Shown one piece after another: positions 1 to 64,000 of a stretch of DNA of 64,000 nucleotides. Every line of letters starts with the position of its first letter. The first letter of the stretch is position 1. Origin of the DNA: Solirhodobacter olei (GTDB taxonomy: Bacteria; Pseudomonadota; Alphaproteobacteria; Rhodobacterales; Rhodobacteraceae); NCBI RefSeq assembly GCF_004010155.1, contig NZ_RRYH01000009.1, forward strand, positions 62,001 to 126,000, read 5' to 3'. The notes below the pieces were generated by a model. The model searched no databases. It was not told the DNA's origin and saw nothing but the letters and a program-made list of their open reading frames with translations. Both the position numbers and the translations under genes were made by a program.

Positions 1-315
1 TTTCCGCTTTCCGTCGGCCGCACCCTGCTGCGCGGCGCGATCTACCGCTACCGCGAGGAAAACCGCGCCCAGCGGCTTGCCCGCTACCTGGCCATGCGCA
101 TCGACCGTGACACCCAGGCGGAGGACGTTCAGCTCACCATCTGGTCGAACGAGGCGATGACCTCGAAGGCCTTCGCCGGCTTCTACCTGTCGGATCTGGA
201 ATACGGCGTGCGCACACATCACGACCACCTGCGCCGCGCGCTGCCGGTGATGACGCTCGACCAGAGCCCGGGCGAAGACCGCATGGCGGAGGCCAACGAC
301 CAAATCACCGGCTGA
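1..315 (+). CDS. Rieske-type aromatic-ring-hydroxylating oxygenase, alpha subunit, C-terminal fragment
   Basis: The reading frame is open from the first base and ends at 315, so only about 104 C-terminal residues are visible; the Rieske [2Fe-2S] part and the metal-binding histidines lie off the window. The visible part (RINR/RIDRDT-like segment, then EDVQLTIWSN, then SDLEYGVRTHHDHLRR) fits the C-terminal end of alpha subunits of ring-hydroxylating or choline-monooxygenase-like Rieske oxygenases, where a quaternary-structure helix precedes a final 'E.GVRxxHxxLR' segment. Such enzymes mono- or dioxygenate aromatic or N-methylated substrates. It sits upstream of an importer and other oxidative genes, suggesting a shared pathway. 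Family assignment is by pattern only. Confidence 0.6.
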   Translation, partial: FPLSVGRTLLRGAIYRYREENRAQRLARYLAMRIDRDTQAEDVQLTIWSNEAMTSKAFAGFYLSDLEYGVRTHHDHLRRALPVMTLDQSPGEDRMAEANDQITG

Positions 316-532
316 CCGCGCGACTGGGCACGGGACACGGGACACGGATAGCAACCCGCTATCGCCGTTTCCGTTGCCCAGCAAAATACGGATATAGCTC
401 ACGAAATCTTTCGTATTTTGAATGGCTGTTCAGCCAGAGATTTGCGAGATAACACTTGATTTACCGCCGGCTTGGCGCAACGCTTGGCGGCAACGGCGCA
501 GGGAACGCCGGCAGACGGAGGGCAGAGGACGG
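316..532. promoter_or_regulatory. Intergenic region with nested inverted repeats, likely terminator plus promoter/operator
   Basis: A short hairpin (GATAGC at 347-352, loop, GCTATC at 358-363) follows the Rieske gene. Downstream, an AT-rich stretch has a perfect 9-base inverted repeat, CAAAATACG at 382-390 and CGTATTTTG at 412-420, and nested in it a perfect 6+6 palindrome ACGAAA-TC-TTTCGT at 401-414. The low GC content here contrasts with neighbours and fits a promoter with an operator for the importer genes. No regulator is demonstrated. Confidence 0.45.
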
Positions 533-1414
533 ATGAAGCGGACAACCCGCTCCTGGAGGGATCGAGAAGACCTGCGCGGCCTCGCGCTGATCTCGCCCAC
601 CGTCCTCTACGCGCTGGCGCTCCTTCTGGTGCCGGTGGCGATGGTCATCCTCTACAGCTTCTGGAAGCAGAGCTTCATGACCATCGACCACACGTTCCGC
701 CTGTCGAATTACGAGGCCGCGTTCACCCAGCCGATCTACCGCGCACTTTTCCTGCGCTCGCTCTGGATCTCGCTGACGGTGAGCCTTGTGACGGTGGTGA
801 TGGCCTATCCGGTGGCCTGGTACATCTCCTTCCACGGCGGGCGGAACAAGAACCTCTGGCTCTTCGTCATCACTGTGCCCTTCCTCACCTCCTACCTGCT
901 GCGGGTGATGGCCTGGAAGGTCGTCCTCGGACACAACGGGGTGGTGAATTCGGCGCTGATGTGGCTCGGCCTGATCCACCAGCCGATCGAGGCGCTGCTC
1001 TACACCGCGAATTCCGTCGTCATCACGCTGGTCCACAGCTGGGTCGCCTTCGCGATCCTGCCGATCTTCGTGTCCATGGAAAAGATCGACCGCTCGCTGG
1101 TCGAGGCCGGGCGCGACCTTGGCGACAGCGCGTTCAGAAGCTTCCGCCGGATCGTGCTGCCGCTGTCGCTGCCCGGCGTGATCTCTGCCTTCGTGATCGT
1201 GATGATCCCGACGATCGGCGATTACGTCACGCCGACGCTGGTCGGCGGGCGGGACGGCATGATGATTGCCAATATCATCCAGACCAACTTCGGCCAGGCG
1301 CAGAACTGGCCGATGGGGGCCGCGCTGTCGGTCAGCGCGATGGTGCTGGTCAGCCTCGCGGCGGGGATCATGGTGCTGCTGCTGCGCCTTCTCGTGAACG
1401 GGGTGCGCAGATGA
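533..1414 (+). CDS. ABC transporter permease, PotB-like (spermidine/putrescine type)
   Basis: A 293-residue inner-membrane protein with about six hydrophobic helices and the typical binding-protein-dependent permease EAA loop (EAGRDLGDSAF...LPLSLPG) in its C-terminal third, where the ATPase docks. I chose the ATG at 533 because a purine-rich site (GGAGGGCAGAGG) precedes it and the protein then starts MKRTTRSW, just before the first helix; an upstream in-frame ATG at 422 would add 37 residues without similarity. It forms a translationally coupled unit with the next permease (ATGA overlap) and the ATPase. The family imports polyamines and related cations; the substrate here is unknown. Confidence 0.88.
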   Translation: MKRTTRSWRDREDLRGLALISPTVLYALALLLVPVAMVILYSFWKQSFMTIDHTFRLSNYEAAFTQPIYRALFLRSLWISLTVSLVTVVMAYPVAWYISFHGGRNKNLWLFVITVPFLTSYLLRVMAWKVVLGHNGVVNSALMWLGLIHQPIEALLYTANSVVITLVHSWVAFAILPIFVSMEKIDRSLVEAGRDLGDSAFRSFRRIVLPLSLPGVISAFVIVMIPTIGDYVTPTLVGGRDGMMIANIIQTNFGQAQNWPMGAALSVSAMVLVSLAAGIMVLLLRLLVNGVRR

Positions 1415-2226
1415 GAAGGCTCGCCCGCATCCGCCTGCTGCCCGTCTACCTCTGCGGCTTCATCTTCTTTCTGTATTTCCCGATCCTTCTGCTGCCGCTC
1501 TTCTCCTTCAACAGCGGCGCGACGGTGGCCTTCCCGCTGCGCGGCTTCACGCTGAACTGGTACGCCCAGCTCCTGCAGAACGCGACGATGATCGACGCCG
1601 CGATGAACAGCCTGACCGTCGGGCTCGCCGTCTCGCTGGTCACCACCACGCTCGCCATCAGCGCCTCGCGCGCGATTACCCGGTACCGTTTTCCGGGCAA
1701 GCGGCCCGCCACCGGGCTGATCATGGCGCCGCTCTTCCTGCCGGAGATCATCGTCGCCGTGGCGATGCTGCTGATCCTCTTGCAGATCGGCATCCAGCTG
1801 TCACTCGGCACCGTCGTCCTCGGCCAGATCATCTTCTGCCTGCCCTACGCGATGTCCGTCCTGATCGCCGGCTTCGAAGGCTTCGACCGTAGCCTGGAGG
1901 AGGCCTCGCTCGACCTGGGCGAGACCTCCTTCGGCACCTTCCGCCGGGTCACGCTTCCGGTGGTGGCGCCCGCGATCCTGTCGAGCTTCCTTCTGTGCTT
2001 CACCGTCTCCTTCGACGAGTTCCTGCTGGCCTTCTTCCTGTCGGGCACCCGCACCACGCTGCCCGTCTACATCTGGGGCCAGCTTCGCTTCGCCTCGAAA
2101 CTTCCGGAGGTCATGGCGCTCGGGAGCCTGATGATGCTCCTGTCGATCACCTTGCTCACCATCGCCGAGATTGCCCGCCGCCGCGCCGAGAAGCGTGTGA
2201 CGGCGCAGGGAGGCCCGCATGCCTGA
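1411..2226 (+). CDS. ABC transporter permease, PotC-like
   Basis: A 271-residue second permease of the importer, with six predicted membrane helices and an EAA loop (EASLDLGETSFGTFRRV...LPVVAP). Its ATG overlaps the stop of the first permease by four bases, implying translational coupling. PotB and PotC-type subunits form a heterodimeric channel in the inner membrane. It runs into the ATPase gene with an 8-base overlap. Confidence 0.88.
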   Translation: MRRLARIRLLPVYLCGFIFFLYFPILLLPLFSFNSGATVAFPLRGFTLNWYAQLLQNATMIDAAMNSLTVGLAVSLVTTTLAISASRAITRYRFPGKRPATGLIMAPLFLPEIIVAVAMLLILLQIGIQLSLGTVVLGQIIFCLPYAMSVLIAGFEGFDRSLEEASLDLGETSFGTFRRVTLPVVAPAILSSFLLCFTVSFDEFLLAFFLSGTRTTLPVYIWGQLRFASKLPEVMALGSLMMLLSITLLTIAEIARRRAEKRVTAQGGPHA

Positions 2227-3316
2227 CAGACCGATGATAGAGATCGCCGGGGTCTCGCGGAACTTCGGAACCTTCCGCGCGCTCGACGACATCAACCTGA
2301 CGATCGCAGAGGGCCAGTTCTTCTCGTTGCTCGGCCCCTCGGGCTGCGGCAAGACCACGCTGCTGCGGCTGCTGGCCGGGCTCGATGTGCCAAGCGCCGG
2401 CACGATCCGTATCGACGGCGAGGATTGCACCGAGATCCGCGCCAACGCCCGGCCGACCAACATGGTCTTCCAGTCCTACGCGATCTTCCCGCACCTGAAC
2501 GTGGCGGAGAACGTCGGATACGGCCTCAAGCGCCTGCGTCTCGGCCGCGCCGAGGAGGATCGCCGCGTGGCAGAGGCGCTGGAGATGGTGCGCCTGCCCG
2601 ATTTCGGCAGGCGCAAGGGCAACGAGCTGTCCGGCGGCCAGCGCCAGCGGGTGGCCCTCGCCCGAGCTCTGGTGATGCGCCCCAAGGTGCTGCTGCTGGA
2701 CGAACCGCTCTCCGCGCTGGACAAGAAGCTGCGCGAGGAGATGCAGATCGAGCTGCGCTCGCTGCAACAGAGCGTGGGCATCACCTTCGTCCTCGTCACC
2801 CATGACCAGTACGAGGCGCTGGCGCTCTCCGACCGGATCGCGGTGATGTTCGCAGGCCGCGTCGCCCAGGTGGCCGAACCGATGGAGATCTACCAGCACC
2901 CGGCCACCCGGCAGGTCGCCGATTTCCTGGGCGGGATGAATTTCCTGTCGGCCAGAATCGCGGGCGAGACCGGCGAGACGCTGACGGTAGAGACGGACCG
3001 CCTCGGCACTGCGGTGCTGCGAAAGCCCGCAGGCTTCACCGCCAGCGGCAACCGCGCCACTGTCGGCATTAGGCCGGAACGGCTGCGCGTCCTCTGGGAC
3101 GACGAGACCGCGCCGCATATGCTGACCGGCCGCATCGCCAGCCGCGCCTATTTCGGCGAGACGACGAGCCTCGCCGTCGCCATCGAGGGGCTGGACGCAC
3201 CGCTCTCCATCGTCGAGACCAACGACTATGGCGCCGACGAGCTGAAGATCGGCGCAGAGATCCGGCTGGCCTACGACCCGGAGGCGCTGGTACTGGTCTC
3301 CGACCCCGCCGCCTGA
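2219..3316 (+). CDS. ABC transporter ATPase, PotA-like
   Basis: A 365-residue ATPase energising the importer. Visible motifs: Walker A GPSGCGKT at 39-46, Q-loop glutamine near 85 (FQSYAIF), signature LSGGQ at 137-141, Walker B LLLDEP at 158-163, D-loop SALD, and switch histidine near 195 (THDQ). The C-terminal 120 residues form a TOBE-like regulatory domain (GIRPERL), as in PotA/UgpC proteins. Length is normal. It is the last gene of this plus-strand transporter unit; the cognate binding protein is encoded convergently just downstream. Confidence 0.92.
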   Translation: MPDRPMIEIAGVSRNFGTFRALDDINLTIAEGQFFSLLGPSGCGKTTLLRLLAGLDVPSAGTIRIDGEDCTEIRANARPTNMVFQSYAIFPHLNVAENVGYGLKRLRLGRAEEDRRVAEALEMVRLPDFGRRKGNELSGGQRQRVALARALVMRPKVLLLDEPLSALDKKLREEMQIELRSLQQSVGITFVLVTHDQYEALALSDRIAVMFAGRVAQVAEPMEIYQHPATRQVADFLGGMNFLSARIAGETGETLTVETDRLGTAVLRKPAGFTASGNRATVGIRPERLRVLWDDETAPHMLTGRIASRAYFGETTSLAVAIEGLDAPLSIVETNDYGADELKIGAEIRLAYDPEALVLVSDPAA

Positions 3317-3352
3317 AGCACGGGCGCCTGCCCCCAAGTGTCCGAAACGAGG

Positions 3353-3378
3353 AAAGGCGGCCCGAAGGACCGCCTTTT
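3353..3378. terminator. Rho-independent terminator between convergent transporter genes
   Basis: AAAGGCGG (3353-3360) pairs perfectly with CCGCCTTT (3370-3377) around a 9-base loop, and is followed by T residues on the plus strand; the mirrored A-run also gives T residues on the minus strand. It lies between the stops of the ATPase gene and the binding-protein gene and probably works both ways. Confidence 0.75.
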
Positions 3379-3451
3379 GCCATTCTCCTTCGGCCCCGGG
3401 AAGGCCTGCGCCGGGGCATCCCACCCCCGGCGCGCGGCCAGATCCCCGGTG

Positions 3452-4516
3452 TCAGAACCCCGCCTTGATCTTCTGGAACTCGGCGATCATCTTCTGCTTC
3501 AGCGCGATCGGCACCGGCGACTGGAACAGCGTCTTCGCGGTGTATTTCTCGACATTGTCGAACCCGTCCGCCTTCAGCACCTTCGGATCGACCTTGGCCA
3601 TGCCGAGCTTGTTGGAATGCCCGTAGCCCCATTGCGTCACGAGGTAGTTCGACACGTCCGGCGCCGTGACCGCGTTCAGATAATCGTAAACCTCGCTGTC
3701 CGGCGCGGTGCCGCCCTTCAGCCGCACGTAGCCGCAGACCCAGGTCGACAGGCCTTCCTTGGTGTCGCGGTTCATCGCCACCGGCACCTTCTGGGCCTGC
3801 AGTTGCGCCGGCGTCTCGTTCCAGGCCCAGGCCAGCTCCACCTCGCCCGAGGCCATCGCCTGATTGAGCTGGGCACCGTCCGTCCAGTAGAAGCGGACGT
3901 TCTTGTTCACCTTACGCAGGAAATCCGAGGCCGCCTTGAACTGCGCGTCGGTCATCGTCGCCCAGTCCTTCACCCCGATGGCAAGGCTGGCCAGCGCATA
4001 GGCGTCATCCACGTTGTCGCCGATGGAGACCATTCCCTTGTACTTCGGATCCGCGAAGGCCTGCAGCGAGGCGACGTCGGAGGGCTTGAGCTTGTCGGTG
4101 CGGTAGACCAGCGCCGTGTTGCCCCATTCGAAGGGGATCAGCCAGGCCTTGCCATCCGGCCCGGTCATCAGGTTCTTGATGCCCTTCAGCCCCGGCAGCA
4201 CGTCGTTCCACCACTTCAGCTTCTTCGGATCGAGCGGCTCCAGCAGCCCGGCCTCGCGCCATTTCACCACCGATTGCGAACACGGATGCGCCACATCCGC
4301 CTTGAACCCGGCGGTGAGCTTCTGGAAGGCCTCATCCTCGTCCGCGAAGAAGGAGAAGTCGGGCTTCTGCTTATGGTCCTTCATGTAGTTCGGGTAGAAG
4401 ACCGGGTCTTCGTAGCCGGACCAATCGAAGACGCGCAGGTTCTGGGCCCAGGCAGGCGGCCCCGCCGTCACGACAGCCAGGGCGATCAGCGCCCCCATCC
4501 GCAGTTTGTTCATCAT
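3452..4516 (-). CDS. Periplasmic substrate-binding protein, PotD/PotF-like
   Basis: A 354-residue exported binding protein. It begins with a clear signal peptide (MMNKLRMGALIALAVV... cleaved near AWAQ), followed by NLRVFDWSGYEDP, typical of the SBP_bac_6/8 polyamine-binding class, and has further family features such as GDNVDDAYALASLA and a WNETPAQL segment. The start at 4516 has AGGGAGA seven bases upstream; an upstream-open frame to 5290 is not used because it overlaps the regulator gene. It delivers substrate to the PotABC-like complex encoded on the other strand and follows the TetR gene by 35 bases, so it may be co-transcribed with it. Ligand unknown. Confidence 0.88.
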   Translation of the reverse strand: MMNKLRMGALIALAVVTAGPPAWAQNLRVFDWSGYEDPVFYPNYMKDHKQKPDFSFFADEDEAFQKLTAGFKADVAHPCSQSVVKWREAGLLEPLDPKKLKWWNDVLPGLKGIKNLMTGPDGKAWLIPFEWGNTALVYRTDKLKPSDVASLQAFADPKYKGMVSIGDNVDDAYALASLAIGVKDWATMTDAQFKAASDFLRKVNKNVRFYWTDGAQLNQAMASGEVELAWAWNETPAQLQAQKVPVAMNRDTKEGLSTWVCGYVRLKGGTAPDSEVYDYLNAVTAPDVSNYLVTQWGYGHSNKLGMAKVDPKVLKADGFDNVEKYTAKTLFQSPVPIALKQKMIAEFQKIKAGF

Positions 4517-4551
4517 TGCAGTTCTCCCTGTTTGCTTCGTTTGCTTGGCTC

Positions 4552-5232
4552 TCAGGTCACGCGCGCGCCGTCCGGCGCGAAATGTCTCGGGAAGGCGACG
4601 CCCAGCCAGGCGCGCGCCGCGGCGTGGGCCCCGTCTCGGGTCAGCCCATCGCCCATCATCAGCCGGAACCACAGCCCCTCCAGCATCGAGCAGAGCGACA
4701 GCGCCAGCGAAGGCGCGTCGTAGCCGTATCCCGCTTCCTGTTTCAGCGCCTCGACGAGGCCCGAAAGGGCCTCCTGATAGACCTTGTCGCGCGCCCCGCA
4801 GAGCGCCTGATAGGTGGGGCGGGATTTGGCCTCGCCCCAGAAGGCGAACCAGGCGGCAAGCTTGCGGCGGGTGCAGACCCGCCGGTCGAAATCCGCGGCG
4901 ACGAGGGCCTGCAGCCGCGCCGCCGCCGCTGGCCCGGCGCGGTCGTAGGCGCCCATCCAATGGGTGGCATATTCGTCGGCCATGAACTGCAGCGTCGCGA
5001 TCAGCAGGTTGTCCTTGCTCTCGAAATGGAAATTCACGATCCCGCGCGAGAGGCCCGCCCGGTCGGCGATATCGGCCATGGTCGTATCGGCGTAGCCGCG
5101 GCGCGAGAGGCAGTCGATCGTGGCCTCGATCAGCTGCTGGCGGCGCATTTCGCGCGGCGCCTTGCGGGCACGCCCGCCGGGATCCGGGATCGCCGTCACG
5201 CCCGCCTCCCCCACCCCGCAGAGGGCGCGCAT
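4552..5232 (-). CDS. TetR-family transcriptional regulator, BetI-like
   Basis: A 226-residue protein with an N-terminal TetR helix-turn-helix (RRQQLIEATIDCLSRRG, then TTMADIADRAGLSRGIVNFHF) and a C-terminal ligand/dimer domain with a BetI-like C-terminal pattern (LAAWFAFWGEA, LSLCSMLEGLW). BetI proteins repress choline-to-betaine genes and are released by choline; related proteins respond to other small cations. The gene is divergent from the oxidoreductase operon and just upstream of the binding-protein gene, the classic position for a local repressor. A candidate palindromic operator lies in the AT-rich gap between them. The exact start is uncertain; the first 28 residues look extended compared with BetI. 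Confidence 0.82.
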   Translation of the reverse strand: MRALCGVGEAGVTAIPDPGGRARKAPREMRRQQLIEATIDCLSRRGYADTTMADIADRAGLSRGIVNFHFESKDNLLIATLQFMADEYATHWMGAYDRAGPAAAARLQALVAADFDRRVCTRRKLAAWFAFWGEAKSRPTYQALCGARDKVYQEALSGLVEALKQEAGYGYDAPSLALSLCSMLEGLWFRLMMGDGLTRDGAHAAARAWLGVAFPRHFAPDGARVT

Positions 5233-5335
5233 CCAGTCGGGGCCGACGCCACCATTCTCCTGTCTCCCGCCGCCCGATCGGCAGCTCCAAGTTGCGAAAA
5301 CTCTACAAGATTATCCGGTCATTTCAATATACTTG

Positions 5336-5351
5336 TTGGATGCTCATTCAA
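5336..5351. promoter_or_regulatory. Candidate TetR operator palindrome
   Basis: The 16-base near-perfect palindrome TTGGATG-CT-CATTCAA (one mismatch between arms) lies in an AT-rich gap (about 5290-5412) between the divergent TetR regulator and the oxidoreductase operon. Position, size and low GC make it the best operator candidate for the BetI-like protein. This is inference from symmetry and location only. Confidence 0.45.
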
Positions 5352-5412
5352 AATATCTAGACAACACACTGCCAAACATGCAAATTTTTTGAAAATATAC
5401 TTGGGATTTAAG

Positions 5413-7032
5413 ATGAAACGACACGACGTGGTCCTGATCGGCGGTGGTCATAACGGCCTTGTCGCGGCCTGCTACCTGCAGCGCGCGGGGCTCGATGTCC
5501 TCGTGCTCGAGAAGAACGCCTGGGTCGGCGGCGCCGCGACCAGCCGCGACACCGGCACCGGGGTCACCTTCTCCAACTGCTCCTATGTCTGCTCGCTCTT
5601 CCGGCCCGAGATCATGCGCGATCTGGAGCTGCCGAGGCACGGCCTTCAGGTCATCGCCTACGAGGGCGGTGTGGTCTTCACCGAGGACGGCGACTACCTC
5701 GCCGCCTACCGCGACCACGACGCGCACCGGCGCGAAATCGCGCGCTTCTCGCCCCGCGACGCCGAGGCTTACGAGACCTACGCCCGCGACGTCACCCGCC
5801 AGTGCCGCTTCATCCAGCCTCTCCTGATGCGCACCGCGCCCGATCCGGTCAGCCTGAAGCCCCGCGATATCGGCGAGCTTCTCTGGCTCGCCCGCCGCTT
5901 CGGCAATTTCACGGCCGAGGAGATGGCGGCGACCGCCCGCTTCTGGACCATGTCCATCGCCGATTTCCTCGACGAGTATTTCGAAACAGAGGTGCTGAAG
6001 GCCTATCTCGCGATCTCCGGCATCATCGGCACGGCCCTCGGGCCGATGTCGCCGGGCACGGCCTATGTGCTGCTGCACCACTACATGGGCGAGGTCGACG
6101 GATCGGTCGGCGCCTGGGGCTATGCCCGCGGCGGCATGGGGGCGGTCACCCAGGCTCTCGCCTCCTCCTTCCGTGCCTCGGGCGGCACGATCCGCACCGA
6201 CGCGGCGGTGGAGAAGGTGCTGACTCGGGGCGGCCGCGCCACCGGCGTCGTCCTCGACAGCGGCGAGGAGGTCGCGGCCCGCCGCGTCGTCTCCAACGCC
6301 GACGTGAAGCGGACCTTCCTGAAGCTCGTCGAGCCCGCCGACCTGCCAGAGCCGTTCCTCCACCGCGTCCGCCAGTTCAAGATGCGCGGCTCCTCCGGCA
6401 AGCTGAACATCGCGCTCGACGGGATGCCGGAGTTCCCCGCCCTGCCCGAGGGCTGCCGCTGCACCATGGGCGACATGCACTTCTCCGATTCCATCGAGCG
6501 GCTGGAGCGGGGATACGACGATTGGAAGGCCGGCCGCTGGTCCGCCGATCCGTTCCTGGACATGATGATCCCGACCCAGCTCGACCCGACCATGGCGCCC
6601 CCGGGGCAGCATTTCATGTCCTGCTTCGTGCAATACTGCCCGCCGAAGGTCGAGGGCCGCGACTGGACCGACGCCGACCGCGACGCCTTCGCGGAGACGG
6701 TGGTCAGCCAGATCGCCGATTATTCGCCGGGCTTCCGCGACCGCATCATCGGCATGGAGGTCCGCACGCCGCGGGAGCTGGAAGCCGAGGTCGGCCTGAC
6801 CGAGGGAAACATCTTCCAGGGAGAGCTGACCTTCGACCAGCTCCTCTTCAACCGCCCGGTCCCGGGCTATGCACAGTATCGCAGCCCGATCCCGGGGCTT
6901 TACATCTGCGGCTCCTCCACCCATCCGGGCGGTGGCGTCATGGGCGCGCCGGGCCGCAACGCCGCGCGCGAGATCCTGCGCGACATGCGCCTGTCCCCCA
7001 AGGAAATGAGGCCCGCCCATGACGTCCTGTGA
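5413..7032 (+). CDS. FAD-dependent oxidoreductase, phytoene-desaturase-like (CrtI/COG1233 superfamily)
   Basis: A 539-residue flavoprotein. An N-terminal Rossmann dinucleotide motif (VVLIGGGHNGLVAA, residues about 6-19) with a later ...VLVLEK acidic end binds FAD, and the C-terminus has the second FAD contact (GLYICGSSTHPGGGVMG). Similar enzymes desaturate or isomerise carotenoids, but this subgroup occurs in non-carotenoid catabolic operons. The ATG at 5413 opens directly at the Rossmann fold after an AT-rich promoter region; longer in-frame extension is rejected. The next gene starts 14 bases before this one ends and encodes a paralogue. Probably soluble and probably repressed by the divergent TetR protein. 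Substrate unknown. Confidence 0.8.
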   Translation: MKRHDVVLIGGGHNGLVAACYLQRAGLDVLVLEKNAWVGGAATSRDTGTGVTFSNCSYVCSLFRPEIMRDLELPRHGLQVIAYEGGVVFTEDGDYLAAYRDHDAHRREIARFSPRDAEAYETYARDVTRQCRFIQPLLMRTAPDPVSLKPRDIGELLWLARRFGNFTAEEMAATARFWTMSIADFLDEYFETEVLKAYLAISGIIGTALGPMSPGTAYVLLHHYMGEVDGSVGAWGYARGGMGAVTQALASSFRASGGTIRTDAAVEKVLTRGGRATGVVLDSGEEVAARRVVSNADVKRTFLKLVEPADLPEPFLHRVRQFKMRGSSGKLNIALDGMPEFPALPEGCRCTMGDMHFSDSIERLERGYDDWKAGRWSADPFLDMMIPTQLDPTMAPPGQHFMSCFVQYCPPKVEGRDWTDADRDAFAETVVSQIADYSPGFRDRIIGMEVRTPRELEAEVGLTEGNIFQGELTFDQLLFNRPVPGYAQYRSPIPGLYICGSSTHPGGGVMGAPGRNAAREILRDMRLSPKEMRPAHDVL

Positions 7033-8569
7033 CGCGATCGTCATCGGCGGCGGCCACAACGGCCTGACCACCGCAACCGTGCTGGCCAAGTCCGGCCGCA
7101 AGGTGATGCTCTTCGAGGCGGCCGAGGCGCTCTGCGCCTCGATGCAGACAGTGGAGATCGCGCCGGGCTACCGCACCAGCGCGCTGTCCCATCTGGTCAA
7201 TCGCCTCGCGCCCGAGGTCATCCGCGCCACCGGCCTCGACACCGCCTGCCTGAACCGCACGCCGGCCCCGACCGTCACGTTGGGTGCGGGCGAGCCCGTG
7301 GTGCTGCGCGGCGGCTACGGCGAAACCCTCGATGGGGTCAGCGCGGAGGAGGCGCTGGCCTTCGCCGCCTTCCGCCAGAAGCTGATGGCGCAAGCCGCGA
7401 TCCTCGGCCGCTTCCTGACCCGCCGCCCGCCACTGCCGGGCGAGATCACCCGCAAGGACCTTCTGCCGCTGACCACGACCGGCCTCGCCCTCCTGCGCGG
7501 CGGCCGGGGAGCCGCGCGGGAACTGATGCGGATGCTCCTGACCAATGTCGCCGATGCCGCCGACGAACACCTCTGCGACGACCGGCTGCGGGGCCTGATG
7601 GCCTTCGACGCGACGCTCGGCAGCCATATGGGGCCGCGCTCGCCCGGATCGCTCCTCGGCCTCTACTACCGCCTGACCGGCAGCGCGAACGGCATTCCCG
7701 GCGCCCAGATCGTGCCGCTGGGCGGGATGGGCGCGCTCGCCACGGCCTTCACCGCGGCGGCCGAGCGCGCGGGGGTCACGCTGCGCCCCGGCACTCCCGT
7801 CGCGCGGATCGAGGCTGTGCAGGGCCGCGCCACCGGCGTGACGCTGGCCGACGGCACACTGGTGCAGGCGCCGGTCGTCGTCTCGGCCGTCCACCCGGCC
7901 ACGACCTTCCTGCAACTGGTCGACCGGGCCGAGATCGGCACCGGTCTCACCCGCGCCTTCCGCCGCCACCGCAGCCGCGGCAATGTCGCCAAGCTGCATC
8001 TCGCGCTGAGCAGGGTGCCGGGCTTCACCGGCGTCGCCGAGGCCGATCACGCCGGCCGCATCGTCCTCGCCCGCTCGACCGACCATGTGGAGACCGCCTT
8101 CAACCCTGCGAAATACGCCGAATTCTCCCCCGACCCGGCGATGGAGGTCGTCCTGCCCTCCCTCGGCCAGCCAGAAATGGCAGCGGAAGGCTGCACGCTC
8201 TCCGCGCTGGTCCAGTTCGCCCCCTATGCCCTGCGCGGAGGCTGGGCGGCGGGCAAGGCGAAGCTCCTTGAAACCATCCTCGCCCGGCTGGAGGCGCATG
8301 CCCCCGGCCTGCGCGAAACCATCGTCTTCGCCGACCTCCTGCCGCCGCCCGAGATCGAGGCGCGCTTCGCACTCCCCGGCGGCCACTGGCACCATGGAGA
8401 GATGACGGCGGACCAGCTTCTATTCAACCGCCCCGTCCATGCCGCGGCAGGCTACCGGACACCGCTCGACGGGCTCTGGCTCGCCAGCGCAGGCAGCCAC
8501 CCGGGCGGCGGCATCTCCGGCCTGCCCGGCCTCAACGCCGCCCGCGAGATCCTGGAGGCCCGGCCATGA
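7019..8569 (+). CDS. Second FAD-dependent oxidoreductase, CrtI-like paralogue
   Basis: A 516-residue flavoprotein with the same layout as the preceding gene: Rossmann motif AIVIGGGHNGLTTA at the N-terminus, a shared QLLFNRPV segment near the end and a C-terminal FAD motif (SHPGGGISGLPGLNAAREIL). The two proteins clearly derive from a tandem duplication but have diverged strongly in the middle, suggesting they act as a heteromer or on consecutive intermediates. It overlaps the upstream gene by 14 bases and the GcvT-like gene by four (ATGA), so all are co-translated. Reaction unknown. Confidence 0.8.
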   Translation: MTSCDAIVIGGGHNGLTTATVLAKSGRKVMLFEAAEALCASMQTVEIAPGYRTSALSHLVNRLAPEVIRATGLDTACLNRTPAPTVTLGAGEPVVLRGGYGETLDGVSAEEALAFAAFRQKLMAQAAILGRFLTRRPPLPGEITRKDLLPLTTTGLALLRGGRGAARELMRMLLTNVADAADEHLCDDRLRGLMAFDATLGSHMGPRSPGSLLGLYYRLTGSANGIPGAQIVPLGGMGALATAFTAAAERAGVTLRPGTPVARIEAVQGRATGVTLADGTLVQAPVVVSAVHPATTFLQLVDRAEIGTGLTRAFRRHRSRGNVAKLHLALSRVPGFTGVAEADHAGRIVLARSTDHVETAFNPAKYAEFSPDPAMEVVLPSLGQPEMAAEGCTLSALVQFAPYALRGGWAAGKAKLLETILARLEAHAPGLRETIVFADLLPPPEIEARFALPGGHWHHGEMTADQLLFNRPVHAAAGYRTPLDGLWLASAGSHPGGGISGLPGLNAAREILEARP

Positions 8570-9780
8570 TCGCCCCTCGCCGCCACCCCGCACAGGACCA
8601 TTTCCGCCAGCCGCTGACGGAAACTCCGTTCCATCCCCGCCTCGCCGCGCTCTGCGAGACCGAGAGCTGGTACAACTGGGCCGGCCAGAAGGCGCTGCAC
8701 TCGGTCTATGACGAGGAACTGGAGTATTTCGCGATCCGCTCGACCGCCGCGGTTTTCGACATCTCCCCGATGATCAAGTACCGCATCCGTGGCCCGGGCG
8801 CCGAGGCGATGCTGAACCGCCTGACGCTGCGCGACGTGCGCAAGCTCGCCCCCGGCCGGGTCCAGTACACCGCCTGGTGCGACGACGCGGGCGAGGTGCT
8901 GGACGACGGCACGCTCTTCCGCCCCGGGCCGCAGGAGTTCCGCCTGTGCAGCCAGGGCCGCCACCTGCCCTGGATCCTCGACACCGCCGAGGGCTTCGAC
9001 TGCACGGTGGAGGACGAGAGCACGGCCATCGCCGGCCTCGCCCTGCAGGGCCCGGCGAGCTTCGCGGTGCTGCAGGCAGCGGGCTTTTCCGGCCTCGAGA
9101 CGCTGAAAACCTTCAATATCCGCGACCTTCCGCATGAAGGCGGGCAGGTCACGATCTCCCGCACCGGCTTCACCGGTGATCTCGGCTACGAGCTCTTCTG
9201 CCCAGCCGAGGCCGCGCTCTCGCTCTGGGACAGGCTCTGGTCCGCCGGCGCGCCACTGGGGCTGAAGCCCATCGGCTACAACGCCCTCGACCGCGCGCGG
9301 ATCGAGGCGGGATTCATCGTCCCCGGCACCGATTTCATCGCGACGGACCTCGCGCTGCGCGCCGATCGCGCACGCCTGCCGGACGAGATCGGGCTCGACT
9401 GGCTGGTCGATCCGGCCAAGACCCAGTTCAACGGCCGCCGCGCGATCATGGCAGCGCGTGCGAAGGGCGGGCCGCGCCATGTCCTCGTCGGGCTGGAGGT
9501 AGAGGACAACACCCCCGCCGTGGGCGCGATCCTCTACCACCACAAGAAGCGCGAGGCCGGTGTCGTCAGCTCCGCGATCTGGTCGCCGATGTTGAAGCGC
9601 AACATCGCCATCGCCTCGCTCGACGCGCCCTATGGCAGCCGGATCACCGAAGATCTCTGGGTCGAGATCTATGCCCTGCGCGAATTGCGCTACCACAAGC
9701 TGATGAAACGCGCCCGCATCGTGCCCCGGCCCTTCCTGAAGCTCCGCCGCCGCACGGTGACGCCGCCCGGCCTCGTCTAA
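8566..9780 (+). CDS. GcvT-family aminomethyltransferase (demethylase-like)
   Basis: A 404-residue protein of the glycine-cleavage T-protein family, which moves a methyl or methylene group to tetrahydrofolate. Typical segments are AVFDISPMIKYRIRGPGAEAMLNRL near residues 60-85, RTGFTGDLGYELF near 195 (the T-protein 'TGYTGE.G.E' equivalent) and YNALDRARIEAGF near 240. In catabolic clusters such proteins take C1 units from dimethylglycine, sarcosine, DMSP or related methylated compounds. With two flavoproteins, a Rieske oxygenase and a cation-type importer nearby, a demethylation pathway is the simplest inference; it is not simply gcvT because no gcvH/gcvP are adjacent. Confidence 0.78.
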   Translation: MIAPRRHPAQDHFRQPLTETPFHPRLAALCETESWYNWAGQKALHSVYDEELEYFAIRSTAAVFDISPMIKYRIRGPGAEAMLNRLTLRDVRKLAPGRVQYTAWCDDAGEVLDDGTLFRPGPQEFRLCSQGRHLPWILDTAEGFDCTVEDESTAIAGLALQGPASFAVLQAAGFSGLETLKTFNIRDLPHEGGQVTISRTGFTGDLGYELFCPAEAALSLWDRLWSAGAPLGLKPIGYNALDRARIEAGFIVPGTDFIATDLALRADRARLPDEIGLDWLVDPAKTQFNGRRAIMAARAKGGPRHVLVGLEVEDNTPAVGAILYHHKKREAGVVSSAIWSPMLKRNIAIASLDAPYGSRITEDLWVEIYALRELRYHKLMKRARIVPRPFLKLRRRTVTPPGLV

Positions 9781-10019
9781 TGGACGACTGGGCGACCCTC
9801 GCCTCCCCCTCCGCGCGCGACTGGGCCGGGCGCGCCCGCTACGCGGCCGCCATGTCGCTCTACCAGCGGGGTGAGATCCCGGCCGAGGTGCTGGAGGTCT
9901 ACCGCATCTGCAGCCGGCTGGACGGCGAGGACGCGCTTACCCTCCTCGCCCTGCGCGGCATCGGCGCCGAGGTGATCGCCCGCATCCGCCGCATCCGAAC
10001 GGAGGGCGGCGTCCTCTAG
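9780..10019 (+). CDS. Small hypothetical protein in the catabolic operon
   Basis: A 79-residue acidic-to-neutral protein whose ATG overlaps the GcvT-like stop by one base (TAATG), so it is probably translated with it. It appears mostly helical (SARDWAGRARYAAAMSLYQRGEI... LLALRGIGAEVIARIRRIR). No known domain is recognised; no signal peptide, cysteine cluster or membrane segment is seen apart from one cysteine. Its place suggests an accessory role to the demethylase or oxidoreductases. Confidence 0.55.
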   Translation: MDDWATLASPSARDWAGRARYAAAMSLYQRGEIPAEVLEVYRICSRLDGEDALTLLALRGIGAEVIARIRRIRTEGGVL

Positions 10020-10268
10020 GCGACCAGCGCCACTGCCCCGATCGGCGCAGTGCATGTGGCGCTGCGGGCGATCGGGACGAATTACGTCACCGACCATTTC
10101 GGCAGGTTCCTTCCGCCCGCGCCCTCCGACGACGCGCGGATGGACGAAATCCTGCGCCTGATCGACCGCGGCAACGCCCGGTTCAAGCTCGCCGGCACCG
10201 ACTGGGCCAGCGGGGCAGAGCAGCACCGCATTCTCGTCGACAATCCGGCAGAGCTTTACGGGTTCTGA
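10020..10268 (+). pseudogene. Remnant of a TIM-barrel amidohydrolase (amidohydrolase_2 type)
   Basis: The frame from 10020 to 10268 (possible GTG at 10050) carries disconnected family landmarks in the right order: a VTDHFGRF segment, then ILRLIDRGNARFKLAG, then GTDW, then the family's C-terminal end HRILVDNPAELYGF. In intact proteins of this family, long segments lie between the KLSG and GTDW blocks and between GTDW and the terminal block, and about 150 residues precede the DHFGR block. All are missing here, so this is best read as a gene collapsed by internal and N-terminal deletions. A functional 72-residue product is unlikely. Confidence 0.6.
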
Positions 10269-10301
10269 TCCCTGAGGGTCTGGCAGACCCGGAGGGGCCG
10301 G

Positions 10302-11267
10302 TCAGTCCACGTCGATATGGCTGTTGCCCTGCCGCCATTCAGCCTCGAACCCGGTCAGCAAGCGCTTGAGAAGCCCGTCCAGCTCCTCTGCCGGCGCCAT
10401 CGCCACCGCCGTCGACAGCGTCACGTAATCGCCGAAGACGGAATTTCCGTGCGGGAATGCGCGGGCGGCCATGTCCTCGCGCGCGAAGCTGCAGGTCCTC
10501 TGCAGCGGAACCGTTCCCGAGGGGCGCGGCCCGACCACAATGAAGGTCGACCGGTCAAGCGCGGTCAGGATCGACGACAGCGGCGCCGGCGTCGCGGCCA
10601 GAACGCTGGCCACCGTGCGCATCAGCCGATCCGCCTCCTCGCGCCCGTGCTCGGTCTCGTAGGCCGCGAAGGCGTCGATCCGGATCAGCGCCAGGCAGGC
10701 GGAATCGCCGTGCTGGGCGCAGCTCCGCAGCGTCAGGTCGATCACCGCCGCGGAGGCGAGCATCGTATTCGGATCGACCAGCGCCTTGTCGAGCACGCCC
10801 CGCTGCAGGTCCCGGCTCTGTCGCTCCAGTTGCTCCTCTCGCGCGCGCCGCCGCTCCTGCTCGCGCTTCAGCCGCAGAAGCGAGCGGACCCGGGCAAGAA
10901 GCGATATCTGGTCGACGGGCTTGCGCACGAAGTCGTTCGCCCCGGCCATGAAGGCCTGGTTCAGAAGCTCCACGTTTTCGATCGCCGAAAGCATCAGGAT
11001 CGGAAGGTCGCGGTAGCTCGGGTGCAGCCGGATCCGGGCGCAGGTCTCGATCCCGTCGATCTCGGGCAACACGATATCGCAGATCACCAGGTCGAAGGCC
11101 GGCGGAGGGGCCTCAGGGGCGGGCTCGATCCCGAGGATTGCGTAAGCCTCCTGGGCGCTGCGGGCGAAGTCCACGTCGGTAAAGCCGCCGTCCTCCAGGA
11201 AGGCCGCGGTGATATCGGCGGAATCCTCGAAATCGTCGATGATCAGGATCTTGGCGGTGGCACTCAT
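10302..11267 (-). CDS. Response regulator with receiver domain and degenerate GGDEF domain
   Basis: A 321-residue protein. Residues 1-125 form a receiver domain: acidic pocket DD at 11-12, phospho-acceptor Asp64 (VICDIVLPEIDG), Ser94 and Lys116 (RKPVD). A charged coiled-coil linker (about 130-155) leads to a GGDEF-like fold (LIRIDAFAAYETEHGREEADRLMRTVA), but where the active-site GGDEF should be the sequence reads DRSTF. It should therefore not make cyclic-di-GMP; it may bind a nucleotide or partner. It is the last gene of the minus-strand polysaccharide operon, overlapping the membrane-protein gene (ATGA). The HPt protein encoded at the operon's front is a plausible phosphate donor. Confidence 0.85.
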   Translation of the reverse strand: MSATAKILIIDDFEDSADITAAFLEDGGFTDVDFARSAQEAYAILGIEPAPEAPPPAFDLVICDIVLPEIDGIETCARIRLHPSYRDLPILMLSAIENVELLNQAFMAGANDFVRKPVDQISLLARVRSLLRLKREQERRRAREEQLERQSRDLQRGVLDKALVDPNTMLASAAVIDLTLRSCAQHGDSACLALIRIDAFAAYETEHGREEADRLMRTVASVLAATPAPLSSILTALDRSTFIVVGPRPSGTVPLQRTCSFAREDMAARAFPHGNSVFGDYVTLSTAVAMAPAEELDGLLKRLLTGFEAEWRQGNSHIDVD

Positions 11268-12721
11268 GGGCGCGCCTCCAGGTCTGATTGGTACACCCGC
11301 CAGTCCGGGCCGTCATAGATCAGCCGATAACCCGGGGCCCCGGCGGTGAAAAGCCTCGGGAAGGCGCGGCCGAGCCCGTCTGCGCCTCTCACGGATTGCG
11401 CGCTGCGGACCACCAGCACCCGCGCCGTCAGCCGGTGCGTCTGCGCGGCCAGCTGGAAGGCCTCCGCATGCTGCCCGACGATGCCCGCGGCGCTGCCGCG
11501 CTCTGCCACCGCCGCAGGCGCGTCGGCGGCGGAAAAGAGGATGTCGTGCTTGCCGCGCAGCGCCCGGCCCAGTGCCGCCATCTCCGGCGCGGGCGCGGCG
11601 ACCTTATGGCCCTGCGCCGCCGCCCGCCAGCGAAGCGTCGCCGCGCTGCGGTCGGCGAAGACGATGGCGGCGCCGGCCACGAGGGTGAAGAGAAGCGCCG
11701 GCATGACCACCGGCTGCAACCGGCGAAAGCTCGCGACGACCGCCGCCGAGGCGGCCGCCAGCCCGCAGCCCAGGCTTGCCGCCAGGGCCGGCCCGGGCAG
11801 CGTGCCCGTGGCCCAACCGAGGCCAATCACCGCCACCGGCATCCCGAGAGCCGCCACCGCGCCGCTTTGCAGCCCGGCCAGCCGCCTGGCCCGCAGCACG
11901 GCCCAGATCGACAGCGGGCTCATCAGCACCACGCCGACAAGCGCGAGCCCCGCCTGCCGAAGCCCCGCGGGCGCGGCCGGTGGCCAGCCCTGCGGCGCGA
12001 CCAGGAAATGCAGCGGATCGCCGGTGAAGATCCAGTTCACGAACAGGAACCCCAGGCCGGAGAACAGCAGCGGAAAGAGGATCACCAGGTAGGAGCCGCT
12101 CACCGATTGCACCAGCAGGTCCGGCAGCACGATCAGCGCCAGAAACGGCAGGGCCGCCAGCACGATCACCAGCCCGAAGGGCCCCGACGCGCCCAGCAGC
12201 ACCAGCGCGGCCGCGACCAGGATGATGTCGTTGACCCGCGACTTCAGCCGCATGTTGAACATGCCGTAGGCGAGCATCCAGACGCCCCATGCCAGCAGCA
12301 TCGGCTCCACCCCGCCGGCCAGCGCGCGCAGGAACAGCGGGTTCAGCGCCAAGAGCAGCACCGCCAGAAGCCGCGCGCCCCGCCCCAGCCCGGCGTCGCG
12401 AAGGGTCGCGTGCCAGGCAAGCACCAGCGTCGCCGCCAGAAGCGCCACCGGAAACCACGGCGCCGCGGCCCCCAGCATGGGCGCAAGCCCCGCCGCCCCT
12501 GCCATCACCAGGATCGGCGCCGGTGGATAGGCCGTCACCACCTCCCTGAGCGGCGTCTGACCGCCCGCGGCCAGCAGCGCCCGCCCCCAGAGATCGAGCG
12601 CCTCCGTCGAGCGGAAGCCCTGCGCGCCGAGCCAGAGCAGCAGCGCCATGAACCCGGCCAGCGCGACAAGGAACAGCGCCAGCACGCCCCCCCGCGCGGC
12701 GCTCTGCAGCGGCCCGCTCAT
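11264..12721 (-). CDS. Polytopic membrane protein, GT-C glycosyltransferase-like
   Basis: A 485-residue protein with roughly ten hydrophobic helices in its first 370 residues and a soluble C-terminal domain of about 100 residues. A large first extracytoplasmic loop with YPPAPILVMAGAAG after the first helix resembles the GT39/ArnT-like GT-C layout (polyprenyl-linked sugar donors), but I see no decisive catalytic motif. The start ATG at 12721 overlaps the upstream glycosyltransferase stop (ATGA), and its stop overlaps the response-regulator start in the same way. Probable role: transfer or export step in the polysaccharide pathway. Alternative: an uncharacterised transporter-like subunit. Confidence 0.6.
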   Translation of the reverse strand: MSGPLQSAARGGVLALFLVALAGFMALLLWLGAQGFRSTEALDLWGRALLAAGGQTPLREVVTAYPPAPILVMAGAAGLAPMLGAAAPWFPVALLAATLVLAWHATLRDAGLGRGARLLAVLLLALNPLFLRALAGGVEPMLLAWGVWMLAYGMFNMRLKSRVNDIILVAAALVLLGASGPFGLVIVLAALPFLALIVLPDLLVQSVSGSYLVILFPLLFSGLGFLFVNWIFTGDPLHFLVAPQGWPPAAPAGLRQAGLALVGVVLMSPLSIWAVLRARRLAGLQSGAVAALGMPVAVIGLGWATGTLPGPALAASLGCGLAAASAAVVASFRRLQPVVMPALLFTLVAGAAIVFADRSAATLRWRAAAQGHKVAAPAPEMAALGRALRGKHDILFSAADAPAAVAERGSAAGIVGQHAEAFQLAAQTHRLTARVLVVRSAQSVRGADGLGRAFPRLFTAGAPGYRLIYDGPDWRVYQSDLEARP

Positions 12722-14610
12722 CGCGCCGCCACCCGCGCCGGCTGCAGCGCCTTGGCGACTTCGGATGCCGTATGCTTGGACAGCCCGTGCGTGGTCTTCT
12801 CCCAGTAGAACGGCCTGGTCAGAAGCTGCCAAGCCCCCTTCCAGGCTGCCACCGACATCAGCGCCCAGTACCACGGCACAGTCACGCTATAGGGCACCAG
12901 CTCCAGCCATTTCCGCCTAAACGGCGCCAGCATCATCAGGAAGATCAGGACGCCGTTGCCGATCAGCAGATTGAACAGCGCCATGTAAAGAATGGCCGGC
13001 GGGAAGATCTGGTCGAACGCCGTTGTCCCGGTCACGGCCCAGAATGCAAAAAGCGCCCAGAAGACCGGGTTCAAGAGGCCCGAGAGCATGGTGCCCCCGA
13101 TGAAGAAGACGAAACCCAGCACCCCCAGCGGCCCGATGGTCCGCACCAGGTGAATCGGCCGCCGGGTATGGACGAGAAAGGTCTGCATATAGCCCTTGAT
13201 CCAGCGCGAACGCTGCCGGATCCAGTTTCCCTGCGAGACGTTGGCCTCCTCGTAGGTGGTCGAGTCGACCAGGCGCACGCCATAGCCCTTCTGCGTCATC
13301 CGGATGCCCAGGTCGGCATCCTCGGTCACGTTGAACGGGTCCCAGGCGCGCAGTTCGCGCAGCACGTCCATCTTGAAATGGTTCGAGGTGCCGCCCAGCG
13401 GGATCGGGATCCCCAGACGTTCCAGCCCCGGCAGCATCAGGTCGAACCACAGCGAATAGTCCAGCGTGAACAGCCGGGTCAGCCAGTTCTCGTTGCGGTT
13501 ATAGTAGTTCAGCCGGCATTGGATGCAGCCGATGTTGTCCGGCGCCTCGCGAAAGGCGGCGACGACCTTCTTCAGCTGGTCGGGCTCTGGCTTGTCCTCG
13601 GCATCGTAGATGACAAGGTACTCGCCCCGCGCGAAGCGCAGCGCGTAGTTGCAGGCCTTGGGCTTGGTCTGGGGCTGCGAGGGTGGAACACGGATGATCT
13701 CGAAGATCCCCTCCAGCCCGAGCGCCACGGCCGCGTCGATGGTCTCGGTGTCGCCCTCCTCCAGCACGATCTTGATGTCGAGCCGCGCCGTCGGGTAATC
13801 GAGCTTCCTGAGCGCCGAGACCAGGATCGGCAGCACGTCGGGTTCCCGGAACATCGGAACCAGCACCGTGTAGATCGGCAGATCCTCGTCCCGCATCCCG
13901 CGAACCGCCGCCTTCACCTCGCGCGCACGCTGCTGCGCCGCCTGCCCGCCGGCCCAGATAAGCACCGCCTTGAACAGGAAATTTCCGAGGTAGAAGACCG
14001 ACATCACCGCGTTGATCGCAATCAGCGTGACGATCGGCGCGAAGGCAAGCCCCAGCGCCAGCGCCGTCACCAGCGCCCAGCCCACCACCAGTTGCCCGAC
14101 GGTGAAGACGGTCTGTGCCGACATCTCCGGGTCGTGCTCGGCCAGGTCGAACACGGCCCGGCGCGAATAATCGGCGGAAAAGACGTTCTGCAGCGCCCAG
14201 AGGATGTCGAACTTGCTGGTGACCACCAGCGAGACATCGGCCCCCCAGCGCTGGCGGATGAAGAACATCACCTCCGGCCCCGGGCGGGCCGTGGCGATCA
14301 CCAGCCGCCCGTTCTCCTTGCGCCAGGGCATGGTCAGTTCGCGGCTGTAATCGGCGACCTCGTCCTCGCGCAGGAACTCCGGGTTCGGCGCCTCCTTCAG
14401 CAGGCTCACGTAGCGGGTGCCGAAGCGCTCTGCGAGTGACAGGTAATAGCTCGCCGGATCGATCCAGCTGCGGGCCAGCAGCACGTCCGTCAGGCTCGCC
14501 CCCCAGCTCTCGGCCAGCTGCGTCGCCTCGTCCAGCTGCGGCAGCGTGATCAGCCCCTGCTCGATCAGATGGTCGCCCGTCCAGCTGTCCCCGGCGGTCA
14601 GCTCGCGCAT
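12718..14610 (-). CDS. Processive family-2 glycosyltransferase with N-terminal MshEN-like domain
   Basis: About 630 residues, inner membrane. Residues about 10-150 match a GspE_N/MshEN-like fold: two helix repeats (GDHLIEQGLITLPQLDEA and DVLLARSWIDPASYYLSLAERFG) followed by the RLVIATARP strand; MshEN domains can bind cyclic-di-GMP, but the arginine usually opening the repeats is not present. Two helices (about 170-225) precede the GT2 domain, with DAED near 336, TED-AD near 430 and Q(R)xxRW near 466-470, the marks of a cellulose/chitin/hyaluronan-type processive synthase. C-terminal helices form the channel. The BcsB-like partner ends five bases upstream. The start at 14610 gives a clean junction; 14637 is possible. 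Confidence 0.85.
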   Translation of the reverse strand: MRELTAGDSWTGDHLIEQGLITLPQLDEATQLAESWGASLTDVLLARSWIDPASYYLSLAERFGTRYVSLLKEAPNPEFLREDEVADYSRELTMPWRKENGRLVIATARPGPEVMFFIRQRWGADVSLVVTSKFDILWALQNVFSADYSRRAVFDLAEHDPEMSAQTVFTVGQLVVGWALVTALALGLAFAPIVTLIAINAVMSVFYLGNFLFKAVLIWAGGQAAQQRAREVKAAVRGMRDEDLPIYTVLVPMFREPDVLPILVSALRKLDYPTARLDIKIVLEEGDTETIDAAVALGLEGIFEIIRVPPSQPQTKPKACNYALRFARGEYLVIYDAEDKPEPDQLKKVVAAFREAPDNIGCIQCRLNYYNRNENWLTRLFTLDYSLWFDLMLPGLERLGIPIPLGGTSNHFKMDVLRELRAWDPFNVTEDADLGIRMTQKGYGVRLVDSTTYEEANVSQGNWIRQRSRWIKGYMQTFLVHTRRPIHLVRTIGPLGVLGFVFFIGGTMLSGLLNPVFWALFAFWAVTGTTAFDQIFPPAILYMALFNLLIGNGVLIFLMMLAPFRRKWLELVPYSVTVPWYWALMSVAAWKGAWQLLTRPFYWEKTTHGLSKHTASEVAKALQPARVAAR

Positions 14611-14614
14611 CGGC

Positions 14615-16537
14615 TCACCCGCGCCCGCGCCGGGCACGCAGGATGCCCCGCAGAAGAAAGACGAAGCCGAGGCTCAGGATGAGCCAGCCCGCCGCGATCA
14701 GCCACAGCCGGTAACGGATGATCCGGTCCAGCAGCGTCAGCCGCTGAGGATAGCTGATTTCGAACAGCGAAGCCCGGTCGCTGGAAAACGCGAGCTCCGG
14801 CTTGCCACCGTTCAGCACCGCTACATTGGCCTGCCCCGGAAGTTCCGGTTCCGCGCCCGGCGCGCCCTTGCCGAACTGCGCCCCCGGCCGGATCCAAAGG
14901 ACCGCCCGCCCGCCGGGGCGCACCAGCTGCACCACCGTGCGCGCCCTGAGCGCTCCGTCGCCCAGCAGAAGCGTGCCCCGGTCCGTCTTCAGCCGTACCT
15001 CGCCCTTGTCGAAGCGCAGGGCGGGATCGCTGCCCGGCGGCGGCGCGTCCGAGACCCAGACATAGGCCCCCTTATCGGGCGCCGAGGCGCCTTCGGACAG
15101 CCGCAGCGGCGTTTCGGTCCCGACCAGCCCGGCCAGCACCCGCGCGATACCGGTCAGTGCCGCGGGCCCGGTCTCCCCGGTCACCACCGTCACGCCCGTC
15201 CGGTATAGCGGCGCGAGCCCGGCGAAGGTCCGGACCGGCCCAGCCGGGGCAAGGCGGAAGGCGCTCGACGGCAGAAGCTGCGCCGGATAGGCCTGCGGCT
15301 TCAGCTTGCAGGCCCCGCCCGCGACATGGCGCGTCACCGTAACCGCCAGCGTGTTCTGCAGCGTTTGCAGCCCCTCGGGCACGTCGAGGCGGAGACGCGT
15401 CGGCCCGTCCCTGCGCGCCACGGCGCTGCCGAGCAGCAGCCCGTTCAGCGTCACGCTTACGACAGGCGGGCTCGGCTCGCCATCGGCCGCCACCGCCACG
15501 TCGACATCCGCCCCGGCAAGCCGCGTCCCCGCCGGCAGGCGCGCCGCGGGCAGTGCAGCGTTCCAGGTCGCCCGCCGCAGGACCTCGCGCAGGCCGGTGT
15601 CGGCGCCGAGCGCGGCAAAGCTCACCCGGTCCGGCAGCGCACCCTTGGCCCACTCTGCCACATCGCCCAGATGTCCTGCCGTCGCCAGCGCCCGCCACTG
15701 ACCCGACAGCAGCCGTATCGCCGCGACCGGATCCTTGCCCCCGACCGCGATCGCCGGGCGCCCGCCCTCACGCACGGCCTGCAGCGCAGGCGCGCTCTCC
15801 GGCGCGAAGCGGATCGCCGCGCGGCGCCAGTCGCCGCTGGCATCGGCGGGTGCGGCCGTAGCCGCCAGCCGTGCGTCGGGATCCATCGCCATCATCAGAA
15901 CCGCTGCCGCCAGCTGCCCGGTCGAGGGCGCTTGGGGCAGCAGCAGGTCATTGGCCCGTGGCATCGCCGCCGCGACCGCGGCCACGGTGTCGAGCTTCGC
16001 GGGATCGAGCTCCTCGACCAGCCCGCCCTCCGGCGCGAAGGTCAGATAGGACCCCGGCGCCCCGTCGTCGCTGCAGCCCGCTTGGGTCTGGTTCGCGCCA
16101 TAGACGATCCGGACATGGACGAAGCCGTCCCGGACAGCCGTCAGCGGCACCGGCAGGGCGATCATCGTGCCGCTCGCCATCTGCTGCGGCAGCACGCCAG
16201 TGGCAAGGGGCTGGCCATCCACCTCCACCCGGAACTCCCGCCGCGCGGGATCGGAGGACGCCGCGCTATAGGGCAGCTCCAGCCGCAGCGCGGTGACGGC
16301 ACCGGGCACGGGAACCGGAAAATAGAGGTCCGCCTGCCCCGAAAGCCCTGTCAGCGACAGGCCCCCCGCATAGCCGAGCGCCGCCAGGGAATAGTTGCGG
16401 GTCAGGATGGAAGCGGGTGCAGGGGCCGCTGAGGGTACCGCGGATGCCGTGGTCACAGCTCCGCCGGCCTGCGCATCGGCAGCTGCCGCCGGCCCCACCG
16501 CGACGAAAACGGCGGCCGCGGCGAATGCCACGGCCAT
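14615..16537 (-). CDS. BcsB-like periplasmic subunit of a polysaccharide synthase
   Basis: A 640-residue exported protein anchored by one C-terminal helix (LWLIAAGWLILSLGFVFLL, about 610-633) with a short basic tail, after an N-terminal signal peptide (MAVAFAAAAVFVAVGPAAAA). The body is beta-rich with carbohydrate-binding-like segments (ADLYFPVPVPGAV...LRLELPYS, HVRIVYGANQTQAGCSDD), the BcsB plan: two CBD-like and flavodoxin-like repeats, then a helix that docks on the synthase. The ATG at 16537 has AGGTGGGG upstream; a GTG at 16558 is an alternative. Sequence identity to true BcsB appears low. It lies between the HPt gene and the synthase gene, fitting periplasmic guidance of the polymer. 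Confidence 0.72.
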   Translation of the reverse strand: MAVAFAAAAVFVAVGPAAAADAQAGGAVTTASAVPSAAPAPASILTRNYSLAALGYAGGLSLTGLSGQADLYFPVPVPGAVTALRLELPYSAASSDPARREFRVEVDGQPLATGVLPQQMASGTMIALPVPLTAVRDGFVHVRIVYGANQTQAGCSDDGAPGSYLTFAPEGGLVEELDPAKLDTVAAVAAAMPRANDLLLPQAPSTGQLAAAVLMMAMDPDARLAATAAPADASGDWRRAAIRFAPESAPALQAVREGGRPAIAVGGKDPVAAIRLLSGQWRALATAGHLGDVAEWAKGALPDRVSFAALGADTGLREVLRRATWNAALPAARLPAGTRLAGADVDVAVAADGEPSPPVVSVTLNGLLLGSAVARRDGPTRLRLDVPEGLQTLQNTLAVTVTRHVAGGACKLKPQAYPAQLLPSSAFRLAPAGPVRTFAGLAPLYRTGVTVVTGETGPAALTGIARVLAGLVGTETPLRLSEGASAPDKGAYVWVSDAPPPGSDPALRFDKGEVRLKTDRGTLLLGDGALRARTVVQLVRPGGRAVLWIRPGAQFGKGAPGAEPELPGQANVAVLNGGKPELAFSSDRASLFEISYPQRLTLLDRIIRYRLWLIAAGWLILSLGFVFLLRGILRARRGRG

Positions 16538-16560
16538 CCTGCTGCCCCACCTCAACACAT

Positions 16561-16896
16561 TCAGTCTGCTTGTTGTGCAACCGATTGTCGAAGAGCCTGC
16601 ACGGAAGCGGCGATCATATCAAGCCGCTCGGCTCTGCGGGGCTCATCTTCCAGCCGGACGAGGCCGACGCGCCGCTCGGCATCCCGGGCAGCCGCGCCCA
16701 GCGCGGAATACCCCAATGTCGGTGCGGTACCGGCAAGGTCGTGCAGGTCGCGCTCCAGCTTGCTGAAGGCCTCCTCCGGGCTCCGCGCCGAAAGCGAACC
16801 CGCGTCGACCTCGAGTTGATCGAGTCGCTCCGGCAGCCGCACCGCGAAGCGGTTGGCCACCCGTTGTAGCGCCTGAGATAAGGTCGGCTGACTCAT
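16561..16896 (-). CDS. HPt (histidine phosphotransfer) domain protein
   Basis: A 111-residue helical protein with an HPt signature around residues 48-62 (RDLHDLAGTAPTLGY) and candidate phospho-histidine His52. Stand-alone HPt proteins relay phosphate between a hybrid kinase and a response regulator. The start at 16896 follows a GGGGGC site; a longer upstream frame to 17058 has no support. It is the first gene of the minus-strand polysaccharide operon, whose last gene encodes a receiver-domain protein, so the pair may form a local phosphorelay; no kinase is encoded in the window. Confidence 0.8.
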   Translation of the reverse strand: MSQPTLSQALQRVANRFAVRLPERLDQLEVDAGSLSARSPEEAFSKLERDLHDLAGTAPTLGYSALGAAARDAERRVGLVRLEDEPRRAERLDMIAASVQALRQSVAQQAD

Positions 16897-17650
16897 CTTC
16901 TGCCCCCGTTCATATTCCATCCGGATATCTGGCAGGCGACTTTGACGAAACGAGGGCGGAAACCCGTCAAAACCTCGGGAAGGATTCGGAAAGTACCGGG
17001 GTCGCCCCCGGTCCGCGACGTTCCCGCTGCACCGCCTGGGGCCTGACCTGCGCAGCACCCGGCGCCCGGCCCGGCGAAATGGGGCAATTTACCGACTGTT
17101 AACGTTCTGAACGTCAACTGGAGGGGGGAAGTGATTCGCCTCAGGCGTGACCGGCATCGTTTTCGGTTCGCGCGGTAATGTTTTGGAAACCCGCGCATTG
17201 GCGTGCAACCCGAAATCTTGCGCGCGCCCGGCAAATCCTAAATCTCGACAACGCGATTCAACTTTAACGAGCATTCTTCGTTTTGAAGCCGGCCGCGCAG
17301 GCATCGGAGCGCGCACGCTTCACGGCGACGGGAAACGGTCGCCCCGGGGCGTCGCTCGCCACCCCCGCCTCTCGGCAAGCGCGGACCCGCCTGTCATGTT
17401 CAGGAATTTATTAACAAAGAATTAATGGCTTAGGATGCCTCCCGACCTCCACGCCGCGCTGCACGTCGCCTGCGGGGCACGCGCCGCCGCCCGGCTCGGC
17501 CGGGCCGATCCGGGGCCAGCTCCCGCGCCGAAGAGAAAACATCCTTTGGTTGTACCCACTTAACCGGCGGAACGGAGACCCGAATTCTCCGCCCTCCGCG
17601 CCCCGACGCGCGGCTCGACAAGGCGGAACCCGTTCCAAAATGTGGCCGTT
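16897..17650. promoter_or_regulatory. Divergent promoter region of the polysaccharide locus
   Basis: About 750 bases without a supported gene between the divergent HPt operon and the deacetylase-synthase gene. It contains lower-GC islands, notably about 17395-17435 (TTTATTAACAAAGAATTAAT) and 17085-17120, suited to promoters. Small open frames here lack ribosome sites and similarity. No clear riboswitch or terminator was recognised. Confidence 0.5.
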
Positions 17651-20600
17651 ATGCGGCACAAAATGTCATATTCGAGACGGCTTCGCGCCAAATTGGGCAA
17701 TCCTTTGTCCTTCAGTCTCTTTCCGGCCCGGGGCTGGGAGGCGCCGGAGGGCCGCCAGGACCACGTTTTTTCGACCTCCAGCAAGCTGCGCAAGAAGTCG
17801 ATTCTCACCGCACTGGCCATGGTGTGCTTCATCTGCCTGGCCTCGGCTCTCAGCTTCACCCTGCCGGGCCTGCTCAATGGCGGCGCCATCTCCGGCTCCA
17901 TCGCCCGTTCCAGCGCGATGGCGGAACCGATCGGCGCCGAGGCTCAGGCCACCACGGGCTCCACCACGCGCTACCGCCTCACCGGCAAGCTCGGCGCAGC
18001 GCCGGCGGCCAAGGGGGTCACCCCTCAGGACATCGGCGCCTGCGGCACGGCGCGCCCGGCAAACCGCAACCGCATCGGCCTGCCCAAGGCCCCGACCGTC
18101 TACGGCCTCCTGCCCTATGACGAGGACTGGAACTACCTCTCGCTCGCCAGCGCCTGCGGCGGCCTGAACGTGCTGATGCCGGAATGGTTCCGCCTCAGCC
18201 CGAAGGGGCTCGAATCCCTCGGCACTTCCACCGACCCGGAGGACCCCAAGCAGCAGGTCCTGGCCGAGGTCGCCCGGATCCACGACAACGTTCGCATCGT
18301 GCCGGTCATCACCGTCGCCAATGCGCCCGCCTCGGACGACGCGCGCATCCTGGCCAACGGCCTTCCGGGGCCGAAGGCCATCGCAGCCCTCGCCACCCTG
18401 GCCGAGTCCGAGCATTACGACGGCTACGGCATCGACCTGTCCGGCCTCAGCGCCCAGAATGCCAACCTGCTGGCGCCGTTCCTGACACAGCTCCACGCCG
18501 CGCTGAAGGCCAAGGGCGTCGGGCTCGACCTGATCGCCCAGGCTGCGACGCTCGCCGATCTCGACCCGGCGCTGACCGCGGCGGCCGACAAGGTGGTGGT
18601 CAAGCTCTACCAGGCCCGCGACGGCGGCGCGACGCCCGCCCCGCTGGCCTCCGCCGCCGAGATGAAGGCGCAGATCGCCCGGGCCAAGGCCCGCATCGGC
18701 GCCGGCCGGCTGGTTCTCGCCTTCGGCGCGGGCGGCAGCGACTGGAAAGCCGGCAGCGACGCCCCTGCACCGGTGTCCTTCCAGCGCGCCATGACCCTGG
18801 CCCACCGCTTCAACGGGACCATCGGCTTCGACCGCGCCTCGATGAACCCCTATGTCACCTACACCGACGACAAGGGCGCCCCGCACAAGATCTGGATGCT
18901 CGACGCCGTGACCACCTACAATGGCATCGTCGAGGCCGCGCGGCAGGGAATCTCCGATGTCGCGGTCTGGAACATCGGCCAGGAAGACCCCAGCATCTGG
19001 CGGCTGCTGAACGCCCGCCTGCCCCAGGGCCAGGACTGGCTGAGCCAGCTGACCGGAATCAACCTGGGCCATCTCGCCGTCTATTACGGCAAGGGCGTCT
19101 TCCTTCACATCAGGAGCGAGCCGCGCGAAGGCCGCCGCCAGATCTCGCATGACGAGCAAAGCGGCCTGCTTTACGAACGCTACGCCAAGACGCCGCTGCC
19201 CTACCTGGTGCGCCGCTGGGGACAGACCAAGCCGAAGACCATCGCGCTGACCTTCGACGATGGCCCCTCCGCGGCCTACACGCCCGGCGTGCTCAAGGCG
19301 CTGCGCGAGAACCACGTCCACGCCACCTTCTTCGAGATCGGCAAGCACCAGCTCCTTTACCCCGGCATCGTCCGCGAGGTGCTGCGCGACGGCAACGAGA
19401 TCGGATCCCACACCTTCTTCCACCCGCACATGGGGCTGATCTCCGACTACCGCGTCCGCACCGAGCTTGACGTCCAGCAACGCCTGATGGCCACCGAGAC
19501 CGGCCGCCACCTTGTGCTCTTCCGCGCGCCCTATTTCCGCGGCCTTGGGCCGCTGGAACCCGCCCGCCTGCACAAGCTCGCGCTGATCGACTCGCTGGGC
19601 TTCATCATCACGTCGAGCCAGATCGTCTCGCCCGACTGGGAGGTGAAGAACGCCCAGGACCTCGCCAACTACGTCATCTCTCAGGTCGAGGCCGGCGACG
19701 GCAGCATCATCCAGATGCATGACGCCGGCGGCAACCGCTCCGCCACCGTGGCCGCGCTGCCGATCATCATCCAGACGCTGAAGGCCCGCGGCTACAGCTT
19801 CGGCACCGTTTCCGACGCGATCGGCGCCACCCGCGCCGAGATGATGCCGCAGAGCGACGGCTGGTTCGCCGACATCGTCGCGTTCTTCCTGGTCCGCAAC
19901 ATTGCCGACTACCTGACGATCTTCCTCGCCGCCGGCATCGGCTTCGGCGTCGTCCGGATCCTTGCCATCGGGGTGATCTCGACGCTGCGCAAGCCGCACC
20001 AGCCGACCGATCCGGACTTCCTGCCCGGCGTCACGGTGCTGATCCCCGCCTTCAACGAGGCCAAGGTCATCACCCGCACCGTGCAGGCCGCGCTCGACAG
20101 CGACTACCCGGATTTCGAGGTGCTCGTCATCGACGACGGCTCCTCCGACGAGACCGCGACGCTGGTGGAGGACACCTTCGCCGATGATCCGCGCGTCCGC
20201 GTGCTGCGCCAGCGCAACGGCGGCAAGTGGAAGGCGCTGAACGCCGGCATCCGCGCCGCCAGCAACGGCTATGTCGTCTGCATCGACGCCGACACCAGCA
20301 TCGACAAGGGCGCGATCCGCCGGATGATGCCGCATTTCTCCGACCTCAGCGTCGGCGGCGTCGCAGGGAATGTGAAAGTCGGCAACCGCGTCAACGCGAT
20401 CACCCGGCTGCAGGCGCTGGAATACGCGATCTCGCAAAGCGTCGACCGCCGTGCCTTCGAATATCTGAACGCCATCACCGTCGTGCCCGGGGCGCTCGGC
20501 GCCTGGCGGATCCGCGCGCTCGACGTCGCCGGTCATTACTGCGACCACACGCTCGCAGAGGATGCAGACCTCACTCTCACCGTCGCCCGCGCCGGCTACC

Positions 20601-21169
20601 GCATCGTCTTCGAGGAACATGCGATCTCCTATACCGAGGCCCCCGACCGGGTGAGCCAGGTGATGCGCCAGCGCCTGCGCTGGAGCTTCGGGATGATGCA
20701 GGCCGGCTGGAAACATCGCGGCGCCTTCCGCCAGGGCCATCCGCTGGGGCTGATCGCCCTGCCCGATCTCGCCATCTTCGGGGTCTTCGTGAACCTGATC
20801 GCCCCGCTGGTCGACGCGATGCTGCTCGTGAACATCCTCACGCTGGCCTACACGGCGCTGAATGGCGGCTCGATCCTGCCCGATCACGCCGACGAGATGA
20901 TCATCCTCAGCTACCTGCTGCTGCCGCTGCTCGACCTGACGGCCGCCATCTTCGCCTTCTGGCTTGACGGAACCGAGGACCGCCGCCTTCTGTGGTATTT
21001 CCCTCTGCAGAAAATCTATTACCGCCAGATCCTCTATATCTCGGTGCTTCGGGCGGCCTGGCGCGCAGTGACGGGAAGGCTCGCGCTTTGGACGAAGATG
21101 GATAGAACTGCGACCGCGCTGAGTCCGCAAACCTACCAGACCGTAAGGATCAAGAATACCGAAGCCTGA
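17651..21169 (+). CDS. Trifunctional fusion: GH18-like domain, polysaccharide deacetylase, processive GT2 synthase
   Basis: About 1172 residues in three domains. A membrane helix near 55-75 is followed by a GH18/spore-germination-like TIM barrel (about 130-465) whose expected DxxDxDxE motif reads DGYGIDLSGL near 257, so the catalytic acid is missing. A NodB-type deacetylase (about 525-735) has TFDDGP near 535, SHTFFHPH near 586, RAPYF near 625 and MHDAGG, so it looks active. After a helix near 755-780 comes a GT2 domain (LIPAFNE, DDGSSDE, AEDADL, QRLRW near 1006) and further helices. Predicted to polymerise a GlcNAc-type sugar and deacetylate it outside. No good ribosome site precedes 17651; 17642 (GTG) or 17663 are alternatives. 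It is divergent from the BcsB-like operon. Confidence 0.85.
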   Translation: MRHKMSYSRRLRAKLGNPLSFSLFPARGWEAPEGRQDHVFSTSSKLRKKSILTALAMVCFICLASALSFTLPGLLNGGAISGSIARSSAMAEPIGAEAQATTGSTTRYRLTGKLGAAPAAKGVTPQDIGACGTARPANRNRIGLPKAPTVYGLLPYDEDWNYLSLASACGGLNVLMPEWFRLSPKGLESLGTSTDPEDPKQQVLAEVARIHDNVRIVPVITVANAPASDDARILANGLPGPKAIAALATLAESEHYDGYGIDLSGLSAQNANLLAPFLTQLHAALKAKGVGLDLIAQAATLADLDPALTAAADKVVVKLYQARDGGATPAPLASAAEMKAQIARAKARIGAGRLVLAFGAGGSDWKAGSDAPAPVSFQRAMTLAHRFNGTIGFDRASMNPYVTYTDDKGAPHKIWMLDAVTTYNGIVEAARQGISDVAVWNIGQEDPSIWRLLNARLPQGQDWLSQLTGINLGHLAVYYGKGVFLHIRSEPREGRRQISHDEQSGLLYERYAKTPLPYLVRRWGQTKPKTIALTFDDGPSAAYTPGVLKALRENHVHATFFEIGKHQLLYPGIVREVLRDGNEIGSHTFFHPHMGLISDYRVRTELDVQQRLMATETGRHLVLFRAPYFRGLGPLEPARLHKLALIDSLGFIITSSQIVSPDWEVKNAQDLANYVISQVEAGDGSIIQMHDAGGNRSATVAALPIIIQTLKARGYSFGTVSDAIGATRAEMMPQSDGWFADIVAFFLVRNIADYLTIFLAAGIGFGVVRILAIGVISTLRKPHQPTDPDFLPGVTVLIPAFNEAKVITRTVQAALDSDYPDFEVLVIDDGSSDETATLVEDTFADDPRVRVLRQRNGGKWKALNAGIRAASNGYVVCIDADTSIDKGAIRRMMPHFSDLSVGGVAGNVKVGNRVNAITRLQALEYAISQSVDRRAFEYLNAITVVPGALGAWRIRALDVAGHYCDHTLAEDADLTLTVARAGYRIVFEEHAISYTEAPDRVSQVMRQRLRWSFGMMQAGWKHRGAFRQGHPLGLIALPDLAIFGVFVNLIAPLVDAMLLVNILTLAYTALNGGSILPDHADEMIILSYLLLPLLDLTAAIFAFWLDGTEDRRLLWYFPLQKIYYRQILYISVLRAAWRAVTGRLALWTKMDRTATALSPQTYQTVRIKNTEA

Positions 21170-21272
21170 CCTGGCGGCCACTGAACAAGCAATTAAAGAA
21201 GCCGATCCAATTCAAACTATATAGATCGGCACAAGGGAACGAAAAGCGAAACATATATTCGCGTTTCCGAAT

Positions 21273-21292
21273 CGGATCCCCTCGGGGATCCG
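21273..21292. promoter_or_regulatory. Strong palindrome upstream of a small ORF
   Basis: CGGATCCCC (21273-21281) and GGGGATCCG (21284-21292) form a perfect 9-base inverted repeat with a 2-base centre, in otherwise AT-rich DNA, ending about ten bases before a GAGGGAGACAAGG ribosome site. It may be an operator or a leader hairpin; no T-run follows, so it is a poor terminator. Confidence 0.4.
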
Positions 21293-21315
21293 CAGCAAAC
21301 GAGGGAGACAAGGCC

Positions 21316-21543
21316 ATGAACGACAACAAGAAAAGCGGGCCGCGCCGAATCACTTCGACCGGAAACTTCGGCAGGGCTCGAAACAGGTCCAGAACTCGCG
21401 TCGCAATTCAGGATCGCCTGCGCGACCCCGGCCCGTTTACCGGCTACATCTCTGAATCCGGCCGGTATTCATTTCGCCCTGTGGGCATATTGGGATATCT
21501 CGACCACAAAAGCCTCGACGCGGAAACAATAACGAACACGTGA
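21316..21543 (+). CDS. Small basic hypothetical protein
   Basis: A 75-residue, strongly basic N-terminal half (KKSGPRRITSTGNFGRARNRSRTR) followed by a glycine/tyrosine-containing half. A very good ribosome site (GAGGGAGACAAGG) precedes the ATG, the main support for it being real. No domain is recognised. It lies between the synthase fusion and the epimerase gene, downstream of a strong palindrome, in lower-GC DNA than its neighbours. It may be a regulator or a spurious frame. Confidence 0.4.
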   Translation: MNDNKKSGPRRITSTGNFGRARNRSRTRVAIQDRLRDPGPFTGYISESGRYSFRPVGILGYLDHKSLDAETITNT

Positions 21544-21615
21544 TATATATCACTGGGAACTCATCGTATAAACTGAGAAAAATCCAGCTACCTGGACGGG
21601 AATGGGAGATCTGGG

Positions 21616-22854
21616 GTGAACATTATAATTCTTGGTGGCGACGGCTATTTGGGTTGGCCTCTGTCTCTGCGCCTCGCGCAAGGCGGCCATCGCGTTCTGA
21701 TCATCGACAACCTGCTGCGCCGCAAGCTGGTGGCAAGCTGCGGGGCGACTCTTCTCGACCTGCCAACACCGCAGGAACGCATTGATTTTGCCAACAAAAG
21801 GCTTGGCTGCGACATCAGCTTCCTGGAAGCCGACGCCAGCGAGGCGGACCTCGGCGCGGTCTTCTCCAGCTTCAAGCCGGACCTGATCTACAATCTCGCG
21901 CAACAGCCCTCGGCGCCCTATTCCATGAGCAGCCGCATGGCGGCGCTGCAGACGATCCGGAATAACGAGCTGTCGAACATGAATATCATCTGGTCCGTTC
22001 GGGATTACGACCCGCGGATCCCCGTTGTAAAAATGGCGTCCTTCGGCGCTTATGCGAATTGCGGAATAGATATCGAATGCGGGTATTTCAAACCCGAGAT
22101 CAACAAGAAGAAAGTCTCGCAACCGATTCTCTTCCCGATGTCCGCCGACGACATCTATCACACGACGAAAATCAATGACGTCCAGATGAACTCCATGGCT
22201 TGCCGGGAATGGGGGATGAATATCGTAGAGGTCATGCAATCCACGATATTCGGTGTCTGTGAAGAAGGTCTGTCCGGCGAGAATGCGCTTTATACCCGTT
22301 ACGACTACGACGCGATGTTCGGCACCGTCCTCAACCGCTTTATTCTACAGGCGGTCAGCGGATTGCCGATCAGCGTTTATGGCACCGGACATCAAAGAAC
22401 CGGGCTGATGTCGCTCGGCGCGGCGGTGCGGTCTCTTTCGTCCCTGACCACCTCGCCTTCCCCGAGCGGACACCGCTTCATCAATCACGTGACCATATCT
22501 GACATGTCGGTTCTTGAAATTGCCCAATCGGTTCAGGCCAGCGCCCGGAAAATGGGGATCCAGGCTGAAATCACCGTCGGCAGCGAGAATCCGCGGGCAG
22601 AGAACGTGCAAAGAAAGCAGACCTACGGCGTGCAAAGCAGCATCGCGCGCAAGGAAAGCATCGAGGCCTTCTTCCCCGAAATCGCCACTCATATCCTGAA
22701 ACGTTCGGCCTTCATCGACCCGAACATGCTGGTCCCGAATGTCTCCTGGGGCACGCCGCAAACGGCAAAGCCGGTGGAACCCGCGCGGCCGGTCCGCCCG
22801 CATCGGCCCGCGGCCGGGTTCGAGGGGCTCCAGGTCGTCGGCGGCCTCGCCTGA
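21616..22854 (+). CDS. UDP-sulfoquinovose-synthase-like NAD-dependent epimerase (SQD1/Agl3-like)
   Basis: A 412-residue short-chain-type nucleotide-sugar enzyme starting with GTG at 21616 behind GGGAG. The Rossmann motif is GGDGYLGWPLS (residues 7-17); the active pair is in YHTTK near 177-181. It shares many SQD1-specific blocks: IDNLLRRK, QQPSAPYSM, YDYDAMFGTVLNRF, VSGLPISVYGTG and a final MLVPNVSW. SQD1 makes UDP-sulfoquinovose from UDP-glucose and sulfite; here the SQD1 catalytic threonine position (GTMGEYG block) reads ASFGAYA, so serine replaces threonine. The proline-rich C-terminus beyond MLVPNVSW is extra. Base composition is lower in GC than around it. Placed in a polysaccharide locus, it may supply a sulfosugar or a related UDP-sugar. 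Confidence 0.75.
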   Translation: MNIIILGGDGYLGWPLSLRLAQGGHRVLIIDNLLRRKLVASCGATLLDLPTPQERIDFANKRLGCDISFLEADASEADLGAVFSSFKPDLIYNLAQQPSAPYSMSSRMAALQTIRNNELSNMNIIWSVRDYDPRIPVVKMASFGAYANCGIDIECGYFKPEINKKKVSQPILFPMSADDIYHTTKINDVQMNSMACREWGMNIVEVMQSTIFGVCEEGLSGENALYTRYDYDAMFGTVLNRFILQAVSGLPISVYGTGHQRTGLMSLGAAVRSLSSLTTSPSPSGHRFINHVTISDMSVLEIAQSVQASARKMGIQAEITVGSENPRAENVQRKQTYGVQSSIARKESIEAFFPEIATHILKRSAFIDPNMLVPNVSWGTPQTAKPVEPARPVRPHRPAAGFEGLQVVGGLA

Positions 22855-22881
22855 GGCGCACACCAGCCCTGGTCGGCGCCC

Positions 22882-25323
22882 CTATCCGGGCGCCTGCCAG
22901 GCGAGCATGTAGGCGATGGCCGACAGGATCACGCCATTGGTGTTGAGGTCCGAATAGCCCTCGCTCGGCGCACCACTCTTGGCGCGGATGGAGGAGGCGA
23001 AGCCCAGGTCCTTGATCCGCGCCTGCGCGCGCACGTATTCGACCAGCGCATGCGAATAGGCATGGCTGTGGGTGGCCCTCCAGAGATAGGCCGCCTTGCT
23101 GCTGATATAGGTCGGGACCGCCTGATCCCGCCCTTTCCGGTTCAGGATCGCGTCCAGCCCCGATTGCAGGCTCCACCGCTTGCTTTCGGCGCCGACATCC
23201 AGCCCCTCGTAAACGAACCAGGGATCATGGCTGATCGAGGATTCGCTCGGGCAGACATAAACCCCGGCCTCGCGATGGGTCCGAAGCTGTTCGGAGAACA
23301 GCATCCGGGCGAGGTAGGTAGCCGGCTGCGAATAGGGCATCTCCATGATCTCGTAAAGCAGCGGCTCCGGCCCCAGCGGCCCGATCTTCGCCGTGGCGTA
23401 AAGCAGCCGCATTTCCCAATCGGCATCGCTCTCGTCGCCCCGCCGCGGCAGCGGAGATGTGGAATTTATCCCGAACTGCTCGAATGCCCGCACCGCGAAA
23501 TGCGCGCCCTGCGACAGGTTGAATTCGCTCTGACGGCCGTCGACAACCTCGGTAAGCCGGCCGTCCACGACCGTATCCGCCAGTTGCCAGCCGTCGAGCT
23601 TCTTGGCGATCACCGGCGCCAGCTCCGGCTCCTCGCGCAGAAGCGCCAGTGCCGAAAGGAGCCGCCCCACGTCGGAGGTGTTGAAATCCGCCCTCAGGGT
23701 GCGGCCGCTTCGCACGCTGACCAGGCTGCTTGGCAGATGCAGCCCGGTGATGCGGCGCCGCGGCAGATGCTCTATGACGGCGGTGCAGCGGCTGACGAAC
23801 TCCGCCTTCGGGATCAGGCCCAGGAAATAGGCGCCGCGGATGCCGACAAGCTGGTTGCCGATGTCCCACATCGCCACTTCGGCGTTCACTGTCATGTCGC
23901 CACCGCCGACCTGAACCGCGGCCATGCAAAGCCCGGTGCGCCGGTCGGTGAACCGCTCGATATAGCGCCAGGCCGCCCGCGCATCCTCCATCAGCGCGTC
24001 CTGGTCGAGCGGCACGCCCGACTGCTCGGCGCTGCCCTGCGCCCCGGCGGCGACGGCAGAGCGGACAGCGATCACCGGATCCGCCGGAACCACCTGATCT
24101 ATATAGGCTTTCAGCGAGACGGGCCGAACCTGCCCGCCGGCACTGACCTGCACGATCGCGCGCTTCAGCAGGTCCCGGTCCGCAGGCGCCCGCAGGGCCT
24201 CCGCCTCGATCACCAGCACCGTGTCGGCCCCCTCCCGTCCGATGGCGGCAAGCGACGCCAAGTCCGCCACGGCCGAAAGCCGGCGAACCCTTCCCAGCTC
24301 CAGCCGTCCGCGCGCGTCGATCCCCGGCACGCCGTCGCCCTGCAGCAGCAGGTCCACCGGCAGGACCGCCCCTGCGACCGCCTGGGGCAGCGCAAGCTTC
24401 CCCTCGGCCCCGGTCGCCCCTTCCAGAAGCCCGGCCGGGATCCCGGCGGCGGCCAGCTCGGCCACGAAACCCTCGGCGAAGGGGCGATCCTTCGGCACGC
24501 GCGCAACCAGCGCCACGGCCAGCATCGCCTCCCGCCGCTTGCTCAGCCCGCCGGACAGGGCGCTTGCCGGGGTGAAGGTGATATCCGCACCGGCTTTGGC
24601 GGTATCCGTCTGCTGCAGTTCCAGCCCCAGCCAGGGGTCATGGCCCGGCTGGCCGCTCATGTCGATCTCGATGATCTGTGGCGCCGTGCGGCTGACCTGG
24701 GCCCGCGCCATCGGCAGCAGGCGGGTCCTGACATCGGCATAGGGCAGCGTCCGCCCTCCCGACAACACAAGAACCCCGGCGCCGCCTTCACTCAGTGCCG
24801 AGGTCTTCGCGCCCGCGGGCAGTTGCAGCAGCTGCCGGAACCCCGCAGCCCGCAGCCCGGCCGTGGGGACGAGCTTCGGCACCTCCCGCGTCACGATGGT
24901 GACGCCAGAGGCCGCCGCCGCCCCGGCGGCTCCGGAAAACAGCGCCGCCAGCCCCGCGCGTGCCTTGCGCGCCGCGCGGGCCTGGAAATAGGGCTCTGGC
25001 ACAGCGAGATCGGCGGCAAAGGGCAGGATCTCCACCCCCTCGCCCGCCAGCGCGGCGAGCGCGACGAGGATCGGGCCGGCCCCCGGCTTGCGCGGCGGGA
25101 AGAGACCCGGGTCCAGCGCGATGGAAAACGGGATCTGCGCCCGCAGGAGCGGCGCGGTGGCGCGCTTCAGTTCGGCCAGCGGAAGATCCGGTCCGATGCC
25201 GGAAAGGATCAGGATATCCCGCCCCCCCGCCACCTGCGCGGCAAGCGCCCTCGGCACGAGCCAGCCTGAAGCCGACGCGCCGAGAAGGCCCTGCAGGACC
25301 GTCCGTCTGGCTATGGACTTCAT
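22882..25323 (-). CDS. Exported DUF3131-domain protein of the polysaccharide locus
   Basis: An 813-residue protein with a twin-arginine-type signal (MKSIARRTVLQGLLGASASG, cleaved near ALAA). The N-terminal half contains barrel-like segments (DILILSGIGPDLPLAELKRA, FSIALDPGLF) reminiscent of a degenerate deacetylase/hydrolase fold; the C-terminal half from about 470 (AWRYIERFTDRRTGL...MWDIGNQLVGI...FNTSDVGRLLSAL...YATAKIGPLG) is a DUF3131 module with the look of an alpha/alpha barrel glycan-active domain. The ATG at 25323 precedes the signal directly. It converges on the epimerase gene, leaving 27 bases. Probable role: periplasmic processing or binding of the polymer; activity unknown. Confidence 0.7.
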   Translation of the reverse strand: MKSIARRTVLQGLLGASASGWLVPRALAAQVAGGRDILILSGIGPDLPLAELKRATAPLLRAQIPFSIALDPGLFPPRKPGAGPILVALAALAGEGVEILPFAADLAVPEPYFQARAARKARAGLAALFSGAAGAAAASGVTIVTREVPKLVPTAGLRAAGFRQLLQLPAGAKTSALSEGGAGVLVLSGGRTLPYADVRTRLLPMARAQVSRTAPQIIEIDMSGQPGHDPWLGLELQQTDTAKAGADITFTPASALSGGLSKRREAMLAVALVARVPKDRPFAEGFVAELAAAGIPAGLLEGATGAEGKLALPQAVAGAVLPVDLLLQGDGVPGIDARGRLELGRVRRLSAVADLASLAAIGREGADTVLVIEAEALRAPADRDLLKRAIVQVSAGGQVRPVSLKAYIDQVVPADPVIAVRSAVAAGAQGSAEQSGVPLDQDALMEDARAAWRYIERFTDRRTGLCMAAVQVGGGDMTVNAEVAMWDIGNQLVGIRGAYFLGLIPKAEFVSRCTAVIEHLPRRRITGLHLPSSLVSVRSGRTLRADFNTSDVGRLLSALALLREEPELAPVIAKKLDGWQLADTVVDGRLTEVVDGRQSEFNLSQGAHFAVRAFEQFGINSTSPLPRRGDESDADWEMRLLYATAKIGPLGPEPLLYEIMEMPYSQPATYLARMLFSEQLRTHREAGVYVCPSESSISHDPWFVYEGLDVGAESKRWSLQSGLDAILNRKGRDQAVPTYISSKAAYLWRATHSHAYSHALVEYVRAQARIKDLGFASSIRAKSGAPSEGYSDLNTNGVILSAIAYMLAWQAPG

Positions 25324-25548
25324 GTGACTTTCACGCGCGGGGCCCCAGGTTCTGCCGCCTCTCCCCGCCAGAACCGGGACTGAACCGGAGCTGCCGCGAA
25401 CCAGGGGGCATGCCCCCTCATGCCTTAGGATCTGGGGCAAAAGTTGGGCTATCGCGTGGAATATGAGGGCGCGGGGCCTTCGCCCCGGGCAAGACGGCCT
25501 CCCGCTAGGGCCGGCGCAGAAGGTCGCGGTGGCCGTCGAACGCCGGCC
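25324..25548. other. Intergenic stretch without recognised features
   Basis: About 225 bases between the start of the DUF3131 gene and the stop of the ABC ATPase gene. It is high in GC and has no clear hairpin with a T-run; it should contain the DUF3131 promoter, but no convincing element is visible. Confidence 0.4.
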
Positions 25549-26318
<770 letters not shown>

Positions 26319-26319
<1 letters not shown>

Positions 26320-27146
26320 CAGCGCGCCCAATCCGCATCGCGTTCGAGAACCGGCAGCGGTCGACGGTCGCCCTCGATCCGCGGCAGGCAGTTGAAAAGA
26401 CCCTGGGTGTAGGGGTGACGCGCCTTGGTCAGCTCCGAGGCACGCAGCTCTTCCACCACCTTGCCGGCATACATCACCAGCACCCGGTCGCAGAAGGACG
26501 AGACAAGCCGCAGGTCGTGGCTGATGAAGATCAGCCCCATGCCGCGCTCGCGAACCAGCCGGTCGAGGATGCGAAGCACCTCGATCTGCACGGTGACGTC
26601 GAGCGCCGATGTCGGCTCGTCGGCGATCAGCAGATCCGGCTCGGTGATCAGCATCATGGCGATCATCGCCCGCTGGCCCATGCCGCCCGAAAGCTCGTGC
26701 GGATAGGCGCGGAAGACGCGCTCCGGCTCGCGGATCTGCACCGCCTCCAGCATGGCAAGCGCCTGGGCCCTGGCATCCCGCGCCGCGGTGCCGCGTGCGG
26801 CAGCCTCCATCAGCTGCCGGCCGACGGTCATCACCGGGTTGAGCGAGAATTTCGGATCCTGCATGACCATCGAGATCCGCTTCCCCCGGATCGCCCGCCA
26901 TTCGGCGGCCGAGGCATGGCGCAGGTCCTTGCCGTCGAAGGTCAGCCGCCTGGCTTCCGTCCTGCCCGGAGGCGGCGTCAGCCCGAGGATGGCGCGCCCC
27001 GTCTGGCTCTTGCCCGAGCCGCTCTCGCCGACGATGCCCAGCCGCTCGCGGCCAAGCGTGAAGCTGACCCCGCGCACCGCCTCCACCGGACCCGAGCGGG
27101 AGGGGAAGCTGACCCGCAGGTCCTCGACGTCCAGAAGCGCGCTCAT
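26319..27146 (-). CDS. Dipeptide/oligopeptide-type ABC transporter ATPase (DppD/OppD-like)
   Basis: A 275-residue ATPase with Walker A GESGSGKSQ, Q-loop MQDPKFSLNPVMTV, signature ELSGGMGQR, Walker B LLIADEP and SHDLRLV, followed by the family's oligopeptide C-terminal segment (HPYTQGLFNCLP). The lysine-next residue in Walker A is S then Q rather than the more common T or S pair, a usual variant in DppD. GGAGGGTGAA precedes the ATG at 27146. A 112-base gap separates it from the permease gene upstream. Confidence 0.9.
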
Positions 27147-27258
27147 TTCACCCTCCCGGAGCCCTGCCCCGCCGACGATACGGGCCGGCCGAAGGCGCCG
27201 GCATGCTGCCGAAGCGCGCTCCGCGGGGAATGGTTTTGCCAGGATGAAAACATGGGCG

Positions 27259-28166
27259 TCATTTCTGGGCCCTCGGGTCAAGCACGTCGCGCAATCCGTC
27301 GCCAAGGAAGTTGAAGCCGAGCGCGACAAGGAAGATGGCGATGCCGGGCATGGTGGCGACCCACCAGTGGTCGATGATGAACTGGCGGCCCTCCGCGATC
27401 ATCGCGCCCCATTCCGGTTGCGGCGGCTGGGCGCCGAGGCCCAGGAACCCGAGGCCGGCGGCGACAAGGATGATCCCGGCCATGTCGAGCGTCACCCGGA
27501 TCACGACCGATGACAGGCACAGCGGCACCACATGGCCCCAGATGATGCGCAGGGACGAGGCGCCCTGAAGCTGCGTTGCCGCGATGAAATCGGCATTGCG
27601 GATGGTCAGCGTCTCGGCCCGGGCCAGACGGGCATAGGGCGGCCAGGACGTGATCGAGATGGCGATGATCGCATTCTCGATCCCCGGCCCCAGCGCAGAG
27701 ACGAAGGCCAGCGCAAGCACGAGCTGCGGGAAGGCCAGGAAGATGTCGGTGATCCGCATCAGCACGGTATCGACGAAGCCGCCGAAATACCCCGAGATCG
27801 TGCCGACGAGAAGCCCGACCGGCGTCGCGATCACCGCAACGAGGGTGACCACCATCAGCGTCAGCCGCGAGCCGTAGACGATGCGGCTCCAGATGTCGCG
27901 GCCCAGATCGTCCGTGCCCAGCAGGTGCTTCCAGGATGGCGGCAGCAGCCGCTCGGTGTTCAGATGGCCGGTGATCGGGTCGTAGGGGGCAAGCACATCG
28001 GCGAAGATCGCCATCAGGACCAGCGCCGCGATGATGCAGAGCCCGACCATGGCAAGCCGGTTCGACTTCAGCGCCAGCCAGCTGCGGTAGGCCTGCCCGG
28101 CCCGCGCCTGCCCGCGCGAGGCGGGGGCGTCGGTCAGCAGCCATTCGCGGGAGAAGGCACCGGACA

Positions 28167-28167
<1 letters not shown>
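27259..28167 (-). CDS. Dipeptide/nickel-type ABC transporter permease (DppC-like)
   Basis: A 302-residue inner-membrane permease. After a soluble N-terminus come a first helix (LAMVGLCIIAALVLMAIFADVLAPYDP) and the DppC landmark HLLGTDDLGRDIWSRIVYGSR, then five more helices with the EAA-type loop (ATQLQGASSLRIIWGHVVP) and a C-terminal GDGLRDVLDPR. ATGs at 28170 and 28167 are both possible; the latter forms a TGATG overlap with the upstream permease stop and keeps better spacing from GGAGGGG. Confidence 0.9.
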
Positions 28168-29227
<1,060 letters not shown>

Positions 29228-29228
<1 letters not shown>

Positions 29229-30826
29229 CAGTGCTTGACGACGCCCGAGACGAGGTTGTTGTCGAAGCTCGGGCCGACGATCACGCCATCCACGTTCTTG
29301 CGGATGCCCATCACCTCGACCTGCTGGAACATGATCACGTAGGGCGACTTGTCGAGCACCTTCTGCTGCAGATCCTCATACATCGTGGCCCGCTTGGCCG
29401 GATCGGGCTGAACCAGCGCCGCGTCGGTCTCCTTGGTCAGATCGGGGATCGCCCAGGCGTTGCGCCAGGCCAGCGTCTTGTTCTGCGAGTTGTCCGCGTT
29501 GTCCGGGTTCGAGGCGAAGCCCTGCGCGTTCGAGTTCGGGTCTTGGTAGTCCGGGCCCCAGACGCCGATGTAGATGTCGTGGTTGCGCGCGCGGTACTTG
29601 GTCAGCGTCTGCTTGCCGCTGCCCGGGATCAGTTCCACCTTGATGCCGGCCTCGGCCATGGTCTGCTGGATCGCAGTGGCCATGCCGGTGATGTCTTGGG
29701 TGTTGCGCACATCCATCGTCACCTTGAAGCCGTCGGGATAGCCCGCCTCCTTCAGAAGCTCCTTGGCCTTGGCGACGTTCAGGTCATAGGGGTTCTTGTC
29801 GAGCGTGCCGAGCATCCCGTCCGGCTCGAAGGTCTGGTGGACCTTGACGAGGCCGCCCATGATCGTGTCGGCAATGGACTTGTAGGGGACGAGGTACTTC
29901 AGCGCCTCGTCGACCTTCGGGTTCGACAGGTATTTATTCTTCTGGTTGAGCCCGAGGTAATAGATCGTGCCCTTGGTGCCCTTCTCGAACTTGACGTTCG
30001 CATCGGACTTCAGCGTCTTGATGTCGTCGGCGCCGAGGTTGCGGGCCACGTCCACGTCACCCTTCTGCAGCAGCAGCCGCTGGGTCGAGGGCTCCGGCAC
30101 ATGGCGGTAGATCACCATTTTCATCGCCGGCTTCTTGCCGGAGTAGTTCGGGTTGCGCTCCAGCACCACGTCCTGGTTCGGCTGCCACTGGCGAATCTCG
30201 AACGGGCCGGAACCGGCGTAATGGGTCTTCAGCCAGTTGTAGCCGAGGTCGCCGTCCTTGGCGTGGCTCATCACCAGCTTCTTGTCGACCACCATGCCCA
30301 CGGTCGAGGTCAGGCAGTAGAGGACGAAGCTCGGCGCATAGGCCTTGTCCATGTGGAAATCGAGGCTCATCGGCCCGGTCTGCACAACCATCTTGTCGAC
30401 ATTCGCCTTGGTCAGGCCGAACTGGTCGAGGATGAAGGCGGGCGACTTGTCGAGCTTGACCGCGCGCTGCAGCGAGAAGACCGCATCGGCCGCGGTGATC
30501 GGATCGCCCGAGGCGAACTTCAGGCCGGGCCGGATCGTGAAGCTGATCGTCTTGCCATCCGCCGAGACCTTCCAGCTCTGGGCGATCTGGCCGTAGATCT
30601 TGGAGACGTCCTTCAGGTCATAGGCAACCAGCCGCTGGTAGGTATTGCCCAGCACTTCGGAGGCGGAAAGCTCGTAGACCTCGGCCGGATCGAGCGAGAT
30701 CATGTCGTCGATGGTCCAGGCCTCGACCAGAGTGTTTTTCGGCGTTGCCGCCGCGACGGGCACCGCGGTACCGAGCGCGAGCGCGCCGAAGGCGGCCACG
30801 GCAACGAGGCTCTTTCCGGTAAGCAT
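29228..30826 (-). CDS. Periplasmic peptide/nickel-type ABC substrate-binding protein (SBP_bac_5)
   Basis: A 532-residue exported binding protein: signal peptide (MLTGKSLVAVAAFGALALG... cut near VAAA), then LVEAWTIDDMISLDPAEVYE, a family-5 opening, SWKVSADGKTISFTIRPGLKFASG (the 'FxLRxgvkFhdG' block) and KAKELLKEAGYPDGF (the hallmark of the class). A GGGGG site lies five bases before the ATG. It is the first gene of the operon and delivers peptide, opine-like or other substrates to the permeases; the ligand cannot be read from sequence. Confidence 0.92.
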
Positions 30827-31310
30827 TTCATCCCCCTGTGATTTGGATTTTGGTACGGCCCGGCGGTCATGCCGCCAGACGAACGCGCCAATTAGCCTCG
30901 CGCTTCAAGGCACTGTCAAGGGGCCGTGAACCCGTGGTGAGGGGCAGGCGGGAGAGGCAAGCGGGCGAACAGGCCTCGTCGGTCTCGGGCGCCGTTCCGA
31001 AGCACGGCGGACGACTCCGACGGCAGCCACCCGACGTCGAGTGAGGTGACCCAGTCGCCGTCACAGATCGCCTGCTCTCCCCCAGCGGGCACCAGCCCCC
31101 TGCCCGAAATGCCGACGGTTGAAGTCGGCCTGACCGAGGCACCTGTCCCCCCGGTATTCGGCGACGGAGATCTCCCGAAAGTACCTTCGAGAGACACCGG
31201 AAACGGCGAAGGCCACGGTGGGGCGGGAGATGTCCGCCCAGCGGGGCAAAGAAGCCATCGAACCCTACCATTGCCCAAGAGGCCACCGGCCACTGAATAA
31301 GGACATGACG
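30827..31310. other. Non-coding region upstream of the importer and DUF2267 genes
   Basis: About 480 bases between divergent genes. Several open frames cross it on both strands, including a long minus-strand one that continues through the DUF2267 gene and into the tRNA, but none has a recognisable domain or good ribosome site. It should hold the importer promoter; I see no clear operator. Possibly decayed sequence. Confidence 0.4.
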
Positions 31311-31769
31311 ATGCCTATGCCGTGGACATATCGCCACGCGTCGAAGGAATGGCGGGCGATCCTGGACGATCTGAAGAGCAGAATGGGGCTCGTCTCCGAC
31401 AACAGCGCATATACGGCCTTGGACGGCGTATTGCAGGTTTTCCGGCGTCACCTGACCGCGCAACAGGGTTTGGATTTTGCCTCCGTCCTGCCTTCGGTCC
31501 AGAGAGCGGTATTTGTCGCTGCCTGGAGGGTCGAGGGGGAGCCTCTTCCGTTTGACGATCGCAGTGCCATGACCCGGGAAGTCACAGAGATCCGCAAGAA
31601 CCACAACCTGACGCCTGATAACGCCATTGAGGCCGCAGCCTCGACGCTGCGCCGCGACGTGAACAAAGAGGACTTCGAGCGAGTTCTGACGAGGTTGCCT
31701 GAAGGCGCCGGACAATTCTGGCATATGGACGCGGCAGACCCTCGATATATCTCGCCAAGAATTTTCTGA
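31311..31769 (+). CDS. DUF2267 domain protein
   Basis: A 152-residue soluble protein matching the DUF2267 pattern: WRAILDDLKSRMGL, SAYTALDGVLQVFRRHLTAQQGLDFASVLP, FVAAWRVEGEP. Function of the family is not established. AAGGA lies seven bases before the ATG at 31311; the ATG at 31305 would have only one base spacing. The gene stands alone, with non-coding DNA on both sides and lower GC than the surroundings, next to tRNA-Ser, so it may have been acquired. Confidence 0.72.
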   Translation: MPMPWTYRHASKEWRAILDDLKSRMGLVSDNSAYTALDGVLQVFRRHLTAQQGLDFASVLPSVQRAVFVAAWRVEGEPLPFDDRSAMTREVTEIRKNHNLTPDNAIEAAASTLRRDVNKEDFERVLTRLPEGAGQFWHMDAADPRYISPRIF

Positions 31770-32011
31770 ATCGATTGACGCCAATGGCTCGAAAGGACGC
31801 GGAGCGGACATCGGACCAGGACCTTCGAGGGCGTTTGGGATGGGCGCGGCGCGGAAGCCCTCGGGCTCGGACAACCGCAGGCAGCCGATCCCTTGGCCGT
31901 CCGGTGGAGCGTGGTGATGGAACAGCCCGCCGCCCTTACCGTTCGCGATCCCGGTCAGCCCGGACGTTGCACCAGCGCGGGCCCGGGAACAGATGAGGAA
32001 GTCAAAAGGGA
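31770..32011. other. Intergenic DNA next to the tRNA 3' end
   Basis: About 240 bases between the DUF2267 gene and the tRNA 3' end with no supported gene. No repeat of the tRNA 3' end is visible here, so an integrated element cannot be shown. Confidence 0.4.
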
Positions 32012-32101
32012 TGGCGGAGTGGAAGGGATTCGAACCCTCGAGACGGTTTCCCGCCTGCACCCTTAGCAGGGGTGTGCCTTCGACCACTCGGCCACCACTC
32101 C
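32012..32101 (-). tRNA. tRNA-Ser (anticodon GCT)
   Basis: A 90-base gene including an encoded CCA (32012-32014). Acceptor stem GGAGTGG/CCACTCC with discriminator G, D-arm GCCGAGTGGTCGAAGGC, anticodon stem CACCC/GGGTG around CTGCTAA (anticodon GCT, reads AGC and AGU), a long class-II variable arm, and T-arm GAGGG-TTCGAAT-CCCTT. All parts fit a serine tRNA. Confidence 0.97.
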
Positions 32102-32148
32102 GCCGGCGTGTCTAGCGGCGTGCGGGCGGCAGGACAAGGGGGTAGGCG

Positions 32149-33246
32149 TCAGGCGTTGAACAGGAAATGCATCACGTCGCCGTCCTGCACCTCGTAGCCC
32201 TTGCCCTCGATGCGGAACTTGCCGGCTTCCTTGGCCCCGGCCTCGCCCCGACCGGCCACGTAATCGGCATAGGCGACGGTTTCCGCCCGGATGAAACCGC
32301 GCTCGAAATCGCCGTGGATGACACCGGCGGCCTGCGGCGCCAGCGTACCCTCGCGGATCGTCCAGGCGCGGGCCTCCTTCGGGCCGACGGTAAAGAAGGT
32401 CTCGAGCCCCAGAAGCTCGTATCCCGCCCGGATCAGCCGGTCGAGCCCGGCCTCGGCAAGGCCCATCTCCTCGAGGAACATCGCCTGCTCGTCGGTATCG
32501 AGCTGGCTGATCTCCTCCTCGATCCGGGCCGAGATCACCACCGATCCTGCGCCCTGCGCCGCGGCCATCTCGGCAACCCTGGCCGACAGGCTGTTGCCGG
32601 AAGCGGCAGAGGCCTCCTCGACATTGCAGACGTAGAGGACGGGCTTGGAGGTCAGAAGCTGCAGCTGCGACCAGAGCTTGCGGTCCTCCTCGGCCACCAC
32701 GACGGTACGGGCGGGTCTGCCGGCCTCCAGCGCCGCCTGCGCGAGCTTCAAAAGCCGCTCCTGCTCGACCGCCTCCTTGTCGCCGCCGCGCAGCTTGCGG
32801 GCGAGGTTCGGCAGCCGCCGCTCGATCGATTCGAGATCGGCGAGCATCAGCTCGGTCTCGATCGTCTCGGCATCGGCGATCGGGTCGATCTTGCCCTCGA
32901 CATGGGTGACGTCGTCATCCTCGAAGCAGCGCAGCACATGGGCGATGGCGTCGACCTCGCGGATATTGGCGAGGAACTGGTTGCCCAGCCCCTCCCCCTT
33001 CGAGGCGCCGCGCACGAGGCCGGCGATATCTACGAAGGTGATCCGCGTCGGGATGATCTGCTTGGAGCCGGCGATCTCGGCCAGCACGTCGAGCCGCGCG
33101 TCCGGCACGGCCACCTCGCCGACGTTCGGCTCGATCGTGCAGAACGGGAAATTCGCAGCCTGCGCGGCCGCCGTTCGCGTCAGCGCGTTGAAGAGCGTGG
33201 ACTTGCCCACGTTCGGCAGCCCGACGATGCCCATCCTGAAGCCCAT
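32149..33246 (-). CDS. ychF: Redox-regulated ATPase YchF (OLA1 family)
   Basis: A 365-residue P-loop protein of the Obg-like group: G1 GLPNVGKST at residues 9-17, G3 [16 protein letters not shown], and NVEE in place of the NKxD guanine-specificity motif, which explains the family's ATP preference. A coiled-coil insert lies mid-protein and a TGS domain ends it ([18 protein letters not shown]...[15 protein letters not shown]). It binds ribosomes and affects stress responses. Length is standard. It is monocistronic beside tRNA-Ser. Confidence 0.96.
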
Positions 33247-33454
33247 GTTTCCCTCCGGCGAAGACGCGGCCCGCTTCTAGGGGAGGCGCGCGCGGCAATC
33301 AAGCTGATCCGTCGCGCGGCACCGGGACGGCGAAAGGCCGGGCCTTACAATTCCGTAAGCTCACGCCCCTTTCATCGCACCTCCGGGTCGTTTGGGTTAG
33401 CTAGACCCCGACCGCCCCGCCCGGGGCGTCCTGCAGAAAGGGACCCCCGACCGC

Positions 33455-34246
33455 ATGGCCTTGCCCGACCTCACGCTCCCCTCGCCCGCCGTCCCCCATC
33501 GCAGCCCGTTCTCGAAAGTGCCCGAGATCACCGTGCTCTTCTGGATCGTGAAGGTCCTGACCACCGGCATGGGCGAGACGACGTCGGACTTCCTCGTCCA
33601 TCACATGGATCCGCATATCGCCGTCGTCATCGGCTTTCTCGGCTTCCTCGCCGCCATGGCGCTGCAATTCGCGGCCCCGAGGTACAATGCCTGGATCTAC
33701 TGGTTCGCGCTCGTCATGGTCAGCGTCTTCGGTACCATGGCGGCCGATGTCCTGCATGTCGGGCTCGGCGTGCCCTATGCCGTCTCGACCAGCTTCTTCG
33801 CCCTGTCCCTCGCCGCGATCCTTACCCTCTGGTACCGCAGCGAGGGCACGCTCTCCATCCACAGCATTCACAGCCGCAGGCGGGAGGCGTTCTACTGGGC
33901 GACCGTGCTGGCCACCTTCGCGCTGGGCACCGCTGCGGGGGACATGACGGCGATGGCCATGGGTCTCGGGTTCCGCGACTCCGGGGTGATGTTCGCCGCG
34001 GTGATCGCCCTGCCCGCGCTGGCCTACTGGTTTCTCGGCCTGCCGGAGGTCCCGGCCTTCTGGTTTGCCTATATCATCACCCGCCCGCTCGGCGCCTCCT
34101 TCGCCGACTGGATGGGCGTGAACCACCAGCGCGGCGGCCTCGACTGGGGCACGGGCCCGGTCAGCTCGGTCCTTGCGGTGCTGATCCTCATCCTGGTGGG
34201 TTATCTCGCCTTCACCCGCTCGGATGTGGAGCCGGAGCGCGGCTGA
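33455..34246 (+). CDS. COG4705-type integral membrane protein
   Basis: A 263-residue protein with about seven membrane helices. It has the pattern of the uncharacterised COG4705 family: KVPEITVLFWIVKVLTTGMGETTSDFL at the N-terminus and FWFAYIITRPLGASFADWMGV near the end; both have repeat-like T-G-x-G-E-T-T-S/D and RPLGAS blocks. An AGAAAGGGA site precedes the ATG. Function unknown; some members are annotated as manganese-transport-related, which I cannot support from sequence. Confidence 0.78.
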   Translation: MALPDLTLPSPAVPHRSPFSKVPEITVLFWIVKVLTTGMGETTSDFLVHHMDPHIAVVIGFLGFLAAMALQFAAPRYNAWIYWFALVMVSVFGTMAADVLHVGLGVPYAVSTSFFALSLAAILTLWYRSEGTLSIHSIHSRRREAFYWATVLATFALGTAAGDMTAMAMGLGFRDSGVMFAAVIALPALAYWFLGLPEVPAFWFAYIITRPLGASFADWMGVNHQRGGLDWGTGPVSSVLAVLILILVGYLAFTRSDVEPERG

Positions 34247-34596
34247 GGCCGCCCTCACCGGGACCGGAGCCCCCGGCCCGAATGAGCGGTGCGCAGCACC
34301 GCCGGTCCAGCGCCCGTCCGCCCCCAGGGGCGGGTGCTTCTGGTGAGTCTGCCGCCTCGGCAAACGGTAGGGAGCGATGTCGCCATAAACGGACAGACCC
34401 GCACCGCGACATGCGCCCACCCGCGGACGGTCCCGGGCCCTCCTCGCCGCGAAACCCCACCTGACGCGAAACCCCGCGTGAGACGTGCGTATTCATTGCG
34501 CACCACGCCCCGCCCCCCCCGCGCCGCCTTGATTTCCCCCCGCCCTTCCGGCACATCGGGACCAGCCTATTCCAGGACCGCCGCCAAGGACTGCCC
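34247..34596. other. Intergenic region with two hairpins and a palindromic repeat
   Basis: About 350 bases without a gene. A perfect 7-base stem GCGGTGC/GCACCGC (34286-34302) and CGCCCC/GGGGCG (34319-34332) follow the membrane-protein gene and may stop transcription, though no T-run follows. A 19-base palindromic repeat found again at 62811 lies at 34485-34503. The trpA promoter should be near the right end. Confidence 0.5.
34485..34503. repeat. Palindromic repeat, copy 1
   Basis: GTGCGTATTCATTGCGCAC, arms GTGCG(T)A and TGCGCAC around TTCAT. It differs by one base from the copy at 62811-62829. Both are intergenic. Function unknown; likely a dispersed short palindromic element. Confidence 0.6.
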
Positions 34597-35388
34597 ATGA
34601 CCCGCATTGACGCCAAGTTCGCCGCGCTGAAGGCCCAGGGCCGCAAGGCTTTCGTGTCCTACCTCATGGCGGGGGATCCCGACATCGCCACCTCCGCTGC
34701 GGTCATGGCCAAACTCCCCGCCGCGGGGGTGGACATCATCGAGCTCGGCATGCCCTTCACCGACCCGATGGCTGACGGTCCCACGATCCAGCTCGCCGGC
34801 CAGCGCGCGCTTGCCGGTGGCCAGACGCTGCAGAAGACCCTCGACATGGTCGCCGCCTTCCGCAAGACCGACGACACCACCCCGATCGTCCTCATGGGCT
34901 ACTACAACCCGATCTTCTCGCGCGGGGTCGACCGCTTCGTTGCCGACGCCAAGGCCGCCGGCATCGACGGGCTGATCGTCGTCGACCTGCCGCCCGAGGA
35001 GGACGCCGAACTCTGCATCCCCGCTCAGGCCGCCGGCCTCAACTTCATCCGCCTCGCCACCCCCACGACCGACGCGAAGCGCCTGCCGAAGGTGCTGCAG
35101 AACACCTCGGGCTTCGTCTATTACGTCTCGATCACCGGCATCACCGGCGCCGCGGCGGCCCAGGCGACCGACGTCGGCCCCGAGGTCGCCCGCATAAAGG
35201 CCTCGACCGACCTGCCCGTCATCGTCGGCTTCGGCATCACCACGCCGGAGGCCGCACGCACCATCGCCGGCGTGGCCGACGGCTGCGTCGTGGGCTCGGC
35301 CATCGTCAAGCGCATCGCCGACGGGGCGACCCCGGACGAGGTCGCCTCCTTCGTCGCCTCCCTCGCCGAAGGCGCGCATTCGGCCTGA
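34597..35388 (+). CDS. trpA: Tryptophan synthase alpha subunit
   Basis: A 263-residue TIM barrel that cleaves indole-3-glycerol phosphate to indole and glyceraldehyde 3-phosphate. Catalytic Glu49 ([16 protein letters not shown]) and Asp60 are both in place, with the phosphate-binding GFGITTPE and GSAIVKRI loops near 213 and 233. Length is typical (about 265). No trpB is next to it in the window, so the trp genes are split in this organism. Confidence 0.97.
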
Positions 35389-35481
35389 TCCCGCGCGGGT
35401 CCCCCCGGCCCGCCGCGAGGCGCTTCGCCAGCCCCTCGACCAGTGCTAGACTGGCCCTCGCCCGCCGGGAGCCAGTCCGCC

Positions 35482-35802
35482 ATGCCCAGCCTCGCCCGCC
35501 TAATCCCGATCCTCGCTGCGACCTTCGCGCTCGCCACCCCGGCCCTCGCCGACAAGATCGACGGCGACTGGTGTGCCCCGGGCAGCGCCCGCTCGCTCCA
35601 CATCGACGGCCCGGCGATCACCACCCCCGGCGGCCATGCGGTAGAGGGGGACTATTCCCGCCACTTCTTCTCCTACACCGCGCCGGCCGGAGAGCCGGGC
35701 GCCGGCACCCGCGTCAACATGCGCCTGCTGAACGAGATGTCGGTAGAGATCCACTTCCCCGATGTCACCGAAACCTGGCACCGCTGCCAGCTCAACTCCT
35801 GA
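35482..35802 (+). CDS. Small secreted hypothetical protein
   Basis: A 106-residue protein with a signal peptide (MPSLARLIPILAATFALATPALA) and a mature part with two cysteines (GDWCAPGS and WHRCQLNS) that could form a disulfide, plus a beta-rich middle. CGGGAG precedes the ATG at 35482. No named domain recognised. Probably periplasmic. Confidence 0.68.
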   Translation: MPSLARLIPILAATFALATPALADKIDGDWCAPGSARSLHIDGPAITTPGGHAVEGDYSRHFFSYTAPAGEPGAGTRVNMRLLNEMSVEIHFPDVTETWHRCQLNS

Positions 35803-35895
35803 GGCCGCCCCCCGCCTTGACCCCACCCGCCTGCCGGGCGAAGGTCGCCACTGGCCCGCCCCCGGGCCGAACGACCCCAGCCCCCGGACCTGCCA

Positions 35896-36324
35896 ATGCC
35901 GCCTTTCCTGCGCCGCTGCCTCTACGTCGCCACCTTCGAGGGGATCGGCCTCGTCCTCGTCAGCTCCGGCCTCGCCACGGTCTTCGCGAGCAGCCTGCCC
36001 CGCGCCGGCAGCTTCGCCCTGGCCTCGACGCTGATCGCCACCGGCTGGAGCTTCGTCTTCACCACCCTCTTCGAGCTTTGGGAGGCCCGCCAGACCCGCC
36101 GCACCCGCACCCTCGCCCGCCGCATCGCCTATGCCGTGGGGCTGGAGGCCGGGATGCTGACGATCCTGACGCCGCTCCTCTCGGTCTGGCTGGCGCTGCC
36201 GGTGCTGACGGCCTTCGCCGCGCAGCTGACGATGACGCTGGGCTTCACGCTCTACGCCTTCGTCTTCAACTGGGGCTTCGACGCGGTCTTCGGCCCGCCC
36301 CGCTCGGCCCGCGAGCGCGCCTGA
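35896..36324 (+). CDS. PACE-family transmembrane efflux protein (bacterial transmembrane pair)
   Basis: A 142-residue membrane protein with four helices in two homologous pairs, the layout of the Proteobacterial Antimicrobial Compound Efflux family: RRCLYVATFEGIGL and RIAYAVGLEAGML open the two repeats (each with the conserved glutamate after the helix start), and WSFVFTTLFELWEAR and YAFVFNWGFDAVF close them. PACE proteins export chlorhexidine, acriflavine or polyamine-like cations. The ribosome site is weak. The actual substrate is unknown. Confidence 0.8.
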   Translation: MPPFLRRCLYVATFEGIGLVLVSSGLATVFASSLPRAGSFALASTLIATGWSFVFTTLFELWEARQTRRTRTLARRIAYAVGLEAGMLTILTPLLSVWLALPVLTAFAAQLTMTLGFTLYAFVFNWGFDAVFGPPRSARERA

Positions 36325-36471
36325 CGCCCCCCCCGGGCCGCCCACCCGCAACACCGGTCATTCACGGTGCCAAAGCGGTGCAAAAGCGGTGCTCTCACGG
36401 TAAGCACCGAACGCTTGATTACGCCTCCGCTCCCCCCTAGCCTGATCTTCCCCGAAGCGGAGGGTCGGCGC

Positions 36472-37038
36472 GTGACCAAGGGACGGATGGAAGCCTTCTC
36501 CGACGGCGTGATCGCCATCATCCTGACCATCATGGTGCTGGAGATGAAGGTCCCCCACGGCCACTCGCTGGAGACCCTGAGGCCGGTCGTCCCGGTCTTC
36601 CTCTCCTACATCCTCTCCTTCGTCCACATCGGCATCTACTGGAACAACCACCACCACATGCTGCAGCGCGTCACACATGTCGGCGGCGGCGTGCTCTGGG
36701 CCAACCTGCACCTGCTGTTCTGGCTGTCGCTGATGCCCTTTGCCACTGGATTCATGGGGGAAAACGACTTCGCACAGATCCCCGTGGCGCTTTATCTGGT
36801 GGATCTCCTGGCCTGCGCGATGGCCTATTTCCTGCTCGAACGCAGCCTGATCGCGCGGCACGGGCGGGACTCCGAATTCGCCCGCGCGCTCGGCCGGTCG
36901 TGGAAGGACAAGGCCTCGCCGGCGATCTATCTCGCGGCCCTCGGGCTGACCTTCGTCTCCTCCTGGCTCGGTCTTCTCGGCGTCGTCACCGTCGCCGCGA
37001 TCTGGTTCATCCCCGACCGCCGCTTCGAGCGCGCCTGA
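36472..37038 (+). CDS. TMEM175/DUF1211-family potassium channel-like protein
   Basis: A 188-residue membrane protein starting with GTG at 36472, seven bases after GGAGGG. The first helix has the family signature RMEAFSDGVIAIILTIMVLEM, whose FSDG..AI..T residues line the pore of TMEM175 channels, and NHHHML follows the second or third helix. Bacterial members form tetramers of six-helix subunits and conduct K+. Six hydrophobic segments are visible. Confidence 0.85.
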   Translation: MTKGRMEAFSDGVIAIILTIMVLEMKVPHGHSLETLRPVVPVFLSYILSFVHIGIYWNNHHHMLQRVTHVGGGVLWANLHLLFWLSLMPFATGFMGENDFAQIPVALYLVDLLACAMAYFLLERSLIARHGRDSEFARALGRSWKDKASPAIYLAALGLTFVSSWLGLLGVVTVAAIWFIPDRRFERA

Positions 37039-37102
37039 GCAGCATTGCCCGGCCCGATCCAAATTGGTAATCCGGGCTGACCAGTCGCGCGCGGAGGCCC
37101 CC

Positions 37103-38272
37103 ATGCCCGTCATCACCTGCATAGAGGATCTGCGAAAGATCTACCATCGCCGCGTCCCGCGGATGTTCTACGACTACGCCGAAAGCGGCAGCTACACGGA
37201 ACAGACCTTCCGCGAGAACACCAGCGATTTCAAGAACCTGCGCCTTCGCCAAAAGGTCGCCGTGGACATGTCCGGCCGATCCACCGCCTCCGATATGATC
37301 GGCGAGAGCGTGGCGATGCCGGTCGCCCTCGCCCCGGTCGGGCTGACCGGAATGCAACATGCCGACGGCGAGATCCTGGCCGCCAGGGCGGCCGAAGCCT
37401 TCGGCGTGCCCTTCACCCTTTCCACCATGTCGATCTGCTCGATCGAGGATGTGGCCGCCCATACCCGCAAGCCGTTCTGGTTCCAGCTCTACGTCATGAA
37501 GGACTGGGACTTCGTCGAGAACATCATCAACCGCGCCAAGGCGGCGAACTGCTCCGCCATGGTGCTGACGCTCGACCTGCAGATCCTCGGCCAGCGCCAC
37601 AAGGACCTCAAGAACGGCCTCTCCGCGCCGCCGAAGCTGACCATCCCGACGATGCTCAACCTCGCCACCAAATGGGGCTGGGGGATGGAGATGCTCGGCA
37701 CCAAGCGCCGCTTCTTCGGCAATATCGTCGGCCACGCCAAGGGCGTGGGCGATGCCTCGTCGCTTTCGTCCTGGACCAACGAGCAGTTCGATCCCCAGCT
37801 CGACTGGGGAAAGATCCAGCGCATCCGCGACATGTGGGGCGGCAAGATCATCCTGAAGGGCATCCTCGACGTCGAGGACGCAAAGCGAGCCGCCGATTTC
37901 GGTGCCGATGCGATCATCGTCTCCAACCACGGCGGGCGGCAGCTCGACGGCGCACTCAGCTCGATCCGGATGCTCCCCTCCATCGTCCGCGCCGTGGGCG
38001 ATCAGGTCGAGATCCACATGGATGGCGGGATCCGCTCCGGCCAGGACGTGCTGAAGGCGCTGGCGCTCGGTGCCAAGGGCACCTTCATCGGCCGCAGCTA
38101 CATCTACGGGCTCGGCGCGATGGGCCAGAAGGGCGTCGCAACGGCCCTGGAGGTGATCCGCAAGGAGCTCGACATCTCGATGGCCCTCTGCGGCGAGAAG
38201 GACGTGAAGGCGCTCCGCCGCGAGAACCTGCTGATCCCGGCCGATTTCGAAGGCAACTGGGCCGGGGCCTGA
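37103..38272 (+). CDS. lldD: FMN-dependent L-lactate dehydrogenase (alpha-hydroxy-acid oxidase family)
   Basis: A 389-residue TIM barrel that oxidises L-lactate or a close 2-hydroxy acid to the keto acid, feeding the respiratory chain. The N-terminus (IEDLRKIYHRRVPRMFYDYAESGSYTEQT) and the active-site SNHGGRQLDG with the base histidine, then DGGIRSGQDVLKALALGA and GRSYIYGLGA (FMN phosphate), are conserved. GCGGAGG precedes the ATG at 37103. Glycolate, mandelate or other close substrates cannot be excluded. Confidence 0.88.
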   Translation: MPVITCIEDLRKIYHRRVPRMFYDYAESGSYTEQTFRENTSDFKNLRLRQKVAVDMSGRSTASDMIGESVAMPVALAPVGLTGMQHADGEILAARAAEAFGVPFTLSTMSICSIEDVAAHTRKPFWFQLYVMKDWDFVENIINRAKAANCSAMVLTLDLQILGQRHKDLKNGLSAPPKLTIPTMLNLATKWGWGMEMLGTKRRFFGNIVGHAKGVGDASSLSSWTNEQFDPQLDWGKIQRIRDMWGGKIILKGILDVEDAKRAADFGADAIIVSNHGGRQLDGALSSIRMLPSIVRAVGDQVEIHMDGGIRSGQDVLKALALGAKGTFIGRSYIYGLGAMGQKGVATALEVIRKELDISMALCGEKDVKALRRENLLIPADFEGNWAGA

Positions 38273-38278
38273 GCCGCC

Positions 38279-38956
38279 CTAGCCCAGCGCCTGCGCCGCC
38301 CTCTCGGAGGCCCGCAGGCGCTGCTCCCGCAGCCCCGCCCCCTTCTCGCGCAGCCGTGCCACCAGTTCGGGCGAGGCCGTCCGGAGCGAGCCGCAGCGGA
38401 ACGGCGGCTCCGGGTCGTATTCGATCTGCAGCTGGATCTCCTGCGCAGCCTCCTCGCCCAGCACCTCGGCGGCGATCGCCAGCGCGAAGTCGATGCCGGA
38501 GGTCACGCCCGCCCCGGTGAAGCGGTTGCGGTCGCGCACCACCCGTGCCTCCACCGGCTCCGCCCCGAAGAGCGCCAGCTGGTCGAGCGAGGCCCAATGC
38601 GTCGTCGCCCGGTACCCCGTCAACAGCCCTGCCGCCCCCAGCACCAGCGCCCCGGTGCAGACCGAGGTCACCCAGGCGCAGCCCGGCGCCACCCCGCGCA
38701 GGTAGTCGAGCATCTCGGCGTCCTCCATCAGCGCGATCTGCCCCGGCCCGCCGGGCACGCAGATCAGGTCGAGCGAGCCGGCCTCATCGAACGTGTGCGT
38801 GGGCAGCATCGCCAGCCCTCGATCCGACCGCACCGGATCGCGGGTCTTCCAGATCAGCGAGACCTCGGCCCCTGCCATCCGTGTGAAGACCTCGAGCGGC
38901 CCGGTCAGGTCAAGCTGGGTCAGGTTCGGAAAAAGGAGCATCCCGATCCGCATCAT
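38279..38956 (-). CDS. DJ-1/PfpI-family protein, isonitrile-hydratase-like
   Basis: A 225-residue single-domain class-I glutamine amidotransferase-like protein. Nucleophile Cys100 lies in the VTSVCTGALVLGAAGLL elbow, with the expected acidic residue near 19 (LTGPLEVF) that tunes it. The layout and the VCTGALVLG/TTHWA blocks match isonitrile hydratases (isocyanide to N-formamide) rather than AraC-fused members. Convergent with the lactate dehydrogenase gene, only six bases apart. Substrate unverified. Confidence 0.8.
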   Translation of the reverse strand: MMRIGMLLFPNLTQLDLTGPLEVFTRMAGAEVSLIWKTRDPVRSDRGLAMLPTHTFDEAGSLDLICVPGGPGQIALMEDAEMLDYLRGVAPGCAWVTSVCTGALVLGAAGLLTGYRATTHWASLDQLALFGAEPVEARVVRDRNRFTGAGVTSGIDFALAIAAEVLGEEAAQEIQLQIEYDPEPPFRCGSLRTASPELVARLREKGAGLREQRLRASERAAQALG

Positions 38957-38997
38957 GTCCCTCCTAGCCGGGCCTCCCTACCGGGCCGCGCCCGGGC

Positions 38998-40191
38998 TCA
39001 GCCCTTCGCCGCTTCGGCCGCCGCGGCCACGCCACGGGTGAAGTCCTCGATCAGGATCTCGATCTCCTCGACCCCAACGGAGATGCGGAAGAACCCCTCG
39101 GTGATCCCCACCGCCTCGCGCTCCGCCGCCGGAACCGCCCGGTGCGAGCTGGAGTTCGGATGGGAAAGTGTCGTGCCCACGTCGCCCAGCGTCGGCGCAA
39201 AGGCCACCTCGGGCATCGCCAGCGTCAGGGCGTTGGCAGCGGCGCGGCCGCCCTCCAGCTCGAAGCTTACCATGTTGCCGCCGCGCTCGCCCAGCAGGGG
39301 GCCAGCGCGGTTGTGGTCGGGGTGGTCGGGGCGGGTCGGGTAGACCACGCGCTTGATCCCCTTCAGACCGGCGAGGTGATCAGCCAGCGCCCGCGCGTTC
39401 TCCTGCGCCCGGTCGAAGCGCAGGTTGAAGGAGTAAAGCCCGCGTTCTGCCAGCCAGCAGTCGAACGGGCTGGGCGTCATGCCGGTCGTCACCGCGAAAT
39501 CGTAGATCGTCTTGCGCACCGCCGGGTCACGCGCGGCGACATAGCCGAGCGTCACGTCGGCATGGCCGGCCAGGAGCTTCGTCACCGAATGCAGCACGAT
39601 ATCCGCGCCATGCTCCAGCGGTCGGTAAGCGCGCGGGGTGGTGAAGGTGTTGTCGACGACCAGGAGGATGCCGCGCTCATTGGCGAGCTTCGTGATCCCC
39701 TCCATATCGGCGAGGCGCAGCGTCGGGTTCGACATCACCTCGACGAGGATCATCTTCGTCTCCGGCCGGGTCGCCGCCTCGATCGCCGCAGCGCTGGTGC
39801 AATCGGCCAGCGTCGTCTCGATCCCGTAGCGCGACATCTCCTGCGTCAGAAGCCGCAGCGAGCGGCCGTAGAGCTGGTCGCCCCCGATCACATGGTCGCC
39901 CGCCTTCAGCAGCCCCATCAGCACGACCGAGACCGCCGCCATGCCGGAGCCGAGGATCAGCCCGCCCTCGGCCCCTTCCAGCCCGTCGATCATGGTCGCA
40001 AGGTGGTCGGCGTTCGGATGGCCCTCGCGGGCATAGGTATAGCCCGGCACCTTGCCCGCGTATTGCGCGTCGAGCTGGTCGGGGCTGTCGGAGGCATAGA
40101 CGACAGCCATCTGCAGCGGCGGCACGACCGGGCGGCTCACCCCCTCCGGCCAGGGATTGCGGCGAACGAGGGTGCGGCGGGCGTCGGTCAT
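38998..40191 (-). CDS. PLP-dependent trans-sulfuration enzyme (cystathionine gamma-synthase/gamma-lyase family)
   Basis: A 397-residue fold-type-I enzyme. The PLP lysine sits in HSVTKLLAGHADVTLG near 206, with the family's GSGMAAVS and DNTFTTP blocks. Members make or break C-S bonds in cystathionine, methionine or O-acetylhomoserine. The set here is closest in layout to methionine gamma-lyase or cystathionine beta/gamma-type proteins; I cannot separate these. AGGAGATCC precedes the ATG at 40191. A neighbouring MFS exporter might export a product. Confidence 0.87.
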   Translation of the reverse strand: MTDARRTLVRRNPWPEGVSRPVVPPLQMAVVYASDSPDQLDAQYAGKVPGYTYAREGHPNADHLATMIDGLEGAEGGLILGSGMAAVSVVLMGLLKAGDHVIGGDQLYGRSLRLLTQEMSRYGIETTLADCTSAAAIEAATRPETKMILVEVMSNPTLRLADMEGITKLANERGILLVVDNTFTTPRAYRPLEHGADIVLHSVTKLLAGHADVTLGYVAARDPAVRKTIYDFAVTTGMTPSPFDCWLAERGLYSFNLRFDRAQENARALADHLAGLKGIKRVVYPTRPDHPDHNRAGPLLGERGGNMVSFELEGGRAAANALTLAMPEVAFAPTLGDVGTTLSHPNSSSHRAVPAAEREAVGITEGFFRISVGVEEIEILIEDFTRGVAAAAEAAKG

Positions 40192-40258
40192 GGCGGATCT
40201 CCTTTTGCCGGATTTGGTTGCACGGGCCACGGGGACTGGCAAGAGGCCGCGATGCCCC

Positions 40259-41440
40259 TTACCCCGCGACTCCGCGCGCGCCGCGCGTCCGGGTCAGGCC
40301 ATGCGCCTGCAGCGCCACGGCCGCCAGCGTCAGCCCCGCCCCCAGCATGCAGACGCCGGGCCACCCCGACTGCCGCCAGGCCAGCGCCGCCGCGGCCGAG
40401 GCCGCCGCCCCGCCGACAAACATCACGCTCATGTAGAGCGTGTTGATGCGGGACCGCGCCTCGGGCCGGAGCGCGTAGATGATCGACTGGTTCGACACCA
40501 TCGAGACCTGCGCCCCGAAATCGAGCACCACGACGCCGATGCCGAGCCCGATCAACGACCCCCAGAAGCCGAAGACGAGCCAGGCGAGAAAGGCCACCCC
40601 GGCCCCCAGCGCCGCCACCCGTTCCGGCCCGATCCGGTCGCCGACCCGACCGGCGACCGGGGCGATCAGCACGCCCGTCATGCCTAGCAGGCCGAAGCTT
40701 CCCGCCGTCGCCGCGCCCAGCCCGTACTGCGGGCTCGCCAGCTGCAGCGCGAGGATGGTCCAGAAGACCGAGAAGGCGCCAAAGACCAGCCCCTGCGTAT
40801 AGGCCGCGCGCCTCAGCGTCGGGAACTCGCGCCAGAGGTGGATCAGCGTCACCATCAGCCGGCCGTAGCTCTGCCGGCTCTCCGCCGGCCCCTCGGGCAG
40901 CACCCGGCCGAGCCACAGCCCCGTCAGCGCCGCGACCGGCGCCGAGATCGCGAAGATCGCGGGCCAGCCGAAGGCCTCGGCGGTGAAGCCCGCCACCGTC
41001 CGGCTCAGCAGGATCCCCCCCAGAAGCCCCGCCATGACAGAACCGACCACCGCCCCCCGCCGCTCCGGCGCCGCCAGATGGGCCGCGAAGGGCACCACCT
41101 GCTGCGCCACGGTCGAGGCCGCGCCGAGCAGCACCGAGGCCGCCAGCAGCACGCCCACGCCCGGCGCCGCTGCCGTCAGCGCCAGGACCAGCGCCAGGAT
41201 CAGGAACTGCACCACGATCAGCCGCCGCCGCTCCATCAGGTCGCCCAGAGGCACCAGGAACAGAAGCCCCAGCGCATAGCCCGCCTGGGTCGCGGTCGGG
41301 ATCATCGGCACCAGCGGGTTGCCCGGAAAATCCTGCGCCAGAAGCGCCAGCATCGGCTGGGCGTAATAGATGCTCGCCACCGCGACACCCGTCGCCACTG
41401 CCATGCTGCGCACCGGCAGCCGCCGATCCTCACCCGTCAT
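40259..41440 (-). CDS. MFS transporter
   Basis: A 393-residue major-facilitator protein with about twelve helices. Motif A-like [11 protein letters not shown] is near helix 2-3, and the half-molecule repeat GDRIGPERV appears at the corresponding place in the second half. It belongs to the drug/arabinose-type exporter group by appearance. It starts at the ATG at 41440; a longer open frame crossing the cupin gene is a shadow. It lies upstream of the PLP enzyme gene (67 bases). Confidence 0.86.
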
Positions 41441-41617
41441 TCCCGCTTCCCCGTCCTGGACCTCCCCGGACCTAGCGGGATGCGCCGCCATGGCAAGTCC
41501 AATTGCGCCCCCCGGCCCTGCAACCCGGGCATGGCGGCCCAGCCCTGCGCCCCGGCATGGCAGCGCCCGCCCTGCCCTGCTAGAAGCGGGGCAGCCCATA
41601 TCGACAGGAGATCGCTC

Positions 41618-42016
41618 ATGGAGATTACCCGCGCCGGCAGCCAGCCCTCGGGCAGGGGCCCTTCGGACTGGTTCACCGGCACCGTCCGCATCGACCCGCT
41701 CTTCGCCGTGGCCCCTCCGGCCCGCGCCGCCAGCGCCGCGGTGACCTTCGAGCCCGGCGCCCGCACCGCCTGGCACACCCACCCGCTGGGCCAGGTGCTG
41801 ATCGTCACGTCCGGCCTCGGCCGCGTCCAGCGATGGGGCGGCCCGGTGGAGGAGATCCGCCCCGGCGACGTGATCCGCTTCGCCCCGGGCGAGAAGCACT
41901 GGCACGGCGCCTCGCCCGAAACCGCGATGACCCATATCGCGATCCACGAGGCCCTGGACGGCAAGACCGTCGACTGGATGGAACATGTGACCGACGCCCA
42001 GTACCTCGGCGCCTGA
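41618..42016 (+). CDS. Cupin-domain protein
   Basis: A 132-residue single-domain cupin. Metal ligands are visible in motif 1 ([17 protein letters not shown], HxH) and motif 2 ([16 protein letters not shown]). Homologues occur beside carboxymuconolactone-decarboxylase-like proteins and often detoxify or isomerise small molecules; this one has only the cupin. GACAGGAGATC gives a strong ribosome site. Convergent with thpR, nearly abutting. Confidence 0.85.
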
Positions 42017-42021
42017 GCCGG

Positions 42022-42564
42022 TCAGGCGGTCAGCGGATAGCGCATGACCTCCTCGTAGATCCGGCCCTCCGGCCCCGGGTCGGAACGCCAGAGCCCGAAG
42101 GCCGCCACCGGCCAGGGCCCGGCGCGAAAACCCGCGGCACCGGCGGCGGCCCGCTCGATCCGCTCCGCCTCGCCCCGGCCGCCCTTCAGGCGGCCGAGCG
42201 TCACATGCGGGGTGAAGCGCCGGGCCTCTGGCGTGAGCCCGGCGTCGCGCAGGGCCGTCTCCACCTTCGTCTGAAGCGCCATCAGCGCCGGCTGCGGTGC
42301 CACGGCGGCATAGGCCACCCGCGGCCGCGCGCCGCCGAAGAGGCCAACGCCCGAAAGCGCCATCTCGAACCCCGGCGACCGGATCGCGGAAAGCGCCAGG
42401 TGCGCCTCCTCCGCCTGCGGCTCGGGGATATCGCCCAGGAAGGAAAGCGTCAGGTGAAAGCCCGCGGCCGGCACCGGCCTCGGCAAGGGCAGCCCCGCCT
42501 GCAGGAGAGCCAGCGCGTCGCGCACTTCCTCGGGCAGGGCAATGGCGACGAAGCACCGGATCAT
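42022..42564 (-). CDS. thpR: RNA 2',3'-cyclic phosphodiesterase (2H family)
   Basis: A 180-residue two-histidine phosphoesterase with two HxTx motifs, His37-Leu-Thr (FHLTLSFLG) and His120-Val-Thr (FTPHVTLGRL), and the family's MIRCFVAIALPEEV start. It hydrolyses 2',3'-cyclic phosphates at RNA ends. It overlaps the upstream amidohydrolase gene by four bases, so they are co-translated. Confidence 0.92.
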   Translation of the reverse strand: MIRCFVAIALPEEVRDALALLQAGLPLPRPVPAAGFHLTLSFLGDIPEPQAEEAHLALSAIRSPGFEMALSGVGLFGGARPRVAYAAVAPQPALMALQTKVETALRDAGLTPEARRFTPHVTLGRLKGGRGEAERIERAAAGAAGFRAGPWPVAAFGLWRSDPGPEGRIYEEVMRYPLTA

Positions 42565-43685
42565 CTTCGCGCGAGCCTCCCGATCCGGTCCCGCAGCTCC
42601 GCGCGCACCTCGCCCTCCCGCGGCGGGTCGAGAAGGGTGGTGTAAAGCGCCTCTTCCACCTCGCGGCCCCGCTGGCGGAAGCCGTCGAGCCCGCGCAGCA
42701 CCGCCTCCGCCTCTGCCGGCAGACGGTCCGGCACCTCATGCCCCGCCAGCGCCGCCCAGACCCCGGCCCAGCAGCGCCCGACCGACCAGGCGTTGTAACC
42801 GCCGCCGCCAAGCACGATCAGCCGGGGCGCAAGCGGCCTGAGCGCCCGGACGACCTCACGATGGGCGTTGTTTGACAGCGCAAGCCGCGACAGCGGATCT
42901 TCCGCCAGTGCATCCGCCCCGCATTGCAGGATGACGACCTCCGGCCGGTGGGCCGCGACGCGGGGCAGGATCAGCCCCTCCAGCGCGGCGCGCATCTCGG
43001 TATCGTTGAACCCGCGCGACACAGGCAGGTTGAAGCAGTTGCCCCCGCCGTCATCCTCCAGCGCGCCGGTGAAGGGCCAGCGGCGTTCCTCGTGGACGGA
43101 CACCAGAAGCGCCTCCTCATCCCCGGCGAAGGCCGCCTCCACCCCGTCGCAGTGATGCGCGTCTATGTCGACATAGGCGATCCGGCGCAGGCCGAAGCGG
43201 CGCAGCACGAGCATGCAGAGCACCGGATCGTTCAGGTAACAGAACCCGTTCGCCCGGTCGGCCAGCCCGTGATGCGTGCCGCCCGCGGGCGAATAGACGA
43301 CGCCGCCGTCCCGCACCAGCTCCGCCGCCAGCATCACCGCCCCGGCGGAGGTGGCCGGGCGGCGGAACATCTCGGGGAAGACCGGGTTCGAGGTGGTGCC
43401 GAGCCCGTGGCGCGCCCGCACCTCATCGTTCACCGCGCCCTCGGCCTCCGCCCGCTGAAGCGCGGCGACATACTCCGGCGTATGCCAGAGCGTCAGGGCG
43501 GCCGGCTTGGCGCGCGGGCTGGTGCGATACTGCCCCGGCGCCAGCCAGCCCATCGCCCGGACGAGATCGATCACCGTCGAGACCCTCGGCACCCTGAGCG
43601 GATGCCAGGCGCCGTAGCTCGACCGGCGGTAGATCTCCGATCCGATGAAGGCGGGGATACCCGCCGCATGCGTCTCTGCCGCCAT
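42561..43685 (-). CDS. Histone-deacetylase-family amidohydrolase (AcuC/HDAC-like)
   Basis: A 374-residue zinc hydrolase of the arginase/deacetylase fold. HHGLADRANGFCYLND and the zinc-binding DIDAHHCDGVEAAF blocks are conserved, with later CGADALAEDPL and GGGGYN. Such bacterial proteins remove acetyl groups from polyamines, lysines or small amides. It starts at 43685, divergent from the Nudix gene, and overlaps thpR. Confidence 0.9.
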   Translation of the reverse strand: MAAETHAAGIPAFIGSEIYRRSSYGAWHPLRVPRVSTVIDLVRAMGWLAPGQYRTSPRAKPAALTLWHTPEYVAALQRAEAEGAVNDEVRARHGLGTTSNPVFPEMFRRPATSAGAVMLAAELVRDGGVVYSPAGGTHHGLADRANGFCYLNDPVLCMLVLRRFGLRRIAYVDIDAHHCDGVEAAFAGDEEALLVSVHEERRWPFTGALEDDGGGNCFNLPVSRGFNDTEMRAALEGLILPRVAAHRPEVVILQCGADALAEDPLSRLALSNNAHREVVRALRPLAPRLIVLGGGGYNAWSVGRCWAGVWAALAGHEVPDRLPAEAEAVLRGLDGFRQRGREVEEALYTTLLDPPREGEVRAELRDRIGRLARR

Positions 43686-43786
43686 CCGCCTCCCTCGCCG
43701 TCCGGCCCGTCCGTCTTCCCGAAGTTGTCAAAATCGTTACAGTTTACAGCGTTTTTGCAGGCCGCCGCTGGCAGTCCATGCGATCC

Positions 43787-43829
43787 GGTGTTACTTTGAA
43801 TTGGAGCAGTTCCAAAAAATTCCAACACC
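43787..43829. promoter_or_regulatory. Inverted repeats upstream of the Nudix gene
   Basis: TTGGA-GCAGT-TCCAA (43801-43815) is a 5-base inverted repeat nested inside GGTGTT (43787) and AACACC (43824), all in AT-rich DNA between the divergent deacetylase and Nudix genes. Could be an operator or a leader hairpin. Confidence 0.3.
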
Positions 43830-43852
43830 CCGGGCGCACGGGGGAGCAAACG

Positions 43853-44329
43853 ATGTCGATGTCAGGAAAGATCAAACCCCTCATGCCGATCGCCGAGGCG
43901 GTCGCGGCCGATCCCGTGGCCTGCCAGGTCGCCGGCCTCTGCTGGCGCCTGTCCAGCGGCGGCAAGCTTGAGGTTCTCCTTGTCACCAGCCGCGACACCG
44001 GCCGATGGATCCTGCCGAAAGGCTGGCCGATCAAGGGCTTGGACGCCGCCAACTCGGCGCTCCGCGAGGCGTTCGAGGAAGCCGGCGTGGACGGCAGGGT
44101 GGCCAGTGCGGAAATCGGCCGCTTCCCCTACGTGAAGGTGATGGGCGAGGATCGCGGCTTTCCCTGCGAGGTTGCCGTCTTCCCGATCGAGGTCCGCCGC
44201 CTGCGCGACGTTTTTCCCGAATGCGACCAGCGCCGCCGCAAGTGGTTCCCGATCGAGAAGGCCGCGCAGAAGGTCGACGAGCCGGAGCTGGCGGAGCTTC
44301 TGCTGAGCTTCACGCCGGGCAGGGGCTGA
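43853..44329 (+). CDS. Nudix hydrolase
   Basis: A 158-residue Nudix protein. The box is LPKGWPIKGLDAANSALREAFEEAGV; it keeps the REAFEEAG core but has leucine at the first glutamate of the canonical GX5E spacing, as in a group of alphaproteobacterial DIPP-like proteins that also have PKGWPxKG. Substrates could be nucleoside or inositol polyphosphates; not determined. GGGGGAGC precedes the ATG at 43853. Confidence 0.87.
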   Translation: MSMSGKIKPLMPIAEAVAADPVACQVAGLCWRLSSGGKLEVLLVTSRDTGRWILPKGWPIKGLDAANSALREAFEEAGVDGRVASAEIGRFPYVKVMGEDRGFPCEVAVFPIEVRRLRDVFPECDQRRRKWFPIEKAAQKVDEPELAELLLSFTPGRG

Positions 44330-44407
44330 ACCGCCCGCCCCGTCTCTTCGCCTTGAAACTCCCTCGGAAATCGTTACCTCGTAAAGGGTAAACCGATCGA
44401 GGCAGGC

Positions 44408-44857
44408 ATGATCCGCTACGCCCTTCACTGCGACAAAGGCCACGCATTCGAAAGCTGGTTCGCCTCGGCGGAGGCCTGCGACCGGCTGATCGAGACCGGC
44501 CGCATCACATGCATCGAATGCGGCTCGACCGGAGTCGCGAAATCGTTGATGGCCCCGGCCGTGAACCAGGGCGGCACCGAGGCACCCAAGCCGAAACCCG
44601 CCGAAAAGCAGCCCGGCCCGCTCACGTCCCCGCAGAACCCGATGGAGCAGGCGCTTGCCGCCCTGCGCAAGGAGATCGAGGCGAATTCCGATTATGTCGG
44701 CATGAATTTCGTCTCCGAAGCCCGCGCGATCCATGCCGGCGACGCGCCCGAACGCTCGATCTTCGGCGAAGCCCGCCCCGACGAGGCCCGCGCCCTGATC
44801 GAAGAGGGCGTGCCGGTCGCGCCCCTGCCCTTCCTGCCGGCCAGAAAGACCAACTGA
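44408..44857 (+). CDS. DUF1178 protein
   Basis: A 149-residue protein of the alphaproteobacterial DUF1178 family: MIRYALHCDKGHAFESWFASAEACDRL with CxxGH and a later CIECGST, forming a possible zinc-ribbon, and the conserved end GMNFVSEARAIHAGDAPERSIFGEA. Function unknown. It precedes the SDR gene by three bases, so they are likely co-transcribed. Confidence 0.9.
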   Translation: MIRYALHCDKGHAFESWFASAEACDRLIETGRITCIECGSTGVAKSLMAPAVNQGGTEAPKPKPAEKQPGPLTSPQNPMEQALAALRKEIEANSDYVGMNFVSEARAIHAGDAPERSIFGEARPDEARALIEEGVPVAPLPFLPARKTN

Positions 44858-44860
44858 CCC

Positions 44861-45529
44861 ATGACGACACTGATCACAGGCGGCGCGCGCGGCCTCGGCC
44901 GGGCGCTGGTGGAAAACCTTTCGGCTGCGGGCGAACCCGTCATCGCCACCCATCGCGGCGCGGTGCCCGAAGCGCTCGCCTCCGGCGCACGCTGGCTGAA
45001 AGCCGACATGACCGACGCGGCGAGCCTGGCGGCCCTCGGCCCCTCGCTCGGCGAGACGGCCGTCGACACGCTGATCTGCAACGCCGGACTTCTGAAGGAC
45101 CGCCACCAGGACATCGACAGCGGCTACCCGCCCGAACTCTGGGCGGAGATGTTCGCCGTCAACGTCACCGGCGTCTTCCTAACCGTCCAGGCGCTCCTGC
45201 CGGCGCTGCGCCGGGCCAAGGGGGCGAAGATCGCCATCATCTCGTCGCAGATGGGTTCCTCGACCCGCGCCAGCGGCGGCAGCCTGATCTACCGCGCCTC
45301 CAAGGCCGCGGCGGTGAACCTCGGCCGCAATCTCGCGGTGGAGCTGAAGGGCCAAGGCATCAGCGTCGGCATCTATCACCCCGGCTGGGTGCAGACCGAC
45401 ATGGGCGGCCCCTCCGCCGCGATCACGCCGGCTCAGTCCGCCGCCGGCCTGATCGAACGCATCCACACCCTCGGCCCGGCCACCACCGGCTGCTTCGAAA
45501 CCTGGGACGGCACCCCCTTCCCGTTCTGA
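44861..45529 (+). CDS. Short-chain dehydrogenase/reductase
   Basis: A 222-residue classical SDR: cofactor loop TGGARGLG near residues 6-13, NAG near 73, serine in ISSQMGS and catalytic YRASK near 148-152. Probably NADP(H)- or NAD(H)-dependent; substrate unknown. It follows the DUF1178 gene in one unit. Confidence 0.88.
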   Translation: MTTLITGGARGLGRALVENLSAAGEPVIATHRGAVPEALASGARWLKADMTDAASLAALGPSLGETAVDTLICNAGLLKDRHQDIDSGYPPELWAEMFAVNVTGVFLTVQALLPALRRAKGAKIAIISSQMGSSTRASGGSLIYRASKAAAVNLGRNLAVELKGQGISVGIYHPGWVQTDMGGPSAAITPAQSAAGLIERIHTLGPATTGCFETWDGTPFPF

Positions 45530-45645
45530 CCGCGATACCCCGCGCGCTTCCTTTGCCTCTGCTCGCGCATCCCCTTGCACCCGCCCCCCGCCGCGCATAA
45601 GAAACGCCCGACGTTTTTTGGCCCGGGGCGCAACGGGGGAGCCTG

Positions 45646-46905
45646 ATGCCGGTTCTGGTGATGAAATTCGGCGGCACCTCGGTGGCCGACCTGGCCCGCA
45701 TCCGCGCCGCGGCCGAGAAGGTGAAGCGCGAGGTCGATCGCGGCCACGATGTCATCGTCATCGTCTCCGCCATGTCCGGCAAGACCAACGAACTCGTCGG
45801 CTGGGTCGAACAGACCTCGCCGCTCTACGACGCGCGCGAATATGACGCCGTCGTCTCCTCGGGCGAGAACGTGACCGCCGGCCTGATGGCGCTGACCTTG
45901 CAGGAGATGGACGTGCCCGCGCGCAGCTGGCAGGGCTGGCAGGTGCCGATCCAGACCACGTCGCAGCACGCATCGGCCCGCTTCGTCGACATCCCGCGCG
46001 AGAACATCGACGCCAAGTTCGCCGAGGGCATGAAGGTCGCGGTCGTGGCGGGCTTCCAGGGCATCAGCCCCGAGGGCCGGATCACCACGCTCGGCCGTGG
46101 CGGATCGGACACCACCGCCGTGGCCTTCGCGGCTGCCTTCGACGCCATCCGCTGCGACATCTACACCGACGTCGACGGCATCTACACCACCGACCCGCGG
46201 ATCACATCCAAGGCCCGCCGGCTCGAGAAGATCGCCTTCGAGGAGATGCTGGAGCTCGCCTCCCTCGGCGCCAAGGTGCTGCAGACCCGCTCGGTCGAGC
46301 TCGCCATGCGCTACAAGGTGAAACTGCGGGTCCTCTCCAGCTTCGAGGACACCGACGACAATTCCGGCACGCTCGTTTGTGACGAGGAGGATATCATGGA
46401 ATCGAAAGCCGTCTCTGGCGTCGCCTATTCACGCGACGAAGCCAAGATGACGCTGGTCTCGGTCGAGGACCGCCCCGGCATCGCCGCCGCCATCTTCGGC
46501 CCGCTGGCCGAGGCCGGGGTGAACGTCGACATGATCGTGCAGAACATCTCCGAGAAGAACTACGGCACCCATACCACCGCGGTGACCGACATGACCTTCT
46601 CGCTGCCGGTGAACCAGATCGCCCGCGCCCAGAAGGCGCTGGAGGATGCCAGGACCTCCGGCTCGATCCGCTATGATGAGCTGGTCGGCGATACCGACGT
46701 GGCCAAGGTCTCGGTCGTCGGCATCGGCATGCGCAGCCACGCCGGCGTGGCGGCGGCGATGTTTAAGGCACTCGCCGCTGAAGGAATCAACATAAAGGTG
46801 ATTACAACCTCCGAGATCAAGATTTCGGTGTTGATCGATCGGAAATATATGGAACTCGCCGTGCAGGCGCTCCATGATGCCTTTGCTTTGGATGCGGCGG
46901 CCTAG
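45646..46905 (+). CDS. lysC: Aspartokinase
   Basis: A 419-residue aspartate kinase, first step of the lysine/threonine/methionine pathway. The N-terminal amino-acid kinase domain has KFGGTSVAD at 6-14 and a C-terminal pair of ACT domains from about 265 binds lysine/threonine for feedback. A strong ribosome site in the coding sequence (GACGAGGAGGATATC) stands before the in-frame ATG of residue 251, exactly where the C. glutamicum-type beta subunit begins, so a separate regulatory subunit of about 169 residues may also be made. ptsP follows 40 bases downstream. Confidence 0.96.
   Translation: MPVLVMKFGGTSVADLARIRAAAEKVKREVDRGHDVIVIVSAMSGKTNELVGWVEQTSPLYDAREYDAVVSSGENVTAGLMALTLQEMDVPARSWQGWQVPIQTTSQHASARFVDIPRENIDAKFAEGMKVAVVAGFQGISPEGRITTLGRGGSDTTAVAFAAAFDAIRCDIYTDVDGIYTTDPRITSKARRLEKIAFEEMLELASLGAKVLQTRSVELAMRYKVKLRVLSSFEDTDDNSGTLVCDEEDIMESKAVSGVAYSRDEAKMTLVSVEDRPGIAAAIFGPLAEAGVNVDMIVQNISEKNYGTHTTAVTDMTFSLPVNQIARAQKALEDARTSGSIRYDELVGDTDVAKVSVVGIGMRSHAGVAAAMFKALAAEGINIKVITTSEIKISVLIDRKYMELAVQALHDAFALDAAA
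46396..46905 (+). CDS. Probable in-frame internal start of the aspartokinase beta subunit
   Basis: Within lysC, GAGGAGG lies about six bases before the ATG at 46396, in frame with lysC. The product (about 169 residues, starting MESKAVSGVAYSRDEAKMTL) would be exactly the two ACT domains, as in the alpha2beta2 aspartokinases of corynebacteria and bacilli. This is inference from the site and domain position; no RNA or protein data are available here. Confidence 0.55.
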   Translation: MESKAVSGVAYSRDEAKMTLVSVEDRPGIAAAIFGPLAEAGVNVDMIVQNISEKNYGTHTTAVTDMTFSLPVNQIARAQKALEDARTSGSIRYDELVGDTDVAKVSVVGIGMRSHAGVAAAMFKALAAEGINIKVITTSEIKISVLIDRKYMELAVQALHDAFALDAAA

Positions 46906-46945
46906 GCCTTCCTGATCCCCGGGAAGACCGCCGACCGGAGGGGAT

Positions 46946-49225
46946 ATGGCCGACGACATGGCCAAGACAGCGGATGATGATGGGACCGACAGCGACAGCC
47001 GGCGCCTGCTGCGCCGGTTGCGCGACACCCTCGCCGGTCCGGGCGAGGGGCAGGAACGGCTCGACCGCATCACCCACCTCATCGCGGATTCGATGGGCTG
47101 CGAGGTCTGCTCGATCTACCTCTTCCGCGACGAGGACACGCTGGAGCTCTGCGCCACCGAGGGTCTGAAGGCGGAGTCCGTCCACATGACCCGGCTGCGG
47201 CTGGGCGAGGGCCTCGTCGGCCGCGTCGCCCGCTCCGGCACCGCCATCAACACCGCCAACGCGCCCGCCGAGAAGGGCTTCCGCTACATGCCCGAGACGG
47301 GGGAGGAGATCTATTCCGCCTTCCTCGGCGTGCCGGTGCAGCGGCTGGGCGAAATGCTCGGCGTCCTCGTCGTGCAGTCGAAAGCCGCGCGGCAATATTC
47401 CGACGACGAGGTCTACGCGCTCGAAGTGGTCGCCATGGTGCTGGCCGAGATGGCCGAACTCGGCGCCTTCGCCGGCGAGGGCGAGGCGCTCGCCGCCCCG
47501 CACCAGCATTCCGTCCTCTTCCGCGGCGGCACCGGGCAGGAAGGCACGGCCGAGGGCCGCGTCTGGCTGCACGAGCCGCGCGTCGTCGTCACGAACCCGG
47601 TCGCCGACGATCCCCAGGCCGAATGCGAGCGCCTGCGCGAGGGGGTCGCGAAGCTGCGGCTTTCGGTCGACACGCTGCTGACCCAGGCCGACAGCGCCGA
47701 CGGAGAACAGCACCAGGTGCTCGAAGCCTACCGCATGTTCGCCAATTCCCGCGGCTGGCTGAACCGGATGGAAGAGGACATCCTGCGTGGCCTCTCGGCC
47801 GAGGCCGCGGTCGAGAAGGAACAATCCGCCACCCGCGCCCGGCTGGCCCAGGTGCCCGATCCCTACCTGCGCGAGCGGCTGCACGATCTCGACGACCTCT
47901 CCAACCGCCTGCTGCGCATTCTCACCGGCCAGGGGGCAGAGACAGGTGCCGCCATGCCCGACGATCCCGTGCTGGTCGCGCGCAACATCGGGCCCGGGGA
48001 GCTTCTGGAATACGGCCGCAAGCTGAAGGGCGTTGTGCTGGAGGAAGGCGCCGTCGGCTCCCATGCCGCCATCGTCGCCCGCGCGCTGGCGATCCCGCTG
48101 GTGATCCATGCCGAACGCATCACGACAGAGGCGCTGAACGGCGATCACATTCTCGTCGACGGGGACCAGGGCCTTGTCCACCTGCGCCCCGACGAAACCG
48201 TCGCCGCCGCCTTCCGCGACAAGATCGCGATGCAGGCGAAGGCGATGGAACGCTACGCGGGCCTCCGCATGCTGCCGGCGGTGGCGAAATGCGGCACCAC
48301 GGTCGGGCTGCACATGAACGCCGGGCTAATGGCCGACCTGCCCTCGCTCGAGGGCTCGGGCGCCGAGGGCGTCGGCCTCTTCCGAACCGAGCTGCAGTTC
48401 CTGATCCGCAACAAGGTGCCGAAACGAGGAGAGCTCGCCGCGCTCTATTCGCGCGTCCTCGACGCCGCCAAGGGCCGCCGCGTGGCTTTCCGCACGCTCG
48501 ACATCGGATCGGACAAGGTGCTGCCCTTCATGAAGCGCCTGGACGAGCCGAACCCGGCCATGGGCTGGCGCGCGATCCGCGTCGGGCTGGAGAAGCCGGG
48601 CGTCCTGCGCATGCAGCTCCAGGCCCTCCTGCGCGCGGCGGATGGCCGGCCGCTGACGGTGATGTTCCCCTTCATCGCCCAGTTCGAGGAATTCCTCGAA
48701 GCGCGCGAGCATCTGCTGGAAGAGATCGACCGCGAGGGCCAGCTTGGCCATACCCTGCCCGAGAAGATCGAGATCGGCGCGATGCTGGAAACCCCCAGCC
48801 TCGCCTATGCGCCCAAGGCCTTCTTCGAGCTGGCCGATTTCATCTCCATCGGCGGAAATGATCTGAAGCAGTTCTTCTTCGCCGCCGACCGCGAGAACGA
48901 GCGCGTCCGCCGCCGCTACGACACGCTGGACGTAAGCTTCCTGTCCTTCCTGCAGCACATCGTGCAGCGCTGCGAGGACAGCAACACCGCGCTTTCGTTC
49001 TGCGGCGAGGATGCCGGCCGCCCGGTGGAGGCGCTCTGCTTCGCCGCCATCGGCCTGCGCTCGCTTTCGATGCGCCCGGCCTCGATCGGCCCGGTGAAAT
49101 CCCTCATCCGCCGCGTGGACCTGAAGGAGGCCCGCGCGGTGATCGAGGAAGCCGCCGCCAGCGGTGCCCAGTCGGTGCGCCCCGCCGTGCTCGACTGGCT
49201 GTCGCGCCAGGGCGACGGCTCCTAG
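46946..49225 (+). CDS. ptsP: Phosphoenolpyruvate-protein phosphotransferase EI-Ntr
   Basis: A 759-residue protein of the nitrogen PTS. A GAF domain (about 35-185) senses small molecules, then the PTS EI N-terminal and PEP-utilising domains with phospho-histidine His373 (GAVGSHAAIVARALAIP), and a TIM-barrel PEP-binding domain (LFRTELQFL, LDIGSDKVLPF, SIGGNDLKQFFFAADREN, LSFCGEDAG) ending near 740. It passes phosphate from PEP to NPr and controls K+ and nitrogen metabolism. CCGGAGGGG precedes the ATG. Neighbour of lysC, common in this group. Confidence 0.95.
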   Translation: MADDMAKTADDDGTDSDSRRLLRRLRDTLAGPGEGQERLDRITHLIADSMGCEVCSIYLFRDEDTLELCATEGLKAESVHMTRLRLGEGLVGRVARSGTAINTANAPAEKGFRYMPETGEEIYSAFLGVPVQRLGEMLGVLVVQSKAARQYSDDEVYALEVVAMVLAEMAELGAFAGEGEALAAPHQHSVLFRGGTGQEGTAEGRVWLHEPRVVVTNPVADDPQAECERLREGVAKLRLSVDTLLTQADSADGEQHQVLEAYRMFANSRGWLNRMEEDILRGLSAEAAVEKEQSATRARLAQVPDPYLRERLHDLDDLSNRLLRILTGQGAETGAAMPDDPVLVARNIGPGELLEYGRKLKGVVLEEGAVGSHAAIVARALAIPLVIHAERITTEALNGDHILVDGDQGLVHLRPDETVAAAFRDKIAMQAKAMERYAGLRMLPAVAKCGTTVGLHMNAGLMADLPSLEGSGAEGVGLFRTELQFLIRNKVPKRGELAALYSRVLDAAKGRRVAFRTLDIGSDKVLPFMKRLDEPNPAMGWRAIRVGLEKPGVLRMQLQALLRAADGRPLTVMFPFIAQFEEFLEAREHLLEEIDREGQLGHTLPEKIEIGAMLETPSLAYAPKAFFELADFISIGGNDLKQFFFAADRENERVRRRYDTLDVSFLSFLQHIVQRCEDSNTALSFCGEDAGRPVEALCFAAIGLRSLSMRPASIGPVKSLIRRVDLKEARAVIEEAAASGAQSVRPAVLDWLSRQGDGS

Positions 49226-49228
49226 GCC

Positions 49229-49281
49229 ACGCTCTTTTTCCTGGCCTAAATACTCTCGGGAGGGGGGGCAGTCAGCCCCCC
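49229..49281. terminator. Terminator-like hairpin with a TAAATACTC-type motif between convergent genes
   Basis: CTCTTTTTCCTGGCCTAAATACTC is followed by a perfect 7-base stem GGGGGGC (49263-49269)/GCCCCCC (49275-49281). It lies between ptsP and the convergent EcsC-family gene and should stop one or both. From memory, the taaatactc motif plus G-rich hairpin recurs in Rhodobacteraceae genomes; this cannot be confirmed here. Confidence 0.5.
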
Positions 49282-49300
49282 GGCCAGCGGCCCTTCCGCC

Positions 49301-50053
49301 TCAGGCCAGCGCCGCGCGGAATGCGTCCAGCACCGCCTCTTCGCCATGGGTCTCCGCCAGCCGCTTCAGGCCGAAACGGACATGTGCCATTTCCTGGTAA
49401 TAGGTGACGAAGGCGTAGTTGATCCCCGCTCCCGCCACCGCGCCCAGAAGCGGCACCGCCTCCGCCGCGAGCTTCTCGCCCAGCACCGAGGCGAAGCGTG
49501 GCGCGACCGCGGCGACCACCCGGTTCAGCGTGCCGCCGGTGATCGTCACCCGCGCGCCGAGGAACGAGGTGTTGACCCCGTCGTCGCGCTTCAGGGGCCC
49601 GCCCGCGCCGAAGACCTGCAGGCATTCCAGCCGCGTCGTGGGGTCCTTCGGATCGTAGCCATAGCTCTCGGCGATCTTTTGCAGGCCGCGGAAGATCACC
49701 GTCACGGTCAGCGGCAATTCGGCAATCGCCGTGCCGATGCCGCCGAGCCCGCCGAAAGCCCCGGTCAGCGTGGCAAGCGCCAGGTGCCCCCGGTCGCCGA
49801 TCTTCGGCCCCTCGCCAAGCGTCTCCCCGGCCAGCCGGTAGCTGCGCTCCAGCGCGGTGGCGGTGGCCTTCTCCAGCCGGTCCTTCACCCCGTCGGGCAG
49901 CTTTTCCAGCCGGTTCTCGATCCGCGAGCCGGCAGCGTTTATCACCGCCATCACCGCGCCGCCGGCCTTGCGGTGACGCGCGGCCAGCGCCGCGATGCGG
50001 TCCATCGGCAGGGCCTCGCGGGCGGGGACGATCTCTGTGTTCGGTTCGCTCAT
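49301..50053 (-). CDS. EcsC-family protein
   Basis: A 250-residue protein with the EcsC pattern: KATATALERSYRLAGET, GHLALATLTGAFGGLGGIGTAIAELPLTVTVIFRGLQKIAESYGYDP, and a last hydrophobic stretch (VPLLGAVAGAGINYAFVTYYQEMAH). The family name comes from the Bacillus ecs locus; molecular role unknown. Weak membrane association is likely. The start at 50053 is chosen as MSEPN; the frame extends 12 residues further. Confidence 0.82.
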   Translation of the reverse strand: MSEPNTEIVPAREALPMDRIAALAARHRKAGGAVMAVINAAGSRIENRLEKLPDGVKDRLEKATATALERSYRLAGETLGEGPKIGDRGHLALATLTGAFGGLGGIGTAIAELPLTVTVIFRGLQKIAESYGYDPKDPTTRLECLQVFGAGGPLKRDDGVNTSFLGARVTITGGTLNRVVAAVAPRFASVLGEKLAAEAVPLLGAVAGAGINYAFVTYYQEMAHVRFGLKRLAETHGEEAVLDAFRAALA

Positions 50054-50119
50054 GCCCGGAAAGGTAGGCAGCCGCGAGGGCCTGCGCAAGCCGCCCGCCG
50101 CGGCTGGGCGACGGGCGCC

Positions 50120-50632
50120 TCAGGCCGCTCCGCGATCTGGGCCCTCGGGATCGTTCCAGGCGCGCACCTCGCCCGTGATGCCCGCCCAGGCGCCGGAGGC
50201 CAGCTCGAACCCCAGAACCCGGGCCGGGTTGGTCGGCGGCGGCATGATCACACCCTCGAGCCTGCGGAAGCCGAAGCGGCTGTAATAGGGCGCATCACCC
50301 ACCAGCATCACCCGCGCCCAGCCGAGCCGGCGCGCCTCGGCGAGGCTTTCATGGATCAGGTATCCGCCCAGCCCCTCGCCCTGCCGCGTCGGGTGAACCG
50401 CGACGGGCCCCAGAAGCAGAACCGGATGCCCCGCCACCCGCACCGGCCAGAACCGGATCGCCGCCGCCAGCACCCCGTCCTCGCGCAGGACCAGGCACAG
50501 CTCGCGGACCTTCTCCACCCCGTCGCGCAGCCGGTAGGAGGAAAGCGCCGTGCGGCCCGGTGCGAAACAGAGATCATAGAGCGCCTCGACCTCCCAAGCG
50601 TCGGCCTCGGTCTCCTCCTCGAGCTGGTACAT
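50120..50632 (-). CDS. GNAT-family N-acetyltransferase
   Basis: A 170-residue acetyl-CoA-dependent transferase. The acetyl-CoA site is RQGEGLGGYLIHESLAEARRLG with the preceding LLGPVAVHPTRQG strand, and YYSRFGFRRLEG is typical of the COG3153-type subgroup. Substrate unknown. It is between the EcsC gene and the divergent flavin-reductase gene. Confidence 0.86.
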   Translation of the reverse strand: MYQLEEETEADAWEVEALYDLCFAPGRTALSSYRLRDGVEKVRELCLVLREDGVLAAAIRFWPVRVAGHPVLLLGPVAVHPTRQGEGLGGYLIHESLAEARRLGWARVMLVGDAPYYSRFGFRRLEGVIMPPPTNPARVLGFELASGAWAGITGEVRAWNDPEGPDRGAA

Positions 50633-50716
50633 GCCCCCCGTTCCCTCCGGGCCGAATCTTCTGGAAACGCGGGTAACATGGCCCTAGGTCAGGGGCAAAT
50701 TGGATCAGGAGCCTTC

Positions 50717-51325
50717 ATGTTCTATCGCCCCGCCGACGGCCACGGCCTGCCCCACAACCCGTTCAACGCCATCGTCGCGCCGCGCCCGATCGGCTGGATC
50801 GCCACCCGCGGCGCGGACGGGTCCGAGAACCTCGCCCCCTATTCCTTCTTCAACGCCGTGGCCTATACCCCGCCGCAGGTGATCTTCTCCTCGACCAGCA
50901 CCAAGCCGGATCGACCGCGCGGCAAGGACAGCCTGTCGAATATCGAGGAAACCGGCGTCTTCTGCGTCAATATCGTTGAAGAGGCGGCATGCGAGGCGAT
51001 GAACCGCACCTCCGGCCCCTGGCCGAAGACGACCGACGAGTTCGCCGATGCCGGCATTGCGAAAGCCGCCTGCGAGACCATCGCCTGCTCGCGCGTCGCC
51101 AACGCGCCGGCGAGCCTCGAATGCCGGCTGGTGCAGGTGGTGCAGCTCCTCGGCAAGGCGAACTTCCTGGTGATTGGCGAGGTGACGGGGGTTCACATGC
51201 GCGACGACTGCATCGTCGACGGCCGTTTCGACGTCACCCGCTTCCACCCGGTCAGCCGCCTCGGCTACCGCGACTTCGCCGTGGTGACCGAGACGTTCGA
51301 GATGATCCGCCCCGGCGAGAAGTAG
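50717..51325 (+). CDS. Flavin reductase-like FMN-binding protein
   Basis: A 202-residue split-barrel flavin-binding protein of the FlaRed type: NPFNAIVAPRPIGWIATRGADGSENLAPYSFFNAV and the conserved KDSLSNIEETGVFCVNIVEE. Such proteins reduce FMN with NAD(P)H or act in monooxygenase systems. Strong AGGAG before the ATG at 50717. Physiological partner unknown. Confidence 0.88.
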   Translation: MFYRPADGHGLPHNPFNAIVAPRPIGWIATRGADGSENLAPYSFFNAVAYTPPQVIFSSTSTKPDRPRGKDSLSNIEETGVFCVNIVEEAACEAMNRTSGPWPKTTDEFADAGIAKAACETIACSRVANAPASLECRLVQVVQLLGKANFLVIGEVTGVHMRDDCIVDGRFDVTRFHPVSRLGYRDFAVVTETFEMIRPGEK

Positions 51326-51347
51326 GCACCGAGGCGCGGCAGAGGGT

Positions 51348-51408
51348 CAGCGCCCGCCCTTGGGAACGGACGGGCGCTGGCCCGGCGGGCTTCGCCCGCT
51401 GTTTCGGG
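51348..51408. terminator. Double hairpin between convergent genes
   Basis: A 9-base perfect stem CAGCGCCCG (51348-51356)/CGGGCGCTG (51371-51379), and then GCGGGC-TTC-GCCCGC (51385-51399) followed by TGTTTC, sit in the gap between the flavin reductase and sat/cysC genes. Likely bidirectional transcription stop. Confidence 0.6.
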
Positions 51409-51422
51409 CCAAGGGCCGAGCC

Positions 51423-53129
51423 CTACCCCGCGATCAGCCCCATCTGCTCGAGCTTGAGCACCACCTGATGGGCGCAGGTATCGACGTCCATGCCCTCGGT
51501 GTCGACCCGCAGCTCCGGCGTACCCGGCGCCTCGTAGGGGTCCGAGATCCCGGTGAACTCCTTGATCTTGCCCTCGCGGGCGAGCTTGTAGAGCCCCTTG
51601 CGGTCGCGCCGCTCGCATTCCTCAAGGCTCGTGGCCACATGCACCTCGACGAAGGCGCCATAGGCCTCGATCATCTCCCGCACCGACCGCCGCGTCGCCG
51701 AATAGGGCGCGATCGGGGCGCAGAGCGCGATGCCGCCGTTCTTGGTGATCTCGCTCGCGACATAGCCGATCCGGCGGATGTTGATGTCGCGGTGTTCCTT
51801 GGAGAACCCGAGTTCCGACGACAGGTGCTTGCGCACCACGTCGCCGTCGAGCAGCGTCACCGGCCGCCCGCCCATCTCCATCAGCTTCACCATCAGCGCA
51901 TTGGCGATGGTCGACTTGCCGGAGCCCGACAGCCCGGTGAAGAACACCGTGAAGCCCTGCTGCGCCCGCGGCGGAGAGGTGCGGCGCAGCTCCTCCACCA
52001 CCTCGGGGAACGAGAACCACTCCGGGATCTCCAGCCCCTCGCGCAGCCGCCGCCTCAGCTCGGTGCCCGAGATGTTGAGGACGGTCGTGCCTTCCGGCAC
52101 CTCGTCCACCGGGAAATACTGCGCCCGCTCCTGCACGTAGACCATGTGCTTGAACGGCACGACCTCGATCCCGATCTCTTCCTGGTGCTTCAGCACCATT
52201 TCCTGCGCGTCGTAGGGGCCGTAGAAATCCTCGCCGGCGGAGTTCTTGCCGGGGCCCGCATGGTCGCGGCCGACGATGAAATGGGTGATGCCGTGGTTCT
52301 TGCGGATGATCGCATGCCACAGCGCCTCGCGCGGCCCGCCCATCCGCATGGCCAGGTTCAGCAGCGACAGGTGCGTGGTCGACTGCGGATACTTGTCCAG
52401 AACCGCCTCGTAGCAGCGCACCCGGGTGAAATGGTCCACGTCACCGGGTTTCGTCATGCCGACGACCGGGTGGATCAGCAGGTTCGCCTGCGCCTCGCGC
52501 GCGGCGCGGAAGGTCAGTTCCTGATGCGCGCGGTGCAGCGGATTGCGCGTCTGGAAGGCCACGACACGGCGCCAGCCAAGCTTGCGGAAGAAGGCGCGCA
52601 GCTCGTTCGGCGTGTCGCGGCGGCCGCGGAAATCGTAATGCACCGGCGGCTGGATGCCGGTGACCGGCCCACCCAGATAGACCTTGCCGGCAGTGTGGTG
52701 CAGGTAGTTGACCGACGGGTGCGCCAGGTCATCCGCGCCGAAGACGGCCACCGCCTCGCGCGCCTTGTCTGGCACCCATTTGTCGGTGACCGAGAGGATC
52801 GCCAGGATCACGCCCTCGGCGTCGCGCAGCGCGATATCCTGCCCCGGCTCCACCTTCTCGGCGAAGGCCTCCGAGACATCGAGGTTGATCGGCATCGGCC
52901 ACAGCGCGCCGGAGGCCAGCCGCATGTCGTCCAGCACGCCGTCGTAATCGGCTTCGGTCATGAAGCCCTTGAGCGGGTGGAACCCCCCGTTCATCAACAG
53001 CTCCAGGTCGCAGACCTGCCGCTGGGTCAGATCCCAGGACGGCAGCTCGCCGGCCTCGACCTTCAGCTTCTGGGCAGACTCGTAGGAAACGTAGAGCTCC
53101 GGGATCGGGGCGTGATTGGCATTCGACAT
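51423..53129 (-). CDS. Bifunctional sulfate adenylyltransferase / APS kinase
   Basis: A 568-residue fusion of an ATP sulfurylase (about 1-385) and an APS kinase (about 390-568). The sulfurylase has QTRNPLHRAHQ (ATP site), GRDHAGPG and the C-terminal ISGTELRRRLREG; the kinase has Walker A FFTGLSGSGKST, DGDVVRKHL, IGYVASEITKNGGIALCAPIAPY. It makes APS, then PAPS, from sulfate and ATP for reduction or sulfation. Length fits the bacterial fusions (about 570). It is monocistronic; the start at 53129 follows an upstream region of low density. Confidence 0.95.
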   Translation of the reverse strand: MSNANHAPIPELYVSYESAQKLKVEAGELPSWDLTQRQVCDLELLMNGGFHPLKGFMTEADYDGVLDDMRLASGALWPMPINLDVSEAFAEKVEPGQDIALRDAEGVILAILSVTDKWVPDKAREAVAVFGADDLAHPSVNYLHHTAGKVYLGGPVTGIQPPVHYDFRGRRDTPNELRAFFRKLGWRRVVAFQTRNPLHRAHQELTFRAAREAQANLLIHPVVGMTKPGDVDHFTRVRCYEAVLDKYPQSTTHLSLLNLAMRMGGPREALWHAIIRKNHGITHFIVGRDHAGPGKNSAGEDFYGPYDAQEMVLKHQEEIGIEVVPFKHMVYVQERAQYFPVDEVPEGTTVLNISGTELRRRLREGLEIPEWFSFPEVVEELRRTSPPRAQQGFTVFFTGLSGSGKSTIANALMVKLMEMGGRPVTLLDGDVVRKHLSSELGFSKEHRDINIRRIGYVASEITKNGGIALCAPIAPYSATRRSVREMIEAYGAFVEVHVATSLEECERRDRKGLYKLAREGKIKEFTGISDPYEAPGTPELRVDTEGMDVDTCAHQVVLKLEQMGLIAG

Positions 53130-53269
53130 GAGGTCTCGGCTTTCGTCAGCTGCGGATGGGGCCTTGCCCGGCGCGGCTTTAGCCGGAAACCGGGACGAAA
53201 TTCAAGCGAACCCCATTCTGCAACCGCAAATACGGACCAGTTCCCGGCCCATCGCCGCAGCCCGGGATA

Positions 53270-54949
<1,680 letters not shown>

Positions 54950-54956
54950 GCCAGGG

Positions 54957-54993
54957 CGGCTCAGAGTACTTCGGCTCAGACCACTTCGGCTCA
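54957..54993. repeat. Short tandem repeat at a gene end
   Basis: Three copies of a CGGCTCAG(A/G)-centred unit of about 14 bases (GGCTCAGAGTACTTC, GGCTCAGACCACTTC, GGCTCAGG) lie at the convergent ends of the Lrp and Hint genes. Could arise by slippage; role unknown. Confidence 0.4.
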
Positions 54994-55782
54994 GGCCACG
55001 GCGATGCGGTGGCCGGGTGGGACCGGGCCGGGGCGGCGCGGCTTCGGCAAGGCCTCGAACTCGTGCAGCCTCTCCGCGTTCGGAAACAGCGCAAGGAAAA
55101 GCGACAGAAGATCCGGCGACAGGTGCCCCGCAGCGGTGATGTCGGGCGAGAAGCTGCGGAAGGCCACGCCATTGGCCAGCAGCGTCCGCCCGCTCGACAG
55201 GCAGAGGTGATAGGCCGATACCGGCGTCTGCGGCGTCAGCTCCACCACCGTGTCGCCATCGACCAGCACCTCCGCCGGCAGGAAATCCCCCTTCCGCGCC
55301 GACCAGACCCGCGCCCCGGGGCCAAGCAGCAAATCCTGCATCGGCCGGCCGAAGCCCAGCGCATCGGCGGTGAAACGGTAAAGTCGGTCGGGCCGCCCGG
55401 CACCGCTGGAGCGCAACGGATAAAGCGTGAGATTGCCGCGCCAGAGCACCTGCTCCGTCCCGGCCTCGGCGGTCTCGACCCGGTCGCCGGGGCGCAGGTC
55501 CTCGATCGCCACAGGACCGTCGGGGGTGGCCAGAAGCGTGCCGCGGGCAAGCGCGTTGAAGGCGTTCTCGAAGAAGGACGAGGCGGGGGCGAGGCGGTTG
55601 ATCTCCACCTCCTGCCCCTCGGCATCGAGGCAGATCGCCTCGTAGCGGCGCAGAAGCGGGCGCGACCGGCTGCGCGCTGCGGGATCGGGTGCTGCATCCG
55701 GTGCGGTCTCGGGCCGGGACGCGGTAGGGGTTTCGGCGGCGGTTACGGCGTCCAGATCGGCCGCGGTTGTGGGACGGTTCAT
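54991..55782 (-). CDS. Hint-domain protein lacking the usual nucleophile
   Basis: A 263-residue protein. A charged, alanine/proline-rich N-terminus (1-75) precedes a Hedgehog/intein-type domain: ALARGTLLATPDGPVAIEDLRPGDRVETAEAGTEQVLWRGN, with the later PMQDLLLGPGARVWS and a HLCLSSGRTLLANG block. In most Hint domains a Cys or Ser stands just before the FTPGT-like block; here the place reads A. Autocatalysis is therefore doubtful. Protein function unknown; exported or attached to RTX-type proteins in relatives, but this one has no signal peptide. Confidence 0.78.
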   Translation of the reverse strand: MNRPTTAADLDAVTAAETPTASRPETAPDAAPDPAARSRSRPLLRRYEAICLDAEGQEVEINRLAPASSFFENAFNALARGTLLATPDGPVAIEDLRPGDRVETAEAGTEQVLWRGNLTLYPLRSSGAGRPDRLYRFTADALGFGRPMQDLLLGPGARVWSARKGDFLPAEVLVDGDTVVELTPQTPVSAYHLCLSSGRTLLANGVAFRSFSPDITAAGHLSPDLLSLFLALFPNAERLHEFEALPKPRRPGPVPPGHRIAVA

Positions 55783-56032
55783 GGCAGCGGCCTCCCGGCT
55801 CCGGCCGCCGGCGAGGGCGCCGCGTGCAAGGCCCCGCCCCGCGGCCGCGAGGGGCGGCCAGTGGCGGGGGATGGGACGATCGGATGCAGCGAAAACTCGG
55901 TCATCGGCGGTAATTGTCTAGGGGCGCAGAGGGCGAAGGGCGCATATCCCCACGTGCCCGACCCTCGCGCGATGTGATGATGAAACGCTCCGCGGTGCCG
56001 CCCCGGCGGCCCGTTCGGCGCGTGCGGGCCGC
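55783..56032. other. Intergenic region
   Basis: 250 bases upstream of the Hint gene and downstream of the small 48-residue ORF. No gene is supported on either strand. Some G/C-rich inverted sequence is present, but no good terminator or operator is evident. Confidence 0.35.
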
Positions 56033-56179
56033 TCAGTTCGCGGCAGCGGCCGGCTTGGCCTTCGGTGCGGCCGCAAGGGCCGCCGGCATGCGGCGCGTCG
56101 CGCGCTGCCAGGGCAGGCCGGGCTGCGGCTCCGCGCTCGCGGCCAGGATCGACTTCATCCAGCGACTAGTCTTTTTCAT
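56033..56179 (-). CDS. Small basic protein, about 48 residues
   Basis: MKKTSRWMKSILAASAEPQPGLPWQRATRR... ends in an Ala/Lys/Pro-rich tail. A purine-rich site (GGGAACGGGACC) precedes the ATG at 56179. The MKKxSRWMKSILAxS start with a PxLPWxR-like middle is reminiscent of a tiny conserved protein of Rhodobacteraceae, from memory. No signal peptide or clear membrane segment. Function unknown. Confidence 0.5.
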   Translation of the reverse strand: MKKTSRWMKSILAASAEPQPGLPWQRATRRMPAALAAAPKAKPAAAAN

Positions 56180-56349
56180 GGTCCCGTTCCCTTTCCCATG
56201 CCGGTTCCCGGGCGCAGCGCAGAGACCGGCGCACCCGGCGGCTCCCCCAAATTCGCCGCGCATTGGGGCACATTCACGGCCTGCGGGTGACGATTGTTCG
56301 TGGATCGGTTCGGATTTTGGCCGAAATGCGTCCGCCCGGCCGGCCGGGG

Positions 56350-57105
56350 TCAGAGCCGGATGACCGACAGCAGCCGCCCGTAATCGGCCTCGCCCGCATG
56401 GGTGGCGCGGCGGAAGGAATAGAACCGCGCCGGATCCGAATAGGTGCAATGGCCGATCCATTCGGCCTCGCCGATCCCCGCCTCGCGCAGCCGGTGAAGC
56501 CCGAAGGAGGGCAGGTCGAACACCATCCGGTCGCCCGTGCCGCCGGCGAAGAAGCGGGCATAGTCCGGATCCTCGGCCATGAAGCTGTCGAGGAACTCCG
56601 GCCCCACCTCATAAGCACGCTGGCTGATCGTCGGCCCGATCGCGGCGCGGATCGACGCCCGCGTCGCGCCAAGCGCCTCCATCGCGTCAAGCGTCGCCTC
56701 CAGCACACCGCCGAGCGCTCCGCGCCAGCCGGCATGGGCCGCGCCGATGACCCCTGCCTCCGGGTCGGCGAAAAGGACGGGCTGGCAGTCCGCCGTCAGG
56801 ATCCCGAGGCCAAGCCCCGGCACGCGCGTGACCATCGCATCGGCCTCGGGCCGGCCCTCGGGCGGGGCGTCGAGCGTCAGCACCTCGGCCGAATGGATCT
56901 GCCGCAGCGTCACCATCCGATCCGGCGCAAGCCCCATGGCGGTGGCAGCCCGCGTGCGGTTGATCGCCACCGCATCGGAAAGGTCGGAGGAGCCCGGCCC
57001 GCAGTTCAGCCCCTCGAATATCCCCGACGAGGCTCCGCCACGCCGGGTGAAGAACCCGTGGCGGACGGATCCCAGGCAGTCTGCATTCAGGATTTCCAGC
57101 GTCAT
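56350..57105 (-). CDS. pgeF: Peptidoglycan editing factor PgeF (polyphenol oxidase/laccase-domain family)
   Basis: A 251-residue protein of the YlmD/YfiH family, with HGFFTRRGGASSGIFEGLNCG, HSAEVL, TADCQPVLFAD and AAHAGWRG, whose His and Cys residues bind the metal. Members correct mis-incorporated amino acids in peptidoglycan precursors, and some act on adenosine/inosine. The ATG overlaps the midA stop (TGATG). Last gene of the lgt-midA-pgeF operon, an arrangement typical of alphaproteobacteria. Confidence 0.92.
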   Translation of the reverse strand: MTLEILNADCLGSVRHGFFTRRGGASSGIFEGLNCGPGSSDLSDAVAINRTRAATAMGLAPDRMVTLRQIHSAEVLTLDAPPEGRPEADAMVTRVPGLGLGILTADCQPVLFADPEAGVIGAAHAGWRGALGGVLEATLDAMEALGATRASIRAAIGPTISQRAYEVGPEFLDSFMAEDPDYARFFAGGTGDRMVFDLPSFGLHRLREAGIGEAEWIGHCTYSDPARFYSFRRATHAGEADYGRLLSVIRL

Positions 57106-58175
57106 CAGGCGAATCCCGGAGGCGGCGCCGCAGCGGACGGATGGATGGCGATTACCTGGAACACCCTTCCCATTTCCTCTGGATGGGTCAAGCGGCGATG
57201 TGCCGCGACATGCGCCTCCAGTGCCGCGCCCGAAAGCCGGGCGGCAAGGCCCCGCGCACGCGCACCGATCCCCAGCCGCTCCAGCCAGAGCCCCTGATCC
57301 GTCATCGGCGTATGGGCGACGCCCGGCACCGCGCGGGCGGCCTGGGCCAGCGCCTCGAAATCCACATGCGCGGTCAGGTCGGCCTCGCCGGGCGCCGCGA
57401 AGGGGTCGGCATAGCCGTGCCGCGCCACCGCCTGGAACGTATCGCCCAGCGAATGCCAGCCGCCGTAATCGACGATCACCGCCGCGCCGCCGTGCCGCCC
57501 GATCCGCCCCGCGATCTCGCCCATCAGCACGGGCACGGCGGGGCACAGCTCCACCACATCGCCTGGCACGGTATCGGCAAGCCTGTGGGCCAGCGCGGAC
57601 AGCGGCGCAGGCTCCGACAGGCTAAGGGCCAGCGCCCCGCCCGACAGCCCGACCATGCGCTCGCGCCAGCCCGCCGTGTCGCGCTGGAACTGGCGGATCG
57701 GCAGCGCATCGAAGAACTCGTTCGCCATCAGGAACAGCGGCGCCTCCGGCAGCTCCGCCAGCGTGTCGAGCCAGGTGACCTCGTATCCCTCCAGCGCCGC
57801 GCGCTGGCGCGCGCGCAGCACCGGCGAGGCCTCGATCAGATGCACCCGGATCGCGGCGTGAAACCCCGGAACGCCGCGCGTCGCGCGCAGCATGTCGGCC
57901 ATCAGCGTCCCCCGCCCGGGTCCCGGCTCGGCCAGAACCACGGGGGCTGGCGCGCCCTGGTCCATCCAGGCCTGGGCGAGGCACAGCCCCGCCAGTTCGC
58001 CGAACATCTGCGAGATCTCTGGCGCCGTGGTGAAATCGCCCGCCCGGCCCAGCGGGTCGCGGGTGGCGTAATAGCCGTGCTCGGGGTCAAGCAGGCAGTC
58101 CTGCATGTACTCGGCCAGGCTCATCGGGCCCGAGGCCGCGATCCGCCGCGCGATCCGCGCGCCGAGCGGCGTCAC
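57105..58175 (-). CDS. SAM-dependent methyltransferase, MidA/NDUFAF7-like
   Basis: A 356-residue class-I methyltransferase. The family start is [42 protein letters not shown]; the SAM motif is [16 protein letters not shown] near 90, followed by [12 protein letters not shown]. In mitochondria NDUFAF7 methylates an arginine of complex I; a similar role in complex I assembly is likely. It starts with GTG at 58175, overlapping the lgt stop by four bases, and overlaps pgeF at the end. Confidence 0.9.
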
Positions 58176-59116
58176 GTCCCCGCCTTTTCTTGCGCCTTCC
58201 CGGCCGAGGCCGCCCGCCGTTTCGCCCGCCAGACCGTCCACCAGATCACGCCGAGCCCCACCGCGATCATCGGCAGGGAGAGCACCTGCCCCATGGAGAA
58301 CCCGCCGAGCGATCCGAAGGAGATCACGTTGCCCGCCGGATCCGTGGCGGTGATGAACTGCGCGTCGGCCTGGCGGAAGAACTCCACGATGAAGCGTGCA
58401 AGCCCGTAGCCCACGAAGAAGGCGCCCGCCACGCGGCCGGGATATTTCAGCCAGCCGCGCCGCCAGGCAAGCCAGAGCAGGACGGCGCCGAGAATCACGC
58501 CTTCCATCAGCGCCTCGTAGATCTGCGAGGGCTGGCGGGTGCAGATCGTCAGCCAGTTCGGCCCGCAATTCTGCGCCTCGGGCCCCGGGAAGGCCACCGC
58601 CCAAGGCAGATGGCTCGGCAGGCCCCAGAGCTCGCCGTTGATGAAATTCGCGATCCGGCCCAGGAACAGCCCCGGCGGCGTCGCCACCGCCAGCGCGTCG
58701 GCGGCGGACAGAAGCGGGATCTTCTGCGCCCGCGTGTAAAGCACCAGCGCCAGCGCCACGCCGAGGAAACCGCCGTGGAACGACATGCCGCCGTGCCAGA
58801 CCTCGAAGATCCCCGCCGGATGCTTGATGTAATAGGGCAGGTCGTAGAACAGCACGTATCCGATCCGCCCGCCGAGGACGACGCCGAGGATCACATATGT
58901 CAGCAGGTCCTCGACCTGCCGGGGCACCATCGGCGCCTTCTCCGACGGCCAGAGCCGGGGCGCCCTGACCAGCGCCACCACGATCCGCCAGCCGATCAGC
59001 AGCCCGCAGATATAGGCCAGCGCGTACCAGCGCAGCGAGAAGGCATATCCCAGCACATGGACGGTGAACACGTCCGGCGAGACATTGGGAAAGGGGATGT
59101 ATCCGCGGCTGAACAT
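58172..59116 (-). CDS. lgt: Prolipoprotein diacylglyceryl transferase
   Basis: A 314-residue inner-membrane protein with seven predicted helices. Lgt signature [13 protein letters not shown] near residue 150 (alanine in place of the usual glycine), [12 protein letters not shown] near 105 and RQPSQIYEA near 195. It transfers diacylglycerol from phosphatidylglycerol to the lipobox cysteine of prolipoproteins. First gene of the operon with midA and pgeF. Confidence 0.96.
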
Positions 59117-59233
59117 GGCGCCTCCTCGGCGCTACCTGTGACGGGCGGCGCGGCGAAGTCAACCTTGTGCCTCTGCCGCCCGCACCCATATAAGGCGAAC
59201 GTGACCGGCAACCGCAAGGCACGGAGGCGGCAG

Positions 59234-59506
59234 ATGCAGACCCGAGGCAAGATGTTCGACGATCTCTCCAAACTGATGACCAACGCCATGGGCGTCGCCC
59301 AGGGCGCGCGGACCGAGGCAGAGACCGCGATGAAGGGCTGGATGGACCGCTGGCTCGCCGACCGCGACTTCGTCACCCGCGAGGAATTCGACGCGGTCCG
59401 CGCCATGGCCCAGAAGGCCCGCGAGGAGAACGAGGCCCTGAAGGCCCGTCTCGACGCGCTGGAAGCCGGGGCCGGCAAGACCAAGGACGGCAAGGCCAAG
59501 GGCTGA
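59234..59506 (+). CDS. UbiK-like accessory factor (BMFP family)
   Basis: A 90-residue helical protein, [30 protein letters not shown]... then a coiled coil ([33 protein letters not shown]), the pattern of BMFP/UbiK proteins that help aerobic ubiquinone synthesis by scaffolding Ubi enzymes. ACGGAGGCGG gives a good ribosome site before 59234. Divergent from lgt. Confidence 0.85.
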
Positions 59507-59603
59507 CGGCGCGCGCCGCGGCCCTGCGGCCTTTCCCCGCCCGGGGGCTGGACGCCGGGCCGCACATACGGTCTTCTCTGCGCAAAATGCGAAGGAGAAG
59601 GCA

Positions 59604-61301
59604 ATGGCGGAACTCGATCGGATCATCGCGGCAGCTCGGGGCGAGGTTCCGGCGGATCTGGTGATCCGCGGCGGACGGGTCTTCGACCTCGTGACCGGAG
59701 AGCTGGTAGAATCCGACGTGGCGATCCTTGGCGACACCATCGTCGGCGTCTTCGAGACGGGCTACGAGGGCGAACGCGAGATCGACGCCAGCGGGGCCGT
59801 ACTCGTCCCGGGCTTCATCGACACGCACCTCCATATCGAAAGCTCGATGGTCACCCCGTTCGAGTTCGACCGCTGCGTCACCCCCCGCGGCGTCACCACG
59901 GCGATCTGCGACCCGCATGAGATTGCCAATGTCTGCGGCCTGACCGGCATCGACTATTTCCTTGAGGCCTCCGCCCGCACGGTGATGGACATCCGCGTCC
60001 AGCTCTCCTCCTGCGTGCCCTCCACGCATATGGAGACTACCGGCGCCCGGCTGGAAGCGGCGGACCTGATCCCCTACCGCGACCATCCCCGCTCCATCGG
60101 CCTCGCCGAGTTCATGAACTACCCCGGCGTCATCCACCGCGACCCCGGCGCAATGGCCAAGCTCGAGGCCTGGCGCGGGCGCCATATCGACGGCCACTGC
60201 CCGCTCCTCTCCGGCCGGGACCTCAATGCCTATGTCGCCGCCGGCATCCGAACGGAGCACGAGGCGACATCGGCCCCCGAGGCCCTCGAAAAGCTCCGCA
60301 AGGGCATGCGCGTGCTGATCCGCGAAGGCTCCGTGTCGAAGGACCTGAAGGCGCTGACAGGGATCATCACCGAACGCCATTCGCCCTACATCTGCTTCTG
60401 CACAGACGACCGGAACCCGCTCGACATCGCCGAGCACGGGCATCTCGACTACGTCATCCGTACCGCCATCGCCCGAGGCGCATCCCCGCTGGCCACCTAC
60501 CGCGCCGCGAGCCTCTCCGCGGCCGAGGCCTTCGGCTTGAAGGACCGCGGCCTCATCGCGCCGGGCAAGCGCGCCGACATCGCCATCCTCGACAGCCTCG
60601 AGGGCTGCCACGCCCGCACGGTGATCTGCGGCGGCGTCGTGGCCGAACCAGAGGCCTTCGCCCGGCGCGAGATCCTGCCCCCCGTCGCCCGCCATTCGGT
60701 GAAGGCCCGCCGCGTCGCGGCCGAGGACTTCCGCACCGCCGGCAACCGCGCCGAAACCCCTGTGATCGGCATCCTGCCTGGCAAGATCATCACCGAACAC
60801 CTGACCGAGACCATAGAACCCCTCGACGGCGACAAGCGCCCCGACCCCACCCGCGACCTCGTCAAGATCGGGGTGATCGAGCGGCACGGCGTGAACGGCA
60901 ACATCGCCACCGGCTTCGTGCGCGGCTTCGGCCTGACCCGCGGCGCCATCGCCTCCACCGTCTGCCACGACCACCACAACATCGCCGTGGTCGGCGTCGA
61001 TTACGTCGACATGGCGCTGGCCGCGAACCGGCTGGGCGAGATCGAGGGCGGCTTCGTGGTGGCCGCCGGCGGCGAGGTGCTGGCAGAGGTCGCCCTGCCG
61101 GTCGCGGGCCTCATGTCGCTCGACAGTTTCGAGACGGTCGAAGCCGCGCTCCGCAAGCTGCGCGCGGCGGCCAGGGGCCTCGATGTCACGCTGGAAGAGC
61201 CGTTCCTCCAGCTCGCCTTCCTCGCCCTGCCGGTGATCCCGCATCTGAAGATCACCGATCACGGCATGGTCGATGTCGACCGGTTCGAGGTGATGGTTTA
61301 A
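59604..61301 (+). CDS. ade: Adenine deaminase
   Basis: A 565-residue amidohydrolase that converts adenine to hypoxanthine and ammonia. [13 protein letters not shown] carries the first metal ligands, followed by [11 protein letters not shown] and the C-terminal adenine-deaminase domain ([46 protein letters not shown]). Length fits the 540-600 range. AAGGAGAAGG gives a strong ribosome site. Confidence 0.94.
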
Positions 61302-61344
61302 TTATTAAACCATTTTTGAACGACCCCTGACCCGGCCCGAAAAA

Positions 61345-61371
61345 GCCCGCCCCGGCGGAACCGGGGCGGGC
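61345..61371. terminator. Strong hairpin terminator between convergent genes
   Basis: GCCCGCCCCGG (61345-61355) pairs perfectly with CCGGGGCGGGC (61361-61371) around CGGAA. An A-run just before it gives a T-run on the minus strand, so it is a clear intrinsic terminator for the secreted-protein gene at 61405 and may also serve ade. Confidence 0.8.
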
Positions 61372-61404
61372 GCTTCGTTCATTCAGATCCGGCCTTCGCC
61401 GGCC

Positions 61405-61788
61405 CTAATGGCTGGCGGGATCGCGGGTGCGGTCCTGATCCCGGGTCATGTCCTGATCCTGGGTCATGTCCTGATCCCGCAGCAGCAGCTGATCCTGGGT
61501 CCGAAGCTGGTCCCGCGTCTTCAGGTAGATGCGGTCCTGCGTCCGGTCGCGGTCCGGGTTCATGCTGTCCCACAGAAGCGTGCCGGTCCGGGCGTCATAG
61601 ACCAACTGGCGCAGATCCTCGCCCCGCTGGGCGACGACACGCAACCGGTTCTGCTCCCGGTAGGTCTGCATCTGGGTGAACCCCTGCTGTTGCAGCGCCC
61701 GGTAGATCGGGCCGAGGCCCGTCTGCGCGAAGGCGGCCACGCCGCTCAGCAACAGCGCGGCGGTTGTGAGACTGAACAGACGGCGCAT
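61405..61788 (-). CDS. Small secreted protein with acidic/Gln-Asp repeats
   Basis: A 127-residue exported protein: signal peptide (MRRLFSLTTAALLLSGVAAFAQ), a middle domain GPIYRALQQQGFTQMQTYREQNRLRVVAQRGEDLRQLVYDARTGTLL that resembles PepSY-type small domains, and a low-complexity C-terminus of RTQDQ/DQDMT(Q/R) repeats. GAGGAGAGTGAA gives a strong ribosome site. The repeats are reflected in an 18-base tandem DNA repeat. Function unknown. Confidence 0.7.
   Translation of the reverse strand: MRRLFSLTTAALLLSGVAAFAQTGLGPIYRALQQQGFTQMQTYREQNRLRVVAQRGEDLRQLVYDARTGTLLWDSMNPDRDRTQDRIYLKTRDQLRTQDQLLLRDQDMTQDQDMTRDQDRTRDPASH
61438..61473. repeat. 18-base tandem repeat inside a coding sequence
   Basis: GATCCCGGGTCATGTCCT and GATCCTGGGTCATGTCCT are adjacent (61438-61455 and 61456-61473) with one difference. 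On the minus strand they encode the RDQDMT(Q) repeats of the secreted protein. Such repeats can change copy number by slippage. Confidence 0.7.
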
Positions 61789-61980
61789 TTCACTCTCCTC
61801 TTTCTTGGTTTCCAATCGGCCGATCACGCGGCCGTGACTTATAATGTCACGCCGCAGCGCAGCGATTCCGTCGCCCATCCGGCAGGCCCGCAGGATCGGC
61901 ACGACAGGGCGACCGCCCCCGTTGATCCTTCGGTGCGGCGGCCCTAGGGTGGCCTCCGGAAGATTGAGGGGAAGCAAGAC

Positions 61981-62061
61981 ATGCGTCTGAAGTTGATCGT
62001 CGCGATAGGGGCACTCCTGGCACTTGCCGCCTGCGGAGGGCCGCCCTCGTCCTTCTTCTGA
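61981..62061 (+). CDS. Tiny lipoprotein of about 26 residues
   Basis: MRLKLIVAIGALLALAACGGPPSSFF has a positively charged start, a hydrophobic stretch and a lipobox (LAAC), so it would be processed by Lgt/LspA to about eight residues with Cys18 as the lipid-modified N-terminus. GAGGGGAAGC precedes the ATG. Similar tiny lipoproteins (for example entericidin-like) are poorly annotated in many genomes. Target and role unknown. Confidence 0.65.
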   Translation: MRLKLIVAIGALLALAACGGPPSSFF

Positions 62062-62068
62062 GGCGGGG

Positions 62069-62764
62069 CTACATCGCCTCCTTGATCCCTGCCCGGATCA
62101 GGGCCCAGTTCGTCGGATAGGCTGTGACGAACCCGGCGATCATGGCAAACTGCATGGCAAACCAGAAGACGGCTGTATCCGGCTCCAGCGGCCGGCCGAG
62201 CACGGCGAAGCGGGCCAGTGCCATCAGCCCGTACATCCCCACCTGCCAGGAGGCGAGCGAGAGGACATCGGCCTTCGCCGCCTCCTTCAGCCCTTCAACC
62301 GGGCCGAGCCCGCGCATCGGTGCGATGGCGAAATACTGGAACGCGATCCCGATCGCGAGCGCCACCACGAAATCCAGCCCCCAGGCCGCAAAGATCCGCT
62401 CCGCGAACACCCCGGGATAGCCGAAGGGCGCAAGCAGCCCCGGAAAGCGCGCCGATAGCCCCTCGGCCAGGATATCGCCCAGCGTGCAGCCCGCCCCGCA
62501 ATGCAGCGCCCCCTTGGCGACCGCGATGTGAAACGGCCCGCCGCCGTGATGGTGATGATGATGCCCAGCCCCCGCCGGCATCGCCCGCCCGTGGCGCTGG
62601 TAGAAGGCCAGCAGCACCGGCCCGGCAAAGAGCGCACAGAGCGGCCAGACCGCGTTCATCACCCCCATGGGCTGCGGCCGCCGCGTCAGGTCGAACGCAA
62701 TCCAGAGGGCGGAGACAAGGCCAAGCGCAAGCGAGGCCCAGGCGAGGAGGAGGAGAAATGTCAT
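62069..62764 (-). CDS. DUF4396 membrane protein with a natural histidine run
   Basis: A 231-residue membrane protein of about six helices with the DUF4396 pattern: CGAGCTLGDILAE and LASWQVGMYGLMALARFAVLG, YPTNWALIRAGIKE. After the second helix there is GAGHHHHHHGG, a natural run of six histidines that may bind metals. Two start codons are possible, ATG at 62764 and ATG at 62818; the former is typical in size. No good ribosome site is visible for the shorter form. Function unknown. Confidence 0.72.
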   Translation of the reverse strand: MTFLLLLAWASLALGLVSALWIAFDLTRRPQPMGVMNAVWPLCALFAGPVLLAFYQRHGRAMPAGAGHHHHHHGGGPFHIAVAKGALHCGAGCTLGDILAEGLSARFPGLLAPFGYPGVFAERIFAAWGLDFVVALAIGIAFQYFAIAPMRGLGPVEGLKEAAKADVLSLASWQVGMYGLMALARFAVLGRPLEPDTAVFWFAMQFAMIAGFVTAYPTNWALIRAGIKEAM

Positions 62765-62810
62765 CGGAAGGAGGATGGCCCGCCGGGCCGGGGTGTCAAG
62801 CGCACGTAGG

Positions 62811-62829
62811 GTGCGCATTCATTGCGCAC
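62811..62829. repeat. Palindromic repeat, copy 2
   Basis: GTGCGCATTCATTGCGCAC is a perfect palindrome-like repeat (GTGCGCA/TGCGCAC around TTCAT), differing by one base from the copy at 34485-34503. It lies between the DUF4396 gene and uvrB and overlaps a possible upstream start codon of the former. Confidence 0.6.
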
Positions 62830-62887
62830 CCGGGGGCAATCGAAAGGCAGGGGGTGCGCGCCGAATGCGTTGGGAGGATGGCGCCCC

Positions 62888-64000
62888 CTACCTCCCCCGC
62901 CGCTTATTTCCACCCCGCTGCCCGGCCCGCCCGGCCGTGCTCCGTCCCCGCGACGCCCCCGCCGCCTCGGCGGCTTCCCGCACCGCCTCCTGCCGCGCCA
63001 GCGGGTCGTCGGCGACGGCCAGCTCTACCGCCTCCAGCCGCTTGACCTCGTCGCGAAGCCGGGCGGCCTCCTCGAATTCCAGGTTCTCGGCAGCCTTGCG
63101 CATCTGCGCCCGGAGCGCGTCGAGATGCGCGGCGAGGTTCTGACCCACCATCGGCTTCTCGACCTTGGCCGTGACGCGCGACATGTCGGTGTCGCCCTCC
63201 CAGAGGCCGGCCAGAACGTCCTCGACGTTCTTCTTCACCGTCTGCGGCGTGATGCCGTGCGCCTCGTTATAGGCGACCTGCTTCTCGCGCCGCCGGTCGG
63301 TCTCGCGCATCGCGCGCTCCATCGAGCCGGTGATCCGGTCGGCATACATGATCACCCGCCCCTCGGCGTTCCGCGCCGCGCGCCCGATGGTCTGGATCAG
63401 CGAGGTCTCCGACCGCAGGAAGCCCTCCTTGTCGGCGTCGAGGATCGCCACCAGCCCGCATTCCGGGATGTCGAGCCCTTCCCGCAGCAGGTTGATCCCC
63501 ACCAGCACGTCGAAGGCCCCAAGGCGCAGGTCCCGCAGGATCTCGATCCGCTCCAGCGTGTCGATGTCGGAATGCATGTAGCGCACGCGGATGCCCTGCT
63601 CGTGCAGGTATTCGGTCAGATCCTCTGCCATCCGCTTGGTCAGCGTGGTGCAGAGCGTGCGGAAGCCGGCGGCGGCGACCTTGCGGACCTCGTCCAGTAG
63701 ATCGTCCACCTGCATCTCGACCGGGCGGATCTCCACCATCGGGTCGATCAGGCCGGTGGGGCGGATCACCTGTTCTGTGAAGACGCCGCCGGTCTGCTCC
63801 ATCTCCCAGGCCGCCGGGGTGGCGGAGACGAAGACGCTCTGCGGCCGCATCGCGTCCCATTCCTCGAACTTCAGCGGCCGGTTGTCCATGCAGGAGGGCA
63901 GGCGGAAGCCATGCTCGGCCAGCGTGAACTTGCGCCGGTAGTCGCCCCGGTACATGCCGCCGATCTGGGGAACAGAGACGTGGCTCTCGTCGGCGAAGAC
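62888..64000 (-). CDS. uvrB: Excinuclease ABC subunit B, C-terminal part
   Basis: The reading frame runs to the right edge of the window; about 370 C-terminal residues are visible, starting [15 protein letters not shown]. It has the helicase motifs [10 protein letters not shown] and [11 protein letters not shown] and the C-terminal UVR domain that binds UvrC ([28 protein letters not shown]). UvrB verifies DNA damage in nucleotide excision repair. The tail past the UVR domain is rich in Ala, Gly and Arg, variable in the family. The N-terminal half lies beyond the window. Confidence 0.97.

What the first reader, a model, noticed from the sequence alone, without database searches (positions are those of the whole stretch)
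10302..25323. A two-sided polysaccharide locus with two processive synthases and a built-in phosphorelay
The minus-strand operon (HPt, BcsB-like, MshEN-GT2, GT-C-like, receiver/degenerate GGDEF) and the divergent genes (GH18-like/deacetylase/GT2 fusion, SQD1-like epimerase), with a convergent DUF3131 protein, seem to form one cell-surface polymer system. Seen: gene order, overlaps, domains. Established: processive GT2 enzymes with BcsB-type partners make cellulose-like polymers, and NodB-type deacetylases act on GlcNAc polymers. Inference: a partly deacetylated amino-polysaccharide, perhaps carrying a sulfosugar. I know of no described system with this exact set.
Basis: partly seen in the sequence, partly recalled or inferred. 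Interest (0 to 1): 0.8.

Follow-up and report, generated by a model that had tools for sequence, protein, structure and literature searches.

The report
Two adjacent but separate polysaccharide modules
Two different bacterial machines for making surface sugar polymers lie side by side in this genome; one belongs to a family linked to biofilms and iron-coated stalks whose product may be a mannose-type, hemicellulose-like chain, and here it carries its own phosphate-relay proteins.

Summary
They are not one system. Minus-strand module A (Hpt, BcsB, MshEN-GT2, GT-C, receiver/dead GGDEF) and module B (GH18-like/deacetylase/GT2 fusion plus DUF3131) occur separately: in 119 other genomes of the family A is in 3, B in 6, both in 1, on different contigs. 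None of 80 module A loci from a genome scan shows DUF3131, the SQD1-like gene or the fusion within the flanks held. Module A's core is the sfz1-2-3 / xagB-xagC type of iron-oxidiser stalks and Xanthomonas biofilms; its GT2 groups outside the family, so it was probably acquired laterally. Hpt and a receiver fused to a dead GGDEF are conserved parts of the alphaproteobacterial version. A GH113 gene sits at 40 of the 80 loci (12 are Xanthomonas), and Xanthomonas GH113 enzymes are published endo-beta-mannanases; so I predict a beta-(gluco)mannan-like product for module A and a partly deacetylated GlcNAc-type product for module B. Verdict: new variant of a known kind (A) beside a second, little-studied module (B).

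The parts
10302..11267 (-). Module A: response-regulator receiver fused to a degenerate GGDEF domain (321 aa)
   Evidence: receiver Asp kept in 40 of 40 and GG[DE]EF intact in 0 of 40 loci, window included
11264..12721 (-). Module A: GT-C-fold membrane protein (485 aa), homologue by profile and position of Sfz3/XagC
   Evidence: (25% identity to the PV-1 protein); no Pfam hit; no invariant acid in the first loop among 29 aligned rows
12718..14637 (-). Module A: processive GT2 synthase with N-terminal MshEN-like domain (639 aa), homologue of Sfz2/XagB; ATG start at 14610 also possible
14615..16558 (-). Module A: BcsB-like periplasmic partner (647 aa), homologue of Sfz1
16561..16896 (-). Module A: Hpt phosphotransfer protein (111 aa)
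   Evidence: an Hpt gene lies within 5 kb on the same strand at 23 of 84 loci
17642..21169 (+). Module B: GH18-like (no catalytic Glu) / CE4 deacetylase / PgaC-like GT2 fusion (1175 aa)
21616..22854 (+). SQD1-like NAD-dependent sugar-nucleotide enzyme (412 aa); GC 58%, GC3 74% against 84-91% in the longer genes tested (Hpt 71%); not a conserved part of either module
22882..25323 (-). Module B: DUF3131 protein (813 aa)

Best explanation
Two independent synthase modules have come to lie back to back. Module A (10302-16896) is an xag/sfz-type system: a BcsB-like protein and a BcsA-like GT2 make and export a beta-linked chain, most likely a beta-1,4-(gluco)mannan-like polymer; a GT-C-fold membrane protein modifies or assists it; the Hpt protein and the receiver/dead-GGDEF protein form a phosphorelay branch that switches synthesis, the dead GGDEF acting as a docking rather than a catalytic domain. 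In this genome the kinase must act from elsewhere. Module B (17642-21169 and 22882-25323) is a one-polypeptide synthase plus de-N-acetylase for a PNAG/chitosan-like chain, with DUF3131 as partner. The SQD1-like gene is a third, unlinked acquisition. Shown: gene content, separateness, conservation, origin of the module A synthase outside its host family. Inferred: polymer identities, phosphorelay control, role of each partner.
For: Separateness: P0003 at 60% or more in G013, G088, G107 only, BcsB-like in the same three, fusion + DUF3131 side by side in G052, G055, G070, G074, G075, G107; both in 1 of 119, Fisher p 0.145; 0 of 80 scan loci show DUF3131, SQD1-like or full fusion (29 of the 80 have shortened flanks); the fusion occurs without DUF3131 in five genomes outside the family. 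Module A identity: locus L115 (M. ferrooxydans PV-1) shows BcsB-GT2-GT-C followed by frames whose lengths fit sfz1-sfz6 (PMC8250860); Kato's bcsB-xagB-xagC-xagD cassette (PMC4643136). Polymer: GH113 at 40 of 80 scan loci, Pfam-confirmed in the 7 tested, single copy and at module A in the 6 of 7 genomes that have it; Xanthomonas GH113 are endo-mannanases, the X. citri one most active on glucomannan (PMC9032380); phosphomannose isomerase near sfz (PMC8250860). Phosphorelay; a histidine kinase in the locus at 22 of 39 other receiver-gene loci, ten of them of operon type (two of the ten are one genome). Origin: AU test rejects a clade with the family's rows, p 1.4e-6.
Against: GH113 is absent from this genome, from the ten Rhodobacteraceae-type module A loci and from Henriciella, so the mannan inference rests on homologues 49-78% identical in the synthase. 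12 of the 40 GH113 loci are Xanthomonas, so the count overstates independent cases. No histidine kinase matched in the 64 kb window. None of the eight proteins is an outer-membrane exporter; the rest of the genome was not searched for one. The GT-C protein lacks an invariant first-loop acid. Phosphorelay control of the synthase has no direct evidence. MshEN motif loss does not track the phosphorelay genes (p 0.59 for both motifs).
Confidence: 0.6

Rival explanations
1. One reading: all eight genes form one system in which two synthases build one partly deacetylated, perhaps sulfosugar-bearing polymer.
For: Contiguity and compact arrangement in this genome; both synthases and the deacetylase have intact motifs.
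Against: Modules occur apart; in G107, the only other genome of 119 with both, they are on different contigs; co-occurrence not above chance; SQD1-like gene beside neither module in the loci fetched; the module A synthase has a different origin from its host family.
Confidence: 0.06
2. Module A makes cellulose or another beta-glucan and is simply a divergent cellulose synthase.
For: BcsB fold match; cellulose synthases are the only PDB sequence matches of the GT2 at E 1e-8 or better.
Against: Far below the cellulose synthase cut-off (45.5 against 699 bits); no PilZ match among the eight proteins; the linked hydrolase of relatives is GH113, a mannan-acting family.
Confidence: 0.25
3. The module A synthase is controlled by c-di-GMP through its MshEN domain, as in NfrB, and the Hpt/receiver pair acts on something else, for example transcription.
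For: Pfam MshEN 36.6 bits; NfrB precedent (PMC8669469); Xanthomonas homologue L098 just reaches NCBI's c-di-GMP motif cut-off (38.2 against 38).
Against: Window protein is below that cut-off (28.2 against 38) and fails the published relaxed 24-residue motif in both halves; however 60 of the 79 other proteins with a full N-terminus also show no match, so the test is weak.
Confidence: 0.3
4. The GT-C protein is a transferase that decorates an otherwise plain chain, the GH18-like and DUF3131 proteins are accessory binding proteins, and the product cannot be predicted from genes.
For: GT-C fold; GH18-like domain without catalytic Glu.
Against: GT-C catalytic acid not conserved (the rule is recalled); the GH113 linkage gives a specific prediction.
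Confidence: 0.2

Closest known systems
sfz1-sfz2-sfz3(-sfz4) cluster of Mariprofundus and sfb of Ferriphaselus (PMC8250860; CDS9-12 in PMC4643136)
   Same: BcsB-like, MshEN-GT2 and GT-C-like genes in the same order; GT2 about 50% identical.
   Different: Window has Hpt and receiver/dead-GGDEF genes on the flanks and no GH113 (sfz4); sfz5 and sfz6 were not searched for.
xagABCD of Xanthomonas (PMC3609779, PMC3528676)
   Same: GT2 about 54% identical followed by a GT-C-like gene; biofilm role published.
   Different: No BcsB upstream within the flank in the Xanthomonas loci; GH113 (very probably xagD, inferred) present there, absent here; transcriptional control by Clp there.
NfrBA of E. coli (PMC8669469)
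   Same: GT2 joined to a MshEN domain.
   Different: Domain order reversed; NfrA/YbcH partners; c-di-GMP binding shown there, motif not met here.
PgaB-PgaC (PNAG) and NodB-NodC
   Same: Module B fusion joins a CE4 deacetylase with a PgaC-like GT2 (183 bits to PgaC, 104 to NodC).
   Different: Below the cut-offs (422, 550); single polypeptide; inactive GH18-like domain instead of PgaB's hydrolase domain (the latter recalled); DUF3131 partner.
SQD1 (UDP-sulfoquinovose synthase)
   Same: Best PDB and NCBIfam relative; Tyr-x-x-x-Lys kept, Thr to Ser at the third catalytic position (the roles are recalled).
   Different: 278.7 bits against a cut-off of 575.

Membership tests
xag/sfz-type synthase cluster | BcsB-like + MshEN-GT2 + GT-C-like genes adjacent and in order | tested here: met
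xag/sfz-type synthase cluster | GH113-type hydrolase (sfz4/xagD) | tested here: not met
   0 matches in own genome, none in window; also absent from the Rhodobacteraceae-type and Henriciella relatives. So a core member without the hydrolase
xag/sfz-type synthase cluster | Needed for biofilm or stalk | not testable with these tools
   No experiment possible
MshEN c-di-GMP receptor | Two 24-residue motifs, relaxed form of PMC5013675 | tested here: not met
   0 of 2 motifs in the window protein
Diguanylate cyclase | GG[DE]EF signature | tested here: not met
   DRSTF in the window; intact in 0 of 40 loci
Response regulator | Phospho-acceptor Asp and KP motif in the receiver | tested here: met
Cellulose synthase BcsA (TIGR03030) | Equivalog cut-off 699 bits | tested here: not met
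   45.5 bits
BcsB | BcsB fold over the length | tested here: met
   Foldseek E 2.7e-27; TM (query) 0.53-0.58 for the six 9fmt chains
GT-C glycosyltransferases | GT-C fold | tested here: met
   20 of the top 21 PDB matches are GT-C enzymes by title, but best E only 4.8e-3 and TM (query) below 0.5
GT-C glycosyltransferases | Acidic catalytic residue in first periplasmic loop (recalled rule) | tested here: not met
   No invariant acid there in 29 aligned rows
GH18 | Catalytic Glu of DxxDxDxE (recalled) | tested here: not met
   Ser in the window; absent in 9 of 9 DUF3131-linked fusions
CE4 deacetylase | Conserved motifs (set recalled) | tested here: met
UDP-sulfoquinovose synthase | NCBIfam equivalog cut-off 575 | tested here: not met
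   278.7 bits

The most novel reading that the evidence does not exclude
The alphaproteobacterial hpt-bcsB-gt2-gtC-receiver operon is a beta-(gluco)mannan synthase gated directly by a phosphorelay through a dead GGDEF domain instead of by c-di-GMP, and the whole xag/sfz family, including the twisted stalks of iron oxidisers, makes beta-(gluco)mannan.
Probability: 0.25. Interest if true: 0.75.

Novelty: new variant of a known kind. Interest (0 to 1): 0.5.

Why it matters
The polymer of the xag genes was called uncharacterised (PMC3528676) and the genetic basis of twisted stalks unresolved (PMC8250860). The GH113 link gives a specific, cheap test: does a GH113 mannanase cut it? If so, bacteria make hemicellulose-like matrices widely, and the alphaproteobacterial branch offers a case where a cellulose-synthase-like machine may be switched by phosphorelay.

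Tried and rejected
One-system reading: rejected on synteny (see report). c-di-GMP motif loss as a mark of phosphorelay takeover: tested and not supported (both motifs: 2 of 37 with the receiver gene, 1 of 43 without, p 0.59); a looser count of one or more motifs (4 of 37 against 15 of 43) is not corrected for kinship and I do not rely on it. Orthology with P0003 of the GT2 that is near-universal in the family (a match in 109 of 120 genomes; mostly 32-44% identity over the aligned part): rejected; in the five regions read (L053-L057) it has the same frame, resembling carA by eye, on one side and no BcsB match. My first AU test held eight family rows and the window together but left out L076, which nests among them; I repeated it with L076, and it is the repeat that I cite. 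DUF3131 literature: three papers, one mention each (listing only). Searches for the fusion architecture: 0 papers and 2 papers, not on point by title. Search for a published Hpt/BcsB operon: 58 papers with three of four terms, 15 listed, none evidently about it from titles. Rfam: only a tRNA. Whether the 15 kb is one insertion (empty-site comparison) was not tested.
Full report
OBSERVATION. The eight genes are present at the stated places with the stated domains. Fold checks support the two weak ones: P0002 is GT-C-like (20 of the 21 best PDB matches are GT-C enzymes by title, best E 4.8e-3, so a fold match and not a close relative), P0004 is BcsB-like over its length. Catalytic motifs of both GT2 domains and of the deacetylase are intact. 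The GH18-like domain is unlikely to be a working hydrolase: the catalytic Glu is Ser.

ONE SYSTEM OR TWO? In 120 genomes of the family (own included, one per genus), the module A synthase at 60% identity or more is in G013, G088 and G107 besides the own genome, and BcsB-like in exactly the same three. The full-length fusion is in G052, G055, G070, G074, G075 and G107 (G013 has only its GT2 part), and the six strong DUF3131 matches besides the own ones are in exactly those six, beside it; nine further genomes have weaker DUF3131 matches. Both modules are in 1 of 119, on different contigs, not above chance (p 0.145). Among six congeners BcsB-like is in 0 and the fusion in 1 at 41%. In the class sample the fusion is in 8 of 337 genomes, five outside the family, where no DUF3131 lies beside it in the stretches read, one of which is cut by a contig start. 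The own genome has a second, 41% identical fusion-DUF3131 pair on another contig. A small secreted-looking protein (here c8) is a third neighbour of module B at seven loci, including the own second copy and the congener, but not in the window or G107. The SQD1-like gene matched in 29 of 324 class genomes at E 1e-30 or better (own included), best other identity 39%, and at none of the other fetched module A or B stretches; its GC3 is 74% against 84-91% for the longer genes tested.

MODULE A. The core BcsB - GT2 - GT-C is widespread: of 84 loci (window, 3 family stretches, 80 scan loci) GT-C lies within 5 kb on the same strand in 80, BcsB in 60, the receiver/GGDEF gene in 40, Hpt in 23 (several contigs are cut short, and L085 and L044 are one and the same). 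It includes the locus of Mariprofundus ferrooxydans PV-1, whose frames fit the published lengths of sfz1 to sfz6, Ferriphaselus R-1, and Xanthomonas (xagB, xagC). Papers: sfz/sfb genes are candidates for twisted stalks (PMC8250860: abstract, passages, section 17; PMC4643136: passages); xag genes contribute to biofilm in an rpfG mutant of X. oryzae pv. oryzicola (PMC3609779: passages) and direct an uncharacterised polysaccharide in X. campestris (PMC3528676: passages).

POLYMER. Sfz4, called family 10 in PMC8250860, scores as Pfam GH113 (158 bits), as do six further relatives. A profile from it finds a partner at 40 of the 80 scan loci, in Alpha-, Beta-, Gamma- and Zetaproteobacteria, 12 of the 40 being Xanthomonas. 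It finds none in the window or in L042-L053: three family module A loci, eight module B or fusion-related loci and one other GT2 locus. In 6 of 7 module A genomes tested GH113 occurs once, and its position falls inside the module A locus fetched; Henriciella has none; 0 of 14 control genomes pass the cut-off. PMC9032380 (passages and section 9) reports two Xanthomonas GH113 proteins as endo-mannanases, the X. citri one most active on glucomannan, and its text does not contain xag. Since the three Xanthomonas genomes tested hold one GH113 each, at module A, those enzymes are very probably XagD; this is inferred, I did not compare the accessions. The sfz neighbourhood also has a phosphomannose isomerase (PMC8250860). 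Hence the prediction of a beta-(gluco)mannan-like chain. I did not see this link stated in searches (15, 12 and 15 papers listed of 15, 244 and 897 found), nor in the passages read; the lists are partial. This genome lacks GH113, so here the inference is by homology of the synthase.

CONTROL. At the 40 loci with the receiver/GGDEF gene the phospho-acceptor Asp is kept in all 40 and the cyclase signature in none: a conserved non-cyclase. A histidine kinase matches in 22 of the 39 other such loci and in 1 of the 44 module A loci without the gene (L111). In ten (one genome twice) a kinase of high score and a lone receiver directly follow the receiver/GGDEF gene; of these I scanned two kinases, with HisKA/HATPase and dCache matches, the second dCache match below cut-off. 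The kinase profile was built from these loci. The window has no match to it in 64 kb. The MshEN-like N-terminus does not meet the published relaxed c-di-GMP motif (0 of 2), but 60 of the 79 other full-length proteins show no match either, so c-di-GMP binding is doubtful, not excluded.

ORIGIN. In a tree of 66 of 84 synthases (18 near-copies or fragments left out) the window sits with Sphingomonadales, Henriciella and Rhodobium, while nine family-type rows form their own branch (support 100); holding the window with those nine is rejected (log-likelihood 92 lower, AU p 1.4e-6, quick tree). Module B fusions linked to DUF3131 form one side of a supported branch, and all nine lack the GH18 Glu while four of five without DUF3131 keep it: one change on the tree, so suggestive only.

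VERDICT. Real and well read at gene level; not one system. Module A is a variant of the xag/sfz type equipped with phosphorelay proteins; module B is a fused deacetylase-synthase module with DUF3131; the SQD1-like gene is incidental.

Noticed in passing
L053 8596-10563 (own genome C23:20751-22457) and L054-L057: A second MshEN-GT2, without a BcsB match beside it, is near-universal in the family (a match in 109 of 120 genomes at E 1e-20) and has the same frame (resembling carA by eye) beside it in the five regions read.
   Followed up: partly
L052 3656-10589 (own genome C47): Second module B (c8, fusion, DUF3131), its fusion about 41% identical to the window's.
   Followed up: yes
L046, L047, L048, L049, L050, L052, L144 (c8 frames): Unnamed small secreted-looking protein (one member scanned: no Pfam or NCBIfam hit) is a frequent neighbour of the fusion-DUF3131 pair; missing in the window. 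In L048 it is split over two frames.
   Followed up: partly
window 17642-21169; L045-L050, L052, L139-L144: GH18-like catalytic Glu lost in all nine DUF3131-linked fusions but kept in four of five fusions without DUF3131.
   Followed up: partly
L115 13391-14341 and 39 other loci: GH113 gene tied to xag/sfz-type synthases; the published sfz4 label was family 10.
   Followed up: yes
L051 8811-10556 (G013): Free-standing 582-codon frame matching only the GT2 part of the fusion (40%).
   Followed up: no
window 5428-9780 and 25549-30826: Two tandem oxidoreductase-like genes (clustered with each other) and an aminomethyltransferase-like gene (by eye) flank module A; an ABC-transporter-like cluster (by eye) flanks module B.
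   Followed up: no
window 32015-32101 (-): tRNA gene, the only Rfam match in the window.
   Followed up: no
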